In this document: piece after piece, positions 1-64,000 of the stretch
Layout: each line of letters opens with the position of its first letter
How positions within the stretch are numbered: the stretch's first letter is position 1
Assembly (NCBI GenBank): GCA_021647315.1
Contig: JAKIUY010000001.1
Coordinates: forward strand, 1-64,000
Reading direction: 5' to 3'
Source: Victivallaceae bacterium
GTDB taxonomy: Bacteria; Verrucomicrobiota; Lentisphaeria; Victivallales; Victivallaceae
Length of the DNA stretch: 64,000 bases
Translations under genes and position numbers: made by a program
Notes under the pieces: model-generated
Database searches by the model: none
What the model was told of the DNA's origin: nothing
Seen by the model: the letters and a program-made list of their open reading frames with translations, nothing else

Positions 1-1
1 G

Positions 2-103
2 AAGTGGAATCTCTTTGTTTACCGTGACTTACGACAATGGCTTGACCAGCCATTCACAAAACCTCCGGAACCGGAACGATTACAGCTTGAATTTAATTTT
101 TAG
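2..103 (+). pseudogene. 3' end of a possible transposase gene, cut by the window edge
   Basis: Reading from base 2, an open frame of 33 codons ends in TAG at 101-103. It holds RDLRQWLDQPF, then a proline-rich stretch and a QLEFNF tail. An aromatic RDLxxWL segment followed by a Pro-rich linker and a QLxFxF end recalls the C-termini of some DDE transposases, but this is recognition from memory only and the family is not certain. The start lies outside the window, so whether the gene is intact cannot be judged. Confidence 0.3.
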
Positions 104-138
104 GACAGCATAGTTTAAAACAGGGGGGTACTTTTGAG

Positions 139-168
139 AAATTGAACAAAATTGAACAAAATTGAATG
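139..168. repeat. three 10-bp direct repeats in the leader region of the ABC gene
   Basis: Three consecutive 10-mers of the form AAATTGAACA (the last ends AATG) fill this stretch. They lie in the 262-bp non-coding gap 104-365 before the ABC transporter gene, which is otherwise AT-rich and holds no other feature I can support. Confidence 0.6.
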
Positions 169-365
169 ACTTGAATGGAAAAAATTGTTAAATCAGGTAG
201 TTTTTATAATTGTTAGGACAGGTGTGAGCCACTCTATTAATTATGCAAATAATTTTTGTTGTTGTTGCTATATTACAATTTTTCTTGATAAATTATTAAA
301 AAATCATTAATTATGTGCCATTTGAGTTGACGAACCGATAAGTTGTTGCTACTGTATCTGTTATT

Positions 366-2207
366 ATGAAACAGGATTCTAAATTACAAGCAGTATCACA
401 ACTTGAATATGACGGTTTGTTTGCCCTTTTAAACGCTGGCTTTAAACGCCAGTTTGCCGGGAGTAAATTGCCGGGGACTGATAGTGGTACATTTAAAAAT
501 CTCGCAATGGTTCTGTCAGTAGTCAACCAGCACTGGCTTACCGGCGGGGTCGTGATAATGCTGGCGATCATTGCCGGCGGCTTATCTTTTCCTATACCTT
601 TGGTCATAAGCTACTTCACCGACAAGGTACTGTTGGCCCAGGATAGTAGATATTTTTTCAAATCATTATTACTGCTTTTAGCTCTTTATGCCGGGCAGAC
701 CATGATTACTATGGTCATGAATTATTGCTCTCAGCTTTTTGAACAACGGACCATGTTTGATTTACGCAATTATTTAACCCGGAAGTTACTGGGGCTGCCC
801 ATGAACTTTTTTGACCGGTTCGGCGATGGCTACATTATATCGCGTCTGAACAATGATATAACTCACGCCAGCTGGTTCTTTTCGAATGATGCAGCTCATC
901 TGCTGATAGATGTCATAAGGATGATTGGCGGAGTATTTTTTCTCTTCTATATCGATTACCGTGCCGGAATTATTTCAATAATTTTTTCCCCGCTCTTTGT
1001 GGTCATCTTAATAAAGTTTTCCCGTCAGCAGTATATGCTATCCCTGAACCGTGAAGAAGAAAATGCTCTGCTGAATGAAAGTTCAGCAGAAACCATTGCC
1101 AATATCAATTTAGTCAAATCATCTACGGGGGAATATAGCGGGGTCGCAAAAAATGCAAATTTTCTTCATAACATCTATCGGGTCAATCTGGAATCCCTCT
1201 CCTTGAAATCATTTACCAGAATATTGGGAGACGGCATGCCCTATATCGCACATTTTACAATGTTGATGATTGGTAGTTGGTGGTGGCTGCATGGCGATAA
1301 AGCCTGGACACTGGGCAATTTATTGGCGGTGCAAATCTATCTTTGGTATGTGTTTGCCCCTATAAAGTATTTCTGCCGTGATTGCATATTAATCCAAAAT
1401 GCCAGAGCCGCATTGCTTAGAATAGCGACCCTATTCTCAATGGCATCTGAACATAACTTAACAAAAGGTCAATCAATCGGTAAACTGCGCGGCAATATTA
1501 TTTTTGATAATATTGCATTTCAATACGACAGTAACCAACTTTTGCTGAAACAGGTATCCTTTGATATAGCTCCCGGAGAAAAAGTTGCTATAGTCGGGCT
1601 TAGCGGCTCTGGGAAAACAACTTTAGCCGCCCTGTTGATGGGGTTATACAAACCAAACAGAGGTCAAATATATTTTGACGGAATTCCAGCTGAAACATTT
1701 AATCTACGTCAATTGCGCAAATGTCTAGGCTATGTTCCTCAGGAACCCCAGCTATTCAGCAATACCCTGGCAGATACAATAAGGTATTTTGCCCCCGGTG
1801 TTAAAGAAGAAAAAATTAATACTGCATTAGAAAAAATTGGATTGAAACAATTTGTCGCACTACTGCCTAACGGGCTGAATACCAGATTTGAAAAAATAAA
1901 CAGTTCATTGTCACCAAGCTTACGGCAGCGGCTGATCCTGGCCGGATACCTGTTAAGTAATCCAGATATTTTAATCATGGACAGTGTTACCGATGCGCTT
2001 GATTCCTATAACGAAAGCAAAGTGTTACAGTGTATCCGAACCTCATTTGCCAGCAATACCGTGTTTATTATTTCCAGCAGGTATTCCACTGTAAAGCAGG
2101 TAGATAAAGTTATCCTGCTGCACCAGGGGAAAATCGTCGATTTCGGCAGGCCGCATGAAATGGCAAAAAGCTCCAGCCTTTTTTGCAGAATATTTAATGT
2201 TGATTGA
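366..2207 (+). CDS. ABC exporter (fused membrane and ATPase domains) with eroded ATPase motifs
   Basis: A 613-residue half-transporter: about 50 extra N-terminal residues, a six-helix exporter membrane domain (about 55-345) and an ABC ATPase domain (about 370-610). Walker A GLSGSGKT (411-418) and the Q-loop VPQEPQ are intact. The ABC signature reads LSPSLRQR (from 515) instead of LSGGQRQR, the catalytic Glu after Walker B is Ser (MDS, D539-S540), and the switch His is Ser (IISSRYSTV, S571). The family exports peptides, lipids or polysaccharides as a dimer; a homodimer of this protein would lack the residues needed for efficient hydrolysis. It is followed closely by a DUF349 gene. No clear ribosome site precedes the ATG at 366. 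It may pair with another ATPase, act without turnover, or be decaying. Confidence 0.85.
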   Translation: MKQDSKLQAVSQLEYDGLFALLNAGFKRQFAGSKLPGTDSGTFKNLAMVLSVVNQHWLTGGVVIMLAIIAGGLSFPIPLVISYFTDKVLLAQDSRYFFKSLLLLLALYAGQTMITMVMNYCSQLFEQRTMFDLRNYLTRKLLGLPMNFFDRFGDGYIISRLNNDITHASWFFSNDAAHLLIDVIRMIGGVFFLFYIDYRAGIISIIFSPLFVVILIKFSRQQYMLSLNREEENALLNESSAETIANINLVKSSTGEYSGVAKNANFLHNIYRVNLESLSLKSFTRILGDGMPYIAHFTMLMIGSWWWLHGDKAWTLGNLLAVQIYLWYVFAPIKYFCRDCILIQNARAALLRIATLFSMASEHNLTKGQSIGKLRGNIIFDNIAFQYDSNQLLLKQVSFDIAPGEKVAIVGLSGSGKTTLAALLMGLYKPNRGQIYFDGIPAETFNLRQLRKCLGYVPQEPQLFSNTLADTIRYFAPGVKEEKINTALEKIGLKQFVALLPNGLNTRFEKINSSLSPSLRQRLILAGYLLSNPDILIMDSVTDALDSYNESKVLQCIRTSFASNTVFIISSRYSTVKQVDKVILLHQGKIVDFGRPHEMAKSSSLFCRIFNVD

Positions 2208-2225
2208 AATAAAAAACAGGTGTAT

Positions 2226-4502
2226 ATGAGGTTATTGAAGGCAATTTCAGGAGTCCTGAAACCCAAATGGCAACATCACAATCATAACGTCAGAATTAAG
2301 GCCATTGCTCGATTGCCCAAAGACAATTCGGCGATCCTGACTGAAATAGTTTTGCATGATCCGGCTGAAGAGGCACAGATTGTTGCCTGTAAAAAAATCA
2401 TCGCAATAAATCAACTGATAAATATTGCTGAATTACACGATAATTTAAAAATCCGTAATTTGGCACAGAAAAAATATGATCGCCTCGTCTACGATAAAAT
2501 AATAAACACCTCGGCAGATGAAAATGGCGGTGAACTGATCCAATCAGTGAAAAGTCAAAGAGTGCTTGCCGATATTGTCCTGAATGGGAAATGTGACAAG
2601 TTTCGTGAAATAGCGTTTGACCGTATTGATTCAGAAGAAATATTCTACCGAATTGCCGTTGCCGAAAGTTGTTCTAAAGAGTTTGCAGACGTGACCGTAT
2701 CTGCAATATCCAATAAAAAAATGCTTACCGCCCTGACCAGAAAAGGTATCAGTAAAGCGGTAAAAAAGCGTGCTAATCAACGGCTCGAACAACTTTATCC
2801 CCTGGAAGAAAACAGTCAGCTCAAACAACAGGAGCAGACCAGAAAATTATATACGATGGTTAAATACGCCGAGAGTGCATGCCGTATATCCCATAATCTT
2901 GACGGTATCGCACGGATCCTGGAAACAGAAAAAAAATGTTGGCTGACATTGGATCCAAAGTGCTCCCATAAATTAGCTGAGCGTTTTTTAAATGCACTTG
3001 ACATGTTTACAGTTCATTACAACGTGATGATTGCGAAACATCAAACTGAACTGCTTGAACAAGAGCAGGAGCATAAACAATGCATGCAGCAGGAACAACT
3101 GATCAACCAACTTAAAGCTATTGATTGCCAGCAGGAAAACGCAACAGAACAGCTTATTGTGCTGAAAACGCAATGGGCTGAATTTATTCAATCGATAGCG
3201 GGCTTGACTGTGAATAAGCTACAACAACAGTTTACACAGGAGTCTAATCAGCTTGAAGCTGATATTAGAGATGCGGCTATGGAAAAAGAACAATTGCAAC
3301 AGCTGCTTGAAGATTGCGCAAAAGCTGAAGCGGTACTGAAATCGGAAAATATCGACGATCTACAGAAATATTCATTCCCGATATGGCAGAAAAGTCAATT
3401 TAAGTTTATCAATCCTATACCGCAATTTAACCGTTTTACACAGGTCAAAAATGCACTTGAAGACAAGCTCAAAATTCATAAGCAGACAACCGAAACCGCA
3501 GAAAAAAAACGGCTTGAAAAACTTGAATCACTACTCTGCGCATTACAGTTAACTGTTGATGCTGAAGAGCGACGTAATGCTGCAAAAGAGCTGCGGGTAA
3601 TTAAAACTGAATGGCAAGCCCTCGGGGGTAATAAATCACTGCTTCTCGCTCATGAATTCAGCAAACTTGAGGGTAATTTTCATGTTAACCAGCAGGAATT
3701 TACTGAAGAGTGTAAATGGAATGAATGGGCTAATAAAAATATTAAGACAGAACTCATTCGAACCGTCGAACAAACCGCAACCAATACCGATCTGGAGCAA
3801 GTTGCAACTATCATTCGCACCGCGCAGCAAAGATGGAAAAAAACCGGTACAGCTCCAAGAGCTGTTAATGATGAGCTTTGGCAACGTTTTCATCAAGTAT
3901 GCGAAGAAAATTACAGTCGATGTCAAGAACTCTTTAAGCAAAAAGACCAAGCACGCATTGCCAATCTTGAATACTGCAGAAAACTCTGTAAAGCGGCAGA
4001 AGAGCTCTGTAACACTGATGATTTTCATAATGCGGCTAAACAGTTTAAAGCTCTTAATCGCGACTGGAAAGCTCACAGTAATCTGCCTAAAAATGAAAGA
4101 GACGATCTCTATAAGCGTTTCAGAGGATTTTCAGATAAATTCTTCAACCGTAGAAAAGAGTATTTTGATACAATGTATGCACAGCGGCAGCACAATTTCA
4201 AAGCGAAAGAGGCTCTTATCGCCAGACTTGAAAATATTACTGCCAGCCTAAATTGTAACGATGCTAAGATTGCCACCGGTTCAGAATCAAAACTCACGCT
4301 GGCGGAGCAAATTCAATTGTCAGTTGAAAATAATTTTGCCCTGTCCAATCTAGATGGACGAGACCTCGTCGACACAGTCAAACGTATCCAACAGAACTGG
4401 AAAAATATCGGTCCAGTGCCACATGAATACAATAATGACCTATGGGAAAGATATCGCAACCTTATCGATCATTTTTATAATACCTGGGAAAAAGAGCAGT
4501 AA
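2226..4502 (+). CDS. DUF349-repeat coiled-coil protein
   Basis: About 758 residues, highly charged and rich in Glu, Gln and Lys, with coiled-coil segments through the middle. At least three C-terminal units show the DUF349 pattern of a Trp, a Pro and then LWxRF/Y: ELWQRFHQVCEENY, DLYKRFRGFSDKFF and DLWERYRNLIDHFY. DUF349 proteins are cytoplasmic and of poorly defined function. The N-terminal 200 residues look like HEAT-type helical repeats. I start at ATG 2226, with ACAGG six bases upstream; a GTG at 2220 is also possible. The gap to the ABC gene is under 20 bp, suggesting one transcript, but a shared function is only inferred. Confidence 0.85.
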   Translation: MRLLKAISGVLKPKWQHHNHNVRIKAIARLPKDNSAILTEIVLHDPAEEAQIVACKKIIAINQLINIAELHDNLKIRNLAQKKYDRLVYDKIINTSADENGGELIQSVKSQRVLADIVLNGKCDKFREIAFDRIDSEEIFYRIAVAESCSKEFADVTVSAISNKKMLTALTRKGISKAVKKRANQRLEQLYPLEENSQLKQQEQTRKLYTMVKYAESACRISHNLDGIARILETEKKCWLTLDPKCSHKLAERFLNALDMFTVHYNVMIAKHQTELLEQEQEHKQCMQQEQLINQLKAIDCQQENATEQLIVLKTQWAEFIQSIAGLTVNKLQQQFTQESNQLEADIRDAAMEKEQLQQLLEDCAKAEAVLKSENIDDLQKYSFPIWQKSQFKFINPIPQFNRFTQVKNALEDKLKIHKQTTETAEKKRLEKLESLLCALQLTVDAEERRNAAKELRVIKTEWQALGGNKSLLLAHEFSKLEGNFHVNQQEFTEECKWNEWANKNIKTELIRTVEQTATNTDLEQVATIIRTAQQRWKKTGTAPRAVNDELWQRFHQVCEENYSRCQELFKQKDQARIANLEYCRKLCKAAEELCNTDDFHNAAKQFKALNRDWKAHSNLPKNERDDLYKRFRGFSDKFFNRRKEYFDTMYAQRQHNFKAKEALIARLENITASLNCNDAKIATGSESKLTLAEQIQLSVENNFALSNLDGRDLVDTVKRIQQNWKNIGPVPHEYNNDLWERYRNLIDHFYNTWEKEQ

Positions 4503-4595
4503 AATTTTAATATCTGATATTGCAAGGGTGAATCCTGGACTGTAGATATAGACAATAATTCATTAGTGAGGTGATTGCAAAAGTCCAACGCGAGC

Positions 4596-4718
4596 ATGAT
4601 TTTTGAATACAATAGTAATAATTATTGGCAAAAACTGAATGTAGCACAGCAACAGGAGACTCTTCGGCTCGCAGTTCAGACAGGACTGGGACCACTAGCT
4701 TATTATTATTTTAGGTAA
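4596..4718 (+). pseudogene. in-frame upstream piece of the nucleotidyltransferase-like gene, ended by TAA
   Basis: An ATG at 4596 opens a 40-codon frame that stops at TAA 4716-4718 and is in the same frame as the next gene (4749-5765). Its translation, with NYWQKL near the start and GLGPLAYYYFR at the end, fits the usual N-terminal pattern of PF14907-type proteins, where a Trp helix is followed by a PLLYYxL-like segment before the ExxxxVILKG core. Reading through the TAA would give one continuous protein of normal layout. So the gene seems split by a nonsense codon, or the base call is wrong. Confidence 0.55.
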
Positions 4719-4748
4719 AACAATATTACCCTGCATGACAATGACCCG

Positions 4749-5765
4749 GTGAACAATCAGTTGTTCTTAACCGGCACCGCAATGGCTCTCCCGCGCCAGG
4801 CACAACTAAAAAACCTCATTAACCTGCTCGAACAGGAAAAAATCGAAACTGTGATACTGAAAGGTGCATGGACAGCTGAAATATTATATCCTCATCCCGC
4901 ATTGCGAACAATGCATGATATTGATATTCTGCTGATGCCGAATGATGAAATTCCTGCTTATAAAATTATTAAAAAAAATGGGTATGTTCCTTATGCCGGT
5001 GAATACGACGGTCCTAAACATCTGCCTTCACTGGTGCCGCTTAATAATCGTGGACTGGCGGTAGAACTGCATCATGACATCTCAAGCCGCAGTGACCGTT
5101 TTACTGCTGAACGGCTCTGGGAATACAGCGAACCATGCAAAATTGCCGGAATAGAAGCCCGAGTCTTTATACCCGAAATGCTCTTCCTGCACCACTGCCT
5201 GCACATGGTTGAGGAATATTTCGGCAATGGCATCAAGAATGTTACTGAAACTGCTTTCATGATTGACAAAAAACTGTTTGATGCTGGAAAATTATTCAAA
5301 CTCGCCGATGAACTGGAGCTTTCCGCTACCCTGGCTTTAAGTCTTGCCGTCGTGGAGCAGCTATTCGGAATATCTATCCCCTTTATGCCCGAAAAACTGC
5401 CACAGGTCCCGCATGCGATTCTGATTAATGCCTGCCATCTGATCTGTAATAATAACAGTAAGCTTGATAAAACTTCAGCAATGTTGAGTCGGGAATGCTG
5501 CAACCGTGATTTTTTCAGTAAAATAGGTTTTCTATTGAAACGGGCATTCCGCCCGCCGGCACAAATTGCCGGAATGTATGATTGCAGCAAATATTCGCCC
5601 AAACTACCTTTCTATTACCTGCACCGCATATTTAAATATGCGGTTTCGGTTCCTGAAGCATGGCTATCTGGTCAGCAGACTGGCAAAAACTCGACAGCAC
5701 ACGAAATTGGTCAATATCAACGTAAAATTATCGATTTCTGTAAAATCGATAATTATCATGGGTAA
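4749..5765 (+). CDS. nucleotidyltransferase-family protein (PF14907-like), probably 5'-truncated
   Basis: The 338-residue frame has the family core TVILKGAWTAEILYP followed by ALRTMHDIDILL, the GxDID-type motif of the nucleotidyltransferase fold, with an HHDIS segment near 109-113 and a helical C-terminal half. Such proteins are common in exopolysaccharide and peptide-modification loci, but their substrates are unknown. The only start available is GTG 4749, which has no ribosome site, and the family normally has about 50 more residues, which are present just upstream in the same frame but cut off by TAA at 4716. The gene is therefore probably broken or recoded. It lies between the DUF349 gene and the tyrosine-kinase-like gene. 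Confidence 0.7.
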   Translation: MNNQLFLTGTAMALPRQAQLKNLINLLEQEKIETVILKGAWTAEILYPHPALRTMHDIDILLMPNDEIPAYKIIKKNGYVPYAGEYDGPKHLPSLVPLNNRGLAVELHHDISSRSDRFTAERLWEYSEPCKIAGIEARVFIPEMLFLHHCLHMVEEYFGNGIKNVTETAFMIDKKLFDAGKLFKLADELELSATLALSLAVVEQLFGISIPFMPEKLPQVPHAILINACHLICNNNSKLDKTSAMLSRECCNRDFFSKIGFLLKRAFRPPAQIAGMYDCSKYSPKLPFYYLHRIFKYAVSVPEAWLSGQQTGKNSTAHEIGQYQRKIIDFCKIDNYHG

Positions 5766-5855
5766 TAACCGGTTTTAATTTGAATAATGGTCTAACTTAA
5801 TATATCTTAGCTCGCCATAATTCTAAATATAACTAAAATTGGAGCAATATAGCAG

Positions 5856-6863
5856 ATGAAGGAAATCTCATTTGATTTTATAACACTACTGACCATTGTC
5901 AGAAAACAGTGGAAACTGATCTCAGCATTTGCGATTGCAGGCATTATTGCCGGATATATTTTAAACTATTTCGCCGTGCCCAAATACCGGGCTTCAATTG
6001 ATGTTTTTACCTGTAACAAAGATTTTTCCGCCGCAATAAAAAAGGTTAAAACCGATAAAGACCTTACAATTAAGACTTTTGAAGATATCGCAGAATATAA
6101 AATGTTATGCCTGGGGGCCATCCCATTCGTTAAGACCGAAAAAAGTGATCAAGCTATTTTTCTGGAATCTCAGGGAAACGCAAAATCATCAGGGCAGGAT
6201 TGGCATGCACGGGAGGCTTTCAGGCTGGTCCAGTCAAGTATCCGGTTTGTCAATCCTGATAATCCTCCAAAAGTCATCTGTACGACAAGTGTTCTGCCCA
6301 ACACGGGAAAAACAACTGTAACCGCGAATTTGGCAATGACTTTTTATGAGGCCGGCAGTAAGGTACTTATCTTGGATTGCGACCTGCGGAAGCCGCACAT
6401 TCACAAGTTGTTTGCAATTGAAAATGATACTGGAATTGTCAATTATCTGGTAGACCATGAAGGGCATTCGCTGGATAAATTCATTCACCGGATACTTGAT
6501 GGCTTTGATATCATGTCATGCGGAACAATTCCTCCTAATCCAACCCAGTTACTGTATTCCAACAAATTCGCAGAAATGTTCAGTGAACTTAAAAGGCGTT
6601 ATGATTATATTCTGGTTGACTGTCCTCCAATTGCCAATATGGCTGATACCATGATAATCGGCGACTTGGTTGACGGTATGATAATGGGGATAAATTCCGG
6701 GAAAACCAGAGCCGATTATCTGAAACATGCTCTCGGACAGTTGAACGAGATACGACAAAAAATAGTTGGAGTGGTCTTTAACAAAAACAGTTCCGGAAAA
6801 CCCATCAGTTATGAAGGGTACTTCGGCGGCTATTATAAAGGATATTACAAAGGATATTATTAG
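5856..6863 (+). CDS. CpsD/CapB-type tyrosine kinase with a shortened Wzz region
   Basis: A 335-residue protein with one N-terminal membrane helix (about 19-37), a start of a Wzz-like segment (VPKYRASIDVF), and then a BY-kinase domain: Walker A LPNTGKTT, Walker A' LILDCDLRKP and Walker B ILVDCPPI. It ends in the Tyr cluster YEGYFGGYYKGYYKGYY, the usual autophosphorylation tail. These enzymes control export and chain length of capsular or exopolysaccharide. The periplasmic Wzz domain (usually 200 residues or more) and the second membrane helix are missing, so the kinase domain follows a single helix. That makes the topology odd and suggests an in-frame deletion. A GGAGC site precedes the ATG at 5856. 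Confidence 0.85.
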   Translation: MKEISFDFITLLTIVRKQWKLISAFAIAGIIAGYILNYFAVPKYRASIDVFTCNKDFSAAIKKVKTDKDLTIKTFEDIAEYKMLCLGAIPFVKTEKSDQAIFLESQGNAKSSGQDWHAREAFRLVQSSIRFVNPDNPPKVICTTSVLPNTGKTTVTANLAMTFYEAGSKVLILDCDLRKPHIHKLFAIENDTGIVNYLVDHEGHSLDKFIHRILDGFDIMSCGTIPPNPTQLLYSNKFAEMFSELKRRYDYILVDCPPIANMADTMIIGDLVDGMIMGINSGKTRADYLKHALGQLNEIRQKIVGVVFNKNSSGKPISYEGYFGGYYKGYYKGYY

Positions 6864-7285
6864 GAGAAAGAGAGTAGTGAGACTGTTTCACGGTGATCCC
6901 ATGACTTCCTGATCAGGTGACACCTGAAGCCAGGTGTTCCCCAGGGCTGTTCCCGATTCAAACTTCGTAATTGCATTGCTACCTGCCAGCACCAATATAC
7001 TGCTATTTTTCAAAAATTTATCGCAAATTAATGATACGGCAGTTCTTCAACTCTTGACACGCCGGAAATATAAACTAAATTGATTGTCGACGGATTTTTA
7101 AAGTTGTTAATCAATTTTTATATCGGTTTCCAAGAGCGGTTTCCCTTTTGTAAAAGGTGATAGTTTGAGACGATAAAATCACTCTTGAGTTTAGCATAAA
7201 ATTTCAAACAAGAAAACAGCTCTGTCCTATAATAGGTAAGGGTTGACAAAACATACCCCTTAACGGGGATAATACAGGATTAATT
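6864..7285. other. 422-bp non-coding gap with a small palindrome and the 7286 promoter
   Basis: No coding frame is convincing here. It holds a palindrome CAGGTGACACCTG at 6914-6926, whose surroundings match, in inverted orientation, bases 55004-55021 near the rsmD locus. A 16-base string GGAAATATAAACTAAA at 7066-7081 recurs before the ferredoxin gene near 27630. The right end carries the promoter-like and palindromic sequences of the next gene. Confidence 0.6.
7243..7273 (+). promoter_or_regulatory. promoter-like pair with a palindrome in a 19-bp spacer, before the DUF1015 gene
   Basis: TTGACA (7243-7248) and GATAAT (7268-7273) are separated by 19 bp. The spacer holds CCCC-TTAAC-GGGG, a palindrome that recurs as ACCC...GGGT before the genes at 8564 and 27680. 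A long spacer with a central palindrome is typical of MerR-type promoters, but the neighbouring copies lack a good -35 box, so an operator or an mRNA hairpin beside the ribosome site fits equally well. Confidence 0.45.
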
Positions 7286-8515
7286 ATGGCTAAAATACTT
7301 CCATTTAACGGGCTACTGCCAACTCAGGAACGGGTTGAGCAGGTAGCAGCAGTACCTTACGATGTTGTCAACTCTGCCGAAGCCGCAGAGCTTGCGACTG
7401 GCAACCCATACAGTTTTCTGCATGTTTCACGACCGGAAATCGACATGGAACCCGGGGTTAATCTCTACAGCGATCCGGTCTATGCCAAAGCTGCGGAGAA
7501 TTTCGCGAAACTATGCAGTGAAGCACCATTAAAGCTTGATGATGCCAAGCATCTCTACATCTATCGTCTCAAAATGGGCGATCATATTCAAACTGGTGTT
7601 ATCGGAGCTGCCTCTTCAGACGAATACAATCGGGATATTATCAAAAAACATGAAAAAACCCGTCAGGATAAAGAGGACGACCGCACCCGTCATGTCATGG
7701 CGTTGCGTTCACATACTGGCCCGGCATTTCTGACTTATCAGGATTCAGCAGAAATTACCGACCTAGTTAATAAACTTAGCCAGGGCACTCCACTGTTCGA
7801 CTTTACCGCCCCGGATGATATTGTTCATACGCTATGGCGGGTAGATGAAACTCAAAGTAAGCAGCTGGCTGAACTTTTTGCCAAAGTTCCATATCTTTAT
7901 ATTGCCGATGGACATCACCGCAGTGCTGCCGCTGCCAGAGTCGCCGCTGAATGCAGGCCGAATAACCCGAATCATACCGGCGATGAAGACTATAACCATT
8001 TTCTGGCTGTAACCTTTCCGGCATCACAACTTAAGATATTATCTTATAACCGCGCGGTACATAACCTGAATGGCTTAGGTGAAACTGAACTGCTCGAACA
8101 GATCGGTAAATGTTTTGCCGTCAGCGAAACGACTGATCCCGTCCCTAATGAGCCGGGGCAGTTCTGCATCTATCTTGCCGGGAAATGGTACCTGCTCAAA
8201 ACAGAACAAAATATTGCTGAACTGGGCGTTATCGAGCGTCTTGATGTCAGCATCTTACAGGATAATATTCTGAGCCCGTTACTTGGCATCGATGACCCCA
8301 GAACCAGCAAGAAAATAGATTTTGTCGGGGGAATTCGCGGTACTTCTGAACTGGAAAAGCTGGTTGATTCAGGTAAGGCAGCGGTTGCTTTTTCCATGTA
8401 TCCAACAACTGTTCAGCAGCTTATTGACATTGCCGATGCCGGTGAAATCATGCCGCCGAAATCAACCTGGTTTGAGCCGAAACTGCGTGACGGACTGGTT
8501 TGTCACAACTTTTAA
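7286..8515 (+). CDS. DUF1015 family protein
   Basis: A 409-residue cytoplasmic protein matching the DUF1015 layout: an N-terminal PFNGLLPTQE and VPYDVVNSAEA region, SFLHVSRPEID, a charged EKTRQDKEDDRTRH segment, and the strongly conserved IADGHHRSAAA around the middle. The length is normal for the family. Biochemical function is not established; in other bacteria it is often found near serine or amino-acid metabolism genes. It precedes the 2-oxoacid oxidoreductase genes by about 50 bp and shares their palindrome type, suggesting joint control. Confidence 0.88.
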   Translation: MAKILPFNGLLPTQERVEQVAAVPYDVVNSAEAAELATGNPYSFLHVSRPEIDMEPGVNLYSDPVYAKAAENFAKLCSEAPLKLDDAKHLYIYRLKMGDHIQTGVIGAASSDEYNRDIIKKHEKTRQDKEDDRTRHVMALRSHTGPAFLTYQDSAEITDLVNKLSQGTPLFDFTAPDDIVHTLWRVDETQSKQLAELFAKVPYLYIADGHHRSAAAARVAAECRPNNPNHTGDEDYNHFLAVTFPASQLKILSYNRAVHNLNGLGETELLEQIGKCFAVSETTDPVPNEPGQFCIYLAGKWYLLKTEQNIAELGVIERLDVSILQDNILSPLLGIDDPRTSKKIDFVGGIRGTSELEKLVDSGKAAVAFSMYPTTVQQLIDIADAGEIMPPKSTWFEPKLRDGLVCHNF

Positions 8516-8533
8516 AGGATTTTTTAATTTAAC

Positions 8534-8553
8534 TATACCCGAACGGGTATAAC
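8534..8553 (+). promoter_or_regulatory. palindrome before the oxidoreductase ferredoxin gene
   Basis: TATACCCGAACGGGTATAA is a near-perfect palindrome whose last G lies 17 bases before the ATG at 8564. The same layout, ACCC...GGGNATAA then a ribosome site and ATG, occurs at 7286 (18 bases) and 27680 (19 bases). It could be a repressor site over a -10 box or a short mRNA hairpin next to the ribosome site. Confidence 0.5.
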
Positions 8554-8563
8554 AGGAATTATT

Positions 8564-8800
8564 ATGGCGGAAAAAAAACGTAAAATATTTTCAGTCAAAA
8601 TTGCGCCGCAAGAGTGCAAAGGCTGTAGCCGTTGTGTTAATGCATGCCCTAAATCAGTCCTGAAAATACAGGAGAATATTAACCAGATGGGCTATTTTTT
8701 CGCAACTTACACCGGCGATGGCTGTGTCGGTTGTGGAGCATGTTTTTACAACTGCCCGGAACCCGGCGCGGTGACGATATATGAAAAAAGTGAAGAATAG
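8564..8800 (+). CDS. 2-oxoacid:ferredoxin oxidoreductase delta subunit (2[4Fe-4S] ferredoxin)
   Basis: A 78-residue protein with two cluster motifs, CKGCSRCVNACP and CVGCGACFYNCP, the pattern of the ferredoxin-like delta subunit of 2-oxoacid:ferredoxin oxidoreductases. It passes electrons from the catalytic subunits to soluble ferredoxin in the cytoplasm. It is first in a tight cluster: the alpha subunit starts 9 bp downstream. The substrate class (2-oxoisovalerate or 2-oxoglutarate) cannot be told from this subunit. Confidence 0.9.
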   Translation: MAEKKRKIFSVKIAPQECKGCSRCVNACPKSVLKIQENINQMGYFFATYTGDGCVGCGACFYNCPEPGAVTIYEKSEE

Positions 8801-8809
8801 AGGCAAATT

Positions 8810-9886
8810 ATGGCTTATACAAATAGATTACTGCTAAAAGGCAATGAAGCAACCGTCTACGGCGCGTTACTTGCCGGTTGCGATTGCTATTTCGGTTATC
8901 CAATTACCCCGGCAAGCGAAATAGCCCATACTGCGGCTGAACTGTTTCCTAAATTGGGACGCGTGTTCTTACAGGCTGAATCAGAGATTGCTGCCATCAA
9001 TATGGTAATGGGGGCTGCTGCAACGGGAAGACGGGTAATGACCGCATCCTCAGGACTGGGCATCAGTCTGAAACAGGAAGGAGTCTCATATATTGCAACT
9101 TGTGAGCTGCCGATTGTCATTATTGACATTACCCGCGGTGGTCCGGGACTCGGTAATATCGGTCCCGAACAATCAGACTATAATCAAGTTGTTAAAGGTG
9201 GAGGGCACGGCAGTTACAAATGCATCGTCCTCGCCCCCAATTCAGCTCAGGAAATGTGCGATTTCACTAAAGATGCCTTCGAACTAGCTGACAAATACCG
9301 CATTCCGGTTTATGTTATGACTGATGCCGTTATCGGACAAATGCTTGAATCTGTTACCTTGCCGGAACCTGCTGATAAACATAAAACCCCCGAATGGGCA
9401 CTGGATGGATCTATAAATGATAAAACCAATGTTATAACGTCCATCTATCTGGATCACGATGATCTTGAAGAGGTTAATATTAAACTTCAGAAAAAATATC
9501 AGCTGATTGAAGAGTGTGAACAGCAGGTTGAAGAGTATAAAGTAGAAGATGCTGAATTTATTATGATCGGCTACGGGATTGTTAGCCGGGTGATCAGAAG
9601 CGCAGTCAAAAAACTACGCAAACGTGGTATAAAAGCGGGAATGATAAGACCCAAAACATTATTTCCATTCCCGGAAACATCATTGAACCAAGCGGTCGAA
9701 AAAGTTGATGCATTTGTCTGTGTCGAATTAAGCAATGGGCAAATGATTGATGATATTAAACTGGCAATAGAGTGTAAAAAACCAGTTCACCTGATAAACC
9801 GGATGGGTGGAAATATCCCGTCGGTAGATGAAATCGTCGATAAATGCCTTGAAATATTTAACTATGACAGGACGGTGGAAGCATGA
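8810..9886 (+). CDS. 2-oxoacid:ferredoxin oxidoreductase alpha subunit (VorB/KorA type)
   Basis: A 358-residue subunit starting with [17 protein letters not shown] and [10 protein letters not shown], the hallmark of the pyrimidine-binding alpha subunit. [16 protein letters not shown] and [14 protein letters not shown] follow. Together with the beta-gamma partner it oxidatively decarboxylates a 2-oxoacid to an acyl-CoA, reducing ferredoxin. The 3' end overlaps the next start by four bases (ATGA), so translation is probably coupled. The short form and gene order fit the VOR/KOR branch rather than pyruvate:ferredoxin oxidoreductase. The exact substrate is uncertain. Confidence 0.9.
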
Positions 9887-11376
9887 CTGAAAAAATAAAA
9901 CTTCAGAGGCCAAAAGGTTTCTTCAGTAAATTTGACCGACGCCCAGGCCCGGTAAAAACCAATATGCACTATTGCCCAGGCTGCGGACACGGTATTATGC
10001 ATAAACTGATCGCTGAAGCTCTTGCCGATTTTGATATGCAGCAGAATACCATATTTATCGCTCCGGTCGGCTGTGCGGTTTTTACCTATTACTATTTTGA
10101 TTGCGGTGGCATATCTGTGCCACATGGCCGGGCACCGGCTGTTGCAACCGGTATCGTGCGTGCAACTCCTGACGCACATGTTATCTCATACCAGGGGGAT
10201 GGAGATTTGGCGGCAATTGGTCTGAATAACTTTCTTCAGGCGGCAAACCGCGGCGAAAACATGGTCGTATTTTTTGTCAACAATGCTATCTACGGCATGA
10301 CTGGCGGTCAAATGGCGCCAACGACTCTGCCGGGACAGAAAACTGTAACCTGCCCCAATGGACGCTCAACAGTGAATGAGGGCTATCCGCTGAAAGTTTC
10401 TGAAATGGTGGCGGCACTTGATTCACCGGTTTATGTTGAACGGGTTGCTCTCAGCACCACCAAGAATATTATGCAAGCCAGAAGAGCAGTCAGAAAAGCC
10501 CTGCAGAATGTCATTAACAAAAAAGGCTTTTCCATGGTTGAGGCACTGTCAGGATGCCCGGTGAATCTTAATTTCAATGCTCAGGAAATGAATGAATTTA
10601 TTGATAATCAAATGATGTCATATTTCCCGCTGGGGTGTCTGAAGGATATCGCGGACAACCGTGATCCGATCAAACGTCCGGTCAGCATCTATGCTAAAAA
10701 CAAAGTTAAAGCGGTACTGTTCCCACAAGCCGTTGACGGTGGCGTTGATGCTGAATTTGAAAATCCATCTGAACTGTTTAAGAAAGAGCGAAGAATTAAA
10801 TGTGCTGGCTTTGGTGGTCAGGGGATTCTCAGCCTTGGCATGATGATTGCCAGTATGGCAAAATTACGTAATTTCAATGTCAGTTGGCTCCCCTCTTACG
10901 GACCGGAAAAACGGGGCGGTACAGCAAACTGTTCTGTTGTGCTCAGCCGCAGTGAAGTCGGATCGCCATTAATTGATTCAGACTGCAATCTGCTGATTGC
11001 GATGAATCAGCCATCTATTGACAAATATCTGCCGGAACTCAAGGACAAAGGTGTCCTGCTTTATGACAGTTCAACCGCCTCTGCACCTGAAAACATCGGC
11101 AATCGTATCGTCTATTCAGTCGCAGCCTCAAATATTGCGGAAAAAATGGGCAGTATAAAATGCGCCAATTCCGTAATGCTCGGTGCGCTTGCGGTAATTC
11201 TCCGCGATTATTTCCTCGAAAAAGATGACCCGCAGGATTTTGATCGGGTCTTTGAAGAGGCCATCCTTGATTGTTTCTCTCACAAGAAAAACACCATAAG
11301 ACTCAATTTCAACGCCTATTATGCCGGTAAAAAAGCGGCACTGGAAATTTTACAATCATCTACGGTTAAAGGATAA
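9883..11376 (+). CDS. 2-oxoacid:ferredoxin oxidoreductase, fused beta and gamma subunits
   Basis: A 497-residue fusion. The N-terminal 270 residues are the thiamine-diphosphate beta subunit: [12 protein letters not shown], then [12 protein letters not shown] and the cofactor-binding [11 protein letters not shown]. After a linker, residues about 305-490 are the gamma domain: [13 protein letters not shown] and [13 protein letters not shown], then LIAMNQPS. In many organisms beta and gamma are separate, but fused forms occur in Bacteroidetes and PVC bacteria. With 8564 and 8810 it completes the enzyme. hisF follows after only 7 bp. Confidence 0.9.
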
Positions 11377-11383
11377 TCAGATT

Positions 11384-12148
11384 ATGTTGGCTAAACGTAT
11401 TATTCCCTGCCTTGATGTTACTGACGGCAGAGTTGTCAAAGGCGTTAACTTTGTCGATCTAGTTGACGCTGGCGACCCGGTAGAAGCGGCAATCAAATAT
11501 GATCGCCAGGGTGCGGACGAAATTGTCTTCCTCGATATTACCGCAACCTGTGATAACCGGGCGACAATGGTTGATGTTATTCGACGTACCGCATCTCAGG
11601 TATTTATTCCAGTTACTGTCGGCGGCGGTATCAGAGAAGTCGAGGATATGCGCCTGATGCTCCAATCCGGGGCTGACAAAGTATCAGTCAACAGTGCAGC
11701 TGTCACCAATCCTGATATTATCAGAGCCGGTGCTGAACGTTTCGGTAGACAGTGTATAGTTTTGGCGATAGATGCTAAGCGAGTGCCTGGAGAAAAAAAC
11801 AGATGGCAAGTCTATACTCATGGCGGCAGAAATCCGATTGATCTTGATGTGGTTGAATGGGCCAAACGCGGCGTCGAACTCGGTGCTGGTGAAATCCTCC
11901 TGACCAGTATGGACTCGGACGGTACGCTGGACGGTTATGACTGTGAACTGACCCGTGCCGTATCAGAAGCGGTATCTGTTCCAGTTATTGCATCAGGTGG
12001 TGCAGGAACCCTACAGCATCTGGTTGATGTCCTCAAAGAGGGCAAAGCTGATGCCGTACTGGCAGCTTCAATCTTTCATTTCGGCACCTATACCGTGCCG
12101 GAAGCAAAAGAGTTCCTGAAAAAGCACGGCATCCCGGCAAGGGTCTAG
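11384..12148 (+). CDS. hisF: imidazole glycerol phosphate synthase, cyclase subunit
   Basis: A 254-residue TIM barrel starting [20 protein letters not shown], the standard HisF N-terminus, with Asp residues in CLDV and LTSMDSDGT that serve catalysis. It uses ammonia from HisH to make imidazole glycerol phosphate and AICAR in histidine synthesis. I start at ATG 11384, preceded by AAAGGA; an in-frame ATG 21 codons earlier would add residues foreign to the family. It sits at the end of the oxidoreductase cluster without other his genes nearby. The stop codon is the first triplet of a heptamer repeat (see 12145). Confidence 0.95.
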
Positions 12149-12165
12149 AAGCTAGAAGTTAGGTG
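12145..12165 (+). repeat. heptamer repeats starting at the hisF stop codon
   Basis: CTAGAAG occurs twice in a row from 12145, followed by TTAGGTG. The hisF stop TAG (12146-12148) lies in the first unit. A 7-bp unit shifts frame at each copy, so stops recur in other frames. Similar arrays start at stop codons at 18221, 26373, 48872 and 52862. Confidence 0.6.
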
Positions 12166-12525
12166 TAATTGTAAGAAAAATCCCTGCGGGACTATAAAAC
12201 TAAAAATTGTAAAAGCTTTAAATACAAAAATTTATAGAGATCTTAACTTTAACATTGAACTGCTCTACTTAATGTAACAGATTCAGTGAATTATGTTATA
12301 TTGCTAACTTTCATTACTGGTTAAAAGCGGCGAATAGGTTGAAGCCACAGTGCTTCGCTTGGGGCGTTCGGGGACTCACTCTTGGCACTCTAAAAAATTT
12401 AATGTGTTAACAGCTGCTATTTGGAGTGCGAAAATTCTTTTTCGCTTTAACAATAAAAGTTACAGCTATTCAAGCTGTGTGATAGTTATTAAATAGTAGA
12501 AATATTTTTTAAATTAGAGATAGAT
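12149..12525. other. 377-bp gap without an intact gene
   Basis: Apart from the heptamers, I see a small hairpin GCGAAAA-TTC-TTTTTCGC at 12428-12445 and AT-rich sequence. No coding frame of useful length is supported. Confidence 0.5.
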
Positions 12526-12684
12526 ATGCCGACACTCAATTGGATTGGAAAAGATAAAGTTGTAAACCATCACCAGGATGTGCCCTATCGGGTGCTGGAG
12601 CATAAATATGGCTTTACCGCAGACCAGGGCGAACAAAAACAACTCGCCACAAGTGGCAAAAATATAATTTTCAAAAATACCTAG
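12526..12684 (+). pseudogene. N-terminal stub of a site-specific DNA methyltransferase
   Basis: The 52-residue frame begins MPTLNWIGKDKVVNHHQDVP and continues YRVLEHKYGF, which matches the conserved start of type III-like adenine methyltransferases (MPTLNWIGK...VVNHHxxVPF). In the family this is followed by a GNLLIQGDNL segment and the DPPY motif; here the frame ends in TAG right after a few unrelated residues. It is therefore a remnant of a restriction-modification gene, left between hisF and a small hypothetical gene. It may still be translated, but it cannot be an enzyme. Confidence 0.65.
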
Positions 12685-12705
12685 AGATATAACGAGGTTT
12701 TAATT

Positions 12706-12948
12706 ATGGGAAACAATAAATTACTACACCCCGAACAATCCGGTGAAGAGCATGATATTGGTATTGCTATGATGGGATCAGTTGCGTTTGCTCTTTTTGG
12801 AGAAAATATCGATAATTTAAAGCCTGAAGAAGTATATGCTCTTCATTGTGCTTGGGAATTGGAAATGAATGAAGACAAACGTGCTCCCGCAGAAAGAACG
12901 GTTAATTCTGGATTAGAAATTTTACTGAAGTATAATCCAACTCTATAA
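12706..12948 (+). CDS. small hypothetical protein, 80 residues
   Basis: A compact acidic protein with a CGAGG ribosome site before ATG 12706. It contains IGIAMMGSVAFALFGENI and a helical segment rich in Glu, and has no signal peptide, Cys cluster or motif that I recognise. It lies between the methylase stub and cobO, about 40 bp from the latter. Function unknown. Confidence 0.55.
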   Translation: MGNNKLLHPEQSGEEHDIGIAMMGSVAFALFGENIDNLKPEEVYALHCAWELEMNEDKRAPAERTVNSGLEILLKYNPTL

Positions 12949-12987
12949 ACAATAAAAAGGCAGATAAAATGAAGGATTTCAACCTTA

Positions 12988-13539
12988 ATGTTAAATAAAA
13001 TAGCTAAAGATAAACGTCACGGCCTGCTGATCAATATCACCGGTAATGGCAAGGGCAAAACTACCAGTGCATTCGGCACCGCGCTGCGGGCATTGGGCTG
13101 GGGCTGGAAAGTCACCGCTATCCAATTCGTTAAATCCGGCAGTACTGCTACTGGCGAAAAACAGCTGGCCGAGTCGCTTGATCTACCGTTTGAAGTAATT
13201 ACTATGGGAGCCGGTTTTACCTGGAATCGCAAAATCACTGAAGACGAGCATATCCAATGTGCCAAAGATGCCTGGCAGCTTGCCAGTGATTACATTATCA
13301 ACGGCAAAGTCGACCTGTTAATCCTAGATGAACTCAATATCGCCTTGGATAAAAAATGGCTTGATGTCGCTGAAATAATAGAAGTTCTCAAACAACGCCC
13401 CCCATGGATGCACCTGATTATCACCGGACGCAACGCAATCGATGAAATTATTGAAGTTTCCAACCTCGTTTCTGAGATAAAAGAAGTAAAGCACCCATTC
13501 AATACCGGCATAATAGCCCAACAAGGCATCGAATTTTAA
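12988..13539 (+). CDS. cobO: cob(I)yrinic acid a,c-diamide adenosyltransferase (CobO/BtuR)
   Basis: A 183-residue P-loop protein with NITGNGKGKTTSAFG (Walker A at about 19-26), AIQFVKSG, and the Walker B-like DLLILDELN, all typical of CobA/BtuR/CobO. It transfers the adenosyl group of ATP to the cobalt of corrinoids in the cytoplasm, giving adenosylcobalamin. The length is close to the usual 180-200. No other cobalamin gene and no recognisable B12 riboswitch is seen in the upstream DNA. Confidence 0.93.
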   Translation: MLNKIAKDKRHGLLINITGNGKGKTTSAFGTALRALGWGWKVTAIQFVKSGSTATGEKQLAESLDLPFEVITMGAGFTWNRKITEDEHIQCAKDAWQLASDYIINGKVDLLILDELNIALDKKWLDVAEIIEVLKQRPPWMHLIITGRNAIDEIIEVSNLVSEIKEVKHPFNTGIIAQQGIEF

Positions 13540-13563
13540 GATAAATAATGACCTCTTCTAAGG

Positions 13564-13590
13564 TCTCACAAAAAAATAACTTGGATGTTT
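13564..13590. repeat. single end of a dispersed repeat related to the IS-remnant termini
   Basis: The string CACAAAAAAATAACTTGGA here matches the outer arms of the element at 50094-51140, and a shorter form occurs near 45007. It has no partner arm nearby, so it is a solo end. Confidence 0.5.
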
Positions 13591-13635
13591 TGAGTAAGTC
13601 CCAATTTTACCTATTTTGTCGGCTGTTAAACTTTT

Positions 13636-13654
13636 TATACGATACTGTCGTATA
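13636..13654 (+). promoter_or_regulatory. palindrome upstream of the DUF4143 ATPase gene
   Basis: TATACGA-TACTG-TCGTATA is a perfect 7-bp inverted repeat in AT-rich DNA, 150 bp before the ATG at 13805. A partial copy TATCGTATAAA follows near 13711. It could be an operator; no regulator gene is adjacent. Confidence 0.35.
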
Positions 13655-13804
13655 GAACGGTATAAAATTATATGATATAATAATTTATTTTTAAAATAAA
13701 AGTCTGTTTGTATCGTATAAATATTTGAAAAAAATCATATTATAACGTATACTATATAATAGTCACTCAATCTTTTGCTATTTAAATGATTTATACGGTG
13801 TAAA

Positions 13805-15097
13805 ATGAGTAAAATTAAACAACTATTATTTAGGTACAACCCTTGGTGGGATGGCGACTTCCTGCTCAGTGGGATTATTAAACGTCCTATATTGTTCAAA
13901 AAACTTGCTGAGTTACATCTTCTTAAAGATACCATTCTGCTCACTGGCTTGCGTCGGGTAGGCAAAACTACTCTTATGAGGATGATGATAAAAGAGTTGG
14001 CGACTGATATTGATCAGGCCCGTCATCTATTCTACCTGTCACTGGATGATTATGGTTTAAAAGGCATGGCGTTAAGTGATATCGTTGATGAATTCCGAGC
14101 AATTCATAAATTTAGCCATTCGGAGCAGCTTACCCTGTTTCTTGATGAAGTGACTGCATTGCCAGACTTTGAAATTCAATTAAAGAACCTCTATGATATG
14201 GGTGGAGTTAAAATTTACGCCGCATCGTCAAGTGCGTCAGTTTTGCGTGAGGGAGGCGGTTATCTTACCGGCAGAAAACGTTTTTTCCCGGTACCGCCAT
14301 TGGATTTTCATGAATACCTGCATTTTAAGCAGATTAAAATATCACCGGCAGATGGTCATCTATTCAAAGAGTATTTTGAGGATTATATGCGAACTGGTGG
14401 CATTCCTGAATTTGTCCTTACTGGAGATGTCGCCTATCTTAGAGAATTGGTTGATGATATTATTTGTAAAGATATTGCAGCAGTCCATAACATCAAAAGT
14501 CTCGGGATGTTACGTGATTTTTTCATGTTATTAATGGAACGAGCGGGTAAAAGCGTAAGTGTCAACAAAATGGCACGTATAATGCAAATTTCGCCCGATA
14601 CATCGCGGCGTTTTCTTGATCTATTTGAGAAAAGTTTCCTTATCTCTTTGGTGTCAAGAGCTACTAAGTTGAACGAGTCATTGCGCTCGCCCAAAAAACT
14701 TTACAGTGTTGACCTTGGAATTAGAGTACTTTTTACCGGTTACCGTGATCTGGGCAGCTTGTTTGAAAACTATATATTCAACCTAATATCGTCGAAAGCT
14801 CCTAGATTTATTTTGGAGGATGGCATAGAATTGGATTTCATTACCGATGATGGGTTATTAATTGAAGCCAAATACTATGATGCCATGTGGCCTAAACAGC
14901 AACTTTTATTTGATGCTTATCCAGCAAAAGATAAACTTGTAATTGATTCAGTCGAAGCATTAACTTTATTTGACAGTACTGATGATGAAATTATTAGAGC
15001 TACGTGTAGAGAAGAGTATGACGATTACCTGTTCGCGGCGTCTAAATTACCAAACTTAGGACGAACGCCTGGGATGGTTGTTCATGGAGGAGCATAA
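13805..15097 (+). CDS. AAA-family ATPase with DUF4143 domain
   Basis: A 430-residue protein of the COG1373 type. The N-terminal AAA domain has GLRRVGKT (48-55) and LFLDEV (111-116), and residues GGYLTGRKRFFPVPPLDFHEYL match the family's conserved arm. The C-terminal DUF4143 part (about 230-400) has ELDFITDDGLLIEAKYY, a PD-(D/E)xK-like strand pattern. Such proteins are widespread and variable in bacteria and archaea; their role is unclear. It stands alone between long gaps, with an AT-rich upstream region, and may be an accessory gene. Confidence 0.85.
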   Translation: MSKIKQLLFRYNPWWDGDFLLSGIIKRPILFKKLAELHLLKDTILLTGLRRVGKTTLMRMMIKELATDIDQARHLFYLSLDDYGLKGMALSDIVDEFRAIHKFSHSEQLTLFLDEVTALPDFEIQLKNLYDMGGVKIYAASSSASVLREGGGYLTGRKRFFPVPPLDFHEYLHFKQIKISPADGHLFKEYFEDYMRTGGIPEFVLTGDVAYLRELVDDIICKDIAAVHNIKSLGMLRDFFMLLMERAGKSVSVNKMARIMQISPDTSRRFLDLFEKSFLISLVSRATKLNESLRSPKKLYSVDLGIRVLFTGYRDLGSLFENYIFNLISSKAPRFILEDGIELDFITDDGLLIEAKYYDAMWPKQQLLFDAYPAKDKLVIDSVEALTLFDSTDDEIIRATCREEYDDYLFAASKLPNLGRTPGMVVHGGA

Positions 15098-15237
15098 AAA
15101 TAGGTTCAAGGGACTTTGCACGCTTTGCGTCCTGAAGTCCTGCCACTATGTTCAGGGGTGGTATTTCCCATTCATCCAATGTTCGGGGTTCGGTGTTCCG
15201 ACGCAGTCGGCTTGATTAAAAATATCTGTTTTTTTTG

Positions 15238-15298
15238 TTTTTTTGTCACAATCACCTTTTAATCGTCAAATAATAGTAACGGATCATTTTTGATGATA
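15238..15298 (+). promoter_or_regulatory. conserved block A, probable ECF-sigma promoter region
   Basis: This stretch contains TTTTTTGTCACAAT, then TTTTAAT, GTCAA, TAATA and TAACGG in fixed order. The same order and spacing occur at 19502-19560 before the MBOAT gene, with about 41 of 51 aligned bases identical. Two such copies before genes of one functional cluster, one of them the sigma gene itself, fit an autoregulated sigma promoter. The exact -35 and -10 boxes are not determined. Confidence 0.5.
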
Positions 15299-15436
15299 TA
15301 CTTTAAACGCTTGAACTTTAGCTTTGTCTACGCCCTGACAACGCTACTGCTGCTCTTTGCAAGTTATCGGTTACTTCTCGTAGCCAATAACTTACCAAAA
15401 GCAGTTCAGCATTGCCATCATCGCATAAAAAGTTAA
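15293..15436 (+). CDS. possible 47-residue membrane peptide
   Basis: An ATG at 15293 opens a frame of 47 codons that starts MIYFKRLNFSF, has a strongly hydrophobic stretch YALTTLLLLFASYRLLLVA, and ends with a His/Cys-rich tail (HCHHR). It lies between conserved block A and the sigma gene. There is no clear ribosome site, and the ATG lies at the edge of block A, so expression is uncertain. It could be a small regulator of the sigma system or chance. Confidence 0.3.
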   Translation: MIYFKRLNFSFVYALTTLLLLFASYRLLLVANNLPKAVQHCHHRIKS

Positions 15437-15484
15437 GGTTCTTCCCGCTCAAAGTATAACGTTAGAACCATAGAATATAAATAA

Positions 15485-16015
15485 ATGATATCAATAACGA
15501 AAGAACAGTTAGCCTATTTTGAAAAACAGGTGATTTTAAATCACAAGCAGGTGCTTGCATATGCGTTGTCGCTTAATTTGGATCGACACGCGGCGGAAGA
15601 TTTGATCCAGGATGCTTTTTTGACAGCTTTTCATAAATTGGCTGAAATTGATCGAGATCGCAGTTTCGGAGCCTATATGCGGGGAATTGTCAGATTTAAA
15701 TATTTAGAACGTGGTCGAAAATTAAAAGAGATCTGTCTCGGTGATGCAATTATAGATATTGTTGATCAGCAGTTTATGGAATGGAACAGTGGCGAACATC
15801 ATAGGATGCATTTATTTGATATACTTGAACAATGCAATGAAAAATTGACCGAGGATCAACAGCAGATTATTAGAATGTTTTATACAGAAAAAGCGCAGTG
15901 CGAAATGATTGCAGCAACAATGAAGATTAATGAAACGACAGTACGAAAAAGATTGGAACGTATTCGCAATGAGCTTAAGGGCTGTATTAAAAAACAGCAG
16001 AAGGGGGCAAGATGA
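15485..16015 (+). CDS. ECF-type RNA polymerase sigma factor
   Basis: A 176-residue sigma-70 family protein. Region 2 shows DLIQDAFLTAFHKL and FGAYMRGIVRFKYLE; region 4 (about 115-170) has EDQQQIIRMFY and the helix-turn-helix INETTVRKRLERIR. It resembles the short sigma factors that PVC bacteria use together with FecR or other surface-linked regulators. The ATG of the FecR-like gene overlaps its stop by four bases (ATGA at 16012), so the two are translationally coupled. A conserved block at 15238 and a related one at 19502 are candidate target promoters. Confidence 0.9.
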   Translation: MISITKEQLAYFEKQVILNHKQVLAYALSLNLDRHAAEDLIQDAFLTAFHKLAEIDRDRSFGAYMRGIVRFKYLERGRKLKEICLGDAIIDIVDQQFMEWNSGEHHRMHLFDILEQCNEKLTEDQQQIIRMFYTEKAQCEMIAATMKINETTVRKRLERIRNELKGCIKKQQKGAR

Positions 16016-16986
16016 ATAACCAGAAAATAGAAAAAAAACGACCGGATGAACCGGTTGCACCTGAATCTATGGCAATGGAGGGTTTATTGCGTGAGTTCGG
16101 TGAAAATGGCACGGCACCGCATCGTGATCTTATCGGCAGTATAATGACAGAAGCTCGTAAAACAGCTGATATTACAGTTACTACAGTATCACAGCCCGTG
16201 TCGGTAATCTCTATACTGAAATATCTATTGCCGGCAGCAGCCTGCTTGGCAATTATGGGCGTACTGATCTTTAAAAGTGGTATCACATTGACTGGCAAAG
16301 TAAAATTAACCGCCGAATCGCCATGTTTGATGGCTTCAACGCCGGGTGGTATTCTTGAACGCGCCGGTGCCTCGCTGGCAATCAGAAATGGCATGAAGGT
16401 GAATAGCCATGACCAAATTAAAACCTATGCTTCAAGTATTGCCTATCTACAGTTCAATGACCTGAGTCGCCTAGAAATTAGCGGAAATAGTAATATTAGT
16501 TACAACGGAACCGCAGTTATCCGGCAACCGGATAATAGCCGGATTAAAAAGATTGACATTTCATTGCAGGAAGGAGCAATTTACGGGAATATCGTCAAAA
16601 CTAGTAATTATGGCGCATTTACGATTAAAACCCCGCAGGGCAAGCTCAGTATTCGTCAAGGTAAATTTATTCTAGTTAACAAACCAAACTCATTCTATCT
16701 GGAAGTTATCAGTGGTGCGGTCCAGTTTAAGGCTGACCATCAAGCCAAGGTGGTAAAAGTTAAACCCGGGCAAGTTTGCCTAATCGGAGCTGGTCAGACA
16801 GTTAAAATCGTCTCGCTTAATCAACTTAATTCAAGTATGCTGAAACAGCAGATTATTGCCAGTCGACAACGGTTGACTATGAACGAAAGTGGTTTTGAAC
16901 AACTGTTATTAAAATTATATAAAAAGAAAAAAGCCGACATCTGTTTTAAACGTAATAAGCTGAAAAATAGAAGAATATTTTTATAA
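16012..16986 (+). CDS. FecR-like membrane regulator (candidate anti-sigma factor)
   Basis: A 324-residue protein with about 65 cytoplasmic residues, one membrane helix (about 66-88, ISILKYLLPAAACLAIMGVL), and an outer FecR-type domain with YASSIAYLQFNDLSRLEIS and IKTPQGKLSIRQGKFIL. In FecI/FecR pairs the membrane partner senses an outside signal and controls the sigma factor. The four-base overlap with the sigma gene supports a functional pair here. The C-terminus is Lys/Arg-rich (LYKKKKADICFKRNK). The signal sensed is unknown. Confidence 0.78.
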   Translation: MNNQKIEKKRPDEPVAPESMAMEGLLREFGENGTAPHRDLIGSIMTEARKTADITVTTVSQPVSVISILKYLLPAAACLAIMGVLIFKSGITLTGKVKLTAESPCLMASTPGGILERAGASLAIRNGMKVNSHDQIKTYASSIAYLQFNDLSRLEISGNSNISYNGTAVIRQPDNSRIKKIDISLQEGAIYGNIVKTSNYGAFTIKTPQGKLSIRQGKFILVNKPNSFYLEVISGAVQFKADHQAKVVKVKPGQVCLIGAGQTVKIVSLNQLNSSMLKQQIIASRQRLTMNESGFEQLLLKLYKKKKADICFKRNKLKNRRIFL

Positions 16987-17003
16987 ACAACAGGAGAGCA
17001 GAA

Positions 17004-18227
17004 ATGGGAATGAAATTTGTTATTACTCTATTGGCAGGTTTGTTGATGTTTAACTGCCTGGCTAAAGCTAATACTGTTACCGGGTTTGATATAAAAGGCC
17101 CGGTAGATGCAGATAATAATGGCAAGTATACCTGTCTGAATAAAAAACTGGTAAAAAGTTATTGGGAATATCCCGACACGGGGCATGACTCTGTCGCTTG
17201 GCAATCGGCAGTTGTACCGAAAAAATTAGCTAAGCAGCCAGTAACTTTACGTTTTGCCTGTGGACTTGGCGCCCATAATGGTTTTGCATCGCATCAACTT
17301 TATCTCAATGGTAAAAAATTGCTGGCATTTAATGTGCAATACGGTGATTTTACCGTTAAAACTACAGCTGCCACCTTTAAGTTCAGCCCAGTATATCTTG
17401 ATGGTAATGATGATCTGTTCGGCGTTGCCGAATTAACTGTTATGCCTGAATTGATCAACTTTGGTCATGCTCAAAAGCTTAAAATTGTCGGTGATAAAAA
17501 AAAATCTAAAGCTTGGTTTATGTTGTCCGCAATTGCTGCTCCTGCCCCGCAGGAAATAACCAGACAGCGTGAAAAAAACAGTATTAAACGCAGAATAGAG
17601 ATTATTAAAGTGATTAAAGCTAAAAGTCGGATCAAAGCTAAACAGGAAGCGGCACAGCCTCACATTATTTGCCGCTGGCCGCATAACAGCAACGCCGCCG
17701 TTTCTCAGATTAACGCAACTGAACAGAACAATGATTATGAAGGGGCGCAGCAATTAACGGTCCATTATCCTCAATCCCCGGCCAAGTTTGAAGCTGCGGT
17801 TGATCAAGCTATAATTGATCGAGCCTGGTTGGTGGTGAAATATGCAAAACAATATTTTACCACCACTGCTATGGCTGGAATGAAGCAGAACCTAGACTAT
17901 CTGCAACAACTGGACTGTGTTGTCTGGACTGCCCCGCCGGATAAGGTTGTAGAGTATATCAGAATGCGTCATTTAGCTAAATTAATTGTCGAACAGAAAA
18001 AGGCAGGCCATGCTCGGGTAACGATGCATGGGTTCCCGAGTGGCTTCAAAGCAAACCTACCATTGACCGTTCAGGTTACATTACCTAAAAATGCCTGGGG
18101 CATCAAGGTGCGCAATCAACGACAGGGTGAAAAAGTTCATCACCTAATTGTGACAGCTAAAAAACGTGGGGTGCGTTTTGAGATGACACCGGGCAACGGT
18201 CCGGTTGATATTTATTATAACGATTAA
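17004..18227 (+). CDS. secreted protein of unknown function with a beta-sandwich-like N-terminal half
   Basis: A 407-residue protein with a signal peptide (FVITLLAGLLMFNCLAKA) cut near residue 22-24. Residues 25-165 contain WEYPDTGHDSVAW and SHQLYLNGKKLLAFN, resembling the sugar-binding beta-sandwich folds found in many PVC surface proteins. A Lys/Arg-rich linker and an all-beta C-terminal part with VTLPKNAWGIKV follow. It begins 18 bp after the FecR-like gene with GGAGAG ahead of the ATG, so it belongs to the same operon. Its stop codon lies in the first unit of a long heptamer array. Ligand unknown. Confidence 0.7.
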   Translation: MGMKFVITLLAGLLMFNCLAKANTVTGFDIKGPVDADNNGKYTCLNKKLVKSYWEYPDTGHDSVAWQSAVVPKKLAKQPVTLRFACGLGAHNGFASHQLYLNGKKLLAFNVQYGDFTVKTTAATFKFSPVYLDGNDDLFGVAELTVMPELINFGHAQKLKIVGDKKKSKAWFMLSAIAAPAPQEITRQREKNSIKRRIEIIKVIKAKSRIKAKQEAAQPHIICRWPHNSNAAVSQINATEQNNDYEGAQQLTVHYPQSPAKFEAAVDQAIIDRAWLVVKYAKQYFTTTAMAGMKQNLDYLQQLDCVVWTAPPDKVVEYIRMRHLAKLIVEQKKAGHARVTMHGFPSGFKANLPLTVQVTLPKNAWGIKVRNQRQGEKVHHLIVTAKKRGVRFEMTPGNGPVDIYYND

Positions 18228-18283
18228 CGATTAACGATTAACGATTAACGATTAACGATTAACGATTAACGATTAACGATTAA
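18221..18283 (+). repeat. nine perfect tandem copies of a 7-bp unit
   Basis: CGATTAA is repeated nine times without a gap. The stop codon TAA of the preceding gene is the last triplet of the first copy. The array ends 25 bp before the ATG at 18308, so it lies in the leader of the SUMF1 gene. Perfect short arrays like this can change in copy number. Confidence 0.95.
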
Positions 18284-18307
18284 CAAAAAAAGCAAGGATT
18301 AATTAAT

Positions 18308-19234
18308 ATGAGAAATAGAGTATTTAAAATTACGAGTAAATTGTCTTCTCCGTTCATTCGACGTTCGATGTTGAACGTTGGCTGTTCGACGTTCCGGCGG
18401 AGCCGGCTTTATTCAATATTTTTATTTGGTTGTGCCACGTTATCACTGTTAACCTCTGTAGTCGCAGGCGATAAACTGCAACAGATAACAACAAAAAGCG
18501 GCATAAAAATGGTTCTCATCCCCGGTGGAACCTTCATGCTCGGATCGACCAAGGGTAAGGCAGACGAGAAACCGGTCCACAAAGTAAAAGTAAGCAGTTT
18601 TTATATGGATGTTTACGAAGTTACCCAAGCCGCCTACATGAAAATGATGGACAATAATAATCCATCACGCTTTAAAAATAAAAAAGGAGCGGTAGAGCGG
18701 GTGCGCTGGACGGATGCGATTCGTTATTGTAACGCGAGATCGAAAGCGGAAGGGCTTGAGCCTGTCTATGATATTAAAACTGGTAAATGTGATTTCAGTA
18801 AAAACGGTTATCGATTACCAACTGAAGCTGAATGGGAATATGCATCCCGGGCTGGCAGTAAAGGTGAACACTTTTTTACCGGTGGAATCGCGGTATTGGG
18901 ACGTTATGCTTGGTTTAGAAAAAATTCCCGGGAAAAGGTTCATCCGGTAGGGAAAAAACGCCCTAATGCCTTTGGCGTGTATGATATGTACGGCAATGTG
19001 CTTGAGTGGTGCAACGATAATTACAGCAAAGACTATTACGCCATTAGTCCAATAGAAGATCCTCGTGGCCCTGCAACGGGCAAGAAAAAGGTATTACGGG
19101 GTGGTTCATGGGCCAGTCGCGGCAAATATTGCCGTAACGCGGCCAGAAAAAGTGATAATCCAACTACCGCAGATATTTGCCAGGGCTACGATACCTACGG
19201 TTTCCGTTGTGTCCGCAAGACACCGGTAAAATAG
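18308..19234 (+). CDS. SUMF1/formylglycine-generating-enzyme-like secreted protein
   Basis: A 308-residue protein. The C-terminal domain (about 65-305) has the FGE-sulfatase fold signature: IPGGTFMLGS, DEKPVHKVKVSSFYMDVYEVTQ, LPTEAEWEYASRAG, NVLEWCND and LRGGSWAS, ending GFRCV. Most bacterial members are not true FGE enzymes but binding or structural domains; the Cys pair of the copper-type active site is not evident. The N-terminus is odd: a charged stretch of about 35 residues encoded by degenerate heptamers (18358-18400) lies ahead of the hydrophobic segment SIFLFGCATLSLLTSVVAG. The repeat may have been inserted into the signal-peptide region. Role in the operon unknown. Confidence 0.8.
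   Translation: MRNRVFKITSKLSSPFIRRSMLNVGCSTFRRSRLYSIFLFGCATLSLLTSVVAGDKLQQITTKSGIKMVLIPGGTFMLGSTKGKADEKPVHKVKVSSFYMDVYEVTQAAYMKMMDNNNPSRFKNKKGAVERVRWTDAIRYCNARSKAEGLEPVYDIKTGKCDFSKNGYRLPTEAEWEYASRAGSKGEHFFTGGIAVLGRYAWFRKNSREKVHPVGKKRPNAFGVYDMYGNVLEWCNDNYSKDYYAISPIEDPRGPATGKKKVLRGGSWASRGKYCRNAARKSDNPTTADICQGYDTYGFRCVRKTPVK
18358..18400 (+). repeat. degenerate heptamer repeats inside the SUMF1 gene start
   Basis: The sequence falls into 7-base units TTCGACG, TTCGATG, TTGAACG, TTGGCTG, TTCGACG and TTCCGGC. Related strings occur in the non-coding gap at 15184-15214. Here they are translated as part of the N-terminal region of the SUMF1 protein. Confidence 0.55.
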
Positions 19235-19259
19235 TTACCGCTACACAATATAAAAAACT

Positions 19260-19370
19260 TACCAAGCTTATCCTGACAATTATTATTCTCGGTTTTGCCA
19301 TATTGTCATTCAAAACCTTTATGCCGAACTGCGACAACAACTGAAAGAGTTGGGAATAGACCTATACTGA
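19260..19370 (+). pseudogene. coding-like fragment, 36 codons ending in TGA
   Basis: One frame is open from a TAA at 19251 to TGA at 19368-19370 and has natural-looking composition: YPDNYYSRFCH early and YAELRQQLKELGIDLY at the end. It has no start codon. The early part faintly recalls IS21-type transposases. It is most likely the tail of a gene lost by deletion. The rest of the gap 19235-19611 holds a weak terminator and conserved block B. Confidence 0.3.
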
Positions 19371-19450
19371 TTGATGGCTGCTTAAAAAATGCTTAAACCA
19401 TAACCTCATAATCAGCAAAATTCCATCTGGCCTCAAGCATGGTTTTTAAA

Positions 19451-19475
19451 AGGGGATAACCCCTAAAATTTTTAT
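19451..19475 (+). terminator. possible weak terminator after the SUMF1 gene
   Basis: AGGGG-ATAA-CCCCT is followed by AAAATTTTTATTT. The stem is short and the T run interrupted, so the effect is uncertain. Confidence 0.35.
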
Positions 19476-19501
19476 TTCAGTCTCAATAAAAATATTTTCC
19501 C

Positions 19502-19560
19502 TTTTTTTGTCACAATTGTATTTTAATTGTCAATTAATAATAACGGGTTATTTTTTGACA
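19502..19560 (+). promoter_or_regulatory. conserved block B, probable ECF-sigma promoter region
   Basis: TTTTTTGTCACAAT, TTTTAAT, GTCAA, TAATAATAACGGG and TTATTTTTTGA occur in the same order as in block A (15238). It lies about 50 bp before the MBOAT gene. This supports the idea that the sigma factor at 15485 controls both its own operon and the MBOAT operon. Confidence 0.5.
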
Positions 19561-19611
19561 ATTTAATGAAAGATGCAGTTGAGTGGCAATAATTTTAAAA
19601 CAGGATTTTAA

Positions 19612-20985
19612 ATGCTTTTTCACACTTGGGAATTCGTAATATTTTTTACGATAGTAATGGGGGTATATCTTGCCCTTAAAAAGACTAACTGGTGGACTTT
19701 ATGGTTACTGGCCGCATCGTATTTCTTTTATGGCTGGTGGAATCCGCTGTTTCTGATTTTGATTGTCTATTCTACCGCCGTCGATTATCTTGTCGGACTC
19801 AAACTTGGTGATTCAAAATACCGGCGCACCTGGTTGACTTTCAGCCTGGTCAATAACATATTTTTGCTGGGATTTTTCAAGTATGCTGGCTTTTTTGCTG
19901 AAAATCTGCGGGTGCTGTTTACTATTATGCATGTTCCTATTGATGTTCCTGAACCAAATATTCTATTACCGGTCGGTATTTCATTCTTTACCTTTCAATC
20001 AATGAGTTACAGTATTGATGTCTTCCGCGGACAGCTGAAAGTTGAAAAAAATTATGTTAGGTTTTCCGCGTTTGTCGCGCTGTTTCCCCAGTTGGTTGCC
20101 GGCCCGATTGAACGTGCCAAGGCACTGTTGCCGCAGATGCGGCATAGGCCAATTATCCGTAGTATTGATGTTTCTGACGGTATTTCACTCTTTCTGGTCG
20201 GTCTGTTTAAAAAAGCGGTAATGGCGGATATGCTGGCACTTTATGCGGACAAGGTCTATGGCGATCCTGGTATGTATGGTAGTTGGGCACTGTTGTTCGG
20301 CACTTACGCCTTTGCCTGGCAGATCTATTTTGATTTCAGCGGTTACACCGATATGGCACGGGGTATCGCTAAAATAATGGGTATTCGACTGATGTTGAAT
20401 TTCAACAACCCCTATACCGCGGTCGATTTAGGTGATTTCTGGAAACGCTGGCATATCAGTCTATCGTCGTGGTTCAAGGATTATGTCTATATTCCGCTGG
20501 GCGGTAATAAAGGTTTCAAATATAAAGTTTACTGGAATGTTTTTATCACAATGGCGATATCCGGTTTCTGGCATGGGGCAGCCTGGACCTTTGTTATCTG
20601 GGGTTTGATTAATGCTATTGGGCGGGTGGCAACAATGCGCATTGATCAACAGTTATGGTATAAAAAAATCCCGAAGTTTATTAAACAATTGCTGGTATTC
20701 CATTTTATCTGCGTAACCTGGGTCTTTTTCAGAGCGGCGAATGTCTCTGATGCCATGTTGGTATTAAAGCGTTTTTTCAGTGGACTTGGCGGCGACCCTG
20801 AAATTCCGGTAATCATTTTTGCCCTAGTCGGTGGAGTGTGGGTTTATCAATTGGTCTTTAACTCACGTTTTAGATTTATCTTGGAAAGTTGGCCGGTTAG
20901 AATTGCCAGTCTGGTGATGGCGATGCTGATGTACATCATTTTTGCCACGGCTGGCAATAAACAGTTTATCTATTTTCAATTTTAA
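19612..20985 (+). CDS. MBOAT membrane O-acyltransferase (AlgI-like)
   Basis: A 457-residue polytopic protein of the AlgI branch: LAASYFFYGWWNP, VGISFFTFQSMSYSIDVF, PQLVAGPIERA, FDFSGYTDMARGIA and the SGFWHGAAW motif with the putative catalytic His at 321. AlgI-type proteins pass acyl groups across the inner membrane for O-acetylation of alginate and other exopolysaccharides, working with a periplasmic SGNH-type partner. That partner follows at 21038. No AlgF or AlgX homologue is seen, so the polymer is unknown. Length is normal. Confidence 0.92.
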   Translation: MLFHTWEFVIFFTIVMGVYLALKKTNWWTLWLLAASYFFYGWWNPLFLILIVYSTAVDYLVGLKLGDSKYRRTWLTFSLVNNIFLLGFFKYAGFFAENLRVLFTIMHVPIDVPEPNILLPVGISFFTFQSMSYSIDVFRGQLKVEKNYVRFSAFVALFPQLVAGPIERAKALLPQMRHRPIIRSIDVSDGISLFLVGLFKKAVMADMLALYADKVYGDPGMYGSWALLFGTYAFAWQIYFDFSGYTDMARGIAKIMGIRLMLNFNNPYTAVDLGDFWKRWHISLSSWFKDYVYIPLGGNKGFKYKVYWNVFITMAISGFWHGAAWTFVIWGLINAIGRVATMRIDQQLWYKKIPKFIKQLLVFHFICVTWVFFRAANVSDAMLVLKRFFSGLGGDPEIPVIIFALVGGVWVYQLVFNSRFRFILESWPVRIASLVMAMLMYIIFATAGNKQFIYFQF

Positions 20986-21037
20986 CAGGCATTTGCCTGG
21001 TAGTTTCCGTTTTGCGTTTTTTTTTAAGAGAGATATT

Positions 21038-22249
21038 ATGCATAAAAAAGAGAAAAACAATAATACAACCAAAAGTGAACGGACATTCAGTTCGAATGCG
21101 ATTAGGTTGTCTAATCAAGAGTTGTTAATTACCGGTATTATCGCTGCACTAATTATACTGTTTGTCATCCCGCTACTCTGGCAGGCGGCAGAAGAGGTGA
21201 ACATGGATGATGATTTTCGCCTGGCTTATGACTATCGCGATGACTACTGGGTGTATGAACAGTGTGTAGAACAGGCGATGGAAAAATATCCGGTAGTCTT
21301 TATCGGAGATTCTGTTATTTGGGGCATGTATGTCGATAATAAACATACACTGCCAGCAATCCTTAATCGTAAATTGAATCAACAAGTAGCTGCTAATTTA
21401 GCGATTGACGGGCTGCACAGTGTTGCTATGGACGGTTTGATCCGCTATTATGGTGCTGCAATAAAAAATAAGACGGTATTCATTTACCTGAATCCTTTGT
21501 GGATGAATAGCAAAAAATATGATTTGAGTGCAGATGAAGAGATGGATATTCATCATCCGCGATTAGTGACGCAATTTTCTCCGGCTCTAACATGTTATAA
21601 AGAGCCTTTAGCAACGCGTATGGGAGTGTTGCTGGAACGTAATCTACCATTCTACAGCTTGTTGAATCACATTCGACTTTCATTCTTTGATAATGACAGT
21701 TTTGCTCAATGGGTACTTGATAATCCTTATAAAAATCCGGCATCACAGATATCGCTTAGCGTTGATCCGATTGAGAAAGAGCATCGCAATAGTAAACAGG
21801 ATTGGAGTCAAAAAGGGATTACCAAACAGGACTGGAACTGGGTAGCTCTGGCTAAATCAAAGCAATGGACTGCATTTAAAGGTATTGTTGAATTGCTGAA
21901 AAGCCGTAATAACAGGGTATGTGTTATGGTTGGGGCAATTAATCCCTATATCTTGACTGATAAAAGTTTAATGCAGTATGATTCACGGATAAAAGGGATT
22001 GTAGAGTGGTTAAAAAATAATAAAATTGGTTATATCAAAATGCCGGAATTACCCTCATCATATTATGCTGATGCCAGTCATCCGCTGGACAAAGGTTATG
22101 AGATCATGGCTGATGCCATTTTAAAAACTCCATTGATGGAAGAATATTATAGTAAAGTAAAAACAACCTTAAAACAACAAAGGAAAGCGCAAAATGAAAT
22201 TGGACAAAAAAGTTTGGCTGGCAGCAGCGGCAGTTGCGATAGTATTTAA
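21038..22249 (+). CDS. membrane-anchored SGNH hydrolase-like protein (AlgJ-like role)
   Basis: A 403-residue protein with an N-terminal membrane anchor (about 32-52) and an SGNH hydrolase fold: FIGDSVIWG (Ser92), a middle NPLWMN segment and the C-terminal DASHPLDKGY with Asp345 and His348 in place for the triad. Its position right after an AlgI-like MBOAT gene suggests that it moves the acyl group onto the polymer in the periplasm, as AlgJ does. I start at ATG 21038, after AAGAGAG; an upstream in-frame start would overlap the MBOAT gene. The 3' end overlaps the next gene by 56 bases. Confidence 0.8.
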   Translation: MHKKEKNNNTTKSERTFSSNAIRLSNQELLITGIIAALIILFVIPLLWQAAEEVNMDDDFRLAYDYRDDYWVYEQCVEQAMEKYPVVFIGDSVIWGMYVDNKHTLPAILNRKLNQQVAANLAIDGLHSVAMDGLIRYYGAAIKNKTVFIYLNPLWMNSKKYDLSADEEMDIHHPRLVTQFSPALTCYKEPLATRMGVLLERNLPFYSLLNHIRLSFFDNDSFAQWVLDNPYKNPASQISLSVDPIEKEHRNSKQDWSQKGITKQDWNWVALAKSKQWTAFKGIVELLKSRNNRVCVMVGAINPYILTDKSLMQYDSRIKGIVEWLKNNKIGYIKMPELPSSYYADASHPLDKGYEIMADAILKTPLMEEYYSKVKTTLKQQRKAQNEIGQKSLAGSSGSCDSI

Positions 22250-23897
22250 TGGCTGGAGTGCAACGCAAAACGGTAAATTTTCACTCAAGAACAGACAGAT
22301 CGCCTTTAATATTGCATCTGGATCAGCAGGGCAGGTAACCTTGAGCTACCTGCTGAATGGTAAAACCTATCCCGCGGTAACGTTACAACCGTCAATGAAA
22401 GGCGCCAAAGATAAGCTAAGTTATACCGTAACTCTATCCGGTTCAGATAAACAGAGCGGGACGCTTACTTTTACCAGTGCCAATCGTTACCGTGGTAGCT
22501 TGCAATTTACCTTCGGCACTCCCCAAAACTATCTCAAATTGACTAAATTCACTAATGTCAGCAACTTGAAGATAAATTTCAAGAGTGCGGCATTCGTATT
22601 GCCGGATCAGCGCAGTGAAGATCTGGTGATCTATCCGACCGACTGGAAGCAGAATAGTCTGTCTATCCCCAACGATAATCATCTGGTATTAAATATGCTG
22701 GACAATGGTAGTGCCATGCTCAGTTGTTTATGGAATTCCACGACAATCAAGCTGACGGAACGTAAAGCCGCAAACGGTAAAAGCTTTTCCGGTATGGATT
22801 TGCAGCCAAAACGTGGCGATACCATCTGGCTGGGGCTGAATGTTGCTAAAAATATCTGGACCATCCCGACGAAGACTATAACCACTAAACCTATTCCATT
22901 GAGATGGGAACCGCCATTTTCGGCAGTTTGGCAGGTGAGTATTAAAAAAGGTAAAAGTAAGCTCCATGCGGAAAACGGTCAATGTGACAGCTGGCAATTG
23001 GCTGATTTAGATGCAAAAAGACCTAAGTCAGGTCGCGCAGGTGTCGGTATTCAGAACCAGGACGGTAAAACCTGGACCTCTAGTCTAGGCGGCTATGTCT
23101 ATCCATTCTTTTTGAAAAATGGTAAAGTATTCCTGAACTTTCCTAAGTACAACAGTCGTCGCATGACATACGATGAAAAATTCAGACCATTAATTTATCC
23201 GGTTGAATCACAGAAAAAACAGCCATCGGGTCAAATTTTACCTTACGATGTACTGGCGAAAGTTTTGGCTGCTAAAACTTTCACAACACTATCTAACGTC
23301 AGATCAAAAAAGAGCAATTATCCGGCAACCTGTGGAATAACAGAAAAAGTTGAAAAGATCTTTTATCGTGATGCAGCAGAAAAGTCTAAGGATATTATTA
23401 AAAATTATTTTAAACGTATGAACTCTTTTGTGCGGTACAATCGGGAACGAATCTTGGAATATGACAAATGGAGCAACAAAATCAATAAACAGTTGAAGGC
23501 TTACGGCAAGAAAAATCCAACTGCGGCCAAGTTAACCAAATCTTTGAATAAAGATCTCTATCAGATTAAATTGTATTATGCTGCCGTGCGTGATAAAATT
23601 AAAACACCACAATATTGCAAAATGCTTACCGACAAGGTTGAGAAGCTGATTGGCAGCAGTAAAGATGCCGAAACCCAGGAAGAGGCATGCAAGGATATTG
23701 GTCGGCAAATTAGAGTCATTGGTGGCAAACAGGATCATTTGGTTGCCGACTTACGCTATATTACTAAAGCGTTCAGAATGCGAGTAACCCTGGCATTATT
23801 AGAAAATCCACCACCAGTTCAGCGGGAAATTCTTGAAAAAATGCGCAGTGAAACCGCTCGGATAATGCATCTCAGATTCCCCATGGAAGGCAAATAG
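22194..23897 (+). CDS. large secreted protein of unknown function
   Basis: A 567-residue protein with a signal peptide (KKVWLAAAAVAIVFNGWSA). The first 370 residues look beta-rich with several Trp and aromatic positions (IWLGLNVAKNIW, FSAVWQVSIKKG); the last 190 are helical and basic. No family is recognised. AAAGGAAAG gives a good ribosome site within the end of the SGNH gene. As the last gene of the sigma-FecR-MBOAT cluster it is probably a periplasmic or surface part of the same system. Confidence 0.7.
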   Translation: MKLDKKVWLAAAAVAIVFNGWSATQNGKFSLKNRQIAFNIASGSAGQVTLSYLLNGKTYPAVTLQPSMKGAKDKLSYTVTLSGSDKQSGTLTFTSANRYRGSLQFTFGTPQNYLKLTKFTNVSNLKINFKSAAFVLPDQRSEDLVIYPTDWKQNSLSIPNDNHLVLNMLDNGSAMLSCLWNSTTIKLTERKAANGKSFSGMDLQPKRGDTIWLGLNVAKNIWTIPTKTITTKPIPLRWEPPFSAVWQVSIKKGKSKLHAENGQCDSWQLADLDAKRPKSGRAGVGIQNQDGKTWTSSLGGYVYPFFLKNGKVFLNFPKYNSRRMTYDEKFRPLIYPVESQKKQPSGQILPYDVLAKVLAAKTFTTLSNVRSKKSNYPATCGITEKVEKIFYRDAAEKSKDIIKNYFKRMNSFVRYNRERILEYDKWSNKINKQLKAYGKKNPTAAKLTKSLNKDLYQIKLYYAAVRDKIKTPQYCKMLTDKVEKLIGSSKDAETQEEACKDIGRQIRVIGGKQDHLVADLRYITKAFRMRVTLALLENPPPVQREILEKMRSETARIMHLRFPMEGK

Positions 23898-23930
23898 TTC
23901 AGCTAAATAAGCTGATAAATGAAACTTAAC

Positions 23931-24211
23931 TAGACGGTACTCGAAAAGCCTTCTAAAAATTCCGCTATGCGGAACATGAAGGTATTTCTCCGCTCCGTCT
24001 GTATTAATTTTAAAGAAAATTCTTTAAAATTGAGGCATTAAAAATATACTTCTTACTCGTTTTTAGATAGTTATTGGTAAAATAACATGAGAAGCATATT
24101 TTTTAACTGAAATATTTCTATAAAAACCCGCCGCAAAATTTTAATTTTGAGGACACAGACGATGTTTGAAAAGGTTTCGGTACTCCGAAAACCTTTTCGA
24201 GCAGGGTCTAA
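23931..24211. mobile_element. MITE-like element with imperfect terminal inverted repeats
   Basis: The left end (TAGACGGTACTCGAAAAGCC) and the reverse complement of the right end (TAGACCCTGCTCGAAAAGG) agree at about 15 of 19 bases. The right end also matches the arms of the element at 40807-40961. Inside are a perfect 10-bp palindrome (24009-24034) and the hairpin GGTTTCGG-TACT-CCGAAAACC. No coding frame lies in the 454-bp gap 23898-24351. Confidence 0.45.
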
Positions 24212-24351
24212 CAAAGGTTTTTCTAATGAATTATGCTTGACTTTACTGTTTAATTTGATAGTTTATAACTTAAGTTGACGGCTTCGGTTTGATATACCCC
24301 GTCAATTTTAAAAATAACATAGTTAATTAAACATTAATCATTACACAACCT

Positions 24352-25620
24352 ATGAATTTAAAGACAGAATTTTTTCTGGCACGGCGTTATATGAGGCCTA
24401 AACGCAGCGCGGTTTCAATTATTACGATAATTTCTGTGATCGGCGTTACCCTTGGCGTGGCGGTTTTAATTGTAGTACTGGCGGTGATGACCGGGTTCAC
24501 TGATATTATGAAACAGAAACTGCTTGATACTCGGGCCCACCTTCAGGTCTACAGCCGTTTCAGTCAGTCAATTATTGATCCGGCAAGGGTTATCAGTGCC
24601 TCAGAAAAACTGGGGGGGAGGGCGATTGCGATTGTTGACCGACCGGCACTGATTCAGCGAAAACGCAGTTTTGTCCCCAAAGGGATTATCGGCATTGATC
24701 CTGAAGCCGCCGGAAAAGTGTTCAATCTTAAAGAACAGATCAAACACGGTAAGCTCAGTCTTGAACATAATGAGGTTATCATCAGTACGGTCATTGCCCG
24801 GGAACTCAACCTTTGGCTCGGTGATAAACTTATTGTTCACTCTCCACCTAGATTGGCAAAAATGTTTAATGTCGGCAAGGATGGCAAAGTTGTCTTCAAT
24901 AAAAATGATCGGGTATATCTGCCGGAAGAATATACTATTTCAGCAATTTATTCATTCGGTAAATATGATTTTGACCGTAATATTATTTTTATGGGCTTGG
25001 ATGATGCCGATGAACTGTTCCAACTGCCATGGGGTGCTGCATCTTCGGTTTATATCTGGATTGATGAACCGTTTGCCATCGATGGGTTTGCCGATAAACT
25101 CAAAGCTGAGTTGCCGATGATGCGCATGTATACCTGGAAAGAGATTAACCGCGATTTGCTCGGGGTGCTGCAGGTTGAAAAAAATATGATGTTCTTTTTG
25201 ATGATTTTCATTGTGCTGGTTGCAGCGTTTAGTATTACCAATACACTTATTACTATTGTTTATCAGAAAACCCGTGAAATTGGGCTGTTGAAAGCACTCG
25301 GTGCTTCTTCGGCATCAATCATGCGGATATTTATCTTTCAGGGCTTTATTGTTGGTGTGCTGGGCAGTAGTTGCGGTGTATTGATGGGCTGGCTGGTGGT
25401 GCGTTATCGTAATGGACTGGTTGATTTTATCTCTAAAATGGCCGGACGTGATCTGTTTCCCAAAGAATTTTATTTTTTCAATGAGTTGCCGGGGCGTATT
25501 GTTCTGTCGGATCTGCTGATTATCTGTATCAGTGCGGTGATCCTCTGCACTATCGGTGGTATTATTCCCGCATTGAGTGCTGCCATTCAGGATCCGGCTA
25601 AATCATTGAGGAATGAATAA
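24352..25620 (+). CDS. lolC: lipoprotein-releasing ABC transporter permease (LolC/LolE family)
   Basis: A 422-residue inner-membrane protein: N-terminal EFFLARRYMRPKRSAVSIITIISVIGVTLGV (first helix about 20-45), a large periplasmic domain, and a C-terminal FtsX-type three-helix domain with VYQKTREIGLLKALGASS. It extracts lipoproteins from the inner membrane for transfer to the outer membrane. One LolC/E gene rather than two suggests a homodimeric LolF-like form, but a second gene may lie elsewhere. lolD follows after about 70 bp. No clear ribosome site is seen at the ATG. Confidence 0.92.
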   Translation: MNLKTEFFLARRYMRPKRSAVSIITIISVIGVTLGVAVLIVVLAVMTGFTDIMKQKLLDTRAHLQVYSRFSQSIIDPARVISASEKLGGRAIAIVDRPALIQRKRSFVPKGIIGIDPEAAGKVFNLKEQIKHGKLSLEHNEVIISTVIARELNLWLGDKLIVHSPPRLAKMFNVGKDGKVVFNKNDRVYLPEEYTISAIYSFGKYDFDRNIIFMGLDDADELFQLPWGAASSVYIWIDEPFAIDGFADKLKAELPMMRMYTWKEINRDLLGVLQVEKNMMFFLMIFIVLVAAFSITNTLITIVYQKTREIGLLKALGASSASIMRIFIFQGFIVGVLGSSCGVLMGWLVVRYRNGLVDFISKMAGRDLFPKEFYFFNELPGRIVLSDLLIICISAVILCTIGGIIPALSAAIQDPAKSLRNE

Positions 25621-25691
25621 ATTTGCAGAGGAAGCTTGTTGGTAGTTTAGAATGTTATAAAACCTGCAAATTATAGAAAGAGTTTTATTTT

Positions 25692-26375
25692 ATGGAACAA
25701 AAAACTTTTATTGAAGTACAAAATATTGTAAAAAGCTACCGTCTTGGCAAATCGAGCATTGAGGTTTTGCGTGGAGTTAACTTTGCGGTCGAGCGCGGGA
25801 GTTGGACTGCATTGCTTGGCGCATCCGGCAGTGGCAAAACAACTTTATTGAATATTCTTGGTACGCTTGAACGTGTAGACAGCGGAGAGGTTATATGTAA
25901 TGGTATTAATTACCGTAGTTTGAGATTTCGCAATGCCAATATGTTTCGTAATGAAAATATCGGTTTCATCTTCCAACTTTACCATATGCTACCTGAACTG
26001 ACTTTATTGCAGAATGTGATGTTGCCTGGAATGTTCGGATCTGTACGCCGTGATTTGAAATTTACAGCCTTGCAATTGCTTGACAAGGTCGGGCTTACAC
26101 ATCGCCTGAAACATCGTCCGAGTGAGCTGTCCGGCGGTGAACAGCAACGGGCCGCGATTGCCAGAGCACTGCTTAATTCGCCTGAACTGATTTTAGCGGA
26201 TGAGCCGACCGGTAATCTCGATTCTCATACTGGTGGCGAAATTCTTGAAATATTTAAGCAACTGCACGCGGAAAAAAATGGTGTGACAATTTTTATGATT
26301 ACCCACAGTGATGAGGTCGCGGCACTGGCTGATACTGTGTTTCATCTCAAGGATGGAGTAATTGATAATTGCTGA
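25692..26375 (+). CDS. lolD: lipoprotein-releasing ABC transporter ATPase
   Basis: A 227-residue ATPase of the LolD/MacB group. Walker [11 protein letters not shown]-loop [13 protein letters not shown], signature [15 protein letters not shown] and Walker [13 protein letters not shown] are all intact, with the switch His in MITHSDE. It powers the permease encoded just upstream. The stop TGA (26373) is the first triplet of a heptamer array. Confidence 0.95.
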
Positions 26376-26400
26376 TTTATGATTTATGATTGATGATTGT
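26373..26400 (+). repeat. heptamer repeats starting at the lolD stop codon
   Basis: Units TGATTTA, TGATTTA, TGATTGA and TGATTGT follow one another. The first TGA is the lolD stop. See also 12145, 18221, 48872 and 52862. Confidence 0.65.
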
Positions 26401-26470
26401 GGTTGAAAGAGTTAATGTCACGGTGTAAATTCATTATGAGCTGAAAATTAAAAAATAAAACAGGTGAATA

Positions 26471-27457
26471 ATGAGTTCAAAAGTAAAAGTAGGCGTGATT
26501 GGGGTTGGGGTGCTTGGGCGTCATCATGCCCGGCTTTATAATCTGGATGATAATGCTGAAGTTATCGGCATTTATGATGTAAATGCTAAAGGGGCGGTCA
26601 AGGTTGGTGAAGAGTTCGGCTTGAAAGTATTTGATAATTATATCGATCTGGCAGAAAAATGTGATGCACTAAGTATTGCGGTTCCAGCGACAATGCATTA
26701 TGAAACCTCAATGCCACTGCTTGAGATGAATAAACATCTGCTGCTTGAAAAACCGATTGCATCAGAGGTTACTGATGGTCGTGCATTGGTCGAAATGGCT
26801 AAACAGCGTAATCTGGTGCTTGGCGTCGGTCATGTTGAACGTTTCAACCCAGCGATGGATTTTCTCGATCGTCACTCTGCGGAAACTCGCTTTATCGAAG
26901 CCCATCGTCTATGTCAATACCCGCCTGCGCGACCCGGACAGCATCGGCGCGGGACTGAAGTAAGTGTCGTATTGGATTTGATGATTCATGATCTTGATTT
27001 GATCCTGACAATGGTTGACAGTGAAGTTGAACGTATCGATGCTGTCGGTATTCCGGTTTTAAGTAAAACTGATGATATTGCCAATGTTCGATTGAAATTC
27101 AAGAATGGTACTGCCGCCAATATCACCGCCAGCCGGGTCAGTGTCGATCCGCAACGTCGCTTCAGAGTTTTTCTGGACGATTGTTATATTTCAATGGATT
27201 ATGCCAACCATGAAGCCATGGTGCTGAAGAAAAACCGGGTAGGATTATCTAGAAAGGATATCAGTCTTAACGAAAAAAATGCTTTAGCGGATGAATTGAG
27301 TGATTTTGTTATCAGTGTGCGCCAAACCATTGACACCGACAAAGTAGTTAATCCAAAAGTTTCCGGTGAAGATGGTCAAAAAGCATTAGAATTAGCAGTC
27401 GCGATTTCCGATGAAATAAAAAGCTATAATAGTCGTTACGGTTTTAAATTTGTCTGA
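26471..27457 (+). CDS. Gfo/Idh/MocA family oxidoreductase
   Basis: A 328-residue NAD(P)-binding protein: N-terminal Rossmann motif GVIGVGVLGRHHARLY, the family's EKP motif in LLLEKPIA (about residue 94-100), and GHVERFNPA. Family members oxidise or reduce sugars and related compounds. This gene lies about 95 bp after lolD and may belong with cell-envelope sugar metabolism. The specific substrate cannot be told. Confidence 0.9.
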   Translation: MSSKVKVGVIGVGVLGRHHARLYNLDDNAEVIGIYDVNAKGAVKVGEEFGLKVFDNYIDLAEKCDALSIAVPATMHYETSMPLLEMNKHLLLEKPIASEVTDGRALVEMAKQRNLVLGVGHVERFNPAMDFLDRHSAETRFIEAHRLCQYPPARPGQHRRGTEVSVVLDLMIHDLDLILTMVDSEVERIDAVGIPVLSKTDDIANVRLKFKNGTAANITASRVSVDPQRRFRVFLDDCYISMDYANHEAMVLKKNRVGLSRKDISLNEKNALADELSDFVISVRQTIDTDKVVNPKVSGEDGQKALELAVAISDEIKSYNSRYGFKFV

Positions 27458-27648
27458 TTATACCTGTAACAGATCAGGGCTATTCAATACTGCTGTTTTT
27501 AAGTTTATTTTTTATAATATATTAACTGGCAATAAGTAAATTCTACTTGAAATATTTTACTGAAACAATATATTATCGGTATTGAGATTTTAAAGATTAT
27601 TTATTCTTGTATTTTGAGCGTAGATAGCTGGAAATATAAACTAAACCC

Positions 27649-27667
27649 TACCCGTTATGGGTATAAT
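27649..27667 (+). promoter_or_regulatory. palindrome before the ferredoxin gene
   Basis: TACCC-GTTAT-GGGTATAAT lies 19 bases (from last G) before the ATG at 27680, directly against the ribosome site AAGGAG. If TATAAT were a -10 box, transcription would start almost at the start codon, so an operator or mRNA hairpin is also possible. Compare 7256 and 8534. Confidence 0.5.
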
Positions 27668-27679
27668 AAGGAGCTTAAA

Positions 27680-27850
27680 ATGGCTGCAGTAGTAAACAAA
27701 GACGAATGTACCGGTTGCGAAAGCTGTGTTGGCGCATGCCCTACAGAAGCAATTTCAATGGTTGACGGAATCGCGGTTATCAGTGAAGATGATTGCATCG
27801 ATTGCGGAGCTTGTGTTGGCGAATGCCCGACCGAAGCCATCTCAATGTAA
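27680..27850 (+). CDS. 2[4Fe-4S] ferredoxin
   Basis: A 56-residue clostridial-type ferredoxin with two CxxCxxCxxxCP motifs at 10-21 and 39-50 (CTGCESCVGACP and CIDCGACVGECP). It is a soluble low-potential electron carrier, a likely partner of the 2-oxoacid oxidoreductase at 8564-11376. I start at ATG 27680, 6 bases after AAGGAG; longer frames upstream are not plausible. A strong terminator follows, so it is a single-gene unit. Confidence 0.95.
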   Translation: MAAVVNKDECTGCESCVGACPTEAISMVDGIAVISEDDCIDCGACVGECPTEAISM

Positions 27851-27865
27851 GTTTTGCACTTGCAC

Positions 27866-27894
27866 AAAAAGAGCCCATTCGGGCTCTTTTTTTT
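27866..27894 (+). terminator. intrinsic terminator after the ferredoxin gene
   Basis: AAAAAGAGCCC-ATTC-GGGCTCTTTTTTTT forms a long stem with a run of eight T at its end, the clearest terminator in the window. Confidence 0.9.
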
Positions 27895-27943
27895 GCCAAA
27901 AATCAAATAAAACAGAGCAGAGCAGCGAGAAAAGGAATATATA

Positions 27944-29314
27944 ATGAGTCAAAGTATTGATACTTCATTATTCGAACTGTTTAAAATTGGTCCCGGCCCG
28001 TCAAGTTCACATACTATCGGCCCGATGAAAGCGGCAAAACTGTTTATTAATGCGCTTGGACAATTAGCAGACAATATATTGAATAATGCAACCGGGGTTG
28101 AAGTTCACCTATACGGTTCACTGAGTCTGACCGGCAAAGGGCATGGTACTGATCGTTCTGTTGCCGGGGGATTAATGGGGTGGGATCCTGAAAATTGTGA
28201 TTCTGACGCTCTAACCAAACTTTTGACTGTCGCTGACCAGCAGTATCAGATTGTCCTTGATAAATATCCAATAAATTTTACTGCTGATTCAATAATTTTT
28301 GAAACGGACCACTATGACTCTCCATTCCAGAATACGTTAGTTTTTCAGCTTAAGACCAGTACTGAAACCATATTTGAACAGGAATATTATTCCATTGGTG
28401 GTGGTTTTATCAAATGTAAAGGGGTTCCTGAACCACTGCGCAACATGCCGGTTTATCCTTACAGCTCCATGAGTGAATTGAAAAATATTATGCGGGAAAA
28501 CAGTATCACCCTGCCGGAATTAATGATTGCAAATGAACAGGCAATCTCCGGTTTGAGTGAAGATGAGATATTAGGCAAGCTGGACAGACTCGCCAGTGCA
28601 ATGATTGATGCGGTAAACCGTGGAATTAACAGTGAAGGTATTTTGCCCGGTCCAATAAAGCTTAGTCGCAAAGCACCGGCGCTTTATCTACAGGCTGGGA
28701 AAATGGCGGACAGTAGCCCTGAACGTTTTTTAGCCTTTTTGGATGCCTATTCGCTCGCCGCGTCAGAGGAAAATGCAGCGGGACATCTAGTCGTTACCGC
28801 TCCGACTTCGGGAGCGTCAGGTGTTGTTCCCGGCATTGTCTACCTACTGAAACATCACTATTTCATGCTAAATAGCCAAATATCTGAAGGATTAATGGCC
28901 GCAGCCGCGATTGGCTTTATCGCCAAGCACAATGCCAGTATTTCCGGTGCTGAAGTTGGCTGCCAGGGTGAAATAGGTGTCGCTGCCGCGATGGCTGCCG
29001 GTCTAGTTGCATATATTAACGGATTATCGATGGATGTCGTTGAAAACGCTGCTGAAATCGCGCTTGAACATCATCTCGGCATGACTTGTGACCCGATTGA
29101 CGGTTATGTACAGATTCCCTGTATTGAACGTAATGCAGTTGGCGCGATAACCGCGTACAATTCCTATATTCTAGCCTCAATCGGCGATCCGCATAAACAT
29201 AAAATATCTTTTGATGAAGTGGTTGCGGCGATGTTGGAAACCGGGCGTGATATGTCACATAAATACAAAGAAACCGCCCAGGGCGGCCTCGCAGTCTGCA
29301 CCGCCTGCTGTTAG
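27944..29314 (+). CDS. sdaA: L-serine ammonia-lyase, iron-sulfur type, single chain
   Basis: A 456-residue protein with both domains of the iron-sulfur serine dehydratase: the N-terminal domain with GPGPSSSHTIGPMKAA, and the C-terminal catalytic part with APTSGASGVVPGIV, GCQGEIGVAAAMAA and HHLGMTCDPIDGYVQIPC, whose cysteines with the terminal CTACC fit the labile [4Fe-4S] cluster. It deaminates serine to pyruvate. The single-chain form matches anaerobes. Together with tdh-kbl it points to amino-acid fermentation. Confidence 0.95.
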   Translation: MSQSIDTSLFELFKIGPGPSSSHTIGPMKAAKLFINALGQLADNILNNATGVEVHLYGSLSLTGKGHGTDRSVAGGLMGWDPENCDSDALTKLLTVADQQYQIVLDKYPINFTADSIIFETDHYDSPFQNTLVFQLKTSTETIFEQEYYSIGGGFIKCKGVPEPLRNMPVYPYSSMSELKNIMRENSITLPELMIANEQAISGLSEDEILGKLDRLASAMIDAVNRGINSEGILPGPIKLSRKAPALYLQAGKMADSSPERFLAFLDAYSLAASEENAAGHLVVTAPTSGASGVVPGIVYLLKHHYFMLNSQISEGLMAAAAIGFIAKHNASISGAEVGCQGEIGVAAAMAAGLVAYINGLSMDVVENAAEIALEHHLGMTCDPIDGYVQIPCIERNAVGAITAYNSYILASIGDPHKHKISFDEVVAAMLETGRDMSHKYKETAQGGLAVCTACC

Positions 29315-29473
29315 AGCCTGCCCACAGCAGAGATTAAACGCAGTTAATAGCTCTTGAATTAATTTTTCACTGATGCTGGGAAAAGGTCGCTAGTACGGAA
29401 CCGATAATCAATATTACTCCACTAACAAGCTGCTATAAATTAATCGTCTCGCCAAAAATCATATAAGATAGCA

Positions 29474-30274
29474 TCAATAGCATTGTTTTGCCTGTGATGG
29501 TGGAATGCCAAATTTCTGTCGGAAGGAACGGCTAAGGTGAAATTGACTTGAAAACCCTAGTTTAACTGCCAGTTCAGCGATATTATAGATATTTAGCTGA
29601 AGTAGGTTATATACGGCTTCCAACCGGATATTATCATAATATGCCTTGGGAGATTGACCGGTTGTCGCAACAAAACTACGGCGGAAATTGCGTGCGCTCA
29701 TGCCACAATTTGCTGCCATATTGGCAATTTTCAGCGATCCATCAAGGTGGCGGTGCATTAATTCAATTACTGCTTCTATTGCTTCAGTATGCAATGAACC
29801 TGCTAGAGTTACGGTTGCCGCCAGCCAGCTATAGAGCAGTTGAGCAAAACCGGCAGCCGCAATGCGCCGGGAAAAAATATTTTCTTTATGCAAGTTAGTC
29901 AAAATCAACTCAACCGTTGGTGGTTCTGTTGTGGTAATAGCAATCTTAAATAGTTTATTCAAACAGATACTCTGCGGTTCTGAGGTCTTAAATACAAACC
30001 AGTAAAAATCCCAGTTATCCGCAGCACAACGATAGTGTTGTATGATATTATTATCGAGAAAAATCAAGGTATCACTATCAAGTAAAAATGAGCTACCGTC
30101 AAACAGTTTTATCTTTCCCTGCCCGGTGATAGTATGAATTGCCACTAAATAATTACTATTACTAGGTTGGCGCACTGTATGGTAAGCGGGGGTGGCTTTT
30201 ACCTCCCATAGTGCCTGCAATTCTACGCTAGGCAAGACCGAACGCTCTTTGGCCAGTGAAAATCTCTCAATCAT
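29474..30274 (-). CDS. AraC-family transcriptional regulator
   Basis: About 266 residues. The N-terminal part is a cupin-like sensor domain (YLVAIHTITGQGKIKL, FLDNNIIQHYRC), and the C-terminal 95 residues carry two helix-turn-helix units: IANMAANCGMSARNFRRSF and IAELAVKLGFSSQFHLSRSF. I start at ATG 30274, behind GGA; a longer frame upstream lacks family support. It is divergent from the UroD-like gene at 30474, which it likely controls. The inducer is unknown. Confidence 0.88.
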   Translation of the reverse strand: MIERFSLAKERSVLPSVELQALWEVKATPAYHTVRQPSNSNYLVAIHTITGQGKIKLFDGSSFLLDSDTLIFLDNNIIQHYRCAADNWDFYWFVFKTSEPQSICLNKLFKIAITTTEPPTVELILTNLHKENIFSRRIAAAGFAQLLYSWLAATVTLAGSLHTEAIEAVIELMHRHLDGSLKIANMAANCGMSARNFRRSFVATTGQSPKAYYDNIRLEAVYNLLQLNIYNIAELAVKLGFSSQFHLSRSFRQKFGIPPSQAKQCY

Positions 30275-30473
30275 AATTTGTCCGTTATATATATATCTAA
30301 GTCCGATTATACTATATGAATATAAATAATTATGGCTATATTTCAAATACAATAAGTTATTTAAAGTACAACTAAAGTTGTGAGCTGCAACAACGTAGTC
30401 CCTGATTGCAGGTTGGATCGGTAGACAGGCTTTAGCCAGCTTTTTTAAATTAATCTGATATAAGGAGTCAAAA

Positions 30474-31640
30474 ATGAGTGAGACAATAGTAAAAGATGGC
30501 ATCCATGCTATGATTGATCGGGAAGATATGGATAGATTTGCAATAAAATGGCGCGACGCCTATGCGATGGTTCCCGATGCGCCACTAGTGCAAAAAACTT
30601 TTGGCCTGTGGATGTGTATTGATAAATGGTATACTGATGGCTTACCAGAGGACTCTGACCTTAATCAACTTTTCATGCTTGAACCGTCGGGGCAACATCT
30701 ACTAAAAGAGATTGGGTGGTGTGAAGCAGCATTCCAGCCGCAATTTGAGAGTGTTATTATTGAAGATCGCGGTGATACTGAAGTAGTTCAAGATTTTGCC
30801 GGACGTCATGTGCTCTATTTTAAAAATCGCCGGAATGGTTTCATGCCGGAATATATCGACCATCCGGTTAAAGACTGGCAAACATGGGAAGACAATGTTA
30901 AGTGGCGTTTAATGGCTAACACGCCGGGGCGTTTCGACTATCTGACTGAAGCGATGCCTGCCGCGATTGCTGATGCTAAACGCGGTTTGATGATGACCCA
31001 ACGGTTGATTGGTGGTTACATGTACCTGCGCAGTCTTTTCGGACCTGAAGATATTATGTATAAAGTATTTGACGAGCCGGAATTAATTCATGACTGCATG
31101 AAAGCATGGCTGGAGCTGACCGACAGAAGTATTGCGGAGCATCAAAAATATGTTACGCTTGATGAACTTTTCATGGCAGAAGATATCTGTTATAATAACG
31201 GTCCGCTGATTTCGCCGGATATGATAGGCGAATTTCTGATGCCCTATTATCAACAGTTGGTTGCCAATGTCAAATCACGCCAGATTGATAAACAACGCAA
31301 ACTTTATATTCAGATCGACACTGATGGTAAATGTATGCCGGTAATCGATGTTTACCTCGAAGGTATCGGCATGGATATGATGAGTCCATTTGAGGTCGCA
31401 TCAGGCTGTGATGTCGTTGCAGTTGCTCAAGCTTATCCAAATCTGGTAATGAGCGGCGGGTTTGATAAACGGATCATGGCGCAGGGTAAAGCTGCGATTG
31501 ACCGTGAAGTCGAACGTATCTTCCCTGTTATGCGGGATCGGGGCGGTTATATTCCGACCTGTGATCATGGAGTACCGGAAGAGGTCAGTGTCGAAAATTA
31601 CCTCCACTACCGCAAACGTTGCATAGAATATGGCAACTAG
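30474..31640 (+). CDS. uroporphyrinogen-decarboxylase-family protein
   Basis: A 388-residue protein with the UroD-like TIM barrel: LYIQIDTDGKCMPVIDVYLEGIGMDMMSPFEVASGCDV and LVMSGGFDKRIMAQGKAAI in the C-terminal half. These non-haem members are abundant in Lentisphaerota and relatives and are thought to be methyltransferases or corrinoid-linked enzymes; a role in haem synthesis is unlikely. An AAGGAG site precedes the ATG. It is divergent from an AraC regulator. Substrate unknown. Confidence 0.85.
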   Translation: MSETIVKDGIHAMIDREDMDRFAIKWRDAYAMVPDAPLVQKTFGLWMCIDKWYTDGLPEDSDLNQLFMLEPSGQHLLKEIGWCEAAFQPQFESVIIEDRGDTEVVQDFAGRHVLYFKNRRNGFMPEYIDHPVKDWQTWEDNVKWRLMANTPGRFDYLTEAMPAAIADAKRGLMMTQRLIGGYMYLRSLFGPEDIMYKVFDEPELIHDCMKAWLELTDRSIAEHQKYVTLDELFMAEDICYNNGPLISPDMIGEFLMPYYQQLVANVKSRQIDKQRKLYIQIDTDGKCMPVIDVYLEGIGMDMMSPFEVASGCDVVAVAQAYPNLVMSGGFDKRIMAQGKAAIDREVERIFPVMRDRGGYIPTCDHGVPEEVSVENYLHYRKRCIEYGN

Positions 31641-31677
31641 TGTCGCGGCTACCTGCCCTTTTTTACTTTTGTCGCAT

Positions 31678-31714
31678 CAAAAAAAACGGCAGGCGATTAA
31701 TCAACCGCCTGCCG
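31678..31714 (-). terminator. terminator of the minus-strand operon
   Basis: CGGCAGGCG (31687-31695) and CGCCTGCCG (31706-31714) form a 9-bp GC stem. On the minus strand it is followed by a run of T (the A run at 31679-31686), just after the gene ending at 31732. It may also stop plus-strand transcription from 30474. Confidence 0.8.
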
Positions 31715-31731
31715 CTGCAAGTTATAAAAAA

Positions 31732-32484
31732 TTATATTGTATCCTGAAGGTTTTTCGAAGTCTCATTGACTAATTGAATTACCTTGCTGAAAATACCTTT
31801 ATCCGGAGCTTTATTATTCACCAGATATATCCAGGTTGCAATAAAAGTTTTTTCCGCAAGTTCTTTGCGGGTTAACTTGGATATAGGTTTCGTCCTGAGA
31901 GCTTCGGTCTCGATCCGGAATTTATCAATGGCATCAATAAATGGTTTATCGATAATTTTTGCCAACTCTTTATCCAGATCGTCACTGATCTGGGTCGCAA
32001 TTGCTTTACCCAGATTTTTATCTTTTGCCAGATCCTTGTTTTTTATCGCTTTGTTCAAAGCTTCATCTATCACTGCTTCAAACTTAACCATGTGCTCTTT
32101 TTCCATGTCGTTTGCTATTTTGTTGACATAGATGTTAACCTGAGATTTGAGCATCTCCTTAACATAAGGGATACCGGAATAAATCATACCGATGGATTTT
32201 TTCGCCGCATGTTTGGCATTAGGTTCCATTTCTGTTTTCAGATTCTGGGTGAACCTCGGGATCATATTCTTAATCCCGCTGTTGATAGTAATCGCCAGGT
32301 TTCTCGGCGTTGCCAGCTCTTGAATCTTGATATTAAGATAAACGGTGTAACCGGCCAGAATAATAACTATTGCAACATAAAACAGCATAGTTTTGGTCAG
32401 TGAGCGATTAAAGACTTTTTCTTCTTTAACGATGGACTCATGTACCTTATCAACGCGTTCCTGCATCTCTTTCATATCTTTCAT
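31732..32484 (-). CDS. single-pass membrane protein of unknown function (second of a pair)
   Basis: A 250-residue protein with about 30 N-terminal cytoplasmic residues, one membrane helix (about 32-50, LFYVAIVIILAGYTVYLNI) and a long, mostly helical outer domain rich in Lys, Glu and Ile. Its layout is the same as that of the upstream gene, so the two are probably paralogues. The start codon shares a base with the upstream stop (TAATG), so translation is coupled. No family is recognised. It is divergent from a Ser/Thr kinase gene. Confidence 0.72.
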   Translation of the reverse strand: MKDMKEMQERVDKVHESIVKEEKVFNRSLTKTMLFYVAIVIILAGYTVYLNIKIQELATPRNLAITINSGIKNMIPRFTQNLKTEMEPNAKHAAKKSIGMIYSGIPYVKEMLKSQVNIYVNKIANDMEKEHMVKFEAVIDEALNKAIKNKDLAKDKNLGKAIATQISDDLDKELAKIIDKPFIDAIDKFRIETEALRTKPISKLTRKELAEKTFIATWIYLVNNKAPDKGIFSKVIQLVNETSKNLQDTI

Positions 32485-33257
32485 TATTTGACTCCTTCTG
32501 CTGGCAGTTCACCTTTTTGCGGATTAATATGATAAATCCATAATTCGAGGAAAGTTTCAACCAGTTTACCTTCAACTGCATCACTGTCCATATCTTTCAA
32601 GGCCGCATATTCCGGCGTTGAGTTGTACATTTTGAAATTTTTATCAAGCAGAGCCAGTTTTTCATGGGCTATTTTCAGCCGTTTTTCAATGATTGCCGTT
32701 ACCGCTTTGATAAAGTGGTTATTGGCTTCATCGAAAGCTTTCTGAAGTTCAGCCGGAGCGATGTCAGGATGTTTGGCGATAATGTTTTTTTCGATCTTTT
32801 CCATTGCCTTTTTCAGACGCTCGACAAGTCGTTGACGGATGTCACCTTTAATGAATGTACCCAGTTCAGTTGTTGATTCAAGCATCTTCTTGCGGATTTT
32901 AGGCATTTCACTTTCCAATGCCACACTTAACTCCCGCCGGTAGGCCGGTAAAAATATTTCCTGAAAACTTTTTGTGACTTCTGCCAATTCAGGGCTTTGA
33001 GTGATAATCGAGGAGTTATTTGAGAGCTCCTGTAACAGCATCTGTGAGTCGTAACTTCTGACAAAATTGGTCAGACTCGTGATAAAAAACGCCATTATCA
33101 GCAATACCAAGACAATTCCACCCAGCGTTGCGGCGAATTGTTTCTTCCTGATTTTGTCGATGTGCGTTAACGAAGTTTCAATATCTCCCAACTCATTACT
33201 GAGCTGCTCCCATTTTTCTTCTTTCTGGGGTACAGCATCTTTTTTCTTGTCAGCCAT
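32484..33257 (-). CDS. single-pass membrane protein of unknown function (first of a pair)
   Basis: A 257-residue protein: an acidic cytoplasmic N-terminus (MADKKKDAVPQKEEKWEQL), a membrane helix (about 45-67) and a helical outer domain that ends with LETFLELWIYHINPQKGELPAEG, resembling the downstream gene's ending. AAGGAG lies ahead of the ATG. No known family. It is the first gene of a two-gene unit transcribed away from the kinase at 33667. Confidence 0.72.
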   Translation of the reverse strand: MADKKKDAVPQKEEKWEQLSNELGDIETSLTHIDKIRKKQFAATLGGIVLVLLIMAFFITSLTNFVRSYDSQMLLQELSNNSSIITQSPELAEVTKSFQEIFLPAYRRELSVALESEMPKIRKKMLESTTELGTFIKGDIRQRLVERLKKAMEKIEKNIIAKHPDIAPAELQKAFDEANNHFIKAVTAIIEKRLKIAHEKLALLDKNFKMYNSTPEYAALKDMDSDAVEGKLVETFLELWIYHINPQKGELPAEGVK

Positions 33258-33666
33258 TTTAGTGCTCCTTTGATGAAGTTTAAACTAACACCTAAATAGT
33301 GCAATCCTAAGCACATAATTTGCATAAGTCATTTGCTCACACGCATTTCACTTTCTTAGACAGTTCACTTAACAGGAGCTTTACTAAAAAACTGACCTAC
33401 CTGCAAACAAAGCCATTACGCAACTTACGCACTTATACTTGCACAATCTAGGTAACACATCAGCGGGTAAAGTAACCTGCTGATTACGCAACATGGCAAA
33501 GCCACGGTTTTAGCTTAGCACACAAATATTAATAATGCAAAAAAATTTACCATGTTATTGGATAAAATTGCAATATTACTTGTATTATCGGCAGATTGGC
33601 AATAATTTTAGCAGAAATTCGTTAGGTACTGCATAATTAATGGTAATCTAGACAGGTAGTAGATAT
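33258..33666. other. 409-bp divergent gap with a dispersed repeat and a hairpin
   Basis: The gap holds copy 1 of the 82-nt repeat (33374-33455), followed at once by a hairpin ATCAGCGGGT-AAAGTA-ACCTGCTGAT (33459-33484). No coding frame is seen. It must also contain the divergent promoters of the 33257 and 33667 genes, which I cannot place. Confidence 0.55.
33374..33455 (+). repeat. 82-nt dispersed repeat, copy 1
   Basis: This aligns without gaps to 54701-54782, 67 of 82 bases identical by my count, starting with the identical 20-mer AGGAGCTTTACTAAAAAACT. Most differences in the right half are C/T changes. Both copies are intergenic and in the same orientation. Confidence 0.75.
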
Positions 33667-35115
33667 ATGGATAATGAATTGGGCAACAGCAATGAAAATA
33701 CCCAGATCGCAACCAGTATGGTGTTGCGTGAAGTCGGTGATTATGAGTTGCTTAATTTACTTGGTATCGGCGGTATGGGAGAAGTATTCCTGGCTCGCCA
33801 AAAATCGATTGGCCGTCAAGTCGCGGTAAAAATCCTGTTGCCGGCGTTGGCTAACAATCAGTGTTACCTCGACCGTTTTTTTCGTGAAGTGCGAACTTTG
33901 GCCAAAGTTGAGCATCCTGGAGTGGTTATGGCAATTGAGGCGGGCTTTGACAAAAATGTCTGCTTCTTTTCAATGATGTACGCCGATGGCAGTGACCTGA
34001 TGCGAATGCTTAATGCAAATGGTGTATTCGATGAACGGGAAGCTCTGGGGATTATCAGACAGGTAGCTGTCGCGCTTGATTATGTCTGGGATAAACACCG
34101 GATTATTCATCGTGATATAAAACCGGCCAATATTATTCTGACCAAAGAGCATCAGGTGAAAATTCTTGATATGGGAATTTCGAAGATTGATGTTGACAAT
34201 GATGAAGATGACGAAGAACTGACCCGGGTCGGAACCATGATCGGATCGCCTTACTATATCAGTCCTGAACAGGCCAGGGACGATAAAATTGACTTTCGCA
34301 CTGATATGTATTCGCTCGGGGTTACGCTTTATGTGATGCTGACTCAAAAAACACCTTTTAATGGTACTAGCACCTTGGCAATAGTTACCCAGCATTTTGA
34401 GCATCCAGTCCCTGACCCGCGTGAAATTAACCAATCGCTGAGCAGTGGGACTGTCGCTCTAATCGAAAAAATGATGGCTAAACAGCCTGATAAACGTTAT
34501 CCATCATGGCGTGCGTTAATTAAAACCATTGATCAGCTGGATCAGAAAATTTCGGCATCACGACAAACATCAAGTCAGCCGGCTTTATCGTTGAATACTC
34601 TTGGCGGCAAGTTCCAGTCAGCTATGGCAGACTGGCGAATATTCTATTTTACGGCGGCATTGGTAATTGCTGTCGCTCTGCTGGTTATTGGGTTGCTGTT
34701 GAACAGGGTGCAACAGGAATATCGGTTCCGGGAACAGGGGTTGGAGAATATCATAAAATTTGCGGAAAACTGCTCTCCTGAACAGCGTGGACAGGCAATC
34801 AGGAAGCTTCACTATCTGATTAATAACGGTTCGGCCGTTCAAGCTGAGCGCGGACAAAAACTGCTGTCTGAACTGCACCGCGCTATTCGTCTGTCCAGTG
34901 CCGATAAAATTGAACTCAAGGTAAAGGATGCATTACAAACCATTACCAGTCAGGCGGTGCAATTAGAGAAACAACATAAATATGCTGCTGCGGCTGACCT
35001 ATGGCGTTACTATTTGAAAAACAGTCCATTGCATAAACATAAGCTGTTTATCAAAGAAGCCGAAAAGGCTATTATCTATTTTGAGCAAATGGAACGGGAC
35101 AGCAGAGAATATTGA
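33667..35115 (+). CDS. membrane Ser/Thr protein kinase (PknB-like)
   Basis: A 482-residue protein. The kinase domain (about 25-290) has the Gly loop GIGGMGEVFLAR (33-44), VAVKIL with Lys55, HRDIKPANI with Asp150 and DMG in place of DFG (168-170), then GSPYYISPEQARD. A membrane helix (about 325-345) separates it from an outer helical C-terminal domain of about 135 residues without PASTA repeats. The catalytic residues are intact, so it should be active. It is divergent from two membrane proteins that could be partners or targets. Signal unknown. Confidence 0.92.
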   Translation: MDNELGNSNENTQIATSMVLREVGDYELLNLLGIGGMGEVFLARQKSIGRQVAVKILLPALANNQCYLDRFFREVRTLAKVEHPGVVMAIEAGFDKNVCFFSMMYADGSDLMRMLNANGVFDEREALGIIRQVAVALDYVWDKHRIIHRDIKPANIILTKEHQVKILDMGISKIDVDNDEDDEELTRVGTMIGSPYYISPEQARDDKIDFRTDMYSLGVTLYVMLTQKTPFNGTSTLAIVTQHFEHPVPDPREINQSLSSGTVALIEKMMAKQPDKRYPSWRALIKTIDQLDQKISASRQTSSQPALSLNTLGGKFQSAMADWRIFYFTAALVIAVALLVIGLLLNRVQQEYRFREQGLENIIKFAENCSPEQRGQAIRKLHYLINNGSAVQAERGQKLLSELHRAIRLSSADKIELKVKDALQTITSQAVQLEKQHKYAAAADLWRYYLKNSPLHKHKLFIKEAEKAIIYFEQMERDSREY

Positions 35116-35220
35116 GGATAATTACAGAATATTGTATTTTCTAGTAGTTTCACTTCGTGGTTTTAAATTCAGAATAGCTGACAGGGTTTGCAAATGTCGT
35201 AACTGGAATTAAATCTATAG

Positions 35221-35450
35221 CTAACCATTTCTTATCTGCTGAATATCGTCAGTATCTTTTCTTGCTATAAAACCTTTTAGTTTTGCGAGGCAGATAAGCT
35301 CTGATATATTGATCGTGTCATTCAGAACTGCTTCCTGTGTAAAAATATTGCCCCGATAAAAATTTTCCTTCTCAAAATTTTTCTGATAAGCGATTTTAAC
35401 CTCATCAAAATATTAAAATCAAAAAGCTGTTTAACCACCTGCATCTTCAT
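35221..35450 (-). pseudogene. small minus-strand gene with a 1-base frameshift
   Basis: From ATG 35450, behind AGAAGG, the frame reads MKMQVVKQLFDFNI and then should shift by one base within a TTTT run. The second frame continues FDEVKIAYQKNFEKENFY, with a later part ELICLAKLKGFIARKD, to a TAG at 35221. Adding one T would give a single 76-residue protein. The amino-acid composition of both parts is gene-like. Family not recognised. It is either a pseudogene or a base error. Confidence 0.45.
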
Positions 35451-35549
35451 GTTATACCTTCTATTGGTTTTAAATGTGTGGAGCAAATGCGTGGATTGGT
35501 TTTCGATTTCGGCTTTATTGGGATTTTCATAAACATTGTAAATAAGCAA

Positions 35550-35582
35550 AAAAAACAGCGATATCTGCCGCTGCTTTTTTTG
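35550..35582 (-). terminator. terminator after actP, possibly working in both directions
   Basis: CAGCG (35556-35560) and CGCTG (35569-35573) form a stem with an A run on one side and a T run on the other, about 55 bases after the actP stop. Confidence 0.65.
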
Positions 35583-35635
35583 AGTTACCCGCTGAAGAGT
35601 AACTTTCAACGGGCGATAATTCTACATCAATGCGA

Positions 35636-37579
35636 TTATGCATTTTCTGCGGATTCAAGCTTCGCGTTATCTTTCTGCGTCATCAGTGAAACGATAACCA
35701 GAGTGATAAATGCCAGCGGAATAGAGATAAGTCCCGGCTGATTCAACTCAAACGGAGCTTTGAAGATCACGCCCCACCATTTGTAGTAGAGTTCAGCCAT
35801 TTTCGGAGAAATCAATAGAATAATCAATGATGAAATCATCCCGACGGTAATTGAAGCGGCAATCCCTTTAGCAGTCGTCTTTTTCCAGAAGAGTAACATG
35901 ATGATTGATGGCAGGTTCGCTGAAGCAGCGACGGCAAAAGCCCAGCCTACCAGGAATGAAACATTCACGCCCTTGAAGATAATGCCAAGCACAATGGCAA
36001 TAATACCAACGACAATCGCAGAAATTTTTCCTGCCATAACCTTTTGGCTTTCGGTCATTTTAATACTCATGTAGTTATCCATGATATCATGAGCAACCGC
36101 GCCGGAGGCGGCAACAATCAGTCCGCTGACCGTCCCGAGTACGGTTGCGAAAGCAACTGCTGAAATAATTGAGAACAGAATAATTCCCATCCCTTTTGCC
36201 AGTAGCGGAGCCGCCATATTGCCACTTTCCACATCCATTACGCCACTCACCATCGCACCGAGGCCCATAAAGAGGGTCAGGATATAGAAGAAACCAATCG
36301 CGCCGATAGCAACAATCGTTGATTTACGGGCATCTTTTTGTGATGGAACTGTATAGTAACGAATCAGAATGTGTGGCAGAGATGCGGTACCGCAGAACAG
36401 TGCCAGCATCAGTGAAATGAAGTTAAACTTAGCCATCCACGAAGTTTTACCATCCTTGCCAGGTTTGAGGAACTTCATTCCCGGACGCAACAGTTTTGCA
36501 CCTGAAACAACTTTAGCATACCAAACAGTTACTTTGTTGCCGTTATTTTCAAAAGAGGCTTTCGGGAACAGGTTAATTTCACTTCTTTCGATGACAGACA
36601 GGAATTCAGCAGGTCCTACCGCTTCGCCAGGTTTAACATCAGCTGGCAATTTGGCAATATTACCTACAGGGAAAAATAGTTGAGCCTCTTTCGGTGCTCC
36701 ATTATAAAGCTCTTTGTTGTCAGCAGTTATAGTTTTTGACAACGTTTCTTTAAGCAACTTACCATCTTTAATCCACCAGCTGTTGATTGGCTTAGTTTCA
36801 GTTTTGTCACCGATAGTAATTTCAGTCGGCTTAACTAACTGCACGAAAGTCTTACCGCCGCTAGTTACTTCAGCAACTTTTTTGTAGCCACTCGCTGGGA
36901 GTTTTCCCAGTTCAATGGTCTGGAATTGATGATAAGGTTTACCATCATTTTCCGGATTCAAAGTAAAACCGTTCTTGAATAGATAGATACAGATTATAGT
37001 AGAAAAGATGATCAGCAGACCACCTTTAAGGAACTGAACATAGGTTGTTGAGGTCATGCCAGCGGTCGCGACAATCAGCACCACAATAATCCCAACCATA
37101 ATAACACCAACCCAGTGTGGCAGTCCTAACAGAGGAGTTACCAGTACACCGGCACCAACCATCTGTGGAATCAGATAGAAGAGCGAAACAACCAAAGTAC
37201 TGATCGCGGCCATCAGCTGAATACTTTTTGAGTTGAATTTTGAATCCAGCGCATCGGTAAAGGTATATTTTCCCAGACGTTTCATCGGTTCAGCGACGAC
37301 AAACAGTGCCACAATCCAACCGGCAAGATAACCGATTGAATAGAGAAACCCATCATAACCGTATACTGCAATCATGCCGCAAATACCGAGAAAAGAGGCT
37401 GCTGAGAGGTAATCACCGGCAAAAGCGATACCATTCACAAACCAGTGAATTGTACCACCGGCAGCAAAATAGCCTTCAGCGGATTTTGCTTTACGGGCAA
37501 AATAGAATGACATGCCGAGCACAAAACCGACAAAGGCAAGGAACAGCACAATAGCAATCGGGGATGCTTGATAAATCAT
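35636..37579 (-). CDS. actP: sodium:solute symporter, acetate permease ActP type
   Basis: A 647-residue polytopic symporter of the SSS family: YFAAGGTIHWFVNGIAFAGDYLSAASFLG, LVVSLFYLIPQMVGAG and SLPHILIRYYTVPSQKDAR are typical of ActP. The closest known role is uptake of acetate and similar small acids with Na+. It is about 100 residues longer than the usual 550, because of a hydrophilic, Lys-rich segment (about 210-370) between middle helices that would face the outside. The small DUF485 partner precedes it, with overlapping stop and start (TAATG). Confidence 0.88.
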   Translation of the reverse strand: MIYQASPIAIVLFLAFVGFVLGMSFYFARKAKSAEGYFAAGGTIHWFVNGIAFAGDYLSAASFLGICGMIAVYGYDGFLYSIGYLAGWIVALFVVAEPMKRLGKYTFTDALDSKFNSKSIQLMAAISTLVVSLFYLIPQMVGAGVLVTPLLGLPHWVGVIMVGIIVVLIVATAGMTSTTYVQFLKGGLLIIFSTIICIYLFKNGFTLNPENDGKPYHQFQTIELGKLPASGYKKVAEVTSGGKTFVQLVKPTEITIGDKTETKPINSWWIKDGKLLKETLSKTITADNKELYNGAPKEAQLFFPVGNIAKLPADVKPGEAVGPAEFLSVIERSEINLFPKASFENNGNKVTVWYAKVVSGAKLLRPGMKFLKPGKDGKTSWMAKFNFISLMLALFCGTASLPHILIRYYTVPSQKDARKSTIVAIGAIGFFYILTLFMGLGAMVSGVMDVESGNMAAPLLAKGMGIILFSIISAVAFATVLGTVSGLIVAASGAVAHDIMDNYMSIKMTESQKVMAGKISAIVVGIIAIVLGIIFKGVNVSFLVGWAFAVAASANLPSIIMLLFWKKTTAKGIAASITVGMISSLIILLISPKMAELYYKWWGVIFKAPFELNQPGLISIPLAFITLVIVSLMTQKDNAKLESAENA

Positions 37580-37881
37580 TATTCAGTCCCTCCCTGCGCT
37601 ACGTTGGCCGGCCCATTCAGTTCATCTTCTTTCTTCGTACAGAAATAGTTATAAACTAATCCCATCACAATTGCTAATACAATCAATCCCATGCCGTAAA
37701 CGACTGCGAGATTCAATCCTGCAACAACAGTTATGCCCATGAGTTTAGGTTTAACGGTATTAATTGTAACAAAACCGCCATAGAAAGCCGCATAGACGAA
37801 AAATAGTATTACGCCTAATTTTGACTTCCATTCGGAAGCGTTGTCCTTGCCAAGTTTTACTGCGGGTCCATGTCCAGCCAT
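37579..37881 (-). CDS. DUF485 family membrane protein, ActP partner
   Basis: A 100-residue protein with two membrane helices, the first around KLGVILFFVYAAFYGGFVTIN, the DUF485 signature, and the second around GLIVLAIVMGLVYNYF. DUF485 genes (such as yjcH) are regularly found just ahead of actP. Function unclear, perhaps assembly or control of the symporter. GGAG lies ahead of the ATG. Confidence 0.9.
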   Translation of the reverse strand: MAGHGPAVKLGKDNASEWKSKLGVILFFVYAAFYGGFVTINTVKPKLMGITVVAGLNLAVVYGMGLIVLAIVMGLVYNYFCTKKEDELNGPANVAQGGTE

Positions 37882-37935
37882 AATTTACGGCTCCTTATTT
37901 TGCTTGTTTGAGGGAATTACCTCGTTTGTGAAAAC

Positions 37936-38451
37936 CTACCAAGCTTCAGTAGTATATTGAACAACTTTGGTCGCGGCATCATAACACGCTTGTCTAACAC
38001 CTTGTGAACGACCGGTTTCGAGATCTCCTAATCCCTGGAAATTTGCACTTCCACTGACACTGCGGGTACTAACTAACGGCTCCTTTTTGCCAGGGATAGT
38101 CACGGTAAATTCAACTGTGATTGAGACAGACCACTCATTGGCATGATAATTCTCGCCATCATCCCGGGTTGCATCCGCCACTTCCCTGAATTGCACACTG
38201 GTAACTTTTGCATAAATAATACAGTCGGCGGTTTTCATATCTTTGATTTTCAGTGATCCGTCAACCATGAACTGTTCACTGAGCAATGAACGCATATCAG
38301 CGGCAAGATGGAAAGCGAGAGTTTCATTGATCACTGGCGCGACGGCGATGGTTTTAACCTGCGGGTGCATCAGCGATCCGAGATGATAACCGCACCCCGG
38401 TAGAAGCAACGCTAATATTGAAATAAGTAAAAATCTGTTGACTGTGGACAT
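37936..38451 (-). CDS. lptE: LptE-like lipoprotein for LPS assembly
   Basis: About 171 residues. The lipobox LLPGCGYHLG gives a lipid-modified Cys after a signal peptide; GCGYHL and a following VKTIAVAPVINET are typical of LptE and related PVC proteins, as is the FREVADATRDD region. LptE plugs LptD in the outer membrane and helps place LPS. I start at ATG 38451, six bases after GGAG; a TTG one codon earlier is possible. It directly follows the TPR gene. Confidence 0.8.
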   Translation of the reverse strand: MSTVNRFLLISILALLLPGCGYHLGSLMHPQVKTIAVAPVINETLAFHLAADMRSLLSEQFMVDGSLKIKDMKTADCIIYAKVTSVQFREVADATRDDGENYHANEWSVSITVEFTVTIPGKKEPLVSTRSVSGSANFQGLGDLETGRSQGVRQACYDAATKVVQYTTEAW

Positions 38452-38454
38452 CAA

Positions 38455-39576
38455 TTACTCCTTAGGTTGCTTATTTAGTTGTTTCACGGTGATATTTTTC
38501 GGTCCAATACCCAGGTCTCGTACAGGTAAAAGCCATTTCCCCCCGCTGCCCTGAGGCGTTACCATAATTGGCGAGTCCTCTTCCGGTAACGGGATTTCAC
38601 TGAATTTCTGAATTCGGCTCTTAAGTTCCGGCCGGAACCCTGTTGGGACAAACTCTTTATCAATGCTGGTTAACATTTCTTCGGAATTGTCTACCGCGAC
38701 AGTGTCGGGATATTTTATCAGGACATCACTTAAATAGCGTTCTGCCGGCTCTGTTCTACCGATACGGTAGTAAAACTTGGCCATGGTGTAGAGACGTTCA
38801 GCAGCAATATCTTTAGTTTTTAATAAAGTTTTTTCAACCCAGTCGCGCTCCGGAGCTTTAGGATATTTCTTGGCAAATTCCTCCAATAATTGAGTTGCCT
38901 CACGATTATATTTGCCATCCCCGTCGCCTTTTTCTGCCAGCTGAAACAGGGCATTGGCTAATTCAAGGTAGGCGAATTTGGTGATTTCAGAATCTGGATG
39001 ATTCTTGATCAGGTTGCGCAACAATATAAGAGCTTTATCAATTTTGCCATCGTCAATATAAAGACATGCAACCCGTAATTTTACCTTAGGTGCTTGGGGG
39101 GAAAATGGACCCCGTTCTATGGCTTTGAGATAAATTTTCAGGGTTTTATCCGGTTCGGTAAGCCATGGAACCCAACGAAAACTCCAAAAGGCCGGATCGC
39201 GGTGTCCCTTGAAGTACATATCGCCGATTGCATATTCGCGGTTGACCATTTCAGCATAATCAATCTGCGCTGAATAACTGCCTAGCAGAGTTTCAATACA
39301 CTTGAACTCCTCGCCGTAGAGTTTTGCCCGACGAAAATTGAGCATTGCCTCTTTAAGTGCTTTGCCTTTCATCGTCACTCCATCAGCCAACTGCTTGGCG
39401 TCAAGGAAGGTTTTTGCAGCATCGCGATACTCTTTTTCCCTTGCTTGATTAAGACCTTTCTGGAAAAGTGCTCCGGCTTCATTCTCAGCAGCGAAAAGCT
39501 GTGCGGTCAGGCATACACTGCATAGAAACAGTAGCGCAAAAATTATTTTAACTGTTACACGGTTTACAAATTTCAT
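38455..39576 (-). CDS. secreted TPR protein, BamD/YbgF-like
   Basis: About 373 residues with a signal peptide (VKIIFALLFLCSVCLTAQLFA) and several TPR-like units, including GKIDKALILLRNLIKNHPDSE and TEPAERYLSDVLIKYPD. The pattern of helical pairs with NHPDS- and KYPD-type ends is that of BamD and YbgF outer-membrane assembly proteins, but no lipobox Cys is obvious. I take ATG 39576; a TTG at 39597 would add seven residues. It lies directly ahead of lptE and after kdsD, which fits a role in envelope building. Confidence 0.75.
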   Translation of the reverse strand: MKFVNRVTVKIIFALLFLCSVCLTAQLFAAENEAGALFQKGLNQAREKEYRDAAKTFLDAKQLADGVTMKGKALKEAMLNFRRAKLYGEEFKCIETLLGSYSAQIDYAEMVNREYAIGDMYFKGHRDPAFWSFRWVPWLTEPDKTLKIYLKAIERGPFSPQAPKVKLRVACLYIDDGKIDKALILLRNLIKNHPDSEITKFAYLELANALFQLAEKGDGDGKYNREATQLLEEFAKKYPKAPERDWVEKTLLKTKDIAAERLYTMAKFYYRIGRTEPAERYLSDVLIKYPDTVAVDNSEEMLTSIDKEFVPTGFRPELKSRIQKFSEIPLPEEDSPIMVTPQGSGGKWLLPVRDLGIGPKNITVKQLNKQPKE

Positions 39577-39691
39577 AAATTTTCTGTTGAGGCGCAAGTG
39601 CCTTGGTTAACCTAGTTTAAACGAATATAAAAAGCTAAACAAGTAATCTAGCTGTTTTTCTCAATATTCCAAGTGTTGGCTACTAAAAAAG

Positions 39692-40666
39692 TTACATCAA
39701 TTTAAACCCAGGCAGATCCTGAACATCAATCAATCCGACAACCTTTTGCTGGTTATCAACGACAACAATATCGTTAATTCTTTTATCTTCAATGAGTTTG
39801 ATTACTTCAATCGCCAGCGATTCGGCAGCGATGGCGATGGGGTTGGCAGTCATGACGTCAGTGATCCGGCGTTTCAAAATGGACATATCATTCTCTGCAT
39901 GACGGCGGAAGTCTCCGTCGGTGAAGATTCCCAGCAGTGCTTCATGACTATTAACAATTATGGCTGAACCGCAACGCGCCTGAGTCATTTTCAGCAGAGT
40001 CTCCTTGACGGTCGTATCAGCTGTGACCAGCGCCATCCGATCAGCGTGACGCATAATATCTTCTACGGTCATGGTTACAGAACGTCCGATAGCTCCGCCA
40101 GGATGCAGCCGACCGTAATCTTCTTTGGTGAATCCGCGGGTATCAAGCAACACCATCGCCAGGGCATCACCAAGTGCCAATAGGGCGGTAGTCGTTGTGG
40201 TAGGTGCCAGATTAAATGGACAGGCTTCAGTTGAAACCGCCATTTCAAGCATAAGATCACTATGTTTAGCCAAACTTGATTGTGCATTGCCGGTAACTGC
40301 GATAATTTTAATGCCGAGCCGTTTAGCCGGTGTCATAATGCGTAGCAGTTCTTCAGTTTCACCGCTGTAACTCAGAGCCATCATGATGTCGTTATTCTGC
40401 ATGATACCCAAATCACCGTGCAGTGCTTCGACTGGATGCATAAACAGTGCAGGGGATCCGATACTGGACATAGTCGCAGCTATTTTTTGTCCGATATAGC
40501 CGCTTTTACCGATACCGGTAATAATGATTTTACCGCCGGCATTAATGGTGTTCAGACAAGCTTTTACTACGGCCTCAAATTCGCCGTTCAAGTTGTCCCG
40601 CAAAGTTTCAATACCTGCGATTTCCAGGTCTAAAACCTCTTTTGCTCTATTAATAATTTTTGTCAT
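39692..40666 (-). CDS. kdsD: D-arabinose 5-phosphate isomerase
   Basis: A 324-residue protein with an N-terminal SIS domain (GIGKSGYIGQKIAATMSSIGSPALFMHPVEALHGDLG) and two C-terminal CBS domains (about 205-320). This is the KdsD/KpsF layout and length. It converts ribulose 5-phosphate to arabinose 5-phosphate for Kdo synthesis, hence for LPS. The TPR and lptE genes follow on the same strand, in keeping with an LPS theme. Confidence 0.95.
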   Translation of the reverse strand: MTKIINRAKEVLDLEIAGIETLRDNLNGEFEAVVKACLNTINAGGKIIITGIGKSGYIGQKIAATMSSIGSPALFMHPVEALHGDLGIMQNNDIMMALSYSGETEELLRIMTPAKRLGIKIIAVTGNAQSSLAKHSDLMLEMAVSTEACPFNLAPTTTTTALLALGDALAMVLLDTRGFTKEDYGRLHPGGAIGRSVTMTVEDIMRHADRMALVTADTTVKETLLKMTQARCGSAIIVNSHEALLGIFTDGDFRRHAENDMSILKRRITDVMTANPIAIAAESLAIEVIKLIEDKRINDIVVVDNQQKVVGLIDVQDLPGFKLM

Positions 40667-40806
40667 ATACTATATATTGTCCACATTAAATTATATTTTG
40701 CCTCGAATTCATAAACTTATAAAATAGTCTAAACATTGGAAAATACAAGTGTAGCTTGGATGTCCTGCCTGAGTTCTTTATATAGCTTAAGGTTTACGTT
40801 TCGCGC

Positions 40807-40961
40807 GGGTTAAATTAGACCCTGTTCGAAAAGGGGTGCCAAACCAGTAGCTTGCGATCTCCGAGCGCAAACAGCAAACGCTAATCAACCTCGAACGATC
40901 AAGTTATTTACCAGTGTTAATCGAACCAGAAAACCTTTTCGAACAGGGTCTAATTTAACCC
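40807..40961. mobile_element. MITE-like element with perfect 28-bp inverted repeats
   Basis: The 28-base arms at 40807-40834 and 40934-40961 are exact reverse complements; the outer part is GGGTTAAATTAGACCCTGTT. The 99-bp centre has no coding frame. The inner arm, AACCTTTTCGA-CAGGGTCTAA, recurs at 24190-24211. As a single RNA it would fold into a long hairpin. Confidence 0.75.
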
Positions 40962-41065
40962 GAGAATTATATGTAAAGCACTTAAATTATGGCAGAAATT
41001 GCCATAAAGACGATTTCCTCGGTCCGCCTTGAAATCTTAACTTTTTGCGCACCCTGATTTTTCAA

Positions 41066-41145
41066 GGCTGAAAGCCTGAAATTCAATAGCCCAGGGTAAC
41101 ACCCTGGGTATAGATAGCACCCACAATAAACAGCTCTGAAAGAGC
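41066..41145. repeat. cluster of three small perfect hairpins
   Basis: GGCTGAAAGCC (41066-41076), CCCAGGGT-AAC-ACCCTGGG (41090-41108) and GCTCTGAAAGAGC (41133-41145) lie one after another. The layout resembles the REP-like intergenic repeats common in PVC and Bacteroidetes genomes, but I cannot check for other copies outside this window. Confidence 0.5.
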
Positions 41146-41222
41146 GACATAAAAAGAAGGTGTAAAACCCAAGCCCCAATTTATCGCGCCATAGTTTTTA
41201 AACGAAGGCGGAGCCCCAAGCC

Positions 41223-42503
41223 CTATTGCACAATGACTGAAACGCCGTCCGGAATGACGGTGATTGATGCATCTGCGCCTTTAATATCCAGTGCCTGTTT
41301 AAGGGCGTCCGGGAAATCAAACGCATGCTCCATGTGCATCGCCTTAATTATTGCCGGATCACAAAGGTCGGTGACCATAATGACTTGATGATTAACTAAA
41401 ATTCGTGCCAATATCTGAAATTCCCATTGATCCGGCAGGGTTTTATTTCTGTCAACGGTCATCACTTGCTTAATTATATCCTCAGGTGTCGCCGCCTGGG
41501 CCATTTCATGGTAAAAAGATTCGCCGCCATGACCATCTTCACAACCGGCAATCATAATAATGACTCCAGCCGGGTTACAGGTTGCTTCAGCTGCAGTCAT
41601 GCCTTTGACTGTTTGATAAATATTCTGATCCAGTGGATAGCCACTATTGGTGACAACAACAATATCAGCACCTGTTTTATCAACTTTTGATAATTCTCTG
41701 ATAAATTCGCAGCCTTCGAGGTGAGCCTGTACACTGTCGCCGGCATACGCCTGGATAATCTCTTTCTGCTCATTTAGCACCACATTCAGGATAAATGCCA
41801 GTTGCGCTTTGCGGGCGGCAAAAAGCATATCGCGATGAATTGGATTATTATTCAGATTCCCCGTACGGGCATGGTAGCTGGCGATAAATTCTGAACAATG
41901 ATTGGCCAGCACTGTTTGGGCTCCGGCAACGCCCGGCAGGACACTTTTTCTGCCACCTGAGAAGCCCGCAAAAAAATGCGGTTCAATAAAGCCTTCCGCA
42001 ATCAGTAAATCGGCCTCTATTGCCAATCTGTTCAACCAGAGCTCGCCACCTGAAGGCAGTATCCCTAAATTAATCAAACTGTCATTGTCAAAGGCATCGT
42101 GAACAACTATTTGTTCATTTTCGACAATATCGCGACCAAACTTCTCCATTAATTCTTCGGCAGTAGTTGCACGATGATAACCGGTTGCCACTAATATTTT
42201 GATGTTGGCAGCACTATTTACCCGCCTGATGCGTTCCAGCAGAATCGGCATAGTTATTCGACTTGGAACCGGCCTGGTATGATCACTGGTTATAATAACA
42301 ATATTTTTCTTGTCTTTAGCTAATGCTTCAAGTTTTAAGGAATCAATGGGATTATCCAGTGCGCTATTTACCAGATCCGCTTCACTGCATGAAATATTCT
42401 GCTGGTAATTAGCCGCTTTTGACTTTAATATACCCAACAGATTATGGCGCGGGATGTTCAGCTCTATTTCACGTGTTGAATATGGTACTTTGATCGAAAC
42501 CAT
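41223..42503 (-). CDS. larA: nickel-dependent lactate racemase-like protein (LarA family)
   Basis: A 426-residue protein with the LarA core: TSDHTRPVPS, EPHFFAGFSGGRKSVLPG and ANHCSEF, which hold the His and Lys residues that bind the nickel-pincer cofactor. Family members racemise or epimerise 2-hydroxy acids. The cofactor-making genes larB, larC and larE are not in this window. It stands alone on the minus strand. Confidence 0.88.
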   Translation of the reverse strand: MVSIKVPYSTREIELNIPRHNLLGILKSKAANYQQNISCSEADLVNSALDNPIDSLKLEALAKDKKNIVIITSDHTRPVPSRITMPILLERIRRVNSAANIKILVATGYHRATTAEELMEKFGRDIVENEQIVVHDAFDNDSLINLGILPSGGELWLNRLAIEADLLIAEGFIEPHFFAGFSGGRKSVLPGVAGAQTVLANHCSEFIASYHARTGNLNNNPIHRDMLFAARKAQLAFILNVVLNEQKEIIQAYAGDSVQAHLEGCEFIRELSKVDKTGADIVVVTNSGYPLDQNIYQTVKGMTAAEATCNPAGVIIMIAGCEDGHGGESFYHEMAQAATPEDIIKQVMTVDRNKTLPDQWEFQILARILVNHQVIMVTDLCDPAIIKAMHMEHAFDFPDALKQALDIKGADASITVIPDGVSVIVQ

Positions 42504-42784
42504 CTTTGATCCTTCTCTCTGGGTTACTCCAAATTATTTTGTCACTAATTTATCTGTACTCAGCTATATTTACAAACGGTTTTTCTGTATTCGATATTAA
42601 TAGTTTCAGCCGCTATTTTCCTGTTGTTATTCAGTTACGGCGGAAAAAGTCAATTAAATTCTATCCTAACGGGTCTATTTACTGGACAAATCATCAATAT
42701 TGTGGTATATAAATTAATGTATTTGGTTGGAACATATCTATTTGATGCGTTGCCAGATAAAATAACAACAGAAAGGAAATTGTT

Positions 42785-43390
42785 ATGAAGAAATTATTTA
42801 TCTTGTCGGCGGTTATGGTAATGGGAGCTTGTGCTATGTTTGCCGGAGCTAAAACTCCGGTGGTCAAGGGTAGAGTTGACTTCAACGGACAGAATGTTGC
42901 ATTGAAAGCAGTTAAAGGTCCCGAGGGCGGTTCTTTTAAGACTATTACTTGGGGCAAGGAAGAAAAGAAAAAATTCAGTCTTACTGGAGAAACAGCTCAG
43001 GTAACTGCTGATAAATGGCTTACCGATGCATTTGTTTTTATACCGGAAGCTGATGGTGTCGTGACGATAAATCTGATGAGTAACTGGTCAAAAAATAAAG
43101 GTAATAAGAATATGAATGCCCATTGGGTATTTTATGATAAGATAGTCGTTGAAGGCGCGGAATTAACCAATGGTGATTTTGAAGAATTAGATAGCAAGGG
43201 TAATCCAGCCGGCTGGGGCTGTAAAGCGGCGAATGTTGTCAAAGCTGGCAAAAAACCGTTTTCCGGCAAAGTAATGGTCAAAGCCTGGCATAATCTCAGA
43301 GTTAGACAGAATATTAAAGTAATCAAAGGTCAGCAGGTTACTGTTATTATAAATGCTAAAATGGCTGAATTTGAGGCTGGAAAAGAGTAG
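42785..43390 (+). CDS. small secreted protein of unknown function, carbohydrate-binding-like
   Basis: A 201-residue protein with signal peptide KKLFILSAVMVMGACAMFAGA. The mature part is beta-rich and contains NGDFEELDSKGNPAGWG, a pattern seen at the start of CBM4/9-like carbohydrate-binding domains. AAAGGAAA lies before the ATG. The next gene starts two bases after its stop. Binding target not known. Confidence 0.7.
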   Translation: MKKLFILSAVMVMGACAMFAGAKTPVVKGRVDFNGQNVALKAVKGPEGGSFKTITWGKEEKKKFSLTGETAQVTADKWLTDAFVFIPEADGVVTINLMSNWSKNKGNKNMNAHWVFYDKIVVEGAELTNGDFEELDSKGNPAGWGCKAANVVKAGKKPFSGKVMVKAWHNLRVRQNIKVIKGQQVTVIINAKMAEFEAGKE

Positions 43391-43392
43391 TC

Positions 43393-43767
43393 ATGGAACC
43401 AGGGGATAAAGTAATTTGCCCGGAATGTGGCGAAGAAAGTTTCGCTCGGCAACAGCCGGTTTTGGATGGCTGGACTAAAACCGGCGATATGCTGGTTTGT
43501 AGCTTATACGGACATAAACTATGCGATTATGAACCGCCAAAGATTGATGAAGCAGCAGTCAAGTCTAATGCGAAAACCGCTGCATTATCTGATCTGTTTG
43601 GTGGCGTTGAGGTTGAAATCCCGGTAATAACGGTTACTGATGATGAACGGATATTCTGCCGTGATTGCCGCTCTTTTATTGTCCATCCATTTATGTCGCG
43701 CTGCACATTGCACGATAAGCAGGTCAATCCAATGGATGATTGCCAGGATTTCCACAAAAATGACTGA
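43393..43767 (+). CDS. small protein with two Cys-rich (zinc-binding-like) sites
   Basis: A 124-residue cytoplasmic protein. Near the start is CPECGEE with a later C and H, and near the end CRDCRSF...RCTLHDKQVNPMDDCQDFH, which looks like a second metal site. The middle is a variable linker. It is tightly coupled to the secreted protein upstream. Function unknown. Confidence 0.7.
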   Translation: MEPGDKVICPECGEESFARQQPVLDGWTKTGDMLVCSLYGHKLCDYEPPKIDEAAVKSNAKTAALSDLFGGVEVEIPVITVTDDERIFCRDCRSFIVHPFMSRCTLHDKQVNPMDDCQDFHKND

Positions 43768-43866
43768 GTAAAACCGCTTGGGGCACTGCTGATAAAATTG
43801 TTTACTGACGCTGGACTTTTGCCTGTCGAATGAAGTGACACATAAACATAAAATAATTATCTCATT

Positions 43867-44901
43867 TTAATAATAATATCTGATGACCGCATTTTTTTTC
43901 AGATCTGCAACGTAGCTATTGAATGCTTCATGACGGCGTTTTTGAATAATTTTTTCACGGAGTCCCGGCAGCACCTGACGGAAAGAGCTTGTTTTACCTG
44001 CTTTTAGTTCAGCCAAGCATAAAAAATAAATTCCTTCGTCCGTTTTTACCGGGCCGACAATATCACCGGCTTTTTTGCCTTTGAGTGCGGTGGCAAATTC
44101 CGGGCGCAAACGTTTCTGCTGAATCCAGCCGACATCTCCGCCCTGAGTAGCGTTCGGGCCATCAGAATGCAACACAACCAGTGAGGTGAAGATTTTCTGA
44201 TTATTGCTTTTCAGGTCATTTGAGATTGATTTGAGCAGTTTAGGTAGATCTTTTTTATCTTTACGCAGAAAAAACAGTTGCAGTCTGAACTGGGCAGGCG
44301 AGGAAAAATCGGCAATGTTTTTCTGGTAGTATTCAAATAACTCACGTGGTGTGACGTTAACATGATTGAAATAAAATGAATTGATCATAACTTGAATGAT
44401 AACTTTTTCTTTTGTCTTGCGTTTCAGTTCCGCCAGCGAAGTGCCAGCTTTTCTGGCACGTTCACCTAGCTCTTCGCGGCTCTCGCAACCATAACTCTCC
44501 ATCAGTTCATCCAGTAAGGTCTCTGTGTACTGCTTCGGAATCTCAAACTTTCTTTTTTTGTATTCAACCATCACCAGTTTGCGGGTGATGATATCATTCA
44601 ATATCTGCTTGCGAAATTTCATCACTTCATCATACAGTTTCTGGCCGGAATATACCATGCCGAGCCTTGCCTCGGTGCGGCGGCTTTCATATAACACATC
44701 ACTCAGACTTACCGGGGTGCCGTTGACAGAAGCCAGGATGGAGTCAACATTGCTCGCTTTATCTTTTTTCAGAGACTGTTTGGTCAATTCGCGTGATTTC
44801 TTCAGTTTAACCCTGTCAGGCTGGGTAATGGTTACAGCCGATAATTGTAGGTTAATGCTGAATGTCAACATTAGCTGCAGATAGAAAATTTGTTTTATCA
44901 T
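43867..44901 (-). CDS. periplasmic peptidyl-prolyl isomerase, SurA/PpiC type
   Basis: A 344-residue protein with a signal peptide, a SurA-like helical N-terminal region (LASVNGTPVSLSDVLYESRRTEARL) and a parvulin domain (about 215-320) with NATQGGDVGWIQQKRLRPEFATAL and VGPVKTDEGIYFLCL. It should help outer-membrane protein folding in the periplasm. One parvulin domain rather than the two of E. coli SurA. No operon partner. Confidence 0.85.
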   Translation of the reverse strand: MIKQIFYLQLMLTFSINLQLSAVTITQPDRVKLKKSRELTKQSLKKDKASNVDSILASVNGTPVSLSDVLYESRRTEARLGMVYSGQKLYDEVMKFRKQILNDIITRKLVMVEYKKRKFEIPKQYTETLLDELMESYGCESREELGERARKAGTSLAELKRKTKEKVIIQVMINSFYFNHVNVTPRELFEYYQKNIADFSSPAQFRLQLFFLRKDKKDLPKLLKSISNDLKSNNQKIFTSLVVLHSDGPNATQGGDVGWIQQKRLRPEFATALKGKKAGDIVGPVKTDEGIYFLCLAELKAGKTSSFRQVLPGLREKIIQKRRHEAFNSYVADLKKNAVIRYYY

Positions 44902-44936
44902 GTTCGCTCCGTAATATATTTAAAGTTTGAAAACAC

Positions 44937-45001
44937 CGCTTCCGCAGCAGCGATAGCTGCGAAGCTTGAAGCAGATTAGTTCAGACAAATGTCTGTTTAG
45001 G
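44937..45001 (+). repeat. two-hairpin repeat, copy R5
   Basis: It has a CGCTTCC...GAAGC outer stem and then CAGACA-AA-TGTCTG, a perfect 6-bp stem. R1 has CAGACG-AA-CGTCTG and R4 CAGGCG-AA-CGCCTG, so paired bases change together. Confidence 0.6.
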
Positions 45002-45191
45002 GCTCTCAAAAAAATAACTGGGAACGCCCCATAATGGGTATAAATTAAATCAGCCTGCCGTTTTTACAAGAAAAATCCTGTTTTTTTTGCCGAAAGCATT
45101 GTTGTACAGTTAAACTTTCCCCGTTTTTTTAATCCACGGGATTGCAAGCTTGAAGGTTGAACAGTAGATTAAACAATATTATTACACCCCC

Positions 45192-45254
45192 GCTTCATTA
45201 ACAACGATAATCGCGGAGTTTGAAGCTGTATAAGCCAGGCGAACGCCTGTTCAG
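45192..45254 (+). repeat. two-hairpin repeat, copy R4
   Basis: It contains GCGGAGTTTGAAGC, then GTATAAGCCAG and the perfect stem CAGGCG-AA-CGCCTG. It ends just before the start codon of the next gene. Confidence 0.65.
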
Positions 45255-45263
45255 GTATTGACT

Positions 45264-46598
45264 ATGAAGTTTTGTAAATATTATCGATTAAACAAGCTGC
45301 TTGCATTCAGCTTATTTGTTTTGCTGGGCACTCCACGCACTGATGCCAGGAAGATCCGGGTCGAATCCAATACCAAGATTATTTTTGAAAAATATGATAC
45401 TGAATATTTCAGACTGAAACGTTATTTGCAAACGGTTGATAATTTGACAGCAATGTTGCTTCGTTCACGGCGAAATGTGAAATTACTGCCTAGAATCGTC
45501 GTTGTTGACAAGAAAAAGATGAAACAGGACATCAATATTGTCCAGGCTGGAAGAACTGTCAACATATATGTTAACGGTAATCTTGAGCAATGGCGGGACA
45601 ATGCCACTGTCAACAAACAGATAATTTCAACATTGCTGTTTGCTAAATGCGATATTCGGCCGGGCAAAAGATCACTGCCGGACTGGCTGTTAACCGGGCT
45701 GTATGCCGAATTAAAATATAAAACCGCGAAAAAATTATTCTCGCCGGCTACCTATCTGCCGGGGATTATCGCCCTTGTCAGAGCAGGAAAAATCCCTGAA
45801 CTGTCAGCGATTACAGCTCATCCAATCAAAGAGAAAGATGGCGAGGCATATTTGCTTTACGAAGAATTCTGCCGTTTTCTGTTGAGTATCAGTGAGGAAT
45901 TATGCCGTGATGAAGAAGAAGCTTTTGCGGAGATCGTGGTGCTTTCCGCGACTGGAAATTATAGTCAGCAGGAAATTTTCAGTTCGACGCTTGGGCGAGT
46001 AGCGGGAAAACGTTATCGTTCTAAAAAACAGCTTAAGGGCAGTGATGACGAGATTGTTCGGCAATGGTTCCGGCGGATGTTAATCGGCAAAGCTGCAAAC
46101 TATTTTTTCCCGTTAAGCGCTAAAGCTGTTGATAAAAAATTCAAACAGCTGTTCCCCGTAGAATGCGAAGTGAAAATCGGTAATGAAAAATATAAAACAG
46201 TATCACTGACGCTATTGCAACTGCCGGCGTACTGGGAAAAAATAAAGCAACCGTTTGGCGTCAAATCAGCCCTTACCGATCAATTGGGAGATATTATTGC
46301 TCAGTCACCAATATTCATCAGCAATCCGTTGCATTTACTCCGTCAACAGATTTACAGTATTGGTAAAAATTCTTCAAAAGCAGAACAAAAGGCTCTTAAA
46401 GCAGCTTTAAGTGACTATTATAAAGCCTTGGCGCAGCAAATTGCCATTGAAAATTATCTTGGCGATATTGAACAGCGTGAAAGTTGGAGGTCGGAGTATT
46501 ATTACCGTCAAATGGAAGTGATCGGACGGAATAAAGCTAACCCGTGGCAGGCGATGAAACAGTATCTGGATAACGCTGAGAAAAAATATCTGGAATAA
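45264..46598 (+). CDS. secreted protein of unknown function
   Basis: A 444-residue protein with a signal peptide (YRLNKLLAFSLFVLLGTPRTDA). A middle stretch, NKQIISTLLFAKCDIRPGKRSLPDWLLTGLYAELKYK, recalls the peptidase MA-like (gluzincin) fold where an inactive HExxH would sit, but no metal motif is present, so enzyme activity is doubtful. I use ATG 45264; TTG 45258 would add two residues. Its stop codon touches the MITE-like element at 46599. Confidence 0.65.
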   Translation: MKFCKYYRLNKLLAFSLFVLLGTPRTDARKIRVESNTKIIFEKYDTEYFRLKRYLQTVDNLTAMLLRSRRNVKLLPRIVVVDKKKMKQDINIVQAGRTVNIYVNGNLEQWRDNATVNKQIISTLLFAKCDIRPGKRSLPDWLLTGLYAELKYKTAKKLFSPATYLPGIIALVRAGKIPELSAITAHPIKEKDGEAYLLYEEFCRFLLSISEELCRDEEEAFAEIVVLSATGNYSQQEIFSSTLGRVAGKRYRSKKQLKGSDDEIVRQWFRRMLIGKAANYFFPLSAKAVDKKFKQLFPVECEVKIGNEKYKTVSLTLLQLPAYWEKIKQPFGVKSALTDQLGDIIAQSPIFISNPLHLLRQQIYSIGKNSSKAEQKALKAALSDYYKALAQQIAIENYLGDIEQRESWRSEYYYRQMEVIGRNKANPWQAMKQYLDNAEKKYLE

Positions 46599-46775
46599 TT
46601 TATCTTCTCCGTTGCACTGCGAACCTAAATATAAAAAGTTCGACGACAAAGGCATCCTTTAATCAAATAAAGAGAATTGAAAATGTACGTCCATTATCAG
46701 ACAATCGAACATTTTTTATTCTAAAACCAGGCGGAGCCTGTATATTTAGATTCGCAGTGCAACGGAGAAGATAAA
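46599..46775. mobile_element. MITE-like element with 35-bp inverted repeats between a stop codon and tRNA-His
   Basis: The arms 46599-46633 and 46741-46775 are inverted repeats with one mismatch in 35; the outer end is TTTATCTTCTCCGTTGCACT. TAA stands on both sides (46596-46598, which is also the stop of the upstream gene, and 46776-46778), as expected for a 3-bp target duplication. The 107-bp centre has no gene. The right end is 5 bases from the tRNA 3' end. Confidence 0.8.
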
Positions 46776-46779
46776 TAAA

Positions 46780-46857
46780 TGGGGTGGATGAGGGGATTCG
46801 AACCCCCGGCCTCCTGGGCCACAACCAGGCGCTCTAACCAACTGAGCTACAACCACC
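46780..46857 (-). tRNA. tRNA-His (GTG anticodon)
   Basis: On the minus strand the sequence begins GGTGGTTGTAGCTCAG, has D-arm GCTC...GAGC, anticodon stem CCTGG/CCAGG around TTGTGGC (anticodon at 46820-46822), and T-arm GGGGGTTCGAATCCCCT. The extra 5' G (G-1) opposite C73 is the tRNA-His identity mark, and CCA is encoded. The acceptor stem has one U-U mismatch. It is the only tRNA found. Confidence 0.93.
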
Positions 46858-47117
46858 ATTTTGAATGAGCCTATAAATTACCGCAAAAAGTGTAATATTC
46901 AAATAAGAGTTAATAAAAATAGCAGAATTATATCCAGCGACGAATGATCTAATACCGTTTTGCGATCTAAAAGCTATTAAAGAGCTGCGCAGTTGAGCTT
47001 AAATAGGCGCAGTAAACTAGCTAAAAGAATGCACTTGTGTATAACCTGTTTCTACTGTTGAAGCAATTATATTTTCTGTGTAAAAGCACAAAAAAAATTC
47101 ATTTCGTGGTTTTAGCG

Positions 47118-47681
47118 TTAAAATCTGACAACCAGATAAATCCGGGATTCGGTAGCGGCAAGGTTTTCAATATGGTGTTCAATATCACATTGATAGACCA
47201 GTACATCACCTGCATTCAGAATAGTCTCGTTCTCGCCGGCTGAAACTTTTACTTTACCCGCAAGGACTGTCAGAAACTCCTCTGTTCCCGGATAATGCGG
47301 TTGGGAATTGAGTGTGGCACCGGGTTTGAACGTCAGCAGATAAAGTTCAAGGTCTTCCGCCATTGATACTGGCGAAAGCACGCTGATGTGTACGCCTGCC
47401 GCATCAGCATCAAGCGTGGTAATATCCGCTTTACGGTTAATATCAAACCGACGAATTTTCTTGCCTTCACCTTTCATCAACACATTAAATTCAACGCTGA
47501 GTCCGTGAGCAATTTTCCACATTGTCGCTACCGTCGGGTTGACCTTCCCGGATTCAATCTGTGACAGCATTGCCTTGGAAACACCGCTGGCGGTGGACAG
47601 CTCATCCAGTGATAGTTTCTGGACACTGCGTTCATGCTTGACATTCTTGCCGATTGATGGCGGTTTGGGTATCTTGCTCAT
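47118..47681 (-). CDS. XRE-family regulator with a cupin domain
   Basis: A 187-residue regulator: N-terminal helix-turn-helix (about 12-66) with LSLDELSTASGVSKAMLSQIESG, and a C-terminal cupin (about 110-185) with PHYPGTEEFLTVLAGKVKVSAG and DIEHHIEN. Such proteins sense small molecules and control neighbouring catabolic genes. It is divergent from tdh-kbl, so it likely controls threonine breakdown. The effector may be an amino acid or its metabolite; this is inferred. Confidence 0.9.
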   Translation of the reverse strand: MSKIPKPPSIGKNVKHERSVQKLSLDELSTASGVSKAMLSQIESGKVNPTVATMWKIAHGLSVEFNVLMKGEGKKIRRFDINRKADITTLDADAAGVHISVLSPVSMAEDLELYLLTFKPGATLNSQPHYPGTEEFLTVLAGKVKVSAGENETILNAGDVLVYQCDIEHHIENLAATESRIYLVVRF

Positions 47682-47736
47682 TTATCCTCCATTGAGGTGA
47701 TTATCAAAATAAATCCGGCAAAAACTACTTGATTGT

Positions 47737-47765
47737 TTGACATAGTGAAAAACATTCGTTATATT
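47737..47765 (+). promoter_or_regulatory. promoter of tdh-kbl
   Basis: TTGACA (47737-47742) and TATATT (47760-47765) are 17 bp apart, a near-consensus sigma-70 promoter, leaving a leader of about 65 bases before the tdh ATG at 47838. Confidence 0.65.
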
Positions 47766-47837
47766 GAATTTATTATAAGAAACATTTTTAATATATTGAA
47801 CACAGTTAAAAAGTCAAGAACAAATGAGGAAATTATA

Positions 47838-48872
47838 ATGAAAGCATTGGTAAAAGCTCATAACGCTCCGGGCTTGGAGTTGCAAGATGTTCCGCTACCG
47901 GAAGTTGGCATAAATGACGTCCTGATAAAGATCAAACGTACTGCGATCTGCGGAACTGATGTCCATATTTATAATTGGGACGAATGGGCCCAGCAGACCA
48001 TTCCGGTGCCGTTGGTTATCGGACATGAATTTGTCGGCATAGTGGAATCTTTTGGCTCCAATGTTCATGATGTCGCAGTCGGCGACCTTGTCAGTGGTGA
48101 AGGTCATATTGTCTGTGGCCGCTGTCGCAACTGCCTGGCTGGCCGTCGCCACCTCTGCAATTCCACCAGTGGCGTCGGCGTCAATCGTTCAGGTGCTTAT
48201 GCTGAATACCTTTCTATTCCGGTGACCAATGTCTGGCACTGCAATCCCAATATTCCATTGGATGTGCTGGCATGTTTTGATCCACTCGGCAACGCGACTC
48301 ATACCGCATTGTCATTCAGCGTGCTCGGCGAAGATGTCTTGATTACCGGTGCTGGTCCAATCGGTATCATGGCCGCCGCTATTGCCAAACACGCCGGAGC
48401 CAGATATGTGGTGATTACCGATATTAATCCATATCGACTTGAACTGGCAGAAAAAATGGGAGTTACCAGAGCTGTTAATGTGAATGAGGAAAATCTTGAA
48501 GATGTTCAGACGGAATTGAAGATGAAAGAGGGCTTTGATGTTGGTATGGAAATGTCCGGCAATCCGACAGCGTTGAACAATATGATTGACAATATGTGTC
48601 ATGGTGGAAAAATCGCGCTGTTGGGTATTCTGCCCGGGAAAACAGTTATCGACTGGAATAAAGTTGTTTTTAACAGTTTAACCATTAAAGGCATATATGG
48701 ACGTGAAATGTATGAAACCTGGTATAAAATGACCTCAATGATCGAATCCGGGCTTGATATAACCACATTGATTACCGATCATTATCATTTTACCGATTAT
48801 GAAAAAGGTTTTGCAGCGATGCGTTCAGGCAACTCAGGTAAAGTTGTTCTTAACTGGGACAGGCAAGGGTAA
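47838..48872 (+). CDS. tdh: L-threonine 3-dehydrogenase
   Basis: A 344-residue zinc-dependent MDR dehydrogenase. [15 protein letters not shown] with the catalytic-zinc Cys, GHEFVGIV, and the structural-zinc Cys set [15 protein letters not shown] are typical of Tdh, as are the NAD-binding [10 protein letters not shown] and the C-terminal [11 protein letters not shown]. It oxidises threonine to 2-amino-3-ketobutyrate. I start at ATG 47838 after GAGGA; upstream frames add non-family residues. kbl follows 29 bp later. Confidence 0.95.
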
Positions 48873-48899
48873 ATTACGAATTACGAATAAGGAATAGAA
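48872..48899 (+). repeat. heptamer repeats starting at the tdh stop codon
   Basis: Units AATTACG, AATTACG, AATAAGG and AATAGAA fill the gap between tdh and kbl; the first overlaps the TAA stop of tdh. They also place AAGG near the kbl start. Confidence 0.55.
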
Positions 48900-48901
48900 C
48901 A

Positions 48902-50086
48902 ATGAACAGTAAATTAAAATCAGTATTACAGGCTGAAATTGAGGTAATTAAAACCAGTGGCCTATTCAAGTCGGAACGCATTATTGAAACCCCACAGAGC
49001 AAAAGTATCAAAGTATCGGGCGGAAAATCGACACTGAATTTCTGTGCCAATAATTACCTTGGACTTGCCAATCATCCTGAAATAATCAAAGCGGCGACCG
49101 AAGGTCTGCAACAGTGGGGTTTTGGGCTGTCATCAGTGCGTTTTATCTGTGGCACCCAGACGATTCACCGGCAGTTGGAAACTACCATGGCCAATTTTCT
49201 CGGCACAGATGATACAATTCTCTACAGTTCATGTTTCGATGCCAATGGTGGGTTGTTTGAAACTTTGCTCGGTGCTGAAGATGCCATAATCAGTGATGCG
49301 TTGAATCATGCCAGTATTATTGATGGTATCAGACTCTGCAAAGCCCAACGTTTCTGCTATAAAAATTCTGATATGGAAGATTTAGAGGCACAGTTGCGTC
49401 AAGCTACCGGTTGCCGTCGCCGACTGATTGCGACGGATGGTGTTTTTTCAATGGATGGTTCAATTGCTAAATTGGCCGAAATATGTGATCTGGCGGATAA
49501 ATATGACGCCTTAGTGATGGTTGATGATTCACACGCCATCGGTTTTGTCGGCGATAACGGACGTGGTACCCCTGAACATTGCGGTGTAATCGGCCGGGTG
49601 GATATTATTACCGGAACATTTGGTAAAGCCCTTGGCGGTGCTGGCGGTGGTTACACCAGCGGGAGACAGGAAATTATTGATCTGCTCCGTCAGCGTTCAC
49701 GTCCTTATCTGTTCAGCAATACGCTTTCACCGGCAATAGTCTGTGCGTCACTTAAAGCCATTGAATTGGTCAGTGAATCAGAAGAACTACTTAAAAAGCT
49801 GAAAACCAACACTGCGCATTTCCGTAAAAAAATGACTGAAGCGGGTTTTGATATCAAAGCTGGCGAACACCCCATCGTACCAATTATGCTCGGTGATGCG
49901 GTTTTAGCTCAACAGATGGCGGCAAAGTTACTGGATGAAGGCATCTACGTTATCGGCTTTTTCTATCCGGTGGTACCCAAAGGTCAAGCAAGAATCAGAG
50001 TCCAGATTTCCGCCGCCCATTCAATCGAAGACCTTGATCTGGCAATAGAAAAATTCATTACGGTAAAACATCGTCTCCAGATTTAG
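48902..50086 (+). CDS. kbl: 2-amino-3-ketobutyrate CoA ligase (glycine C-acetyltransferase)
   Basis: A 394-residue PLP enzyme of the alpha-oxoamine synthase family: [51 protein letters not shown] and [14 protein letters not shown] with the PLP-binding Lys. It splits 2-amino-3-ketobutyrate with CoA into glycine and acetyl-CoA, completing the threonine route begun by Tdh. Length normal. Confidence 0.96.
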
Positions 50087-50093
50087 GATCCAC

Positions 50094-51140
50094 AAAAAAA
50101 TAACTTGGAGTTTTTGCTTGATTGCGAACAACTGCTCTGCGTTACAAAAATATCTATATAGTTCTACTGTGTAAAAACTTTCGTGCCTTGATCAGTTGTC
50201 TGCATTCTACCCCTACTTTCTTCGAAATTAGGGATATGTAACGAATCAATAAATTTTCTAAGCTCAAACCTACTCAACGCCTAAGCTCAAGATGTAATTT
50301 TATAGAGTCCTAAAGCATTTGCCGGTTCTTGAAAATGATTTGATGCATGCGATATTGACTTATTATGTATATCCGCGAAGTAAAAACAACTAATAAGAAG
50401 ACCTGCAAGGTCTATGTTAAGCATGTACTGTCAGAATCAGTGCGTGTAAACGGGAGCCCGCGTTCCCGGACAGTAATGCATCTTGGCCACCTTGAGCTGC
50501 CACGTGACCTCTGGCCTCAGCTTGCAGCAGAACTGACAGCCAGACTTACCGGTCAACATCCAGGGATAAAAATAAAAAAACGTGTACAGACTACCGCTGA
50601 CCAGGCAATGGCGACATTTTATCTTCGTGAAGAACAGCACCGCAGTAAACTTGAACGTAAAACAACAGAGAATGAAACTTTGGAAGTAAGGCTTGATGAT
50701 AATTTTTCCGCAATGCGGCCGACGCTTGTGATGGACAGAGGAATTGCCACCATTGAAAATATTGATTTACTGAAAGAATATGGGTTCCCTTATGTACTGA
50801 TTACCCGCGGTTCGCGCAATAAACATTACTTTGATGAATTCAGCAACTATAAAACTGATGAAAAATTTGAAACGATATTTTATAGCGAAAAGGTTGTAGT
50901 ACCCTGATTTTTCACCGTTTAAGCTCAAAAGTAAAGGGCAACGGTGAAACTTGGGCTACGCAAAACTCACCAATTTATTTTTGAGTGAGTCCTTAGCCCA
51001 CTGCAAAGTAGCGTATTTAAATTTAGTATTGAACAGCCCTGGTTTTAATGTGGGAGCGACGTCCTCGTCGCGAATAAAACGATAAATTTGCAGGCAATAC
51101 TTCTGTTCGCAGTCATGCAAAAACTTCAAGTTATTTTTTT
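50094..51140. mobile_element. decayed insertion element bounded by 37-bp inverted repeats
   Basis: Bases 50094-50130 and 51104-51140 are inverted repeats with 34 of 37 matching; the outer end is AAAAAAATAACTTG. Between them lies a shortened IS1634-type transposase gene. Solo strings of the same end occur at 13566 and near 45009. A palindrome GCGACG-TCCT-CGTCGC lies at about 51056-51072. Confidence 0.6.
50365..50907 (+). pseudogene. shortened IS1634-family transposase
   Basis: A 180-residue remnant of a transposase that is normally over 500 residues long. The start MYIREVKTTNKKTCKVYVKH and the later VMDRGIATIENIDLLKEYGFPYVLITRG are typical of the IS1634 family, but the segment between residue about 115 and the catalytic part is far too short, and everything after the first catalytic region is missing. 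So it has lost an internal piece and the 3' half and cannot be active. Confidence 0.75.
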
Positions 51141-51542
51141 AGTTAAAATGCTTTTCTCTGCCTGTTGCAAAAACTCCTTAGAGTACTATTTTAATCTAAT
51201 AGGGAATTACTTCGTCTGTTGCTACGCTCGGGTAGGTATTTCCGCTAGTAGTTTCACTTCGTGGTTTTCAACAGGCGACATCCTGGCGACACTCGTAGAG
51301 GACGAAGTAAAATCCATAATCCCCCATTGTGGATTGTTTGCCCATGCGGCTGGAAGTCGCAGGCTACTGTTTTTAGTTCCGGCATAGCCGGTTATGTTCA
51401 TAAAGAGACTTTTAATACATGTAGAACACCATCAACTCACTGAATTAAGGGATTGGCTATTACCGATGCTAATGAATGGTCAAGTGAGCGTAAAAGATAA
51501 AAAAATGAAAAATAAACAGAAAAACAGCTGAAAAGGTTTTGA
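51141..51542. other. non-coding gap before the permease gene
   Basis: It holds the second copy of the CTAGTAGTTTCACTTCGTGG string (51245-51268; first at 35141) and a TTCCGGC-ATA-GCCGG palindrome near 51377. No gene is supported and no ribosome site is strong at 51543. Confidence 0.5.
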
Positions 51543-52865
51543 ATGCTTAGATATTTTTTAAATCGCCTGTTTTTTTCAGGGTTCATTATTGTCGGCGTAA
51601 TGTTGTTGACTTTTGTGCTGTTTAAGTTGGCAGCGGGAGATCCGGCGGCGGCATTATTGGGCAAAAATCCATCCGCGCGAGAGATAGAGGATATGCGCAT
51701 GGAGCTGGGCTCGGATAAACCGATAATTTATGGTAAATGGCGGCGGACTGAAGCATTTTCATCCGGTGATTTCAGCAGACCGCGCCGGGTAAAAAATATT
51801 GCAATTAACGGGCAGAGTGATTACCAGGCAGGGTATCTTAAATTAGCACCCGGCGGAACTGTAACTTTTACCCGTAATTTCCAATTGGAAGAGGTGAATC
51901 TGCAAGGTGAGATCTATTTTCGTGGTGCTTTCACTGTTGATGGGAATGAATTTATTGCGGAAAACTGGCAACAGGTTTCAATTCCCGTTACCGGCAGGAA
52001 AACTTTTGCCATGCAGGTTCCGGCAGCCGGTGCCGTGCTTGAACTGAAAACCGTCAACTTTTATCGTGAACAGGGCTCTGCACTGAATTCCCAACTCCTC
52101 GACTCATTCCGGGAACTGGTCAGTTTCAAAGCTGAGTTTCCCTATATAAGTTTTTTTAATTTCGGCAAAACACTGATAACCCGCGAGCCGGTCAGTAAGA
52201 TTATCTGGCGCGGTCTCTGGCCTTCATTATCACTGATGCTGCCGATATTTTTCGGTGAAATAATCATTGGCATTGCCCTCGCGCTATTCGCCACTGCCTA
52301 TAAAGACAGCCTGGCGGATCGACTTACCGTCCTGGTCTCTATCGCCGGAATGAGTGTCAGTTATCTGGTTTTCATAATTTTCGGCCAATGGTATCTGGGC
52401 TACTATTTTAATCTCTTCCCGGTCTGGGGCTGGGGTGGATTGCGTTTTCTGGCTCTACCGGTGTTAATCGGAATATGTTCCGGTTTGGGTGGAGGAGTGA
52501 GGTTTTACCGAACAGTATTCGTCAATGAACTTAACCGCGAATATCTGCGTACCGCAACCGCCAAAGGTTGCAGTAAACTGACTATCTACAGCAAGCACCT
52601 GCTCCGCAATGCAATGATCCCGATTATTACCCGGGCTTCCGCATCACTGCCGTTTCTCTTTACCGGCAGTCTGCTGCTCGAACGTTTTTTCGGTATTCCC
52701 GGTCTGGGTTATGCCGGGCTTGATGCATTAGACAATTCCGACCTCCAACTACTGAAAGCCCTGGTGGTTATAACCGCTCTGCTATTTGTCGCGATGAATC
52801 TATTTGCAGATATAGCCTATGCATGGTTTGATCCTAGAATAAGACTGGATAAGGGGGGAAGCTAG
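51543..52865 (+). CDS. peptide/oligosaccharide ABC transporter permease (DppB/OppB family) with an inserted domain
   Basis: A 440-residue inner-membrane permease. The N-terminus RYFLNRLFFSGFIIVGVMLLTFVLF and the C-terminal half with YLRTATAKGCSKLTIYSKHLLRNAMIPII (EAA loop) and LLLERFFGIPGLGYAGLDAL match DppB. Family members have 300-340 residues; here about 125 beta-rich residues (about 60-185) are inserted in the first outer loop, including GGTVTFTRNFQLEEVNLQG. No ATPase, partner permease or binding protein follows, so the transporter is incomplete here. Its stop TAG begins heptamer-like repeats. Confidence 0.85.
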   Translation: MLRYFLNRLFFSGFIIVGVMLLTFVLFKLAAGDPAAALLGKNPSAREIEDMRMELGSDKPIIYGKWRRTEAFSSGDFSRPRRVKNIAINGQSDYQAGYLKLAPGGTVTFTRNFQLEEVNLQGEIYFRGAFTVDGNEFIAENWQQVSIPVTGRKTFAMQVPAAGAVLELKTVNFYREQGSALNSQLLDSFRELVSFKAEFPYISFFNFGKTLITREPVSKIIWRGLWPSLSLMLPIFFGEIIIGIALALFATAYKDSLADRLTVLVSIAGMSVSYLVFIIFGQWYLGYYFNLFPVWGWGGLRFLALPVLIGICSGLGGGVRFYRTVFVNELNREYLRTATAKGCSKLTIYSKHLLRNAMIPIITRASASLPFLFTGSLLLERFFGIPGLGYAGLDALDNSDLQLLKALVVITALLFVAMNLFADIAYAWFDPRIRLDKGGS

Positions 52866-52882
52866 AAACTGGATACTTAGAC
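52862..52882 (+). repeat. heptamer-like repeats at the permease stop codon
   Basis: CTAGAAA, CTGGATA and CTTAGAC are three degenerate 7-base units; the first contains the TAG stop (52863-52865). Confidence 0.4.
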
Positions 52883-52946
52883 CACACCGTTATTAGGCGC
52901 TTGGTGCCTAACATGTACAAAATTTTTGACATAAGTTGCTTTTTCT

Positions 52947-53005
52947 GCTTCCGTAGCGACGCAGGAGCGGAGTTTGAAGCAGTATAAGCCAGACGAACGT
53001 CTGTA
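52947..53005 (+). repeat. two-hairpin repeat, copy R1
   Basis: The first 34 bases, from GCTTCCGTAGCGACGCAGGA, are identical to 54961-54994 (R2). They are followed by GTATAAGCCAG and the stem CAGACG-AA-CGTCTG, as in R4 and R5. Confidence 0.7.
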
Positions 53006-53197
53006 GGCCATTACTCTCAGAATTCCTGATCTATTTGAATATTTAAGCTCAAATAGCAAAAATATGCGGAAATAGAAATTGACACCTTTATTCGCCCCAC
53101 ACCTTGAATGTAGATAACATGAGCTAGTCCCGTTTTATTTAGCGGGTTGTCACTTTGCAAAAAGTATTCCCAAAGTTATATATTAAACATTAACGTT

Positions 53198-53467
53198 ATG
53201 AAAAATAAAATTCCAAAATTTAAAACAGAACAGGAAGAAAAATTATTCTGGGGAAAAAATGATTCTTCAGAGTATGTCAATTGGGATGATGCAGAGTTGG
53301 TAGTAATGCCCAAATTAAAACCAACAGTAAGAAGTATTTCAATCCGCATGCAGGAAATAATGATTAATGAGCTTAAGTTAATAGCCAACAAGCAAGATGT
53401 TCCCTATCAGTCATATATAAAAACAATCCTGTCCGAAAGAATCAATCAGGAATTGCACAGAATATAA
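53198..53467 (+). CDS. CopG/BrnA-like antitoxin, without a toxin gene
   Basis: An 89-residue protein. The first half (KFKTEQEEKLFWGKNDSSEYVNWDDA) and the C-terminal ribbon-helix-helix (SISIRMQEIMINELKLIANKQ) are those of CopG-type antitoxins that usually pair with a BrnT- or RelE-like toxin. No toxin gene is adjacent: upstream is repeat DNA, downstream a monooxygenase. It may be a remnant or act as a solo regulator. The start is ATG 53198; an earlier frame start lacks family support. Confidence 0.8.
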   Translation: MKNKIPKFKTEQEEKLFWGKNDSSEYVNWDDAELVVMPKLKPTVRSISIRMQEIMINELKLIANKQDVPYQSYIKTILSERINQELHRI

Positions 53468-53491
53468 AAAAATTAACCTAAGGAAAATCCC

Positions 53492-53800
53492 ATGATTATT
53501 GTCCTCGCTTCAATTAAGGTCAAACCCGGCACTTGTGCCGAATTTATTAAAATTTTTAATGCCAATGTGCCGAATGTTCTGGCCGAGGAGGGATGCATTG
53601 AATACGCTCCGACGGTAGATGCTGAAACCGGGCTGCCACCTCAGCAACTTGATGAAAATATTATTACTATTGTTGAAAAATGGGACTCTGTTGAGGCATT
53701 GAAAGCTCATCTGGCCGCCCCGCACATGTTGAGCTACAAAGAACAGGTCAAAGATATTGTCACCGACGTAAGCCTCAAAGTCCTGCAACCGGCAAAATAG
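53492..53800 (+). CDS. antibiotic biosynthesis monooxygenase (ABM) domain protein
   Basis: A 102-residue ABM/YgiN-like ferredoxin-fold protein: IIVLASIKVKPGTCAEFIKIF, EEGCIEYAP, and ITIVEKWDSVEALKAHLAAPHM are the usual landmarks. Members are small dimers that oxidise quinols or related compounds, or act on aldehydes; the substrate is not known. AAGGAAAA lies before the ATG. It is 24 bp after the antitoxin gene. Confidence 0.9.
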   Translation: MIIVLASIKVKPGTCAEFIKIFNANVPNVLAEEGCIEYAPTVDAETGLPPQQLDENIITIVEKWDSVEALKAHLAAPHMLSYKEQVKDIVTDVSLKVLQPAK

Positions 53801-53828
53801 ATTATTAAATCATTTCAATTTTTTTTAT

Positions 53829-53947
53829 TCACATAAGGCATGAAGGGAATGAAGATTATTTTTTGAGGGTTTAATTTTTGTCATCAAAAATTAAACCCTC
53901 AAAAAGGGATTTATGAAAAAACTTCATGTCCTTCTTTTCTTATGTGA
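53829..53947. repeat. 119-bp long palindromic element between convergent genes
   Basis: A perfect 21-bp stem (53860-53880 with 53885-53905; inner part GAGGGTTTAATTTTTG, loop TCAT) is nested in an outer stem TCACATAAG/CTTATGTGA (53829-53837 with 53939-53947) and a middle ATGAAG/CTTCAT pair. It lies between the ABM gene and rsmD, which converge, so it could serve as a terminator for both; it also looks like a MITE. Confidence 0.75.
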
Positions 53948-54003
53948 TAGTTTTGGTTAAAATCTTTTTGGTTGCGGCTTTGCTGCTCTGTGTAAATTCG
54001 GGG

Positions 54004-54582
54004 CTAACGTTTTTTGTTTTTAGTTCCGGCAAAAATGAACGTGGTGCCGCCAAAATTACGGCGCCGTTTCACCTGCAGATATTCTGTGGTCAGAAATGAA
54101 CCGTCAGGATCGCCGGTATCGGGAAATTCCCAGATCAGTTCAGCTCCCGCCAGCCATTGAGCAAACTGTTGGTTATTGCCGAGGCGCTGAAAACATTCGC
54201 CTGAAATGGGATAGGGTGGATCAGCCAGAACGATATCAACATTCAGTCCTGGTCGGCAGAATAGTGCGGCATTTGACGCATCACCGGTGATTATATCAAA
54301 ACGGCACTCTATGCCGCTGTTTTTAACCTTGGCAATATTTTCTTCAATATTGCGACAGAACTTCCGTTCTTTTTCGACAAATATTACGCGTGCCGCGCCT
54401 CGACTGGCAGCTTCAAGTCCCAATGCACCCGAACCGGCGAAGAGATCGACGATGGTTTTACCGTTGAAATCTCCAATGCTGTCATAGAGTGCCTTTCTCG
54501 CCCGCCCGGAGGTTGGACGAACCTTGATGCCTTTCGGAACGTTTAGACGGATACCGCCCGCAATACCGGATATTATATTCAT
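54004..54582 (-). CDS. rsmD: 16S rRNA (guanine966-N2)-methyltransferase
   Basis: A 192-residue methyltransferase starting with MNIISGIAGGIRLNVPKGIKVRPT, the RsmD N-terminus, followed by SAM-binding DLFAGSGALGLEAASRG and the catalytic DPPYPI. It methylates G966 of 16S rRNA in the small subunit. Single gene on the minus strand. Confidence 0.94.
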   Translation of the reverse strand: MNIISGIAGGIRLNVPKGIKVRPTSGRARKALYDSIGDFNGKTIVDLFAGSGALGLEAASRGAARVIFVEKERKFCRNIEENIAKVKNSGIECRFDIITGDASNAALFCRPGLNVDIVLADPPYPISGECFQRLGNNQQFAQWLAGAELIWEFPDTGDPDGSFLTTEYLQVKRRRNFGGTTFIFAGTKNKKR

Positions 54583-54607
54583 ACAGATTCCTTTATTCAG
54601 TTTTTTA

Positions 54608-54640
54608 CTTCAAACTCCGCTCCTACGTTGCTATGGAAGC
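54608..54640 (-). repeat. two-hairpin repeat, inverted copy R3 (first half)
   Basis: The reverse complement begins GCTTCCATAGCAACGTAGGA and differs from R1 at three of 33 bases. With R2 it brackets the 82-nt repeat copy 2 as an inverted pair. Confidence 0.65.
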
Positions 54641-54700
54641 GGGGGTGCAAATAATATTTTGCAAAAAAATGGCAGAATATTATGAGTAAGGGGGGTTAAA

Positions 54701-54782
54701 AGGAGCTTTACTAAAAAACTTAAATGACTGTAAATAAAGCCCTTACGCAACCTATGCATTTATACTTGCATACCCTAGGTAT
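54701..54782 (+). repeat. 82-nt dispersed repeat, copy 2
   Basis: An ungapped match to 33374-33455 (67 of 82 by my count). It starts AGGAGCTTTACTAAAAAACT and includes TTATACTTGCA and CTAGGTA near its end. Confidence 0.75.
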
Positions 54783-54960
54783 AAATATAAATTATGCTCC
54801 ATACTTAAAATGTCAATTTTAAAGTCAGAATTCATGCAATTAATTTGCTAATTTGTTTCAACGTTGTAAATTTATCTTAGACACTTAGTCGCAAAGTCTT
54901 GTCATTTCTCGGACACTTGAGTGAAATGAAAGACGAAGTAACAGTTGAGGTTTTACTTCC

Positions 54961-55019
54961 GCTTCCGTAGCGACGCAGGAGCGGAGTTTGAAGCGGCATC
55001 TGCCTTCAGGTGCCACCTG
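54961..55019 (+). repeat. two-hairpin repeat, copy R2
   Basis: Bases 54961-54994 are identical to the first part of R1. The second hairpin differs: CAGGTG-C-CACCTG (55007-55019), which matches the palindrome at 6914-6926. Confidence 0.65.
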
Positions 55020-55100
55020 ATTAGGCTGAATGCATTACGAAACTTTTTGTTTTCAATCTTATAATTTCTATGGGGGGATGCTTGTTGACGGCAATTTAAT

Positions 55101-57734
55101 ATGAACATAACGCAAATCGAAGATAATTTACAGAAAATCACTGAAGAGTTTTTGGCAGAGACATTTATATATGACCTGCTGCTTGCCTACGGTTTGCCGA
55201 AATCCTCAATTACACGACTGAAAAAAGGGACTTTGAACCTTTCAAAAAATGACGGGGAAATATCCTGGAAGAAAAAACTGTTTTTTAGAGTTGTGTCAAC
55301 AGAAGATTTGTATAATAATATTGATGAACTGCGGAAAGATCCTCAAATATTAAAACATAAATCACGTTTTATTATTGTTACTGATTATGACAAAATACTC
55401 GCGGTGGATACGAAAACGCAGGATTCACTCGATACTACCATAAAAGAACTGCCGAAAAAATACGATTTCTTTTTGCCCTGGGCCGGAATGGAAAAACATC
55501 AGGTGAAAGGTGAAAACCCCGCCGATGTAAAAGCCGCTGAACGTATGGCGAAACTCTTTGACGAAATCAAAAAAGATAATCCAAGTGAAGCGCCGGAATT
55601 CATTCACGGCTTGAATGTTTTTATGTCCCGGCTCCTATTCTGCTTTTTTGCTGAAGATACCGGCATCTTTGAGAAAAATCAATTTACAGATGCGATAGCT
55701 TCGCATACACAAACTGACGGAAGCGACCTGCATGATTATCTGGAAAAGCTTTTTGAAGTCCTTAATACCGACTCGAGAAATAATCTCCCTGATTATCTTG
55801 AAGCTTTCCCTTATGTCAACGGCGGACTGTTCAGAGACGAACACCCGATGCCGGTGTTTACCCGGCGGTCGCGTCGCGCTATTATTGAAAGCGGTGAACT
55901 TAACTGGGCGGCTATCAATCCCGATATCTTCGGGTCAATGATCCAGGCGGTCGTTACGCCGGAACACCGCAGCGGTCTGGGCATGCATTACACTTCGGTA
56001 CCGAATATCATGAAAGTTATTGAACCGCTTTTCTTGAATAAACTGTATGAAGAATTTGAAAAAGCAAAAGGCAGCGACAAAAAGCTCAATCAACTGCTGG
56101 GAAGACTCAAAAAAATTAAAATATTCGACCCCGCCTGTGGTTCCGGTAATTTTTTGATTATCGCCTACAAAGAACTGCGTAAACTGGAAATGGAAATTTT
56201 TAAAGAAAGTGATTCACTTGCTCTTTCCGGCATTTCTCTTTCACAATTGTACGGTATTGAAATAGATGATTTCGCCCACGAAGTCGCGATGTTGTCATTA
56301 TGGCTGGCTGAACACCAGATGAATGTAGAGTTTTTCAAAAAATTCGGCAGAACCAACCCCACGTTGCCGCTAAAAGACGCCGGGCATATCGTTTGCGGCA
56401 ACGCCACCCGCCTGGACTGGGAAGAAGTTTGTCCCAAAAGCAAAGACGATGAAATTTACATCTTAGGCAACCCCCCGTATTTGGGTTCAAGTATGCAGGA
56501 TAAAGAGCAAAAAGCAGATTTAGCTTTTGTGTGTGAAGGATTTAGAAATTATAAAAATTTAGATTTTATTGCCTGTTGGTTCATCAAAGGAGCTGACTAC
56601 ATAAAAGGTTTTAATGCGCAGTTTGCTTTCGTAAGTACCAATTCTATTTGCCAGGGGGAGCAAGTCGCTCTTCTTTGGCCCTATATTTTTGATAGAAATT
56701 TGGAAATTGGATTTGCCCATCAATCTTTCAAATGGACAAATAATGCAAAAGGTAATGCTGCGGTTATTTGTGTAATTATTGGATTGAGAAATAAAAATCA
56801 CTTAGCTACAATTATTTTCAATAAGGGCATTGCTCAAAATGTTAAAACGATTAATGCGTATCTTGCAATTGGAAGTAATGTTATCGTTAAGAAAAGAGCT
56901 AGACCAATTTCCAATTTTCCATTGATGAGTTATGGAAATAAAGCAGTTGACGGTGGCAACCTTATACTTAATGACACTGAAAAGCAAGCTTTAATTAAAG
57001 AGTATCCAGAAGTAGAAAAATTTATTCGACCACTTTTAGGAGCTTCCGATTACATTAAGGGAAACAATCGATGGTGTTTATGGATCAGAGATTTTGAGGT
57101 TGAAGAAGCTAATAAAATTACGGCAATAGCCGAACGTATAGAAAAAGTAAAACTTATGCGTTTAGCGAGTCCAGATAAATCTGCTAATGAAATGTCGAAG
57201 ATAGCCCATAGGTTCAGAGAACAAAAAGAATCCCAATATTCTACTATAATTTTGCCTGCTACTTCCTCATTACGTCGTAAATATATTCCAATGGGTTTTT
57301 TGTCTCCTAATATTGTAATTACCAACGCTTCTCAAGCAATTTATGACCCTGATCCTTGGATATTTGCGGTGATTTCATCAAATATGCATATGCTTTGGGT
57401 AAGAGCTGTTGGCGGTAGGCTTAAAACTGATTATCGTTATTCTTCGGCTCTTTGCTACAATACATTTCCTTTCTTTGATATTTCGAACCGGAAGAAAGAG
57501 GAATTAACAGGTCATGTTTATCGAATATTGGAGGAACGCGAACGCCATTCGGAAAAGACATTAGCCCAGCTTTATGATCCCGACAAAATGCCTGACGGCC
57601 TCCGCGAAGCGCATCACAGTTTAGATTTAGCAGTAGAACGCTGTTACCGTTCAAAACCATTCGACTCCGACGCCGAACGCCTAGAATACCTATTCCAACT
57701 ATACGAAAAAATGACATCCGAGGAGAAAAAATAA
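55101..57734 (+). CDS. class I DNA methyltransferase of the MmeI-like type
   Basis: An 877-residue protein. The N-terminal part has RFIIVTDYDKILAVDTKT and YDFFLPWAGMEKH, then a helical spacer FMSRLLFCFFAEDTGIF (about 178-195). The methyltransferase core has motif I DPACGSGNFLI (343-353) and motif IV NPPY (457-460), so it should methylate adenine in DNA. The C-terminal 350 residues form the target-recognition part. The family includes combined restriction-modification enzymes; whether this one cuts DNA is unclear, since a nuclease motif is not evident. Bases about 56500-57500 are clearly more AT-rich than the rest of the gene, as if the recognition region had been exchanged. A TrlF-like gene starts two bases later. 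Confidence 0.88.
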   Translation: MNITQIEDNLQKITEEFLAETFIYDLLLAYGLPKSSITRLKKGTLNLSKNDGEISWKKKLFFRVVSTEDLYNNIDELRKDPQILKHKSRFIIVTDYDKILAVDTKTQDSLDTTIKELPKKYDFFLPWAGMEKHQVKGENPADVKAAERMAKLFDEIKKDNPSEAPEFIHGLNVFMSRLLFCFFAEDTGIFEKNQFTDAIASHTQTDGSDLHDYLEKLFEVLNTDSRNNLPDYLEAFPYVNGGLFRDEHPMPVFTRRSRRAIIESGELNWAAINPDIFGSMIQAVVTPEHRSGLGMHYTSVPNIMKVIEPLFLNKLYEEFEKAKGSDKKLNQLLGRLKKIKIFDPACGSGNFLIIAYKELRKLEMEIFKESDSLALSGISLSQLYGIEIDDFAHEVAMLSLWLAEHQMNVEFFKKFGRTNPTLPLKDAGHIVCGNATRLDWEEVCPKSKDDEIYILGNPPYLGSSMQDKEQKADLAFVCEGFRNYKNLDFIACWFIKGADYIKGFNAQFAFVSTNSICQGEQVALLWPYIFDRNLEIGFAHQSFKWTNNAKGNAAVICVIIGLRNKNHLATIIFNKGIAQNVKTINAYLAIGSNVIVKKRARPISNFPLMSYGNKAVDGGNLILNDTEKQALIKEYPEVEKFIRPLLGASDYIKGNNRWCLWIRDFEVEEANKITAIAERIEKVKLMRLASPDKSANEMSKIAHRFREQKESQYSTIILPATSSLRRKYIPMGFLSPNIVITNASQAIYDPDPWIFAVISSNMHMLWVRAVGGRLKTDYRYSSALCYNTFPFFDISNRKKEELTGHVYRILEERERHSEKTLAQLYDPDKMPDGLREAHHSLDLAVERCYRSKPFDSDAERLEYLFQLYEKMTSEEKK

Positions 57735-57736
57735 TT

Positions 57737-60355
57737 ATGAGCGAATTTTTGAGAGGTTCTGAATGGCGTAGATGGGATTTACATTATCATACGCCAAGTT
57801 CATTCGATGTTTCTAACAATGCAATAAGCAATGAAAAAATTATAGAAAGCTTAATCAATCGGGAAATATCTTTAGTTGCTATAACTGATCATCATGTAAT
57901 TGATGTGTCACGAATTGCGGAGCTAACAGAATTATCGGTGGGACGTATTACAATATTACCGGGAATTGAATTTCGATCTGAGCTTGGAGGAAATGCATCT
58001 GTCCATTTTATTGGCATTTTCCCAGAATCTTTACTCCCTCAATTAAATGATGTATGGACTACGCTTGCAGGACAGCTTGAGCTGACCACTTCCCATATTT
58101 CTCAAAATGGAGGAGATGAGGCTGTATACGTTGATTTTAAAGAGGCTGCAGATTTGATTCATAAACTTGGAGGAGTTGTAACTGTTCATGCTGGGACAAA
58201 ATCAAATTCAATAGAAAATATTAAACATGCTACTTCATACCAAAGACAAATAAAAGTAGATTTAATTCAAAGCTATGTAGATATATTTGAAACGAGTGGA
58301 CAAGCAGATGCAATAGATTATCGAAATATTGTATTTCCCAATATAGACATGATTCTTCCATTAATTACATGTTCTGACTCACATCACCGTCCTACTGATA
58401 TTGATAGATTTACGTGGATTAAAGCAGACCCTACATTTGAAGGTTTGAAACAAATAATCTGTGAACCTGAGGAAAGAGTCTGCATTCAAGACAATTCTCC
58501 TGATGATGATTTTAGTAAGTTATATATTAAAAATATCAATGCTAATGGAGAAATTTTCTCTGGAGAAGCAGTTAATTTTAATTCTGTAAGTTTGGATTTA
58601 AATAAAAACCTGGTGGCTCTGATTGGAGGCAGGGGAACGGGAAAAAGTCTAATTTTAGATAGCCTTTTGAAATCTTTTGAAAACTCAAAAGTAATAACTG
58701 ATGAAAGATATAATAATATTAATTCAGATAATATCACAACTACAATTCGTAAAACAGATGGGACTGATTTAATAAGTTCAATTTGGAATCGGCAAGCGAT
58801 ATCATATTTGCATGTTAGACAGGGGGAAATTAAAGAAATTGCTCAAAACCCTGATATATTAAGTAGTAAAATAAAAGAACTACTTGGATTTTATAGTGAT
58901 ATAGATAGTAGTGAAAAGGATTTTGGCACTAGAAAACTTTTTGATAAAATTAGTGAATACAGGCAATGGTTTCTTCAAAAAAATGATTCTGGCACACTTT
59001 GCAATACAGAAGAATATTGTGATAATGGCATTAAATATTATAGTAATTTAATTTCAAATATAACATCAAAACAAACAACAACTGCCGTTGATAAATATAA
59101 AAAAAACCAACAGCTTTTGACTAAAGATACAAATCAAATCAATGCGATTAATGAAAAAATCCTTGAGATTCAATCATTTCAAGTGTCTTTGAATAGCTTT
59201 ATTGTTGGTTTAAATACTTATTATACTTCAATGCCTGGCAATGAATTACAAACTTGGGAGTTTTCAAAAATAACTCAACAATTGGGACAACTTAAGCAAA
59301 CCTTAGAAACAAGAAAACAAACTTCCGTTAAATCAAATGAACAAATAAAGGCAAATCTTTTGCAAGCAGGTATTAATCAGGATATTTCTACGCTTCTTGA
59401 GAAAGTGAATGAACATCAAAAAAGTCTCGGATGGTTTGAGAATCATAAGAGCACCATAATTCAAAACCGAAAAGACTTAGAAGAAAATATCAAGCAAAAA
59501 AACAAAATTTTTGACATGGTAAAAGAGAGTTTAGAAAGAAATAAAGCGCAAATAGAAGCGGCGTATTGCACGCTGCAAAAAGGGAAAGAAGGATGGACTC
59601 CTGACCAGCGAGACTTAGTAAACCTCATCTTAGAGGATATAGAAATAAAAGCGGATATTGATTTTAACACGACGAAATTTTATGATGGAATTTGGAAAAT
59701 AATAAACGGTACAAAGTTTCGTGATTCTTCTGAATTTTCAGGTGTCGAAAAAATGAAAAAAATGATTGGCGTTAATTCATTAAAAGATTTTTATTCCCTT
59801 TGTAGAGGAGAGGCTATTTGCATTCTTAATGCTATGGAAACGACAATTGATAATATTTGTTCACAAAAAGATTATTTTAATAGCTATACTGAATATAATC
59901 TTTATGAATATATTTATTTAGAAAAATATTATAAAGAATATTTACAGGTAATACCACGCTTGACTTACAAGGGGAAGCCTCCTGAAAAGCTATCTGTTGG
60001 TCAACGGGGAACATTTTATCTTTGTTTGCGTTTAGCTACGGATCCGTTTGGCTCCCCATTTGTCTTTGATCAGCCAGAAGATGACCTTGATAATGAATTT
60101 ATAACAGATACTCTTGTCCCCATTTTTAAAGAAATAAAAAAATATAGACAAGTTATTATTGCGACTCATAATGCGAACTTGGTTGTAAATGCTGATGCGG
60201 AACAGGTTATTGTTGCACATAATAGTGAAGAAACTATAACTTTCACGTCTGGTTCTTTAGAAAATTCTACCATAAAAAAAGATGTTTGTAGAATTTTAGA
60301 GGGTGGACAAGCCGCGTTTATGAATCGTGAGAATAAATATGGTTTTAAAGAATAA
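57737..60355 (+). CDS. PHP-domain/SMC-like ATPase (TrlF-like family)
   Basis: An 872-residue protein. Residues 1-260 form a PHP phosphoesterase domain: DLHYHTPSS, AITDHHV, GIEFRS, VTVHAG and CSDSHH supply the metal ligands. The rest is an SMC/ABC-type ATPase with Walker A GGRGTGKS (297-304), a long coiled-coil (about 450-620) and Walker B FVFDQPEDDLDN (about 776-786) followed by ATHNANL. Metal-dependent PHP hydrolases fused to such ATPases are recurrent in defence islands; the target is unknown. It is much more AT-rich than the genes around it, which suggests acquisition by transfer. The stop is followed closely by the 60389 gene. Confidence 0.85.
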   Translation: MSEFLRGSEWRRWDLHYHTPSSFDVSNNAISNEKIIESLINREISLVAITDHHVIDVSRIAELTELSVGRITILPGIEFRSELGGNASVHFIGIFPESLLPQLNDVWTTLAGQLELTTSHISQNGGDEAVYVDFKEAADLIHKLGGVVTVHAGTKSNSIENIKHATSYQRQIKVDLIQSYVDIFETSGQADAIDYRNIVFPNIDMILPLITCSDSHHRPTDIDRFTWIKADPTFEGLKQIICEPEERVCIQDNSPDDDFSKLYIKNINANGEIFSGEAVNFNSVSLDLNKNLVALIGGRGTGKSLILDSLLKSFENSKVITDERYNNINSDNITTTIRKTDGTDLISSIWNRQAISYLHVRQGEIKEIAQNPDILSSKIKELLGFYSDIDSSEKDFGTRKLFDKISEYRQWFLQKNDSGTLCNTEEYCDNGIKYYSNLISNITSKQTTTAVDKYKKNQQLLTKDTNQINAINEKILEIQSFQVSLNSFIVGLNTYYTSMPGNELQTWEFSKITQQLGQLKQTLETRKQTSVKSNEQIKANLLQAGINQDISTLLEKVNEHQKSLGWFENHKSTIIQNRKDLEENIKQKNKIFDMVKESLERNKAQIEAAYCTLQKGKEGWTPDQRDLVNLILEDIEIKADIDFNTTKFYDGIWKIINGTKFRDSSEFSGVEKMKKMIGVNSLKDFYSLCRGEAICILNAMETTIDNICSQKDYFNSYTEYNLYEYIYLEKYYKEYLQVIPRLTYKGKPPEKLSVGQRGTFYLCLRLATDPFGSPFVFDQPEDDLDNEFITDTLVPIFKEIKKYRQVIIATHNANLVVNADAEQVIVAHNSEETITFTSGSLENSTIKKDVCRILEGGQAAFMNRENKYGFKE

Positions 60356-60388
60356 GTAAAGTTTTGCCAAAAACAATGGAGAACAAAA

Positions 60389-61081
60389 ATGAACAGCATG
60401 TTAAATGAGTATACGGAATCTGTTAGAGCTTCAGCAAAAGAACGTTTGACTAGTCCATTATTAGGTAGCTTTACGATTATTTTTTTAGCCACAAATTATA
60501 AGTTATTATTTATAATCTTTGGTTCAGCGACAGCCCAAGAAAAAATTAATCTCGCGGCTAATCAGTTTGATTCAGGCAAAGGGGCTTTTCTTCATCTTGT
60601 ATTGCCTGTTTTATTAACCGGGTTATTTGTATGGCTATATCCATTTATATCAAATTTAATACACTCCCATTGGCTTAATTGCAAAAAAAAACAAATCAAC
60701 AAAGAAAGAGTTGCGGGAGCAGAACTTACGAAAAAAATGAGTGATGAAGAATTGCAAATATTCCAACGCACATTATTTGATGACGAATATCATTTTAACC
60801 AAATACTTGAAGATAAAAACGTGCAAATAGATAGTTACAAAAAAGATAATAGTCAACTTAATGAGGAAGTAACTGTATTAACTCAGAAAAATGAAAAATT
60901 GCAAATGCAATTAACTAAAGAACAATACTCATTATTGCCTTTTGGTTTTGAAATTGATAGCCATGGAAATATAGTTACTAAGTCTGCGTCGGGAGGTAGT
61001 ACTTATTATTGTCCAATATGTATTTCAAAAAAAATTATTACACCTCTATCAGGTAATAAATGTAGAATATGTGGTAAATAA
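60389..61081 (+). CDS. membrane protein with coiled coil and C-terminal zinc ribbon
   Basis: A 230-residue protein with two membrane helices (about 25-50 and 70-95), a Lys/Glu-rich coiled coil (about 100-185) and a C-terminal zinc-ribbon-like end YYCPICISK...NKCRICGK. The topology would put the ribbon in the cytoplasm. No family known. It is AT-rich like the TrlF-like gene, 34 bp downstream of it, and probably works with it, perhaps as a membrane effector or anchor. This is inference from position. Confidence 0.7.
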   Translation: MNSMLNEYTESVRASAKERLTSPLLGSFTIIFLATNYKLLFIIFGSATAQEKINLAANQFDSGKGAFLHLVLPVLLTGLFVWLYPFISNLIHSHWLNCKKKQINKERVAGAELTKKMSDEELQIFQRTLFDDEYHFNQILEDKNVQIDSYKKDNSQLNEEVTVLTQKNEKLQMQLTKEQYSLLPFGFEIDSHGNIVTKSASGGSTYYCPICISKKIITPLSGNKCRICGK

Positions 61082-61412
61082 TATTTTTTTGTCGGGAGCG
61101 CCGAACACTTGTTCAGAAACTTTGAGAAATGCTAAGATACTTAGAAGAATGCCGGTCAGGCGACTAGCGCTCTCAGGAATGGATTTGAACCGTCGACAAT
61201 TTGTCGACAACTGAAATCAAATGATATTTAGAGAGCATTATAGGGACAAATTGTCCCCAGGTAGCAATGCAGGCAGAAAGCGGGAAACTTCAGTTGTCCC
61301 CAATTTGGGTACGGCTGAAATTGCTAATTGAAAACAATGTACAAAATAATTAATTAAAAATCCAGTAAATTCTGTTAATCATGTCAAAAAAAGGAGTTTT
61401 AAGGTAAATTTA
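61082..61412. other. 331-bp gap with operator-like palindromes and BRO-like fragments
   Basis: It holds GTCGACAATTTGTCGAC (61193-61209), GGGACAAATTGTCCC (61244-61258) and CCCAATTTGGG (61300-61310), the first two with a GACAA-N-TTGTC core. Two short stretches translate to STICRQLK and LSPIWVRLKL, like residues LSTICRQLKL of the following BRO gene, so the gap may hold partial copies of that gene region. Confidence 0.5.
61193..61218 (+). promoter_or_regulatory. palindromic site identical to a site inside the BRO gene
   Basis: The 26 bases starting GTCGACAATTTGTCGACAAC are identical to 61607-61632 in the BRO coding region. The core is a perfect 8-bp inverted repeat around one base. It could be the operator of an autoregulated BRO protein or the scar of a partial duplication. 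Confidence 0.45.
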
Positions 61413-62267
61413 ATGAAAAATACAGAAGACAATCATGCAGATAAACTTGTTATATTTCAGAGTAAAAATATTCGTCGAGTTTGGCATGAAGATGAATGGT
61501 ATTATTCGGTGGTGGATATCGTTGAAGCTTTAACTGACAGTAGCAATCCTCGTGATTATTGGTATCGAGTAAAAAAAAGAGTTATTGACGAGGAGCAAAT
61601 TGAGTTGTCGACAATTTGTCGACAACTGAAATTAAGCTCAAGTGATGGGAAAAAATATACAACTGATTGTGCAAATACTGAAGGGATTTTCCGCATAATC
61701 CAGTCTATCCCATCGCCTAAAGCAGAGCCGTTTAAACGCTGGCTGGCAAAAGTTGGTTATGAGCGAATAGAAGAAATAGAAAATCCTGAACTTGCTCAGG
61801 AGCGCATGAAGGCAATTTATGAACAAAAGGGTTATCCCAAAGATTGGATTGATAAAAGGTTGCGTGGAATAGCTATTCGGCAAAACTTAACCGATGAATG
61901 GCGTGAACGCGGCATTGAAGAACAACGGGATTTTGCTATTTTGACGGCTGAAATCTCCAAAGCGACTTTTGGTATGACGCCGAGCGATTATAAAAAACAT
62001 AAAAACTTACCAGTAAAATCAAAAGCTAATCTCCGAGATCACATGGATGATTTGGAATTAATCTTTACCATGCTTGGCGAACGGATGACAACCGAAATTT
62101 CAAAAGAAGAAGAGCCGGACACTTTTCATGAAAATAAAGCTGTTGCGAAACGCGGCGGTAAAGTTGCCGGTAACGCGCGAAAAGAAGCCGAAAAAGAATT
62201 GGGTAGAAGTGTGATTTCTAAAGAAAATCATTTGGAAATAAAGAACGAGAAAAAGCTGGAGAATTAG
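61413..62267 (+). CDS. BRO-N domain protein (phage antirepressor-like)
   Basis: A 284-residue protein with an N-terminal BRO domain (about 10-110): IRRVWHEDEWYYSVVDIVEALT, LSTICRQLKL and IQSIPSPKAEPFKRWLAKVG are the usual landmarks. The rest (ENPELAQERMKAIYEQKGYPKDWIDKRL...) is the helical C-terminal half found in non-phage members next to restriction genes. BRO-N proteins bind DNA and often regulate. The helicase gene starts 4 bases after its stop. The gene contains an exact copy of the upstream palindrome (61607-61632), which encodes part of LSTICRQLK. Confidence 0.88.
   Translation: MKNTEDNHADKLVIFQSKNIRRVWHEDEWYYSVVDIVEALTDSSNPRDYWYRVKKRVIDEEQIELSTICRQLKLSSSDGKKYTTDCANTEGIFRIIQSIPSPKAEPFKRWLAKVGYERIEEIENPELAQERMKAIYEQKGYPKDWIDKRLRGIAIRQNLTDEWRERGIEEQRDFAILTAEISKATFGMTPSDYKKHKNLPVKSKANLRDHMDDLELIFTMLGERMTTEISKEEEPDTFHENKAVAKRGGKVAGNARKEAEKELGRSVISKENHLEIKNEKKLEN
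61607..61632 (+). promoter_or_regulatory. palindromic site within the BRO gene
   Basis: An exact 26-base copy of 61193-61218. Within the gene it encodes the STICRQL segment. Two copies 414 bp apart could allow DNA looping by the BRO product. Confidence 0.4.
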
Positions 62268-62271
62268 ATAA

Positions 62272-64000
62272 TGCCGGATTTAGTGAATGTGAATTATCAT
62301 CAGACAGGGCAAAGCACGAGTACTAATGAATTTGGTATGCGTGAAATGCAGGAACGCGCTTATGATGCCAGAGACGCGCAGTATTTATTGTTGAAAGCTC
62401 CGCCAGCCTCGGGAAAGTCCCGGGCCTTGATGTTTATAGCATTGGATAAGCTGATTAATCAGGGCATAAAGAAAGTAATTGTGGCAGTGCCTGAACGTTC
62501 CATCGGTAATTCCTTCCGCGCGACAAATCTCACTGATTATGGTTTTTACGCTGACTGGGAACTTAATCCCAAATATAATTTATGCACCCCCGGCAGCGAA
62601 GGCAGCAGAAGCAAAGTTCTGACTTTTAAGAAATTTCTGGATAATGATGAACGGATATTAATCTGCACTCACGCGACACTGCGCTTTGCTTTTGACGAAT
62701 TGGGAAATGAAAAGTTTAACGACACGCTGTTGGCTATTGACGAATTCCATCATGTTTCCGCGGATGTCAACAGTATTCTGGGCGAACTGCTGCGTTCCGT
62801 CATGACTCATTCAACTGTGCATATAGTGGCAATGACAGGTTCGTATTTCAGAGGGGACAGCGTGCCGATTCTGGAACCCGAAGACGAATCTAAATTTACC
62901 AAGGTAACTTACAATTATTACGAGCAGCTCAACGGTTATAATTATCTGAAATCTCTGGGTATAGGTTATCATTTTTATCAGGGGAAATACACGTCGGCTA
63001 TTTTGGATATCCTCGACACTGACAAAAAGACTATCTTGCATATCCCAAACGTCAACTCCGGCGAATCGACCAAAGACAAACATAATGAAGTCGGCTTTAT
63101 TCTTGACGCTATTGGGGAAATAGAATTACAGGATCCGGAAACCGGGGTTATCCATGTAAAACGTCATGAAGACGGCAAGATGTTGAAGGTAGCGGATTTA
63201 GTGGAAGACACTTCCGCAGATCGCGACCGCATTATAAACTATCTGCGACAGATGGAAGATCTTGACGATATGGATTTGATAATCGCTCTGGGGATGGCTA
63301 AAGAAGGCTTTGACTGGCCTTTCTGCGAACACGCCTTGACCGTAGGCTATAGAGGTTCGCTGACGGAGATTATTCAGATCATAGGTCGAACTACCCGCGA
63401 CAGCAGCAACAAAACTCACGCGCAGTTTACCAACCTCATAGCTCAGCCGGATGTTGCGGACGATGAAATCAAACTGTCAGTGAACAATATGTTGAAAGCA
63501 ATTACCGCGTCATTGTTGATGGAACAGGTCTTGGCACCGAGCTTTAAATTTAAAACCAAGCTCTCTGATGATGACAAGGCCAAGCCGGGAGAATTAAAAA
63601 TACGCGGTTTGAAAGAGCCAAGCTCGCAGCGGGTAAAAAATATTCTTGAATCAGACCTTAACGACCTGAAGGCGACTATCCTGCAGGATGATCAGATGAT
63701 AAAAGCAATGCCGGGAAATGTTGATGCGGAAGTCATCAACAAAGTACTAATCCCTAAAATCATAAAGATCAAGTATCCTGATTTAAACGACGATGAGCTC
63801 GAAGAAGTTCGCCAGCATGTAGTGATTGATTCCGTGATAAAAAATGGCGAGATAAAGGAAACAGGCGACAAGCGTTTTATCCGTATGGCTGACCAGTTTG
63901 TCAATATTGATGATTTGCATATAGACTTGATTGATAGAATTAATCCTTTTCAGCAGGCATTTGAGATACTTTCCAAATCAGTAACGACCCACGTATTGAA
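62272..64000 (+). CDS. SF2 (DEAD/DEAH-type) helicase, 3' end beyond the window
   Basis: At least 576 residues are visible and the frame is open to the window end. Walker A is APPASGKS (43-50), motif II AIDEFHH (DEFH at 157-160), motif III MTGSY (about 188-192), then ALGMAKEGFDW and motif VI QIIGRTTR (369-376). The layout matches restriction-type helicases that translocate on DNA. It starts just after the BRO gene and resembles the methyltransferase gene in base composition, so these two probably form the original restriction-type pair. A nuclease domain may lie in the part outside the window. Confidence 0.88.

What the first reader, a model, noticed from the sequence alone, without database searches (positions are those of the whole stretch)
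15238..19560. Two matching promoter blocks linking the sigma gene to the MBOAT operon
Blocks A and B share about 41 of 51 bases, including TTTTTTGTCACAAT and TAACGG. One precedes the sigma factor cluster and the other the MBOAT gene. This is what an autoregulated ECF sigma factor with a small regulon would show.
Basis: partly seen in the sequence, partly recalled or inferred. Interest (0 to 1): 0.52.

Follow-up and report, generated by a model that had tools for sequence, protein, structure and literature searches.

The report
Self-controlled sigma factor promoter, duplicated
Two near-identical DNA switches very probably let one stress-type sigma factor turn on both its own genes and a neighbouring set of genes that look like surface-modifying enzymes, in a way that is shared by distant relatives.

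Summary
They are the only two copies in the 4.86 Mb genome. In a tree of 51 ECF sigma factors, the window's sigma lies in a clade of 19, and all 19 carry TGTCAC within 300 nt upstream on the coding strand; 3 of the 32 outside the clade do. In 16 of the 19, and in block B, CAA follows TGTCACA after 16-18 nt. This fits an autoregulated promoter with TGTCACA as -35 and (GT)CAAT as -10. In four relatives the gene order sigma - FecR-like - (DUF) - FGE - MBOAT - SGNH is kept (one contig in three of them), with the motif only before sigma. In the window the FGE-MBOAT gap has grown to 377 bp and holds block B. So B looks like a lineage-specific duplicate giving the separated MBOAT half its own copy of the sigma promoter. 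Also found: 15297-15458 is a palindromic dispersed repeat, and all 18 partner proteins examined share a short N-terminal motif although their outer domains differ. An ordinary mechanism, well resolved; moderate interest.

The parts
15231..15291 (+). Block A, inferred ECF promoter of the sigma operon: -35 TGTCACA at 15244-15250, -10 GTCAAA at 15265-15270
15297..15458 (.). Palindromic dispersed repeat (MITE-like) between promoter A and the sigma start codon; the 47-codon ORF 15293-15436 lies mostly in it
   Evidence: 21 places in the own genome, fold z-score -7.27, near-constant ends in 12 full-length copies
15485..16015 (+). ECF sigma factor, 176 aa
   Evidence: Pfam Sigma70_r2, r4_2, r4; best NCBIfam TIGR02989, 104.4 bits, under its cut-off 124.55
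16012..16986 (+). FecR-domain membrane protein, inferred anti-sigma / sigma regulator; overlaps the sigma stop by 4 nt
   Evidence: Pfam FecR 4.8e-11; N-terminal EGLLR motif at residue 23 and hydrophobic segment at 68-86
17004..18227 (+). Protein of unknown family, third gene of the operon, conserved in G020, G032, G414
18308..19234 (+). FGE-sulfatase-domain protein, fourth gene
   Evidence: Pfam 1.8e-50; orthologue in the same place in G032, G090, G414
19235..19611 (.). 377-nt FGE-MBOAT gap (39-41 nt in G090, G032, G020); 19247-19370 resembles another place in the genome
19495..19555 (+). Block B, inferred second copy of the same promoter: -35 TGTCACA at 19508-19514, -10 GTCAAT at 19529-19534
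19612..20985 (+). MBOAT O-acyltransferase
   Evidence: Pfam MBOAT 3.6e-22
21032..22249 (+). SGNH/GDSL-like protein, partner of the MBOAT
   Evidence: Pfam Lipase_GDSL 9.1e-4, under cut-off; DltD weak hit, under cut-off, for the G414 orthologue
22194..23897 (+). 567-aa protein of unknown family, last shared gene of the operon

Best explanation
Block A is the autoregulated promoter of an ECF sigma factor: sigma region 4 reads TGTCACA at -35 and region 2 reads (GT)CAAA/T at -10. The sigma is probably held at the membrane by the FecR-domain protein encoded next to it. When an outside signal releases it, it transcribes its own operon from A. In related species one such promoter serves the whole operon sigma - FecR-like - DUF - FGE - MBOAT - SGNH - unknown. 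In this lineage extra DNA entered between FGE and MBOAT, and a duplicate of the promoter (block B) now stands in front of MBOAT, so the sigma drives both halves. The likely output is acylation of a surface polymer. Shown by sequence: the two copies, their uniqueness, the conservation of the core before orthologous sigma genes, the shared gene order. Inferred: binding, autoregulation, anti-sigma action, the direction of the duplication and the acylation.
For: Both cores match and the full block occurs only twice in the genome. TGTCACA-N14/15-GTCAA lies upstream of the sigma orthologues in G020, G032, G090, G098 and G101. In a careful tree of 51 sigmas the clade with the window's sigma (19 rows, support 96/93) has TGTCAC upstream in 19 of 19; outside it 3 of 32. 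Controls on the 19: opposite strand 0, motif backwards 2, 300 nt inside the gene 2. 16 of 19 have CAA 16-18 nt after TGTCACA; in B, CAAT follows after 16. Gene order is kept in G032, G090 and G414 on one contig, and in G020 over two contigs, with TGTCAC on the operon strand only before sigma; in the window's operon stretch only A and B have it.
Against: No transcription or binding data. The -10 is looser than the -35: 3 of 19 lack CAA at 16-18 nt (C104 paralogue, L224, L228). Block B has no counterpart in the relatives, so its control by this sigma rests on its likeness to A. The own genome holds a paralogous sigma (C104) in the same clade, with TGTCACT-N16-CATT upstream, that might read A and B too. 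The extra DNA between A and sigma could weaken or change expression from A. A terminator-like hairpin before B (19451-19464) folds no better than shuffles (z -0.24), so the end of the first transcript is unproven.
Confidence: 0.83

Rival explanations
1. A and B are binding sites or promoters for another factor (housekeeping sigma or a repressor), and the likeness of the two blocks has nothing to do with the ECF sigma.
For: The consensus scan reports sigma-70-like hits overlapping both blocks (15245-15274 and 19527-19554, 9 of 12 matches).
Against: The scan finds 36 such sites against a mean of 25.3 in shuffles, so these are weak. The element tracks one sigma clade (19 of 19 against 3 of 32), which a housekeeping promoter would not do.
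Confidence: 0.07
2. The paralogous sigma encoded on contig C104, not the one at 15485, is the main reader of A and B (or both read them).
For: C104 is in the same clade and has TGTCACT-N16-CATT upstream; it has no partner gene of the usual kind right downstream.
Against: Its own -10-like stretch differs (CATT), it is 43% identical, and the window sigma sits beside A and B.
Confidence: 0.07
3. The blocks are a two-copy mobile or recombinational repeat without promoter function.
For: The genome has dispersed repeats; one of 162 nt lies directly beside A.
Against: The block itself has only two copies, both just upstream of same-strand genes, and its core is conserved before orthologous sigma genes whose surrounding sequence differs.
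Confidence: 0.03

Closest known systems
ECF41 sigma factors and their promoter TGTCACA-n16-CGTC (Wecke et al. 2012, PMC3426412; passages read)
   Same: Identical -35 TGTCACA, which that paper calls specific for ECF41; the -10 lies at about the same distance (16-17 nt); the promoter precedes the sigma gene or its neighbour.
   Different: Here the -10 is CAA(T/C/A), not CGTC; the sigma has no C-terminal extension (176 aa, Pfam only regions 2 and 4); there is no carboxymuconolactone decarboxylase / oxidoreductase / epimerase among the 8 ORFs tested; a FecR-domain protein is present.
FecI-FecR type cell-surface signalling
   Same: ECF sigma followed by a membrane protein with a FecR domain outside.
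   Different: No TonB-dependent receptor among the 8 ORFs tested (13805-23897); in clade relatives the outer domain is often not FecR at all but macroglobulin or VWA/YfbK.
NCBIfam TIGR02989, RNA polymerase sigma-70 factor, Rhodopirellula/Verrucomicrobium family
   Same: Best NCBIfam match of the sigma, over its full length (104.4 bits).
   Different: Under the curated cut-off (124.55).
Dlt / AlgI-type surface acylation cassettes (recalled)
   Same: MBOAT plus SGNH-like protein; the G414 operon adds an AMP-binding ligase (Pfam) and, read by eye, a small acyl-carrier-like ORF.
   Different: Neither ligase nor carrier was seen in the window operon, and the MBOAT is far under the DltB cut-off (150.3 against 375 bits).

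Membership tests
ECF (group 4) sigma factor | Sigma-70 regions 2 and 4 without region 3 | tested here: met
   Pfam lists only Sigma70_r2, r4_2 and r4 in 176 aa
ECF (group 4) sigma factor | Neighbouring membrane anti-sigma | tested here: inconclusive
   FecR-domain protein with a hydrophobic segment directly downstream; anti-sigma action not testable
ECF (group 4) sigma factor | Autoregulated promoter with conserved -35 and -10 | tested here: met
   By footprint only: TGTCAC in 19 of 19 clade members, CAA at 16-18 nt in 16 of 19
ECF41 | -35 TGTCACA | tested here: met
ECF41 | -10 CGTC at n16+-1 | tested here: not met
   CAAA/CAAT at 16 nt (block B)
ECF41 | Fused C-terminal regulatory extension | tested here: not met
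   176 aa; last Pfam match ends at residue 165
FecI-FecR signalling | FecR domain in the regulator | tested here: met
   Pfam PF04773, 43.4 bits over cut-off 24
FecI-FecR signalling | Adjacent TonB-dependent receptor | tested here: not met
   none among the 8 ORFs scanned, 13805-23897; the rest of the genome was not scanned
TIGR02989 | Score over curated cut-off | tested here: not met
   104.4 against 124.55 bits
Dlt-like acylation operon | MBOAT, SGNH, carrier protein and ligase together | tested here: inconclusive
   window: MBOAT and a weak GDSL match under cut-off only; G414 adds the AMP-binding ligase

The most novel reading that the evidence does not exclude
The window shows one member of a widespread ECF switch family (relatives drawn from the window's phylum and from Verrucomicrobiia-labelled genomes) with a constant core: a sigma, a TGTCACA-N16/17-CAA(T) self-promoter, and a short N-terminal D(A/G/S)LL(R/K)-type anchor in the partner. 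The sensor domain is exchangeable (FecR-like, thioester macroglobulin, VWA/YfbK). Here the switch is wired to a surface-acylation operon that was cut into two units, each with its own copy of the promoter.
Probability: 0.6. Interest if true: 0.6.

Novelty: new member of a known kind. Interest (0 to 1): 0.42.

Why it matters
If true, the promoter rule allows target genes of this sigma clade to be predicted from sequence across the phylum; the paper searches made here brought up no study of it. The common N-terminal motif of the partner proteins offers a specific, testable anti-sigma interface shared by sensors as different as FecR-like, macroglobulin and VWA proteins. The window is also a readable case of how a sigma-controlled operon may keep its control after being split: the promoter is present in a second copy.

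Tried and rejected
Small membrane protein gene between A and sigma (15293-15436): rejected. The stretch is a dispersed repeat; 12 translated matches in the own genome including itself, most of the others with a stop inside, and 21 places by DNA including itself.

Larger regulon: TGTCACA-N13..16-GTCAA gives 21 places in 7 genomes against 13 for the backward control. Seven are A, B and five sigma promoters. Of the other 14, 13 lie within an open frame of 100 codons or more; L058 is intergenic but has no such ORF within 300 nt downstream. By the same crude test two of the five sigma promoters (G090, G020) also count as inside a frame, because the sigma frame stays open upstream of its start. In the own genome a one-mismatch pattern gives 11 places against 7 for the control, so no clear enrichment; besides A and B there are nine, of which eight were checked: seven lie in open frames and one (C119:27155) is intergenic and stays as a weak candidate; the ninth (C201) was not cut out and not checked.

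Wider motif check: TGTCA[CT]-N13..18-GTC in 400 nt upstream is met by L107, L123 and L133 of the 80 genome-contig loci, and, in 450 nt, by the window sigma alone of 32 loci. That pattern was too strict on the -10; L105 and L106 showed TGTCACA in the same output and were counted later with TGTCAC alone.

Rows in the tree: 51, namely the window, 6 close homologues, 5 own paralogues, 8 of the weaker relatives, the best 8 of 80, and 23 of the 25 further loci. Two rows (L238, L243) were misread in the first tree because I took the wrong start near a contig end; they were corrected. In the careful tree the bootstrap had not fully settled (0.985).

Rho-independent terminator before B: a scan hit, but not better than shuffles.

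Papers: no paper holds TIGR02989. Searches for ECF sigma with Verrucomicrobia/Lentisphaerae/Planctomycetes/Akkermansia terms gave none or nothing to the point in the listings; one anti-sigma paper was looked into by passages (PMC7406223) without result for this clade. The 2021 ECF re-classification paper (recalled, by DOI) is not held, so whether this clade is already a named ECF group could not be checked.
Full report
WHAT WAS CHECKED. Both are there. The 14-mer TTTTTTGTCACAAT occurs exactly twice in the window. A 30-nt pattern spanning both cores finds only A and B in the 4.86 Mb genome at up to 3 mismatches, and nothing in the other 147 of 148 genomes searched. Searching 19235-19611 against the own genome returns block A with E 5.9e-9. 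The likeness stops sharply on both sides.

THE GENES. 15485-16015 encodes a 176-aa ECF-type sigma factor (Pfam regions 2 and 4; nearest NCBIfam TIGR02989, under its cut-off). It overlaps by 4 nt a 324-aa protein with a FecR domain. Then follow a protein of unknown family (17004-18227), an FGE-sulfatase-domain protein (18308-19234), a 377-nt gap with block B, an MBOAT O-acyltransferase (19612-20985), an SGNH/GDSL-like protein and a 567-aa protein of unknown family.

A PHYLOGENETIC FOOTPRINT. The nearest homologues of the sigma in 148 genomes are in G020, G032, G101, G098, on the own contig C104 (a paralogue), and in G090. Five of these six have TGTCACA-N14/15-GTCAA upstream of the sigma gene; the C104 paralogue has a looser form, TGTCACT-N16-CATT. 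A model of the seven sigmas was then searched in 387 genomes drawn from the phylum, and 51 sigmas were put in a tree. The window's sigma lies in a clade of 19 (support 96/93). All 19 have TGTCAC within 300 nt upstream on the same strand, and 3 of the other 32 do. For the 19, the opposite strand has it in 0, the motif read backwards in 2, and 300 nt inside the gene in 2. Counted from TGTCACA, CAA stands at 16, 17 or 18 nt in 16 of 19; in block B CAAT stands at 16. So the two elements that blocks A and B share are just those kept by the clade. The motif was not used to choose the tree rows, though the first six homologues had been looked at before the model was built from them.

ONE OPERON BECAME TWO UNITS. 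In G032 and G090 the genes sigma - FecR-like - (DUF, in G032) - FGE - MBOAT - SGNH follow each other on one strand of one contig, with 41 and 39 nt between FGE and MBOAT. In G020 the same genes lie on two contigs, with extra genes and a second FGE-type gene before MBOAT, and 41 nt in that gap. In G414 the order is the same, with a small ORF that looks by eye like an acyl carrier protein between FGE and MBOAT and an AMP-binding ligase after MBOAT. In all four, TGTCAC on the operon strand occurs once, before sigma (G020's second contig has none). In the window's stretch 15201-24000 it occurs twice, at A and B. The window's FGE-MBOAT gap is 377 nt, and 19247-19370 is 71% like another place in the genome. 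The simplest reading is that other DNA opened the operon here and that a copy of promoter A now drives the second half. The likeness of A and B beyond the core, which the orthologous promoters do not visibly share (listing), points to duplication and not to convergence. The direction (A to B) is inferred from B having no counterpart in the relatives.

THE LEADER OF THE SIGMA GENE. From the GTCAA of A to the sigma ATG there are 215 nt, against 26-34 nt in G032, G098 and G101. 15297-15458 accounts for 162 of these. It is a palindromic repeat found at 21 places in the own genome including this one, some partial, which folds with z -7.27. In the 12 full-length copies examined the ends are TATACTT../..AAGTATA, with one variant base at the right end of one copy, and none lies in an open frame of 100 codons. 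A relative from another family (G089) has a copy 84% alike. The short ORF 15293-15436 lies mostly in this element and is most likely not a gene.

THE PARTNER PROTEINS. In 18 of the 19 clade members the next gene encodes a protein with a short acidic-hydrophobic motif near the N-terminus (EGLLR, DALLK, DSLLR, DGMIR and the like), present in 18 of 18 N-terminal 60-aa stretches and in 4 of 137 control slices of the same proteins. The motif class was written after seeing the alignment, so the count is descriptive. A hydrophobic segment follows in most; it is weak in L106 and L221. The outer parts differ: FecR (window, L220); alpha-2-macroglobulin with the motif CFEQ (G101 by Pfam, G098 by likeness and the same motif); VWA/YfbK (L106, L107, L221-L224, L226-L228); and no Pfam match in G020, G032, G090, L105 and L225. 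This suggests a constant anti-sigma anchor with exchangeable sensors; binding to sigma is inferred.

MECHANISM, WITH STATUS. Shown by sequence: two copies, uniqueness, footprint, operon order. Inferred: the sigma reads A and B; the FecR-like protein restrains it; a signal outside the cell frees it; the output is surface acylation (from MBOAT plus SGNH, as in Dlt and AlgI systems, recalled).

COMPARISON. The -35 is the one described for ECF41 (PMC3426412, passages read), where TGTCACA-n16-CGTC was reported and the -35 called specific for that group. The window's sigma fails two ECF41 features tested (the -10, the C-terminal extension), so it is not ECF41, though it uses a like -35. The -10 GTCAA(A/T) resembles that of E. 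coli sigma-E (recalled). Whether the clade is already a named ECF group is not known here; the 2021 re-classification paper is not held.

VERDICT. The class of mechanism is well known. What is added is the footprint across the clade, the split-operon history, the repeat in the leader and the constant partner motif.

Noticed in passing
window 15297-15458: Palindromic 162-nt dispersed repeat with near-constant ends, 21 places in the own genome and one 84%-alike copy in a genome of another family; strong hairpin.
   Followed up: partly
L100 (G101) 4529-9730 and L101 (G098) 4573-9762: Alpha-2-macroglobulin (bait region and TED domain by Pfam in G101, CFEQ motif in both) apparently fused behind the anti-sigma-like N-terminus next to the sigma gene; a possible protease- or damage-sensing sigma switch.
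   Followed up: partly
L273 (G414) 5316-10113: The orthologous operon carries an AMP-binding ligase and a small ORF that looks like an acyl carrier protein by eye, making the MBOAT part resemble a Dlt cassette.
   Followed up: partly
window 18218-18284: About nine head-to-tail copies of a 7-mer (TTAACGA) right at the end of the unknown-family gene.
   Followed up: no
window 18355-18410 and 15175-15215: Similar GTTCGACGTTCCGGCGGAGCCGGC-like stretches, one of them within the N-terminal part of the FGE gene; by eye another dispersed repeat.
   Followed up: no
window 19247-19370: 71% like G000:C123:207-340; by eye a frameshifted remnant of the end of another gene.
   Followed up: partly
G000:C104:15078-15608 (L102): Paralogous sigma of the same clade without the usual partner gene downstream.
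   Followed up: partly
G000:C119:27155-27181 (L274): Intergenic TGTCACA-N16-CAAT about 174 nt before a 344-aa ORF; weak candidate for a third target.
   Followed up: partly
L123 and L133 (Tenacibaculum): TGTCACAATT..TTGTC about 175 nt upstream of a distant sigma homologue; outside the tree set.
   Followed up: no
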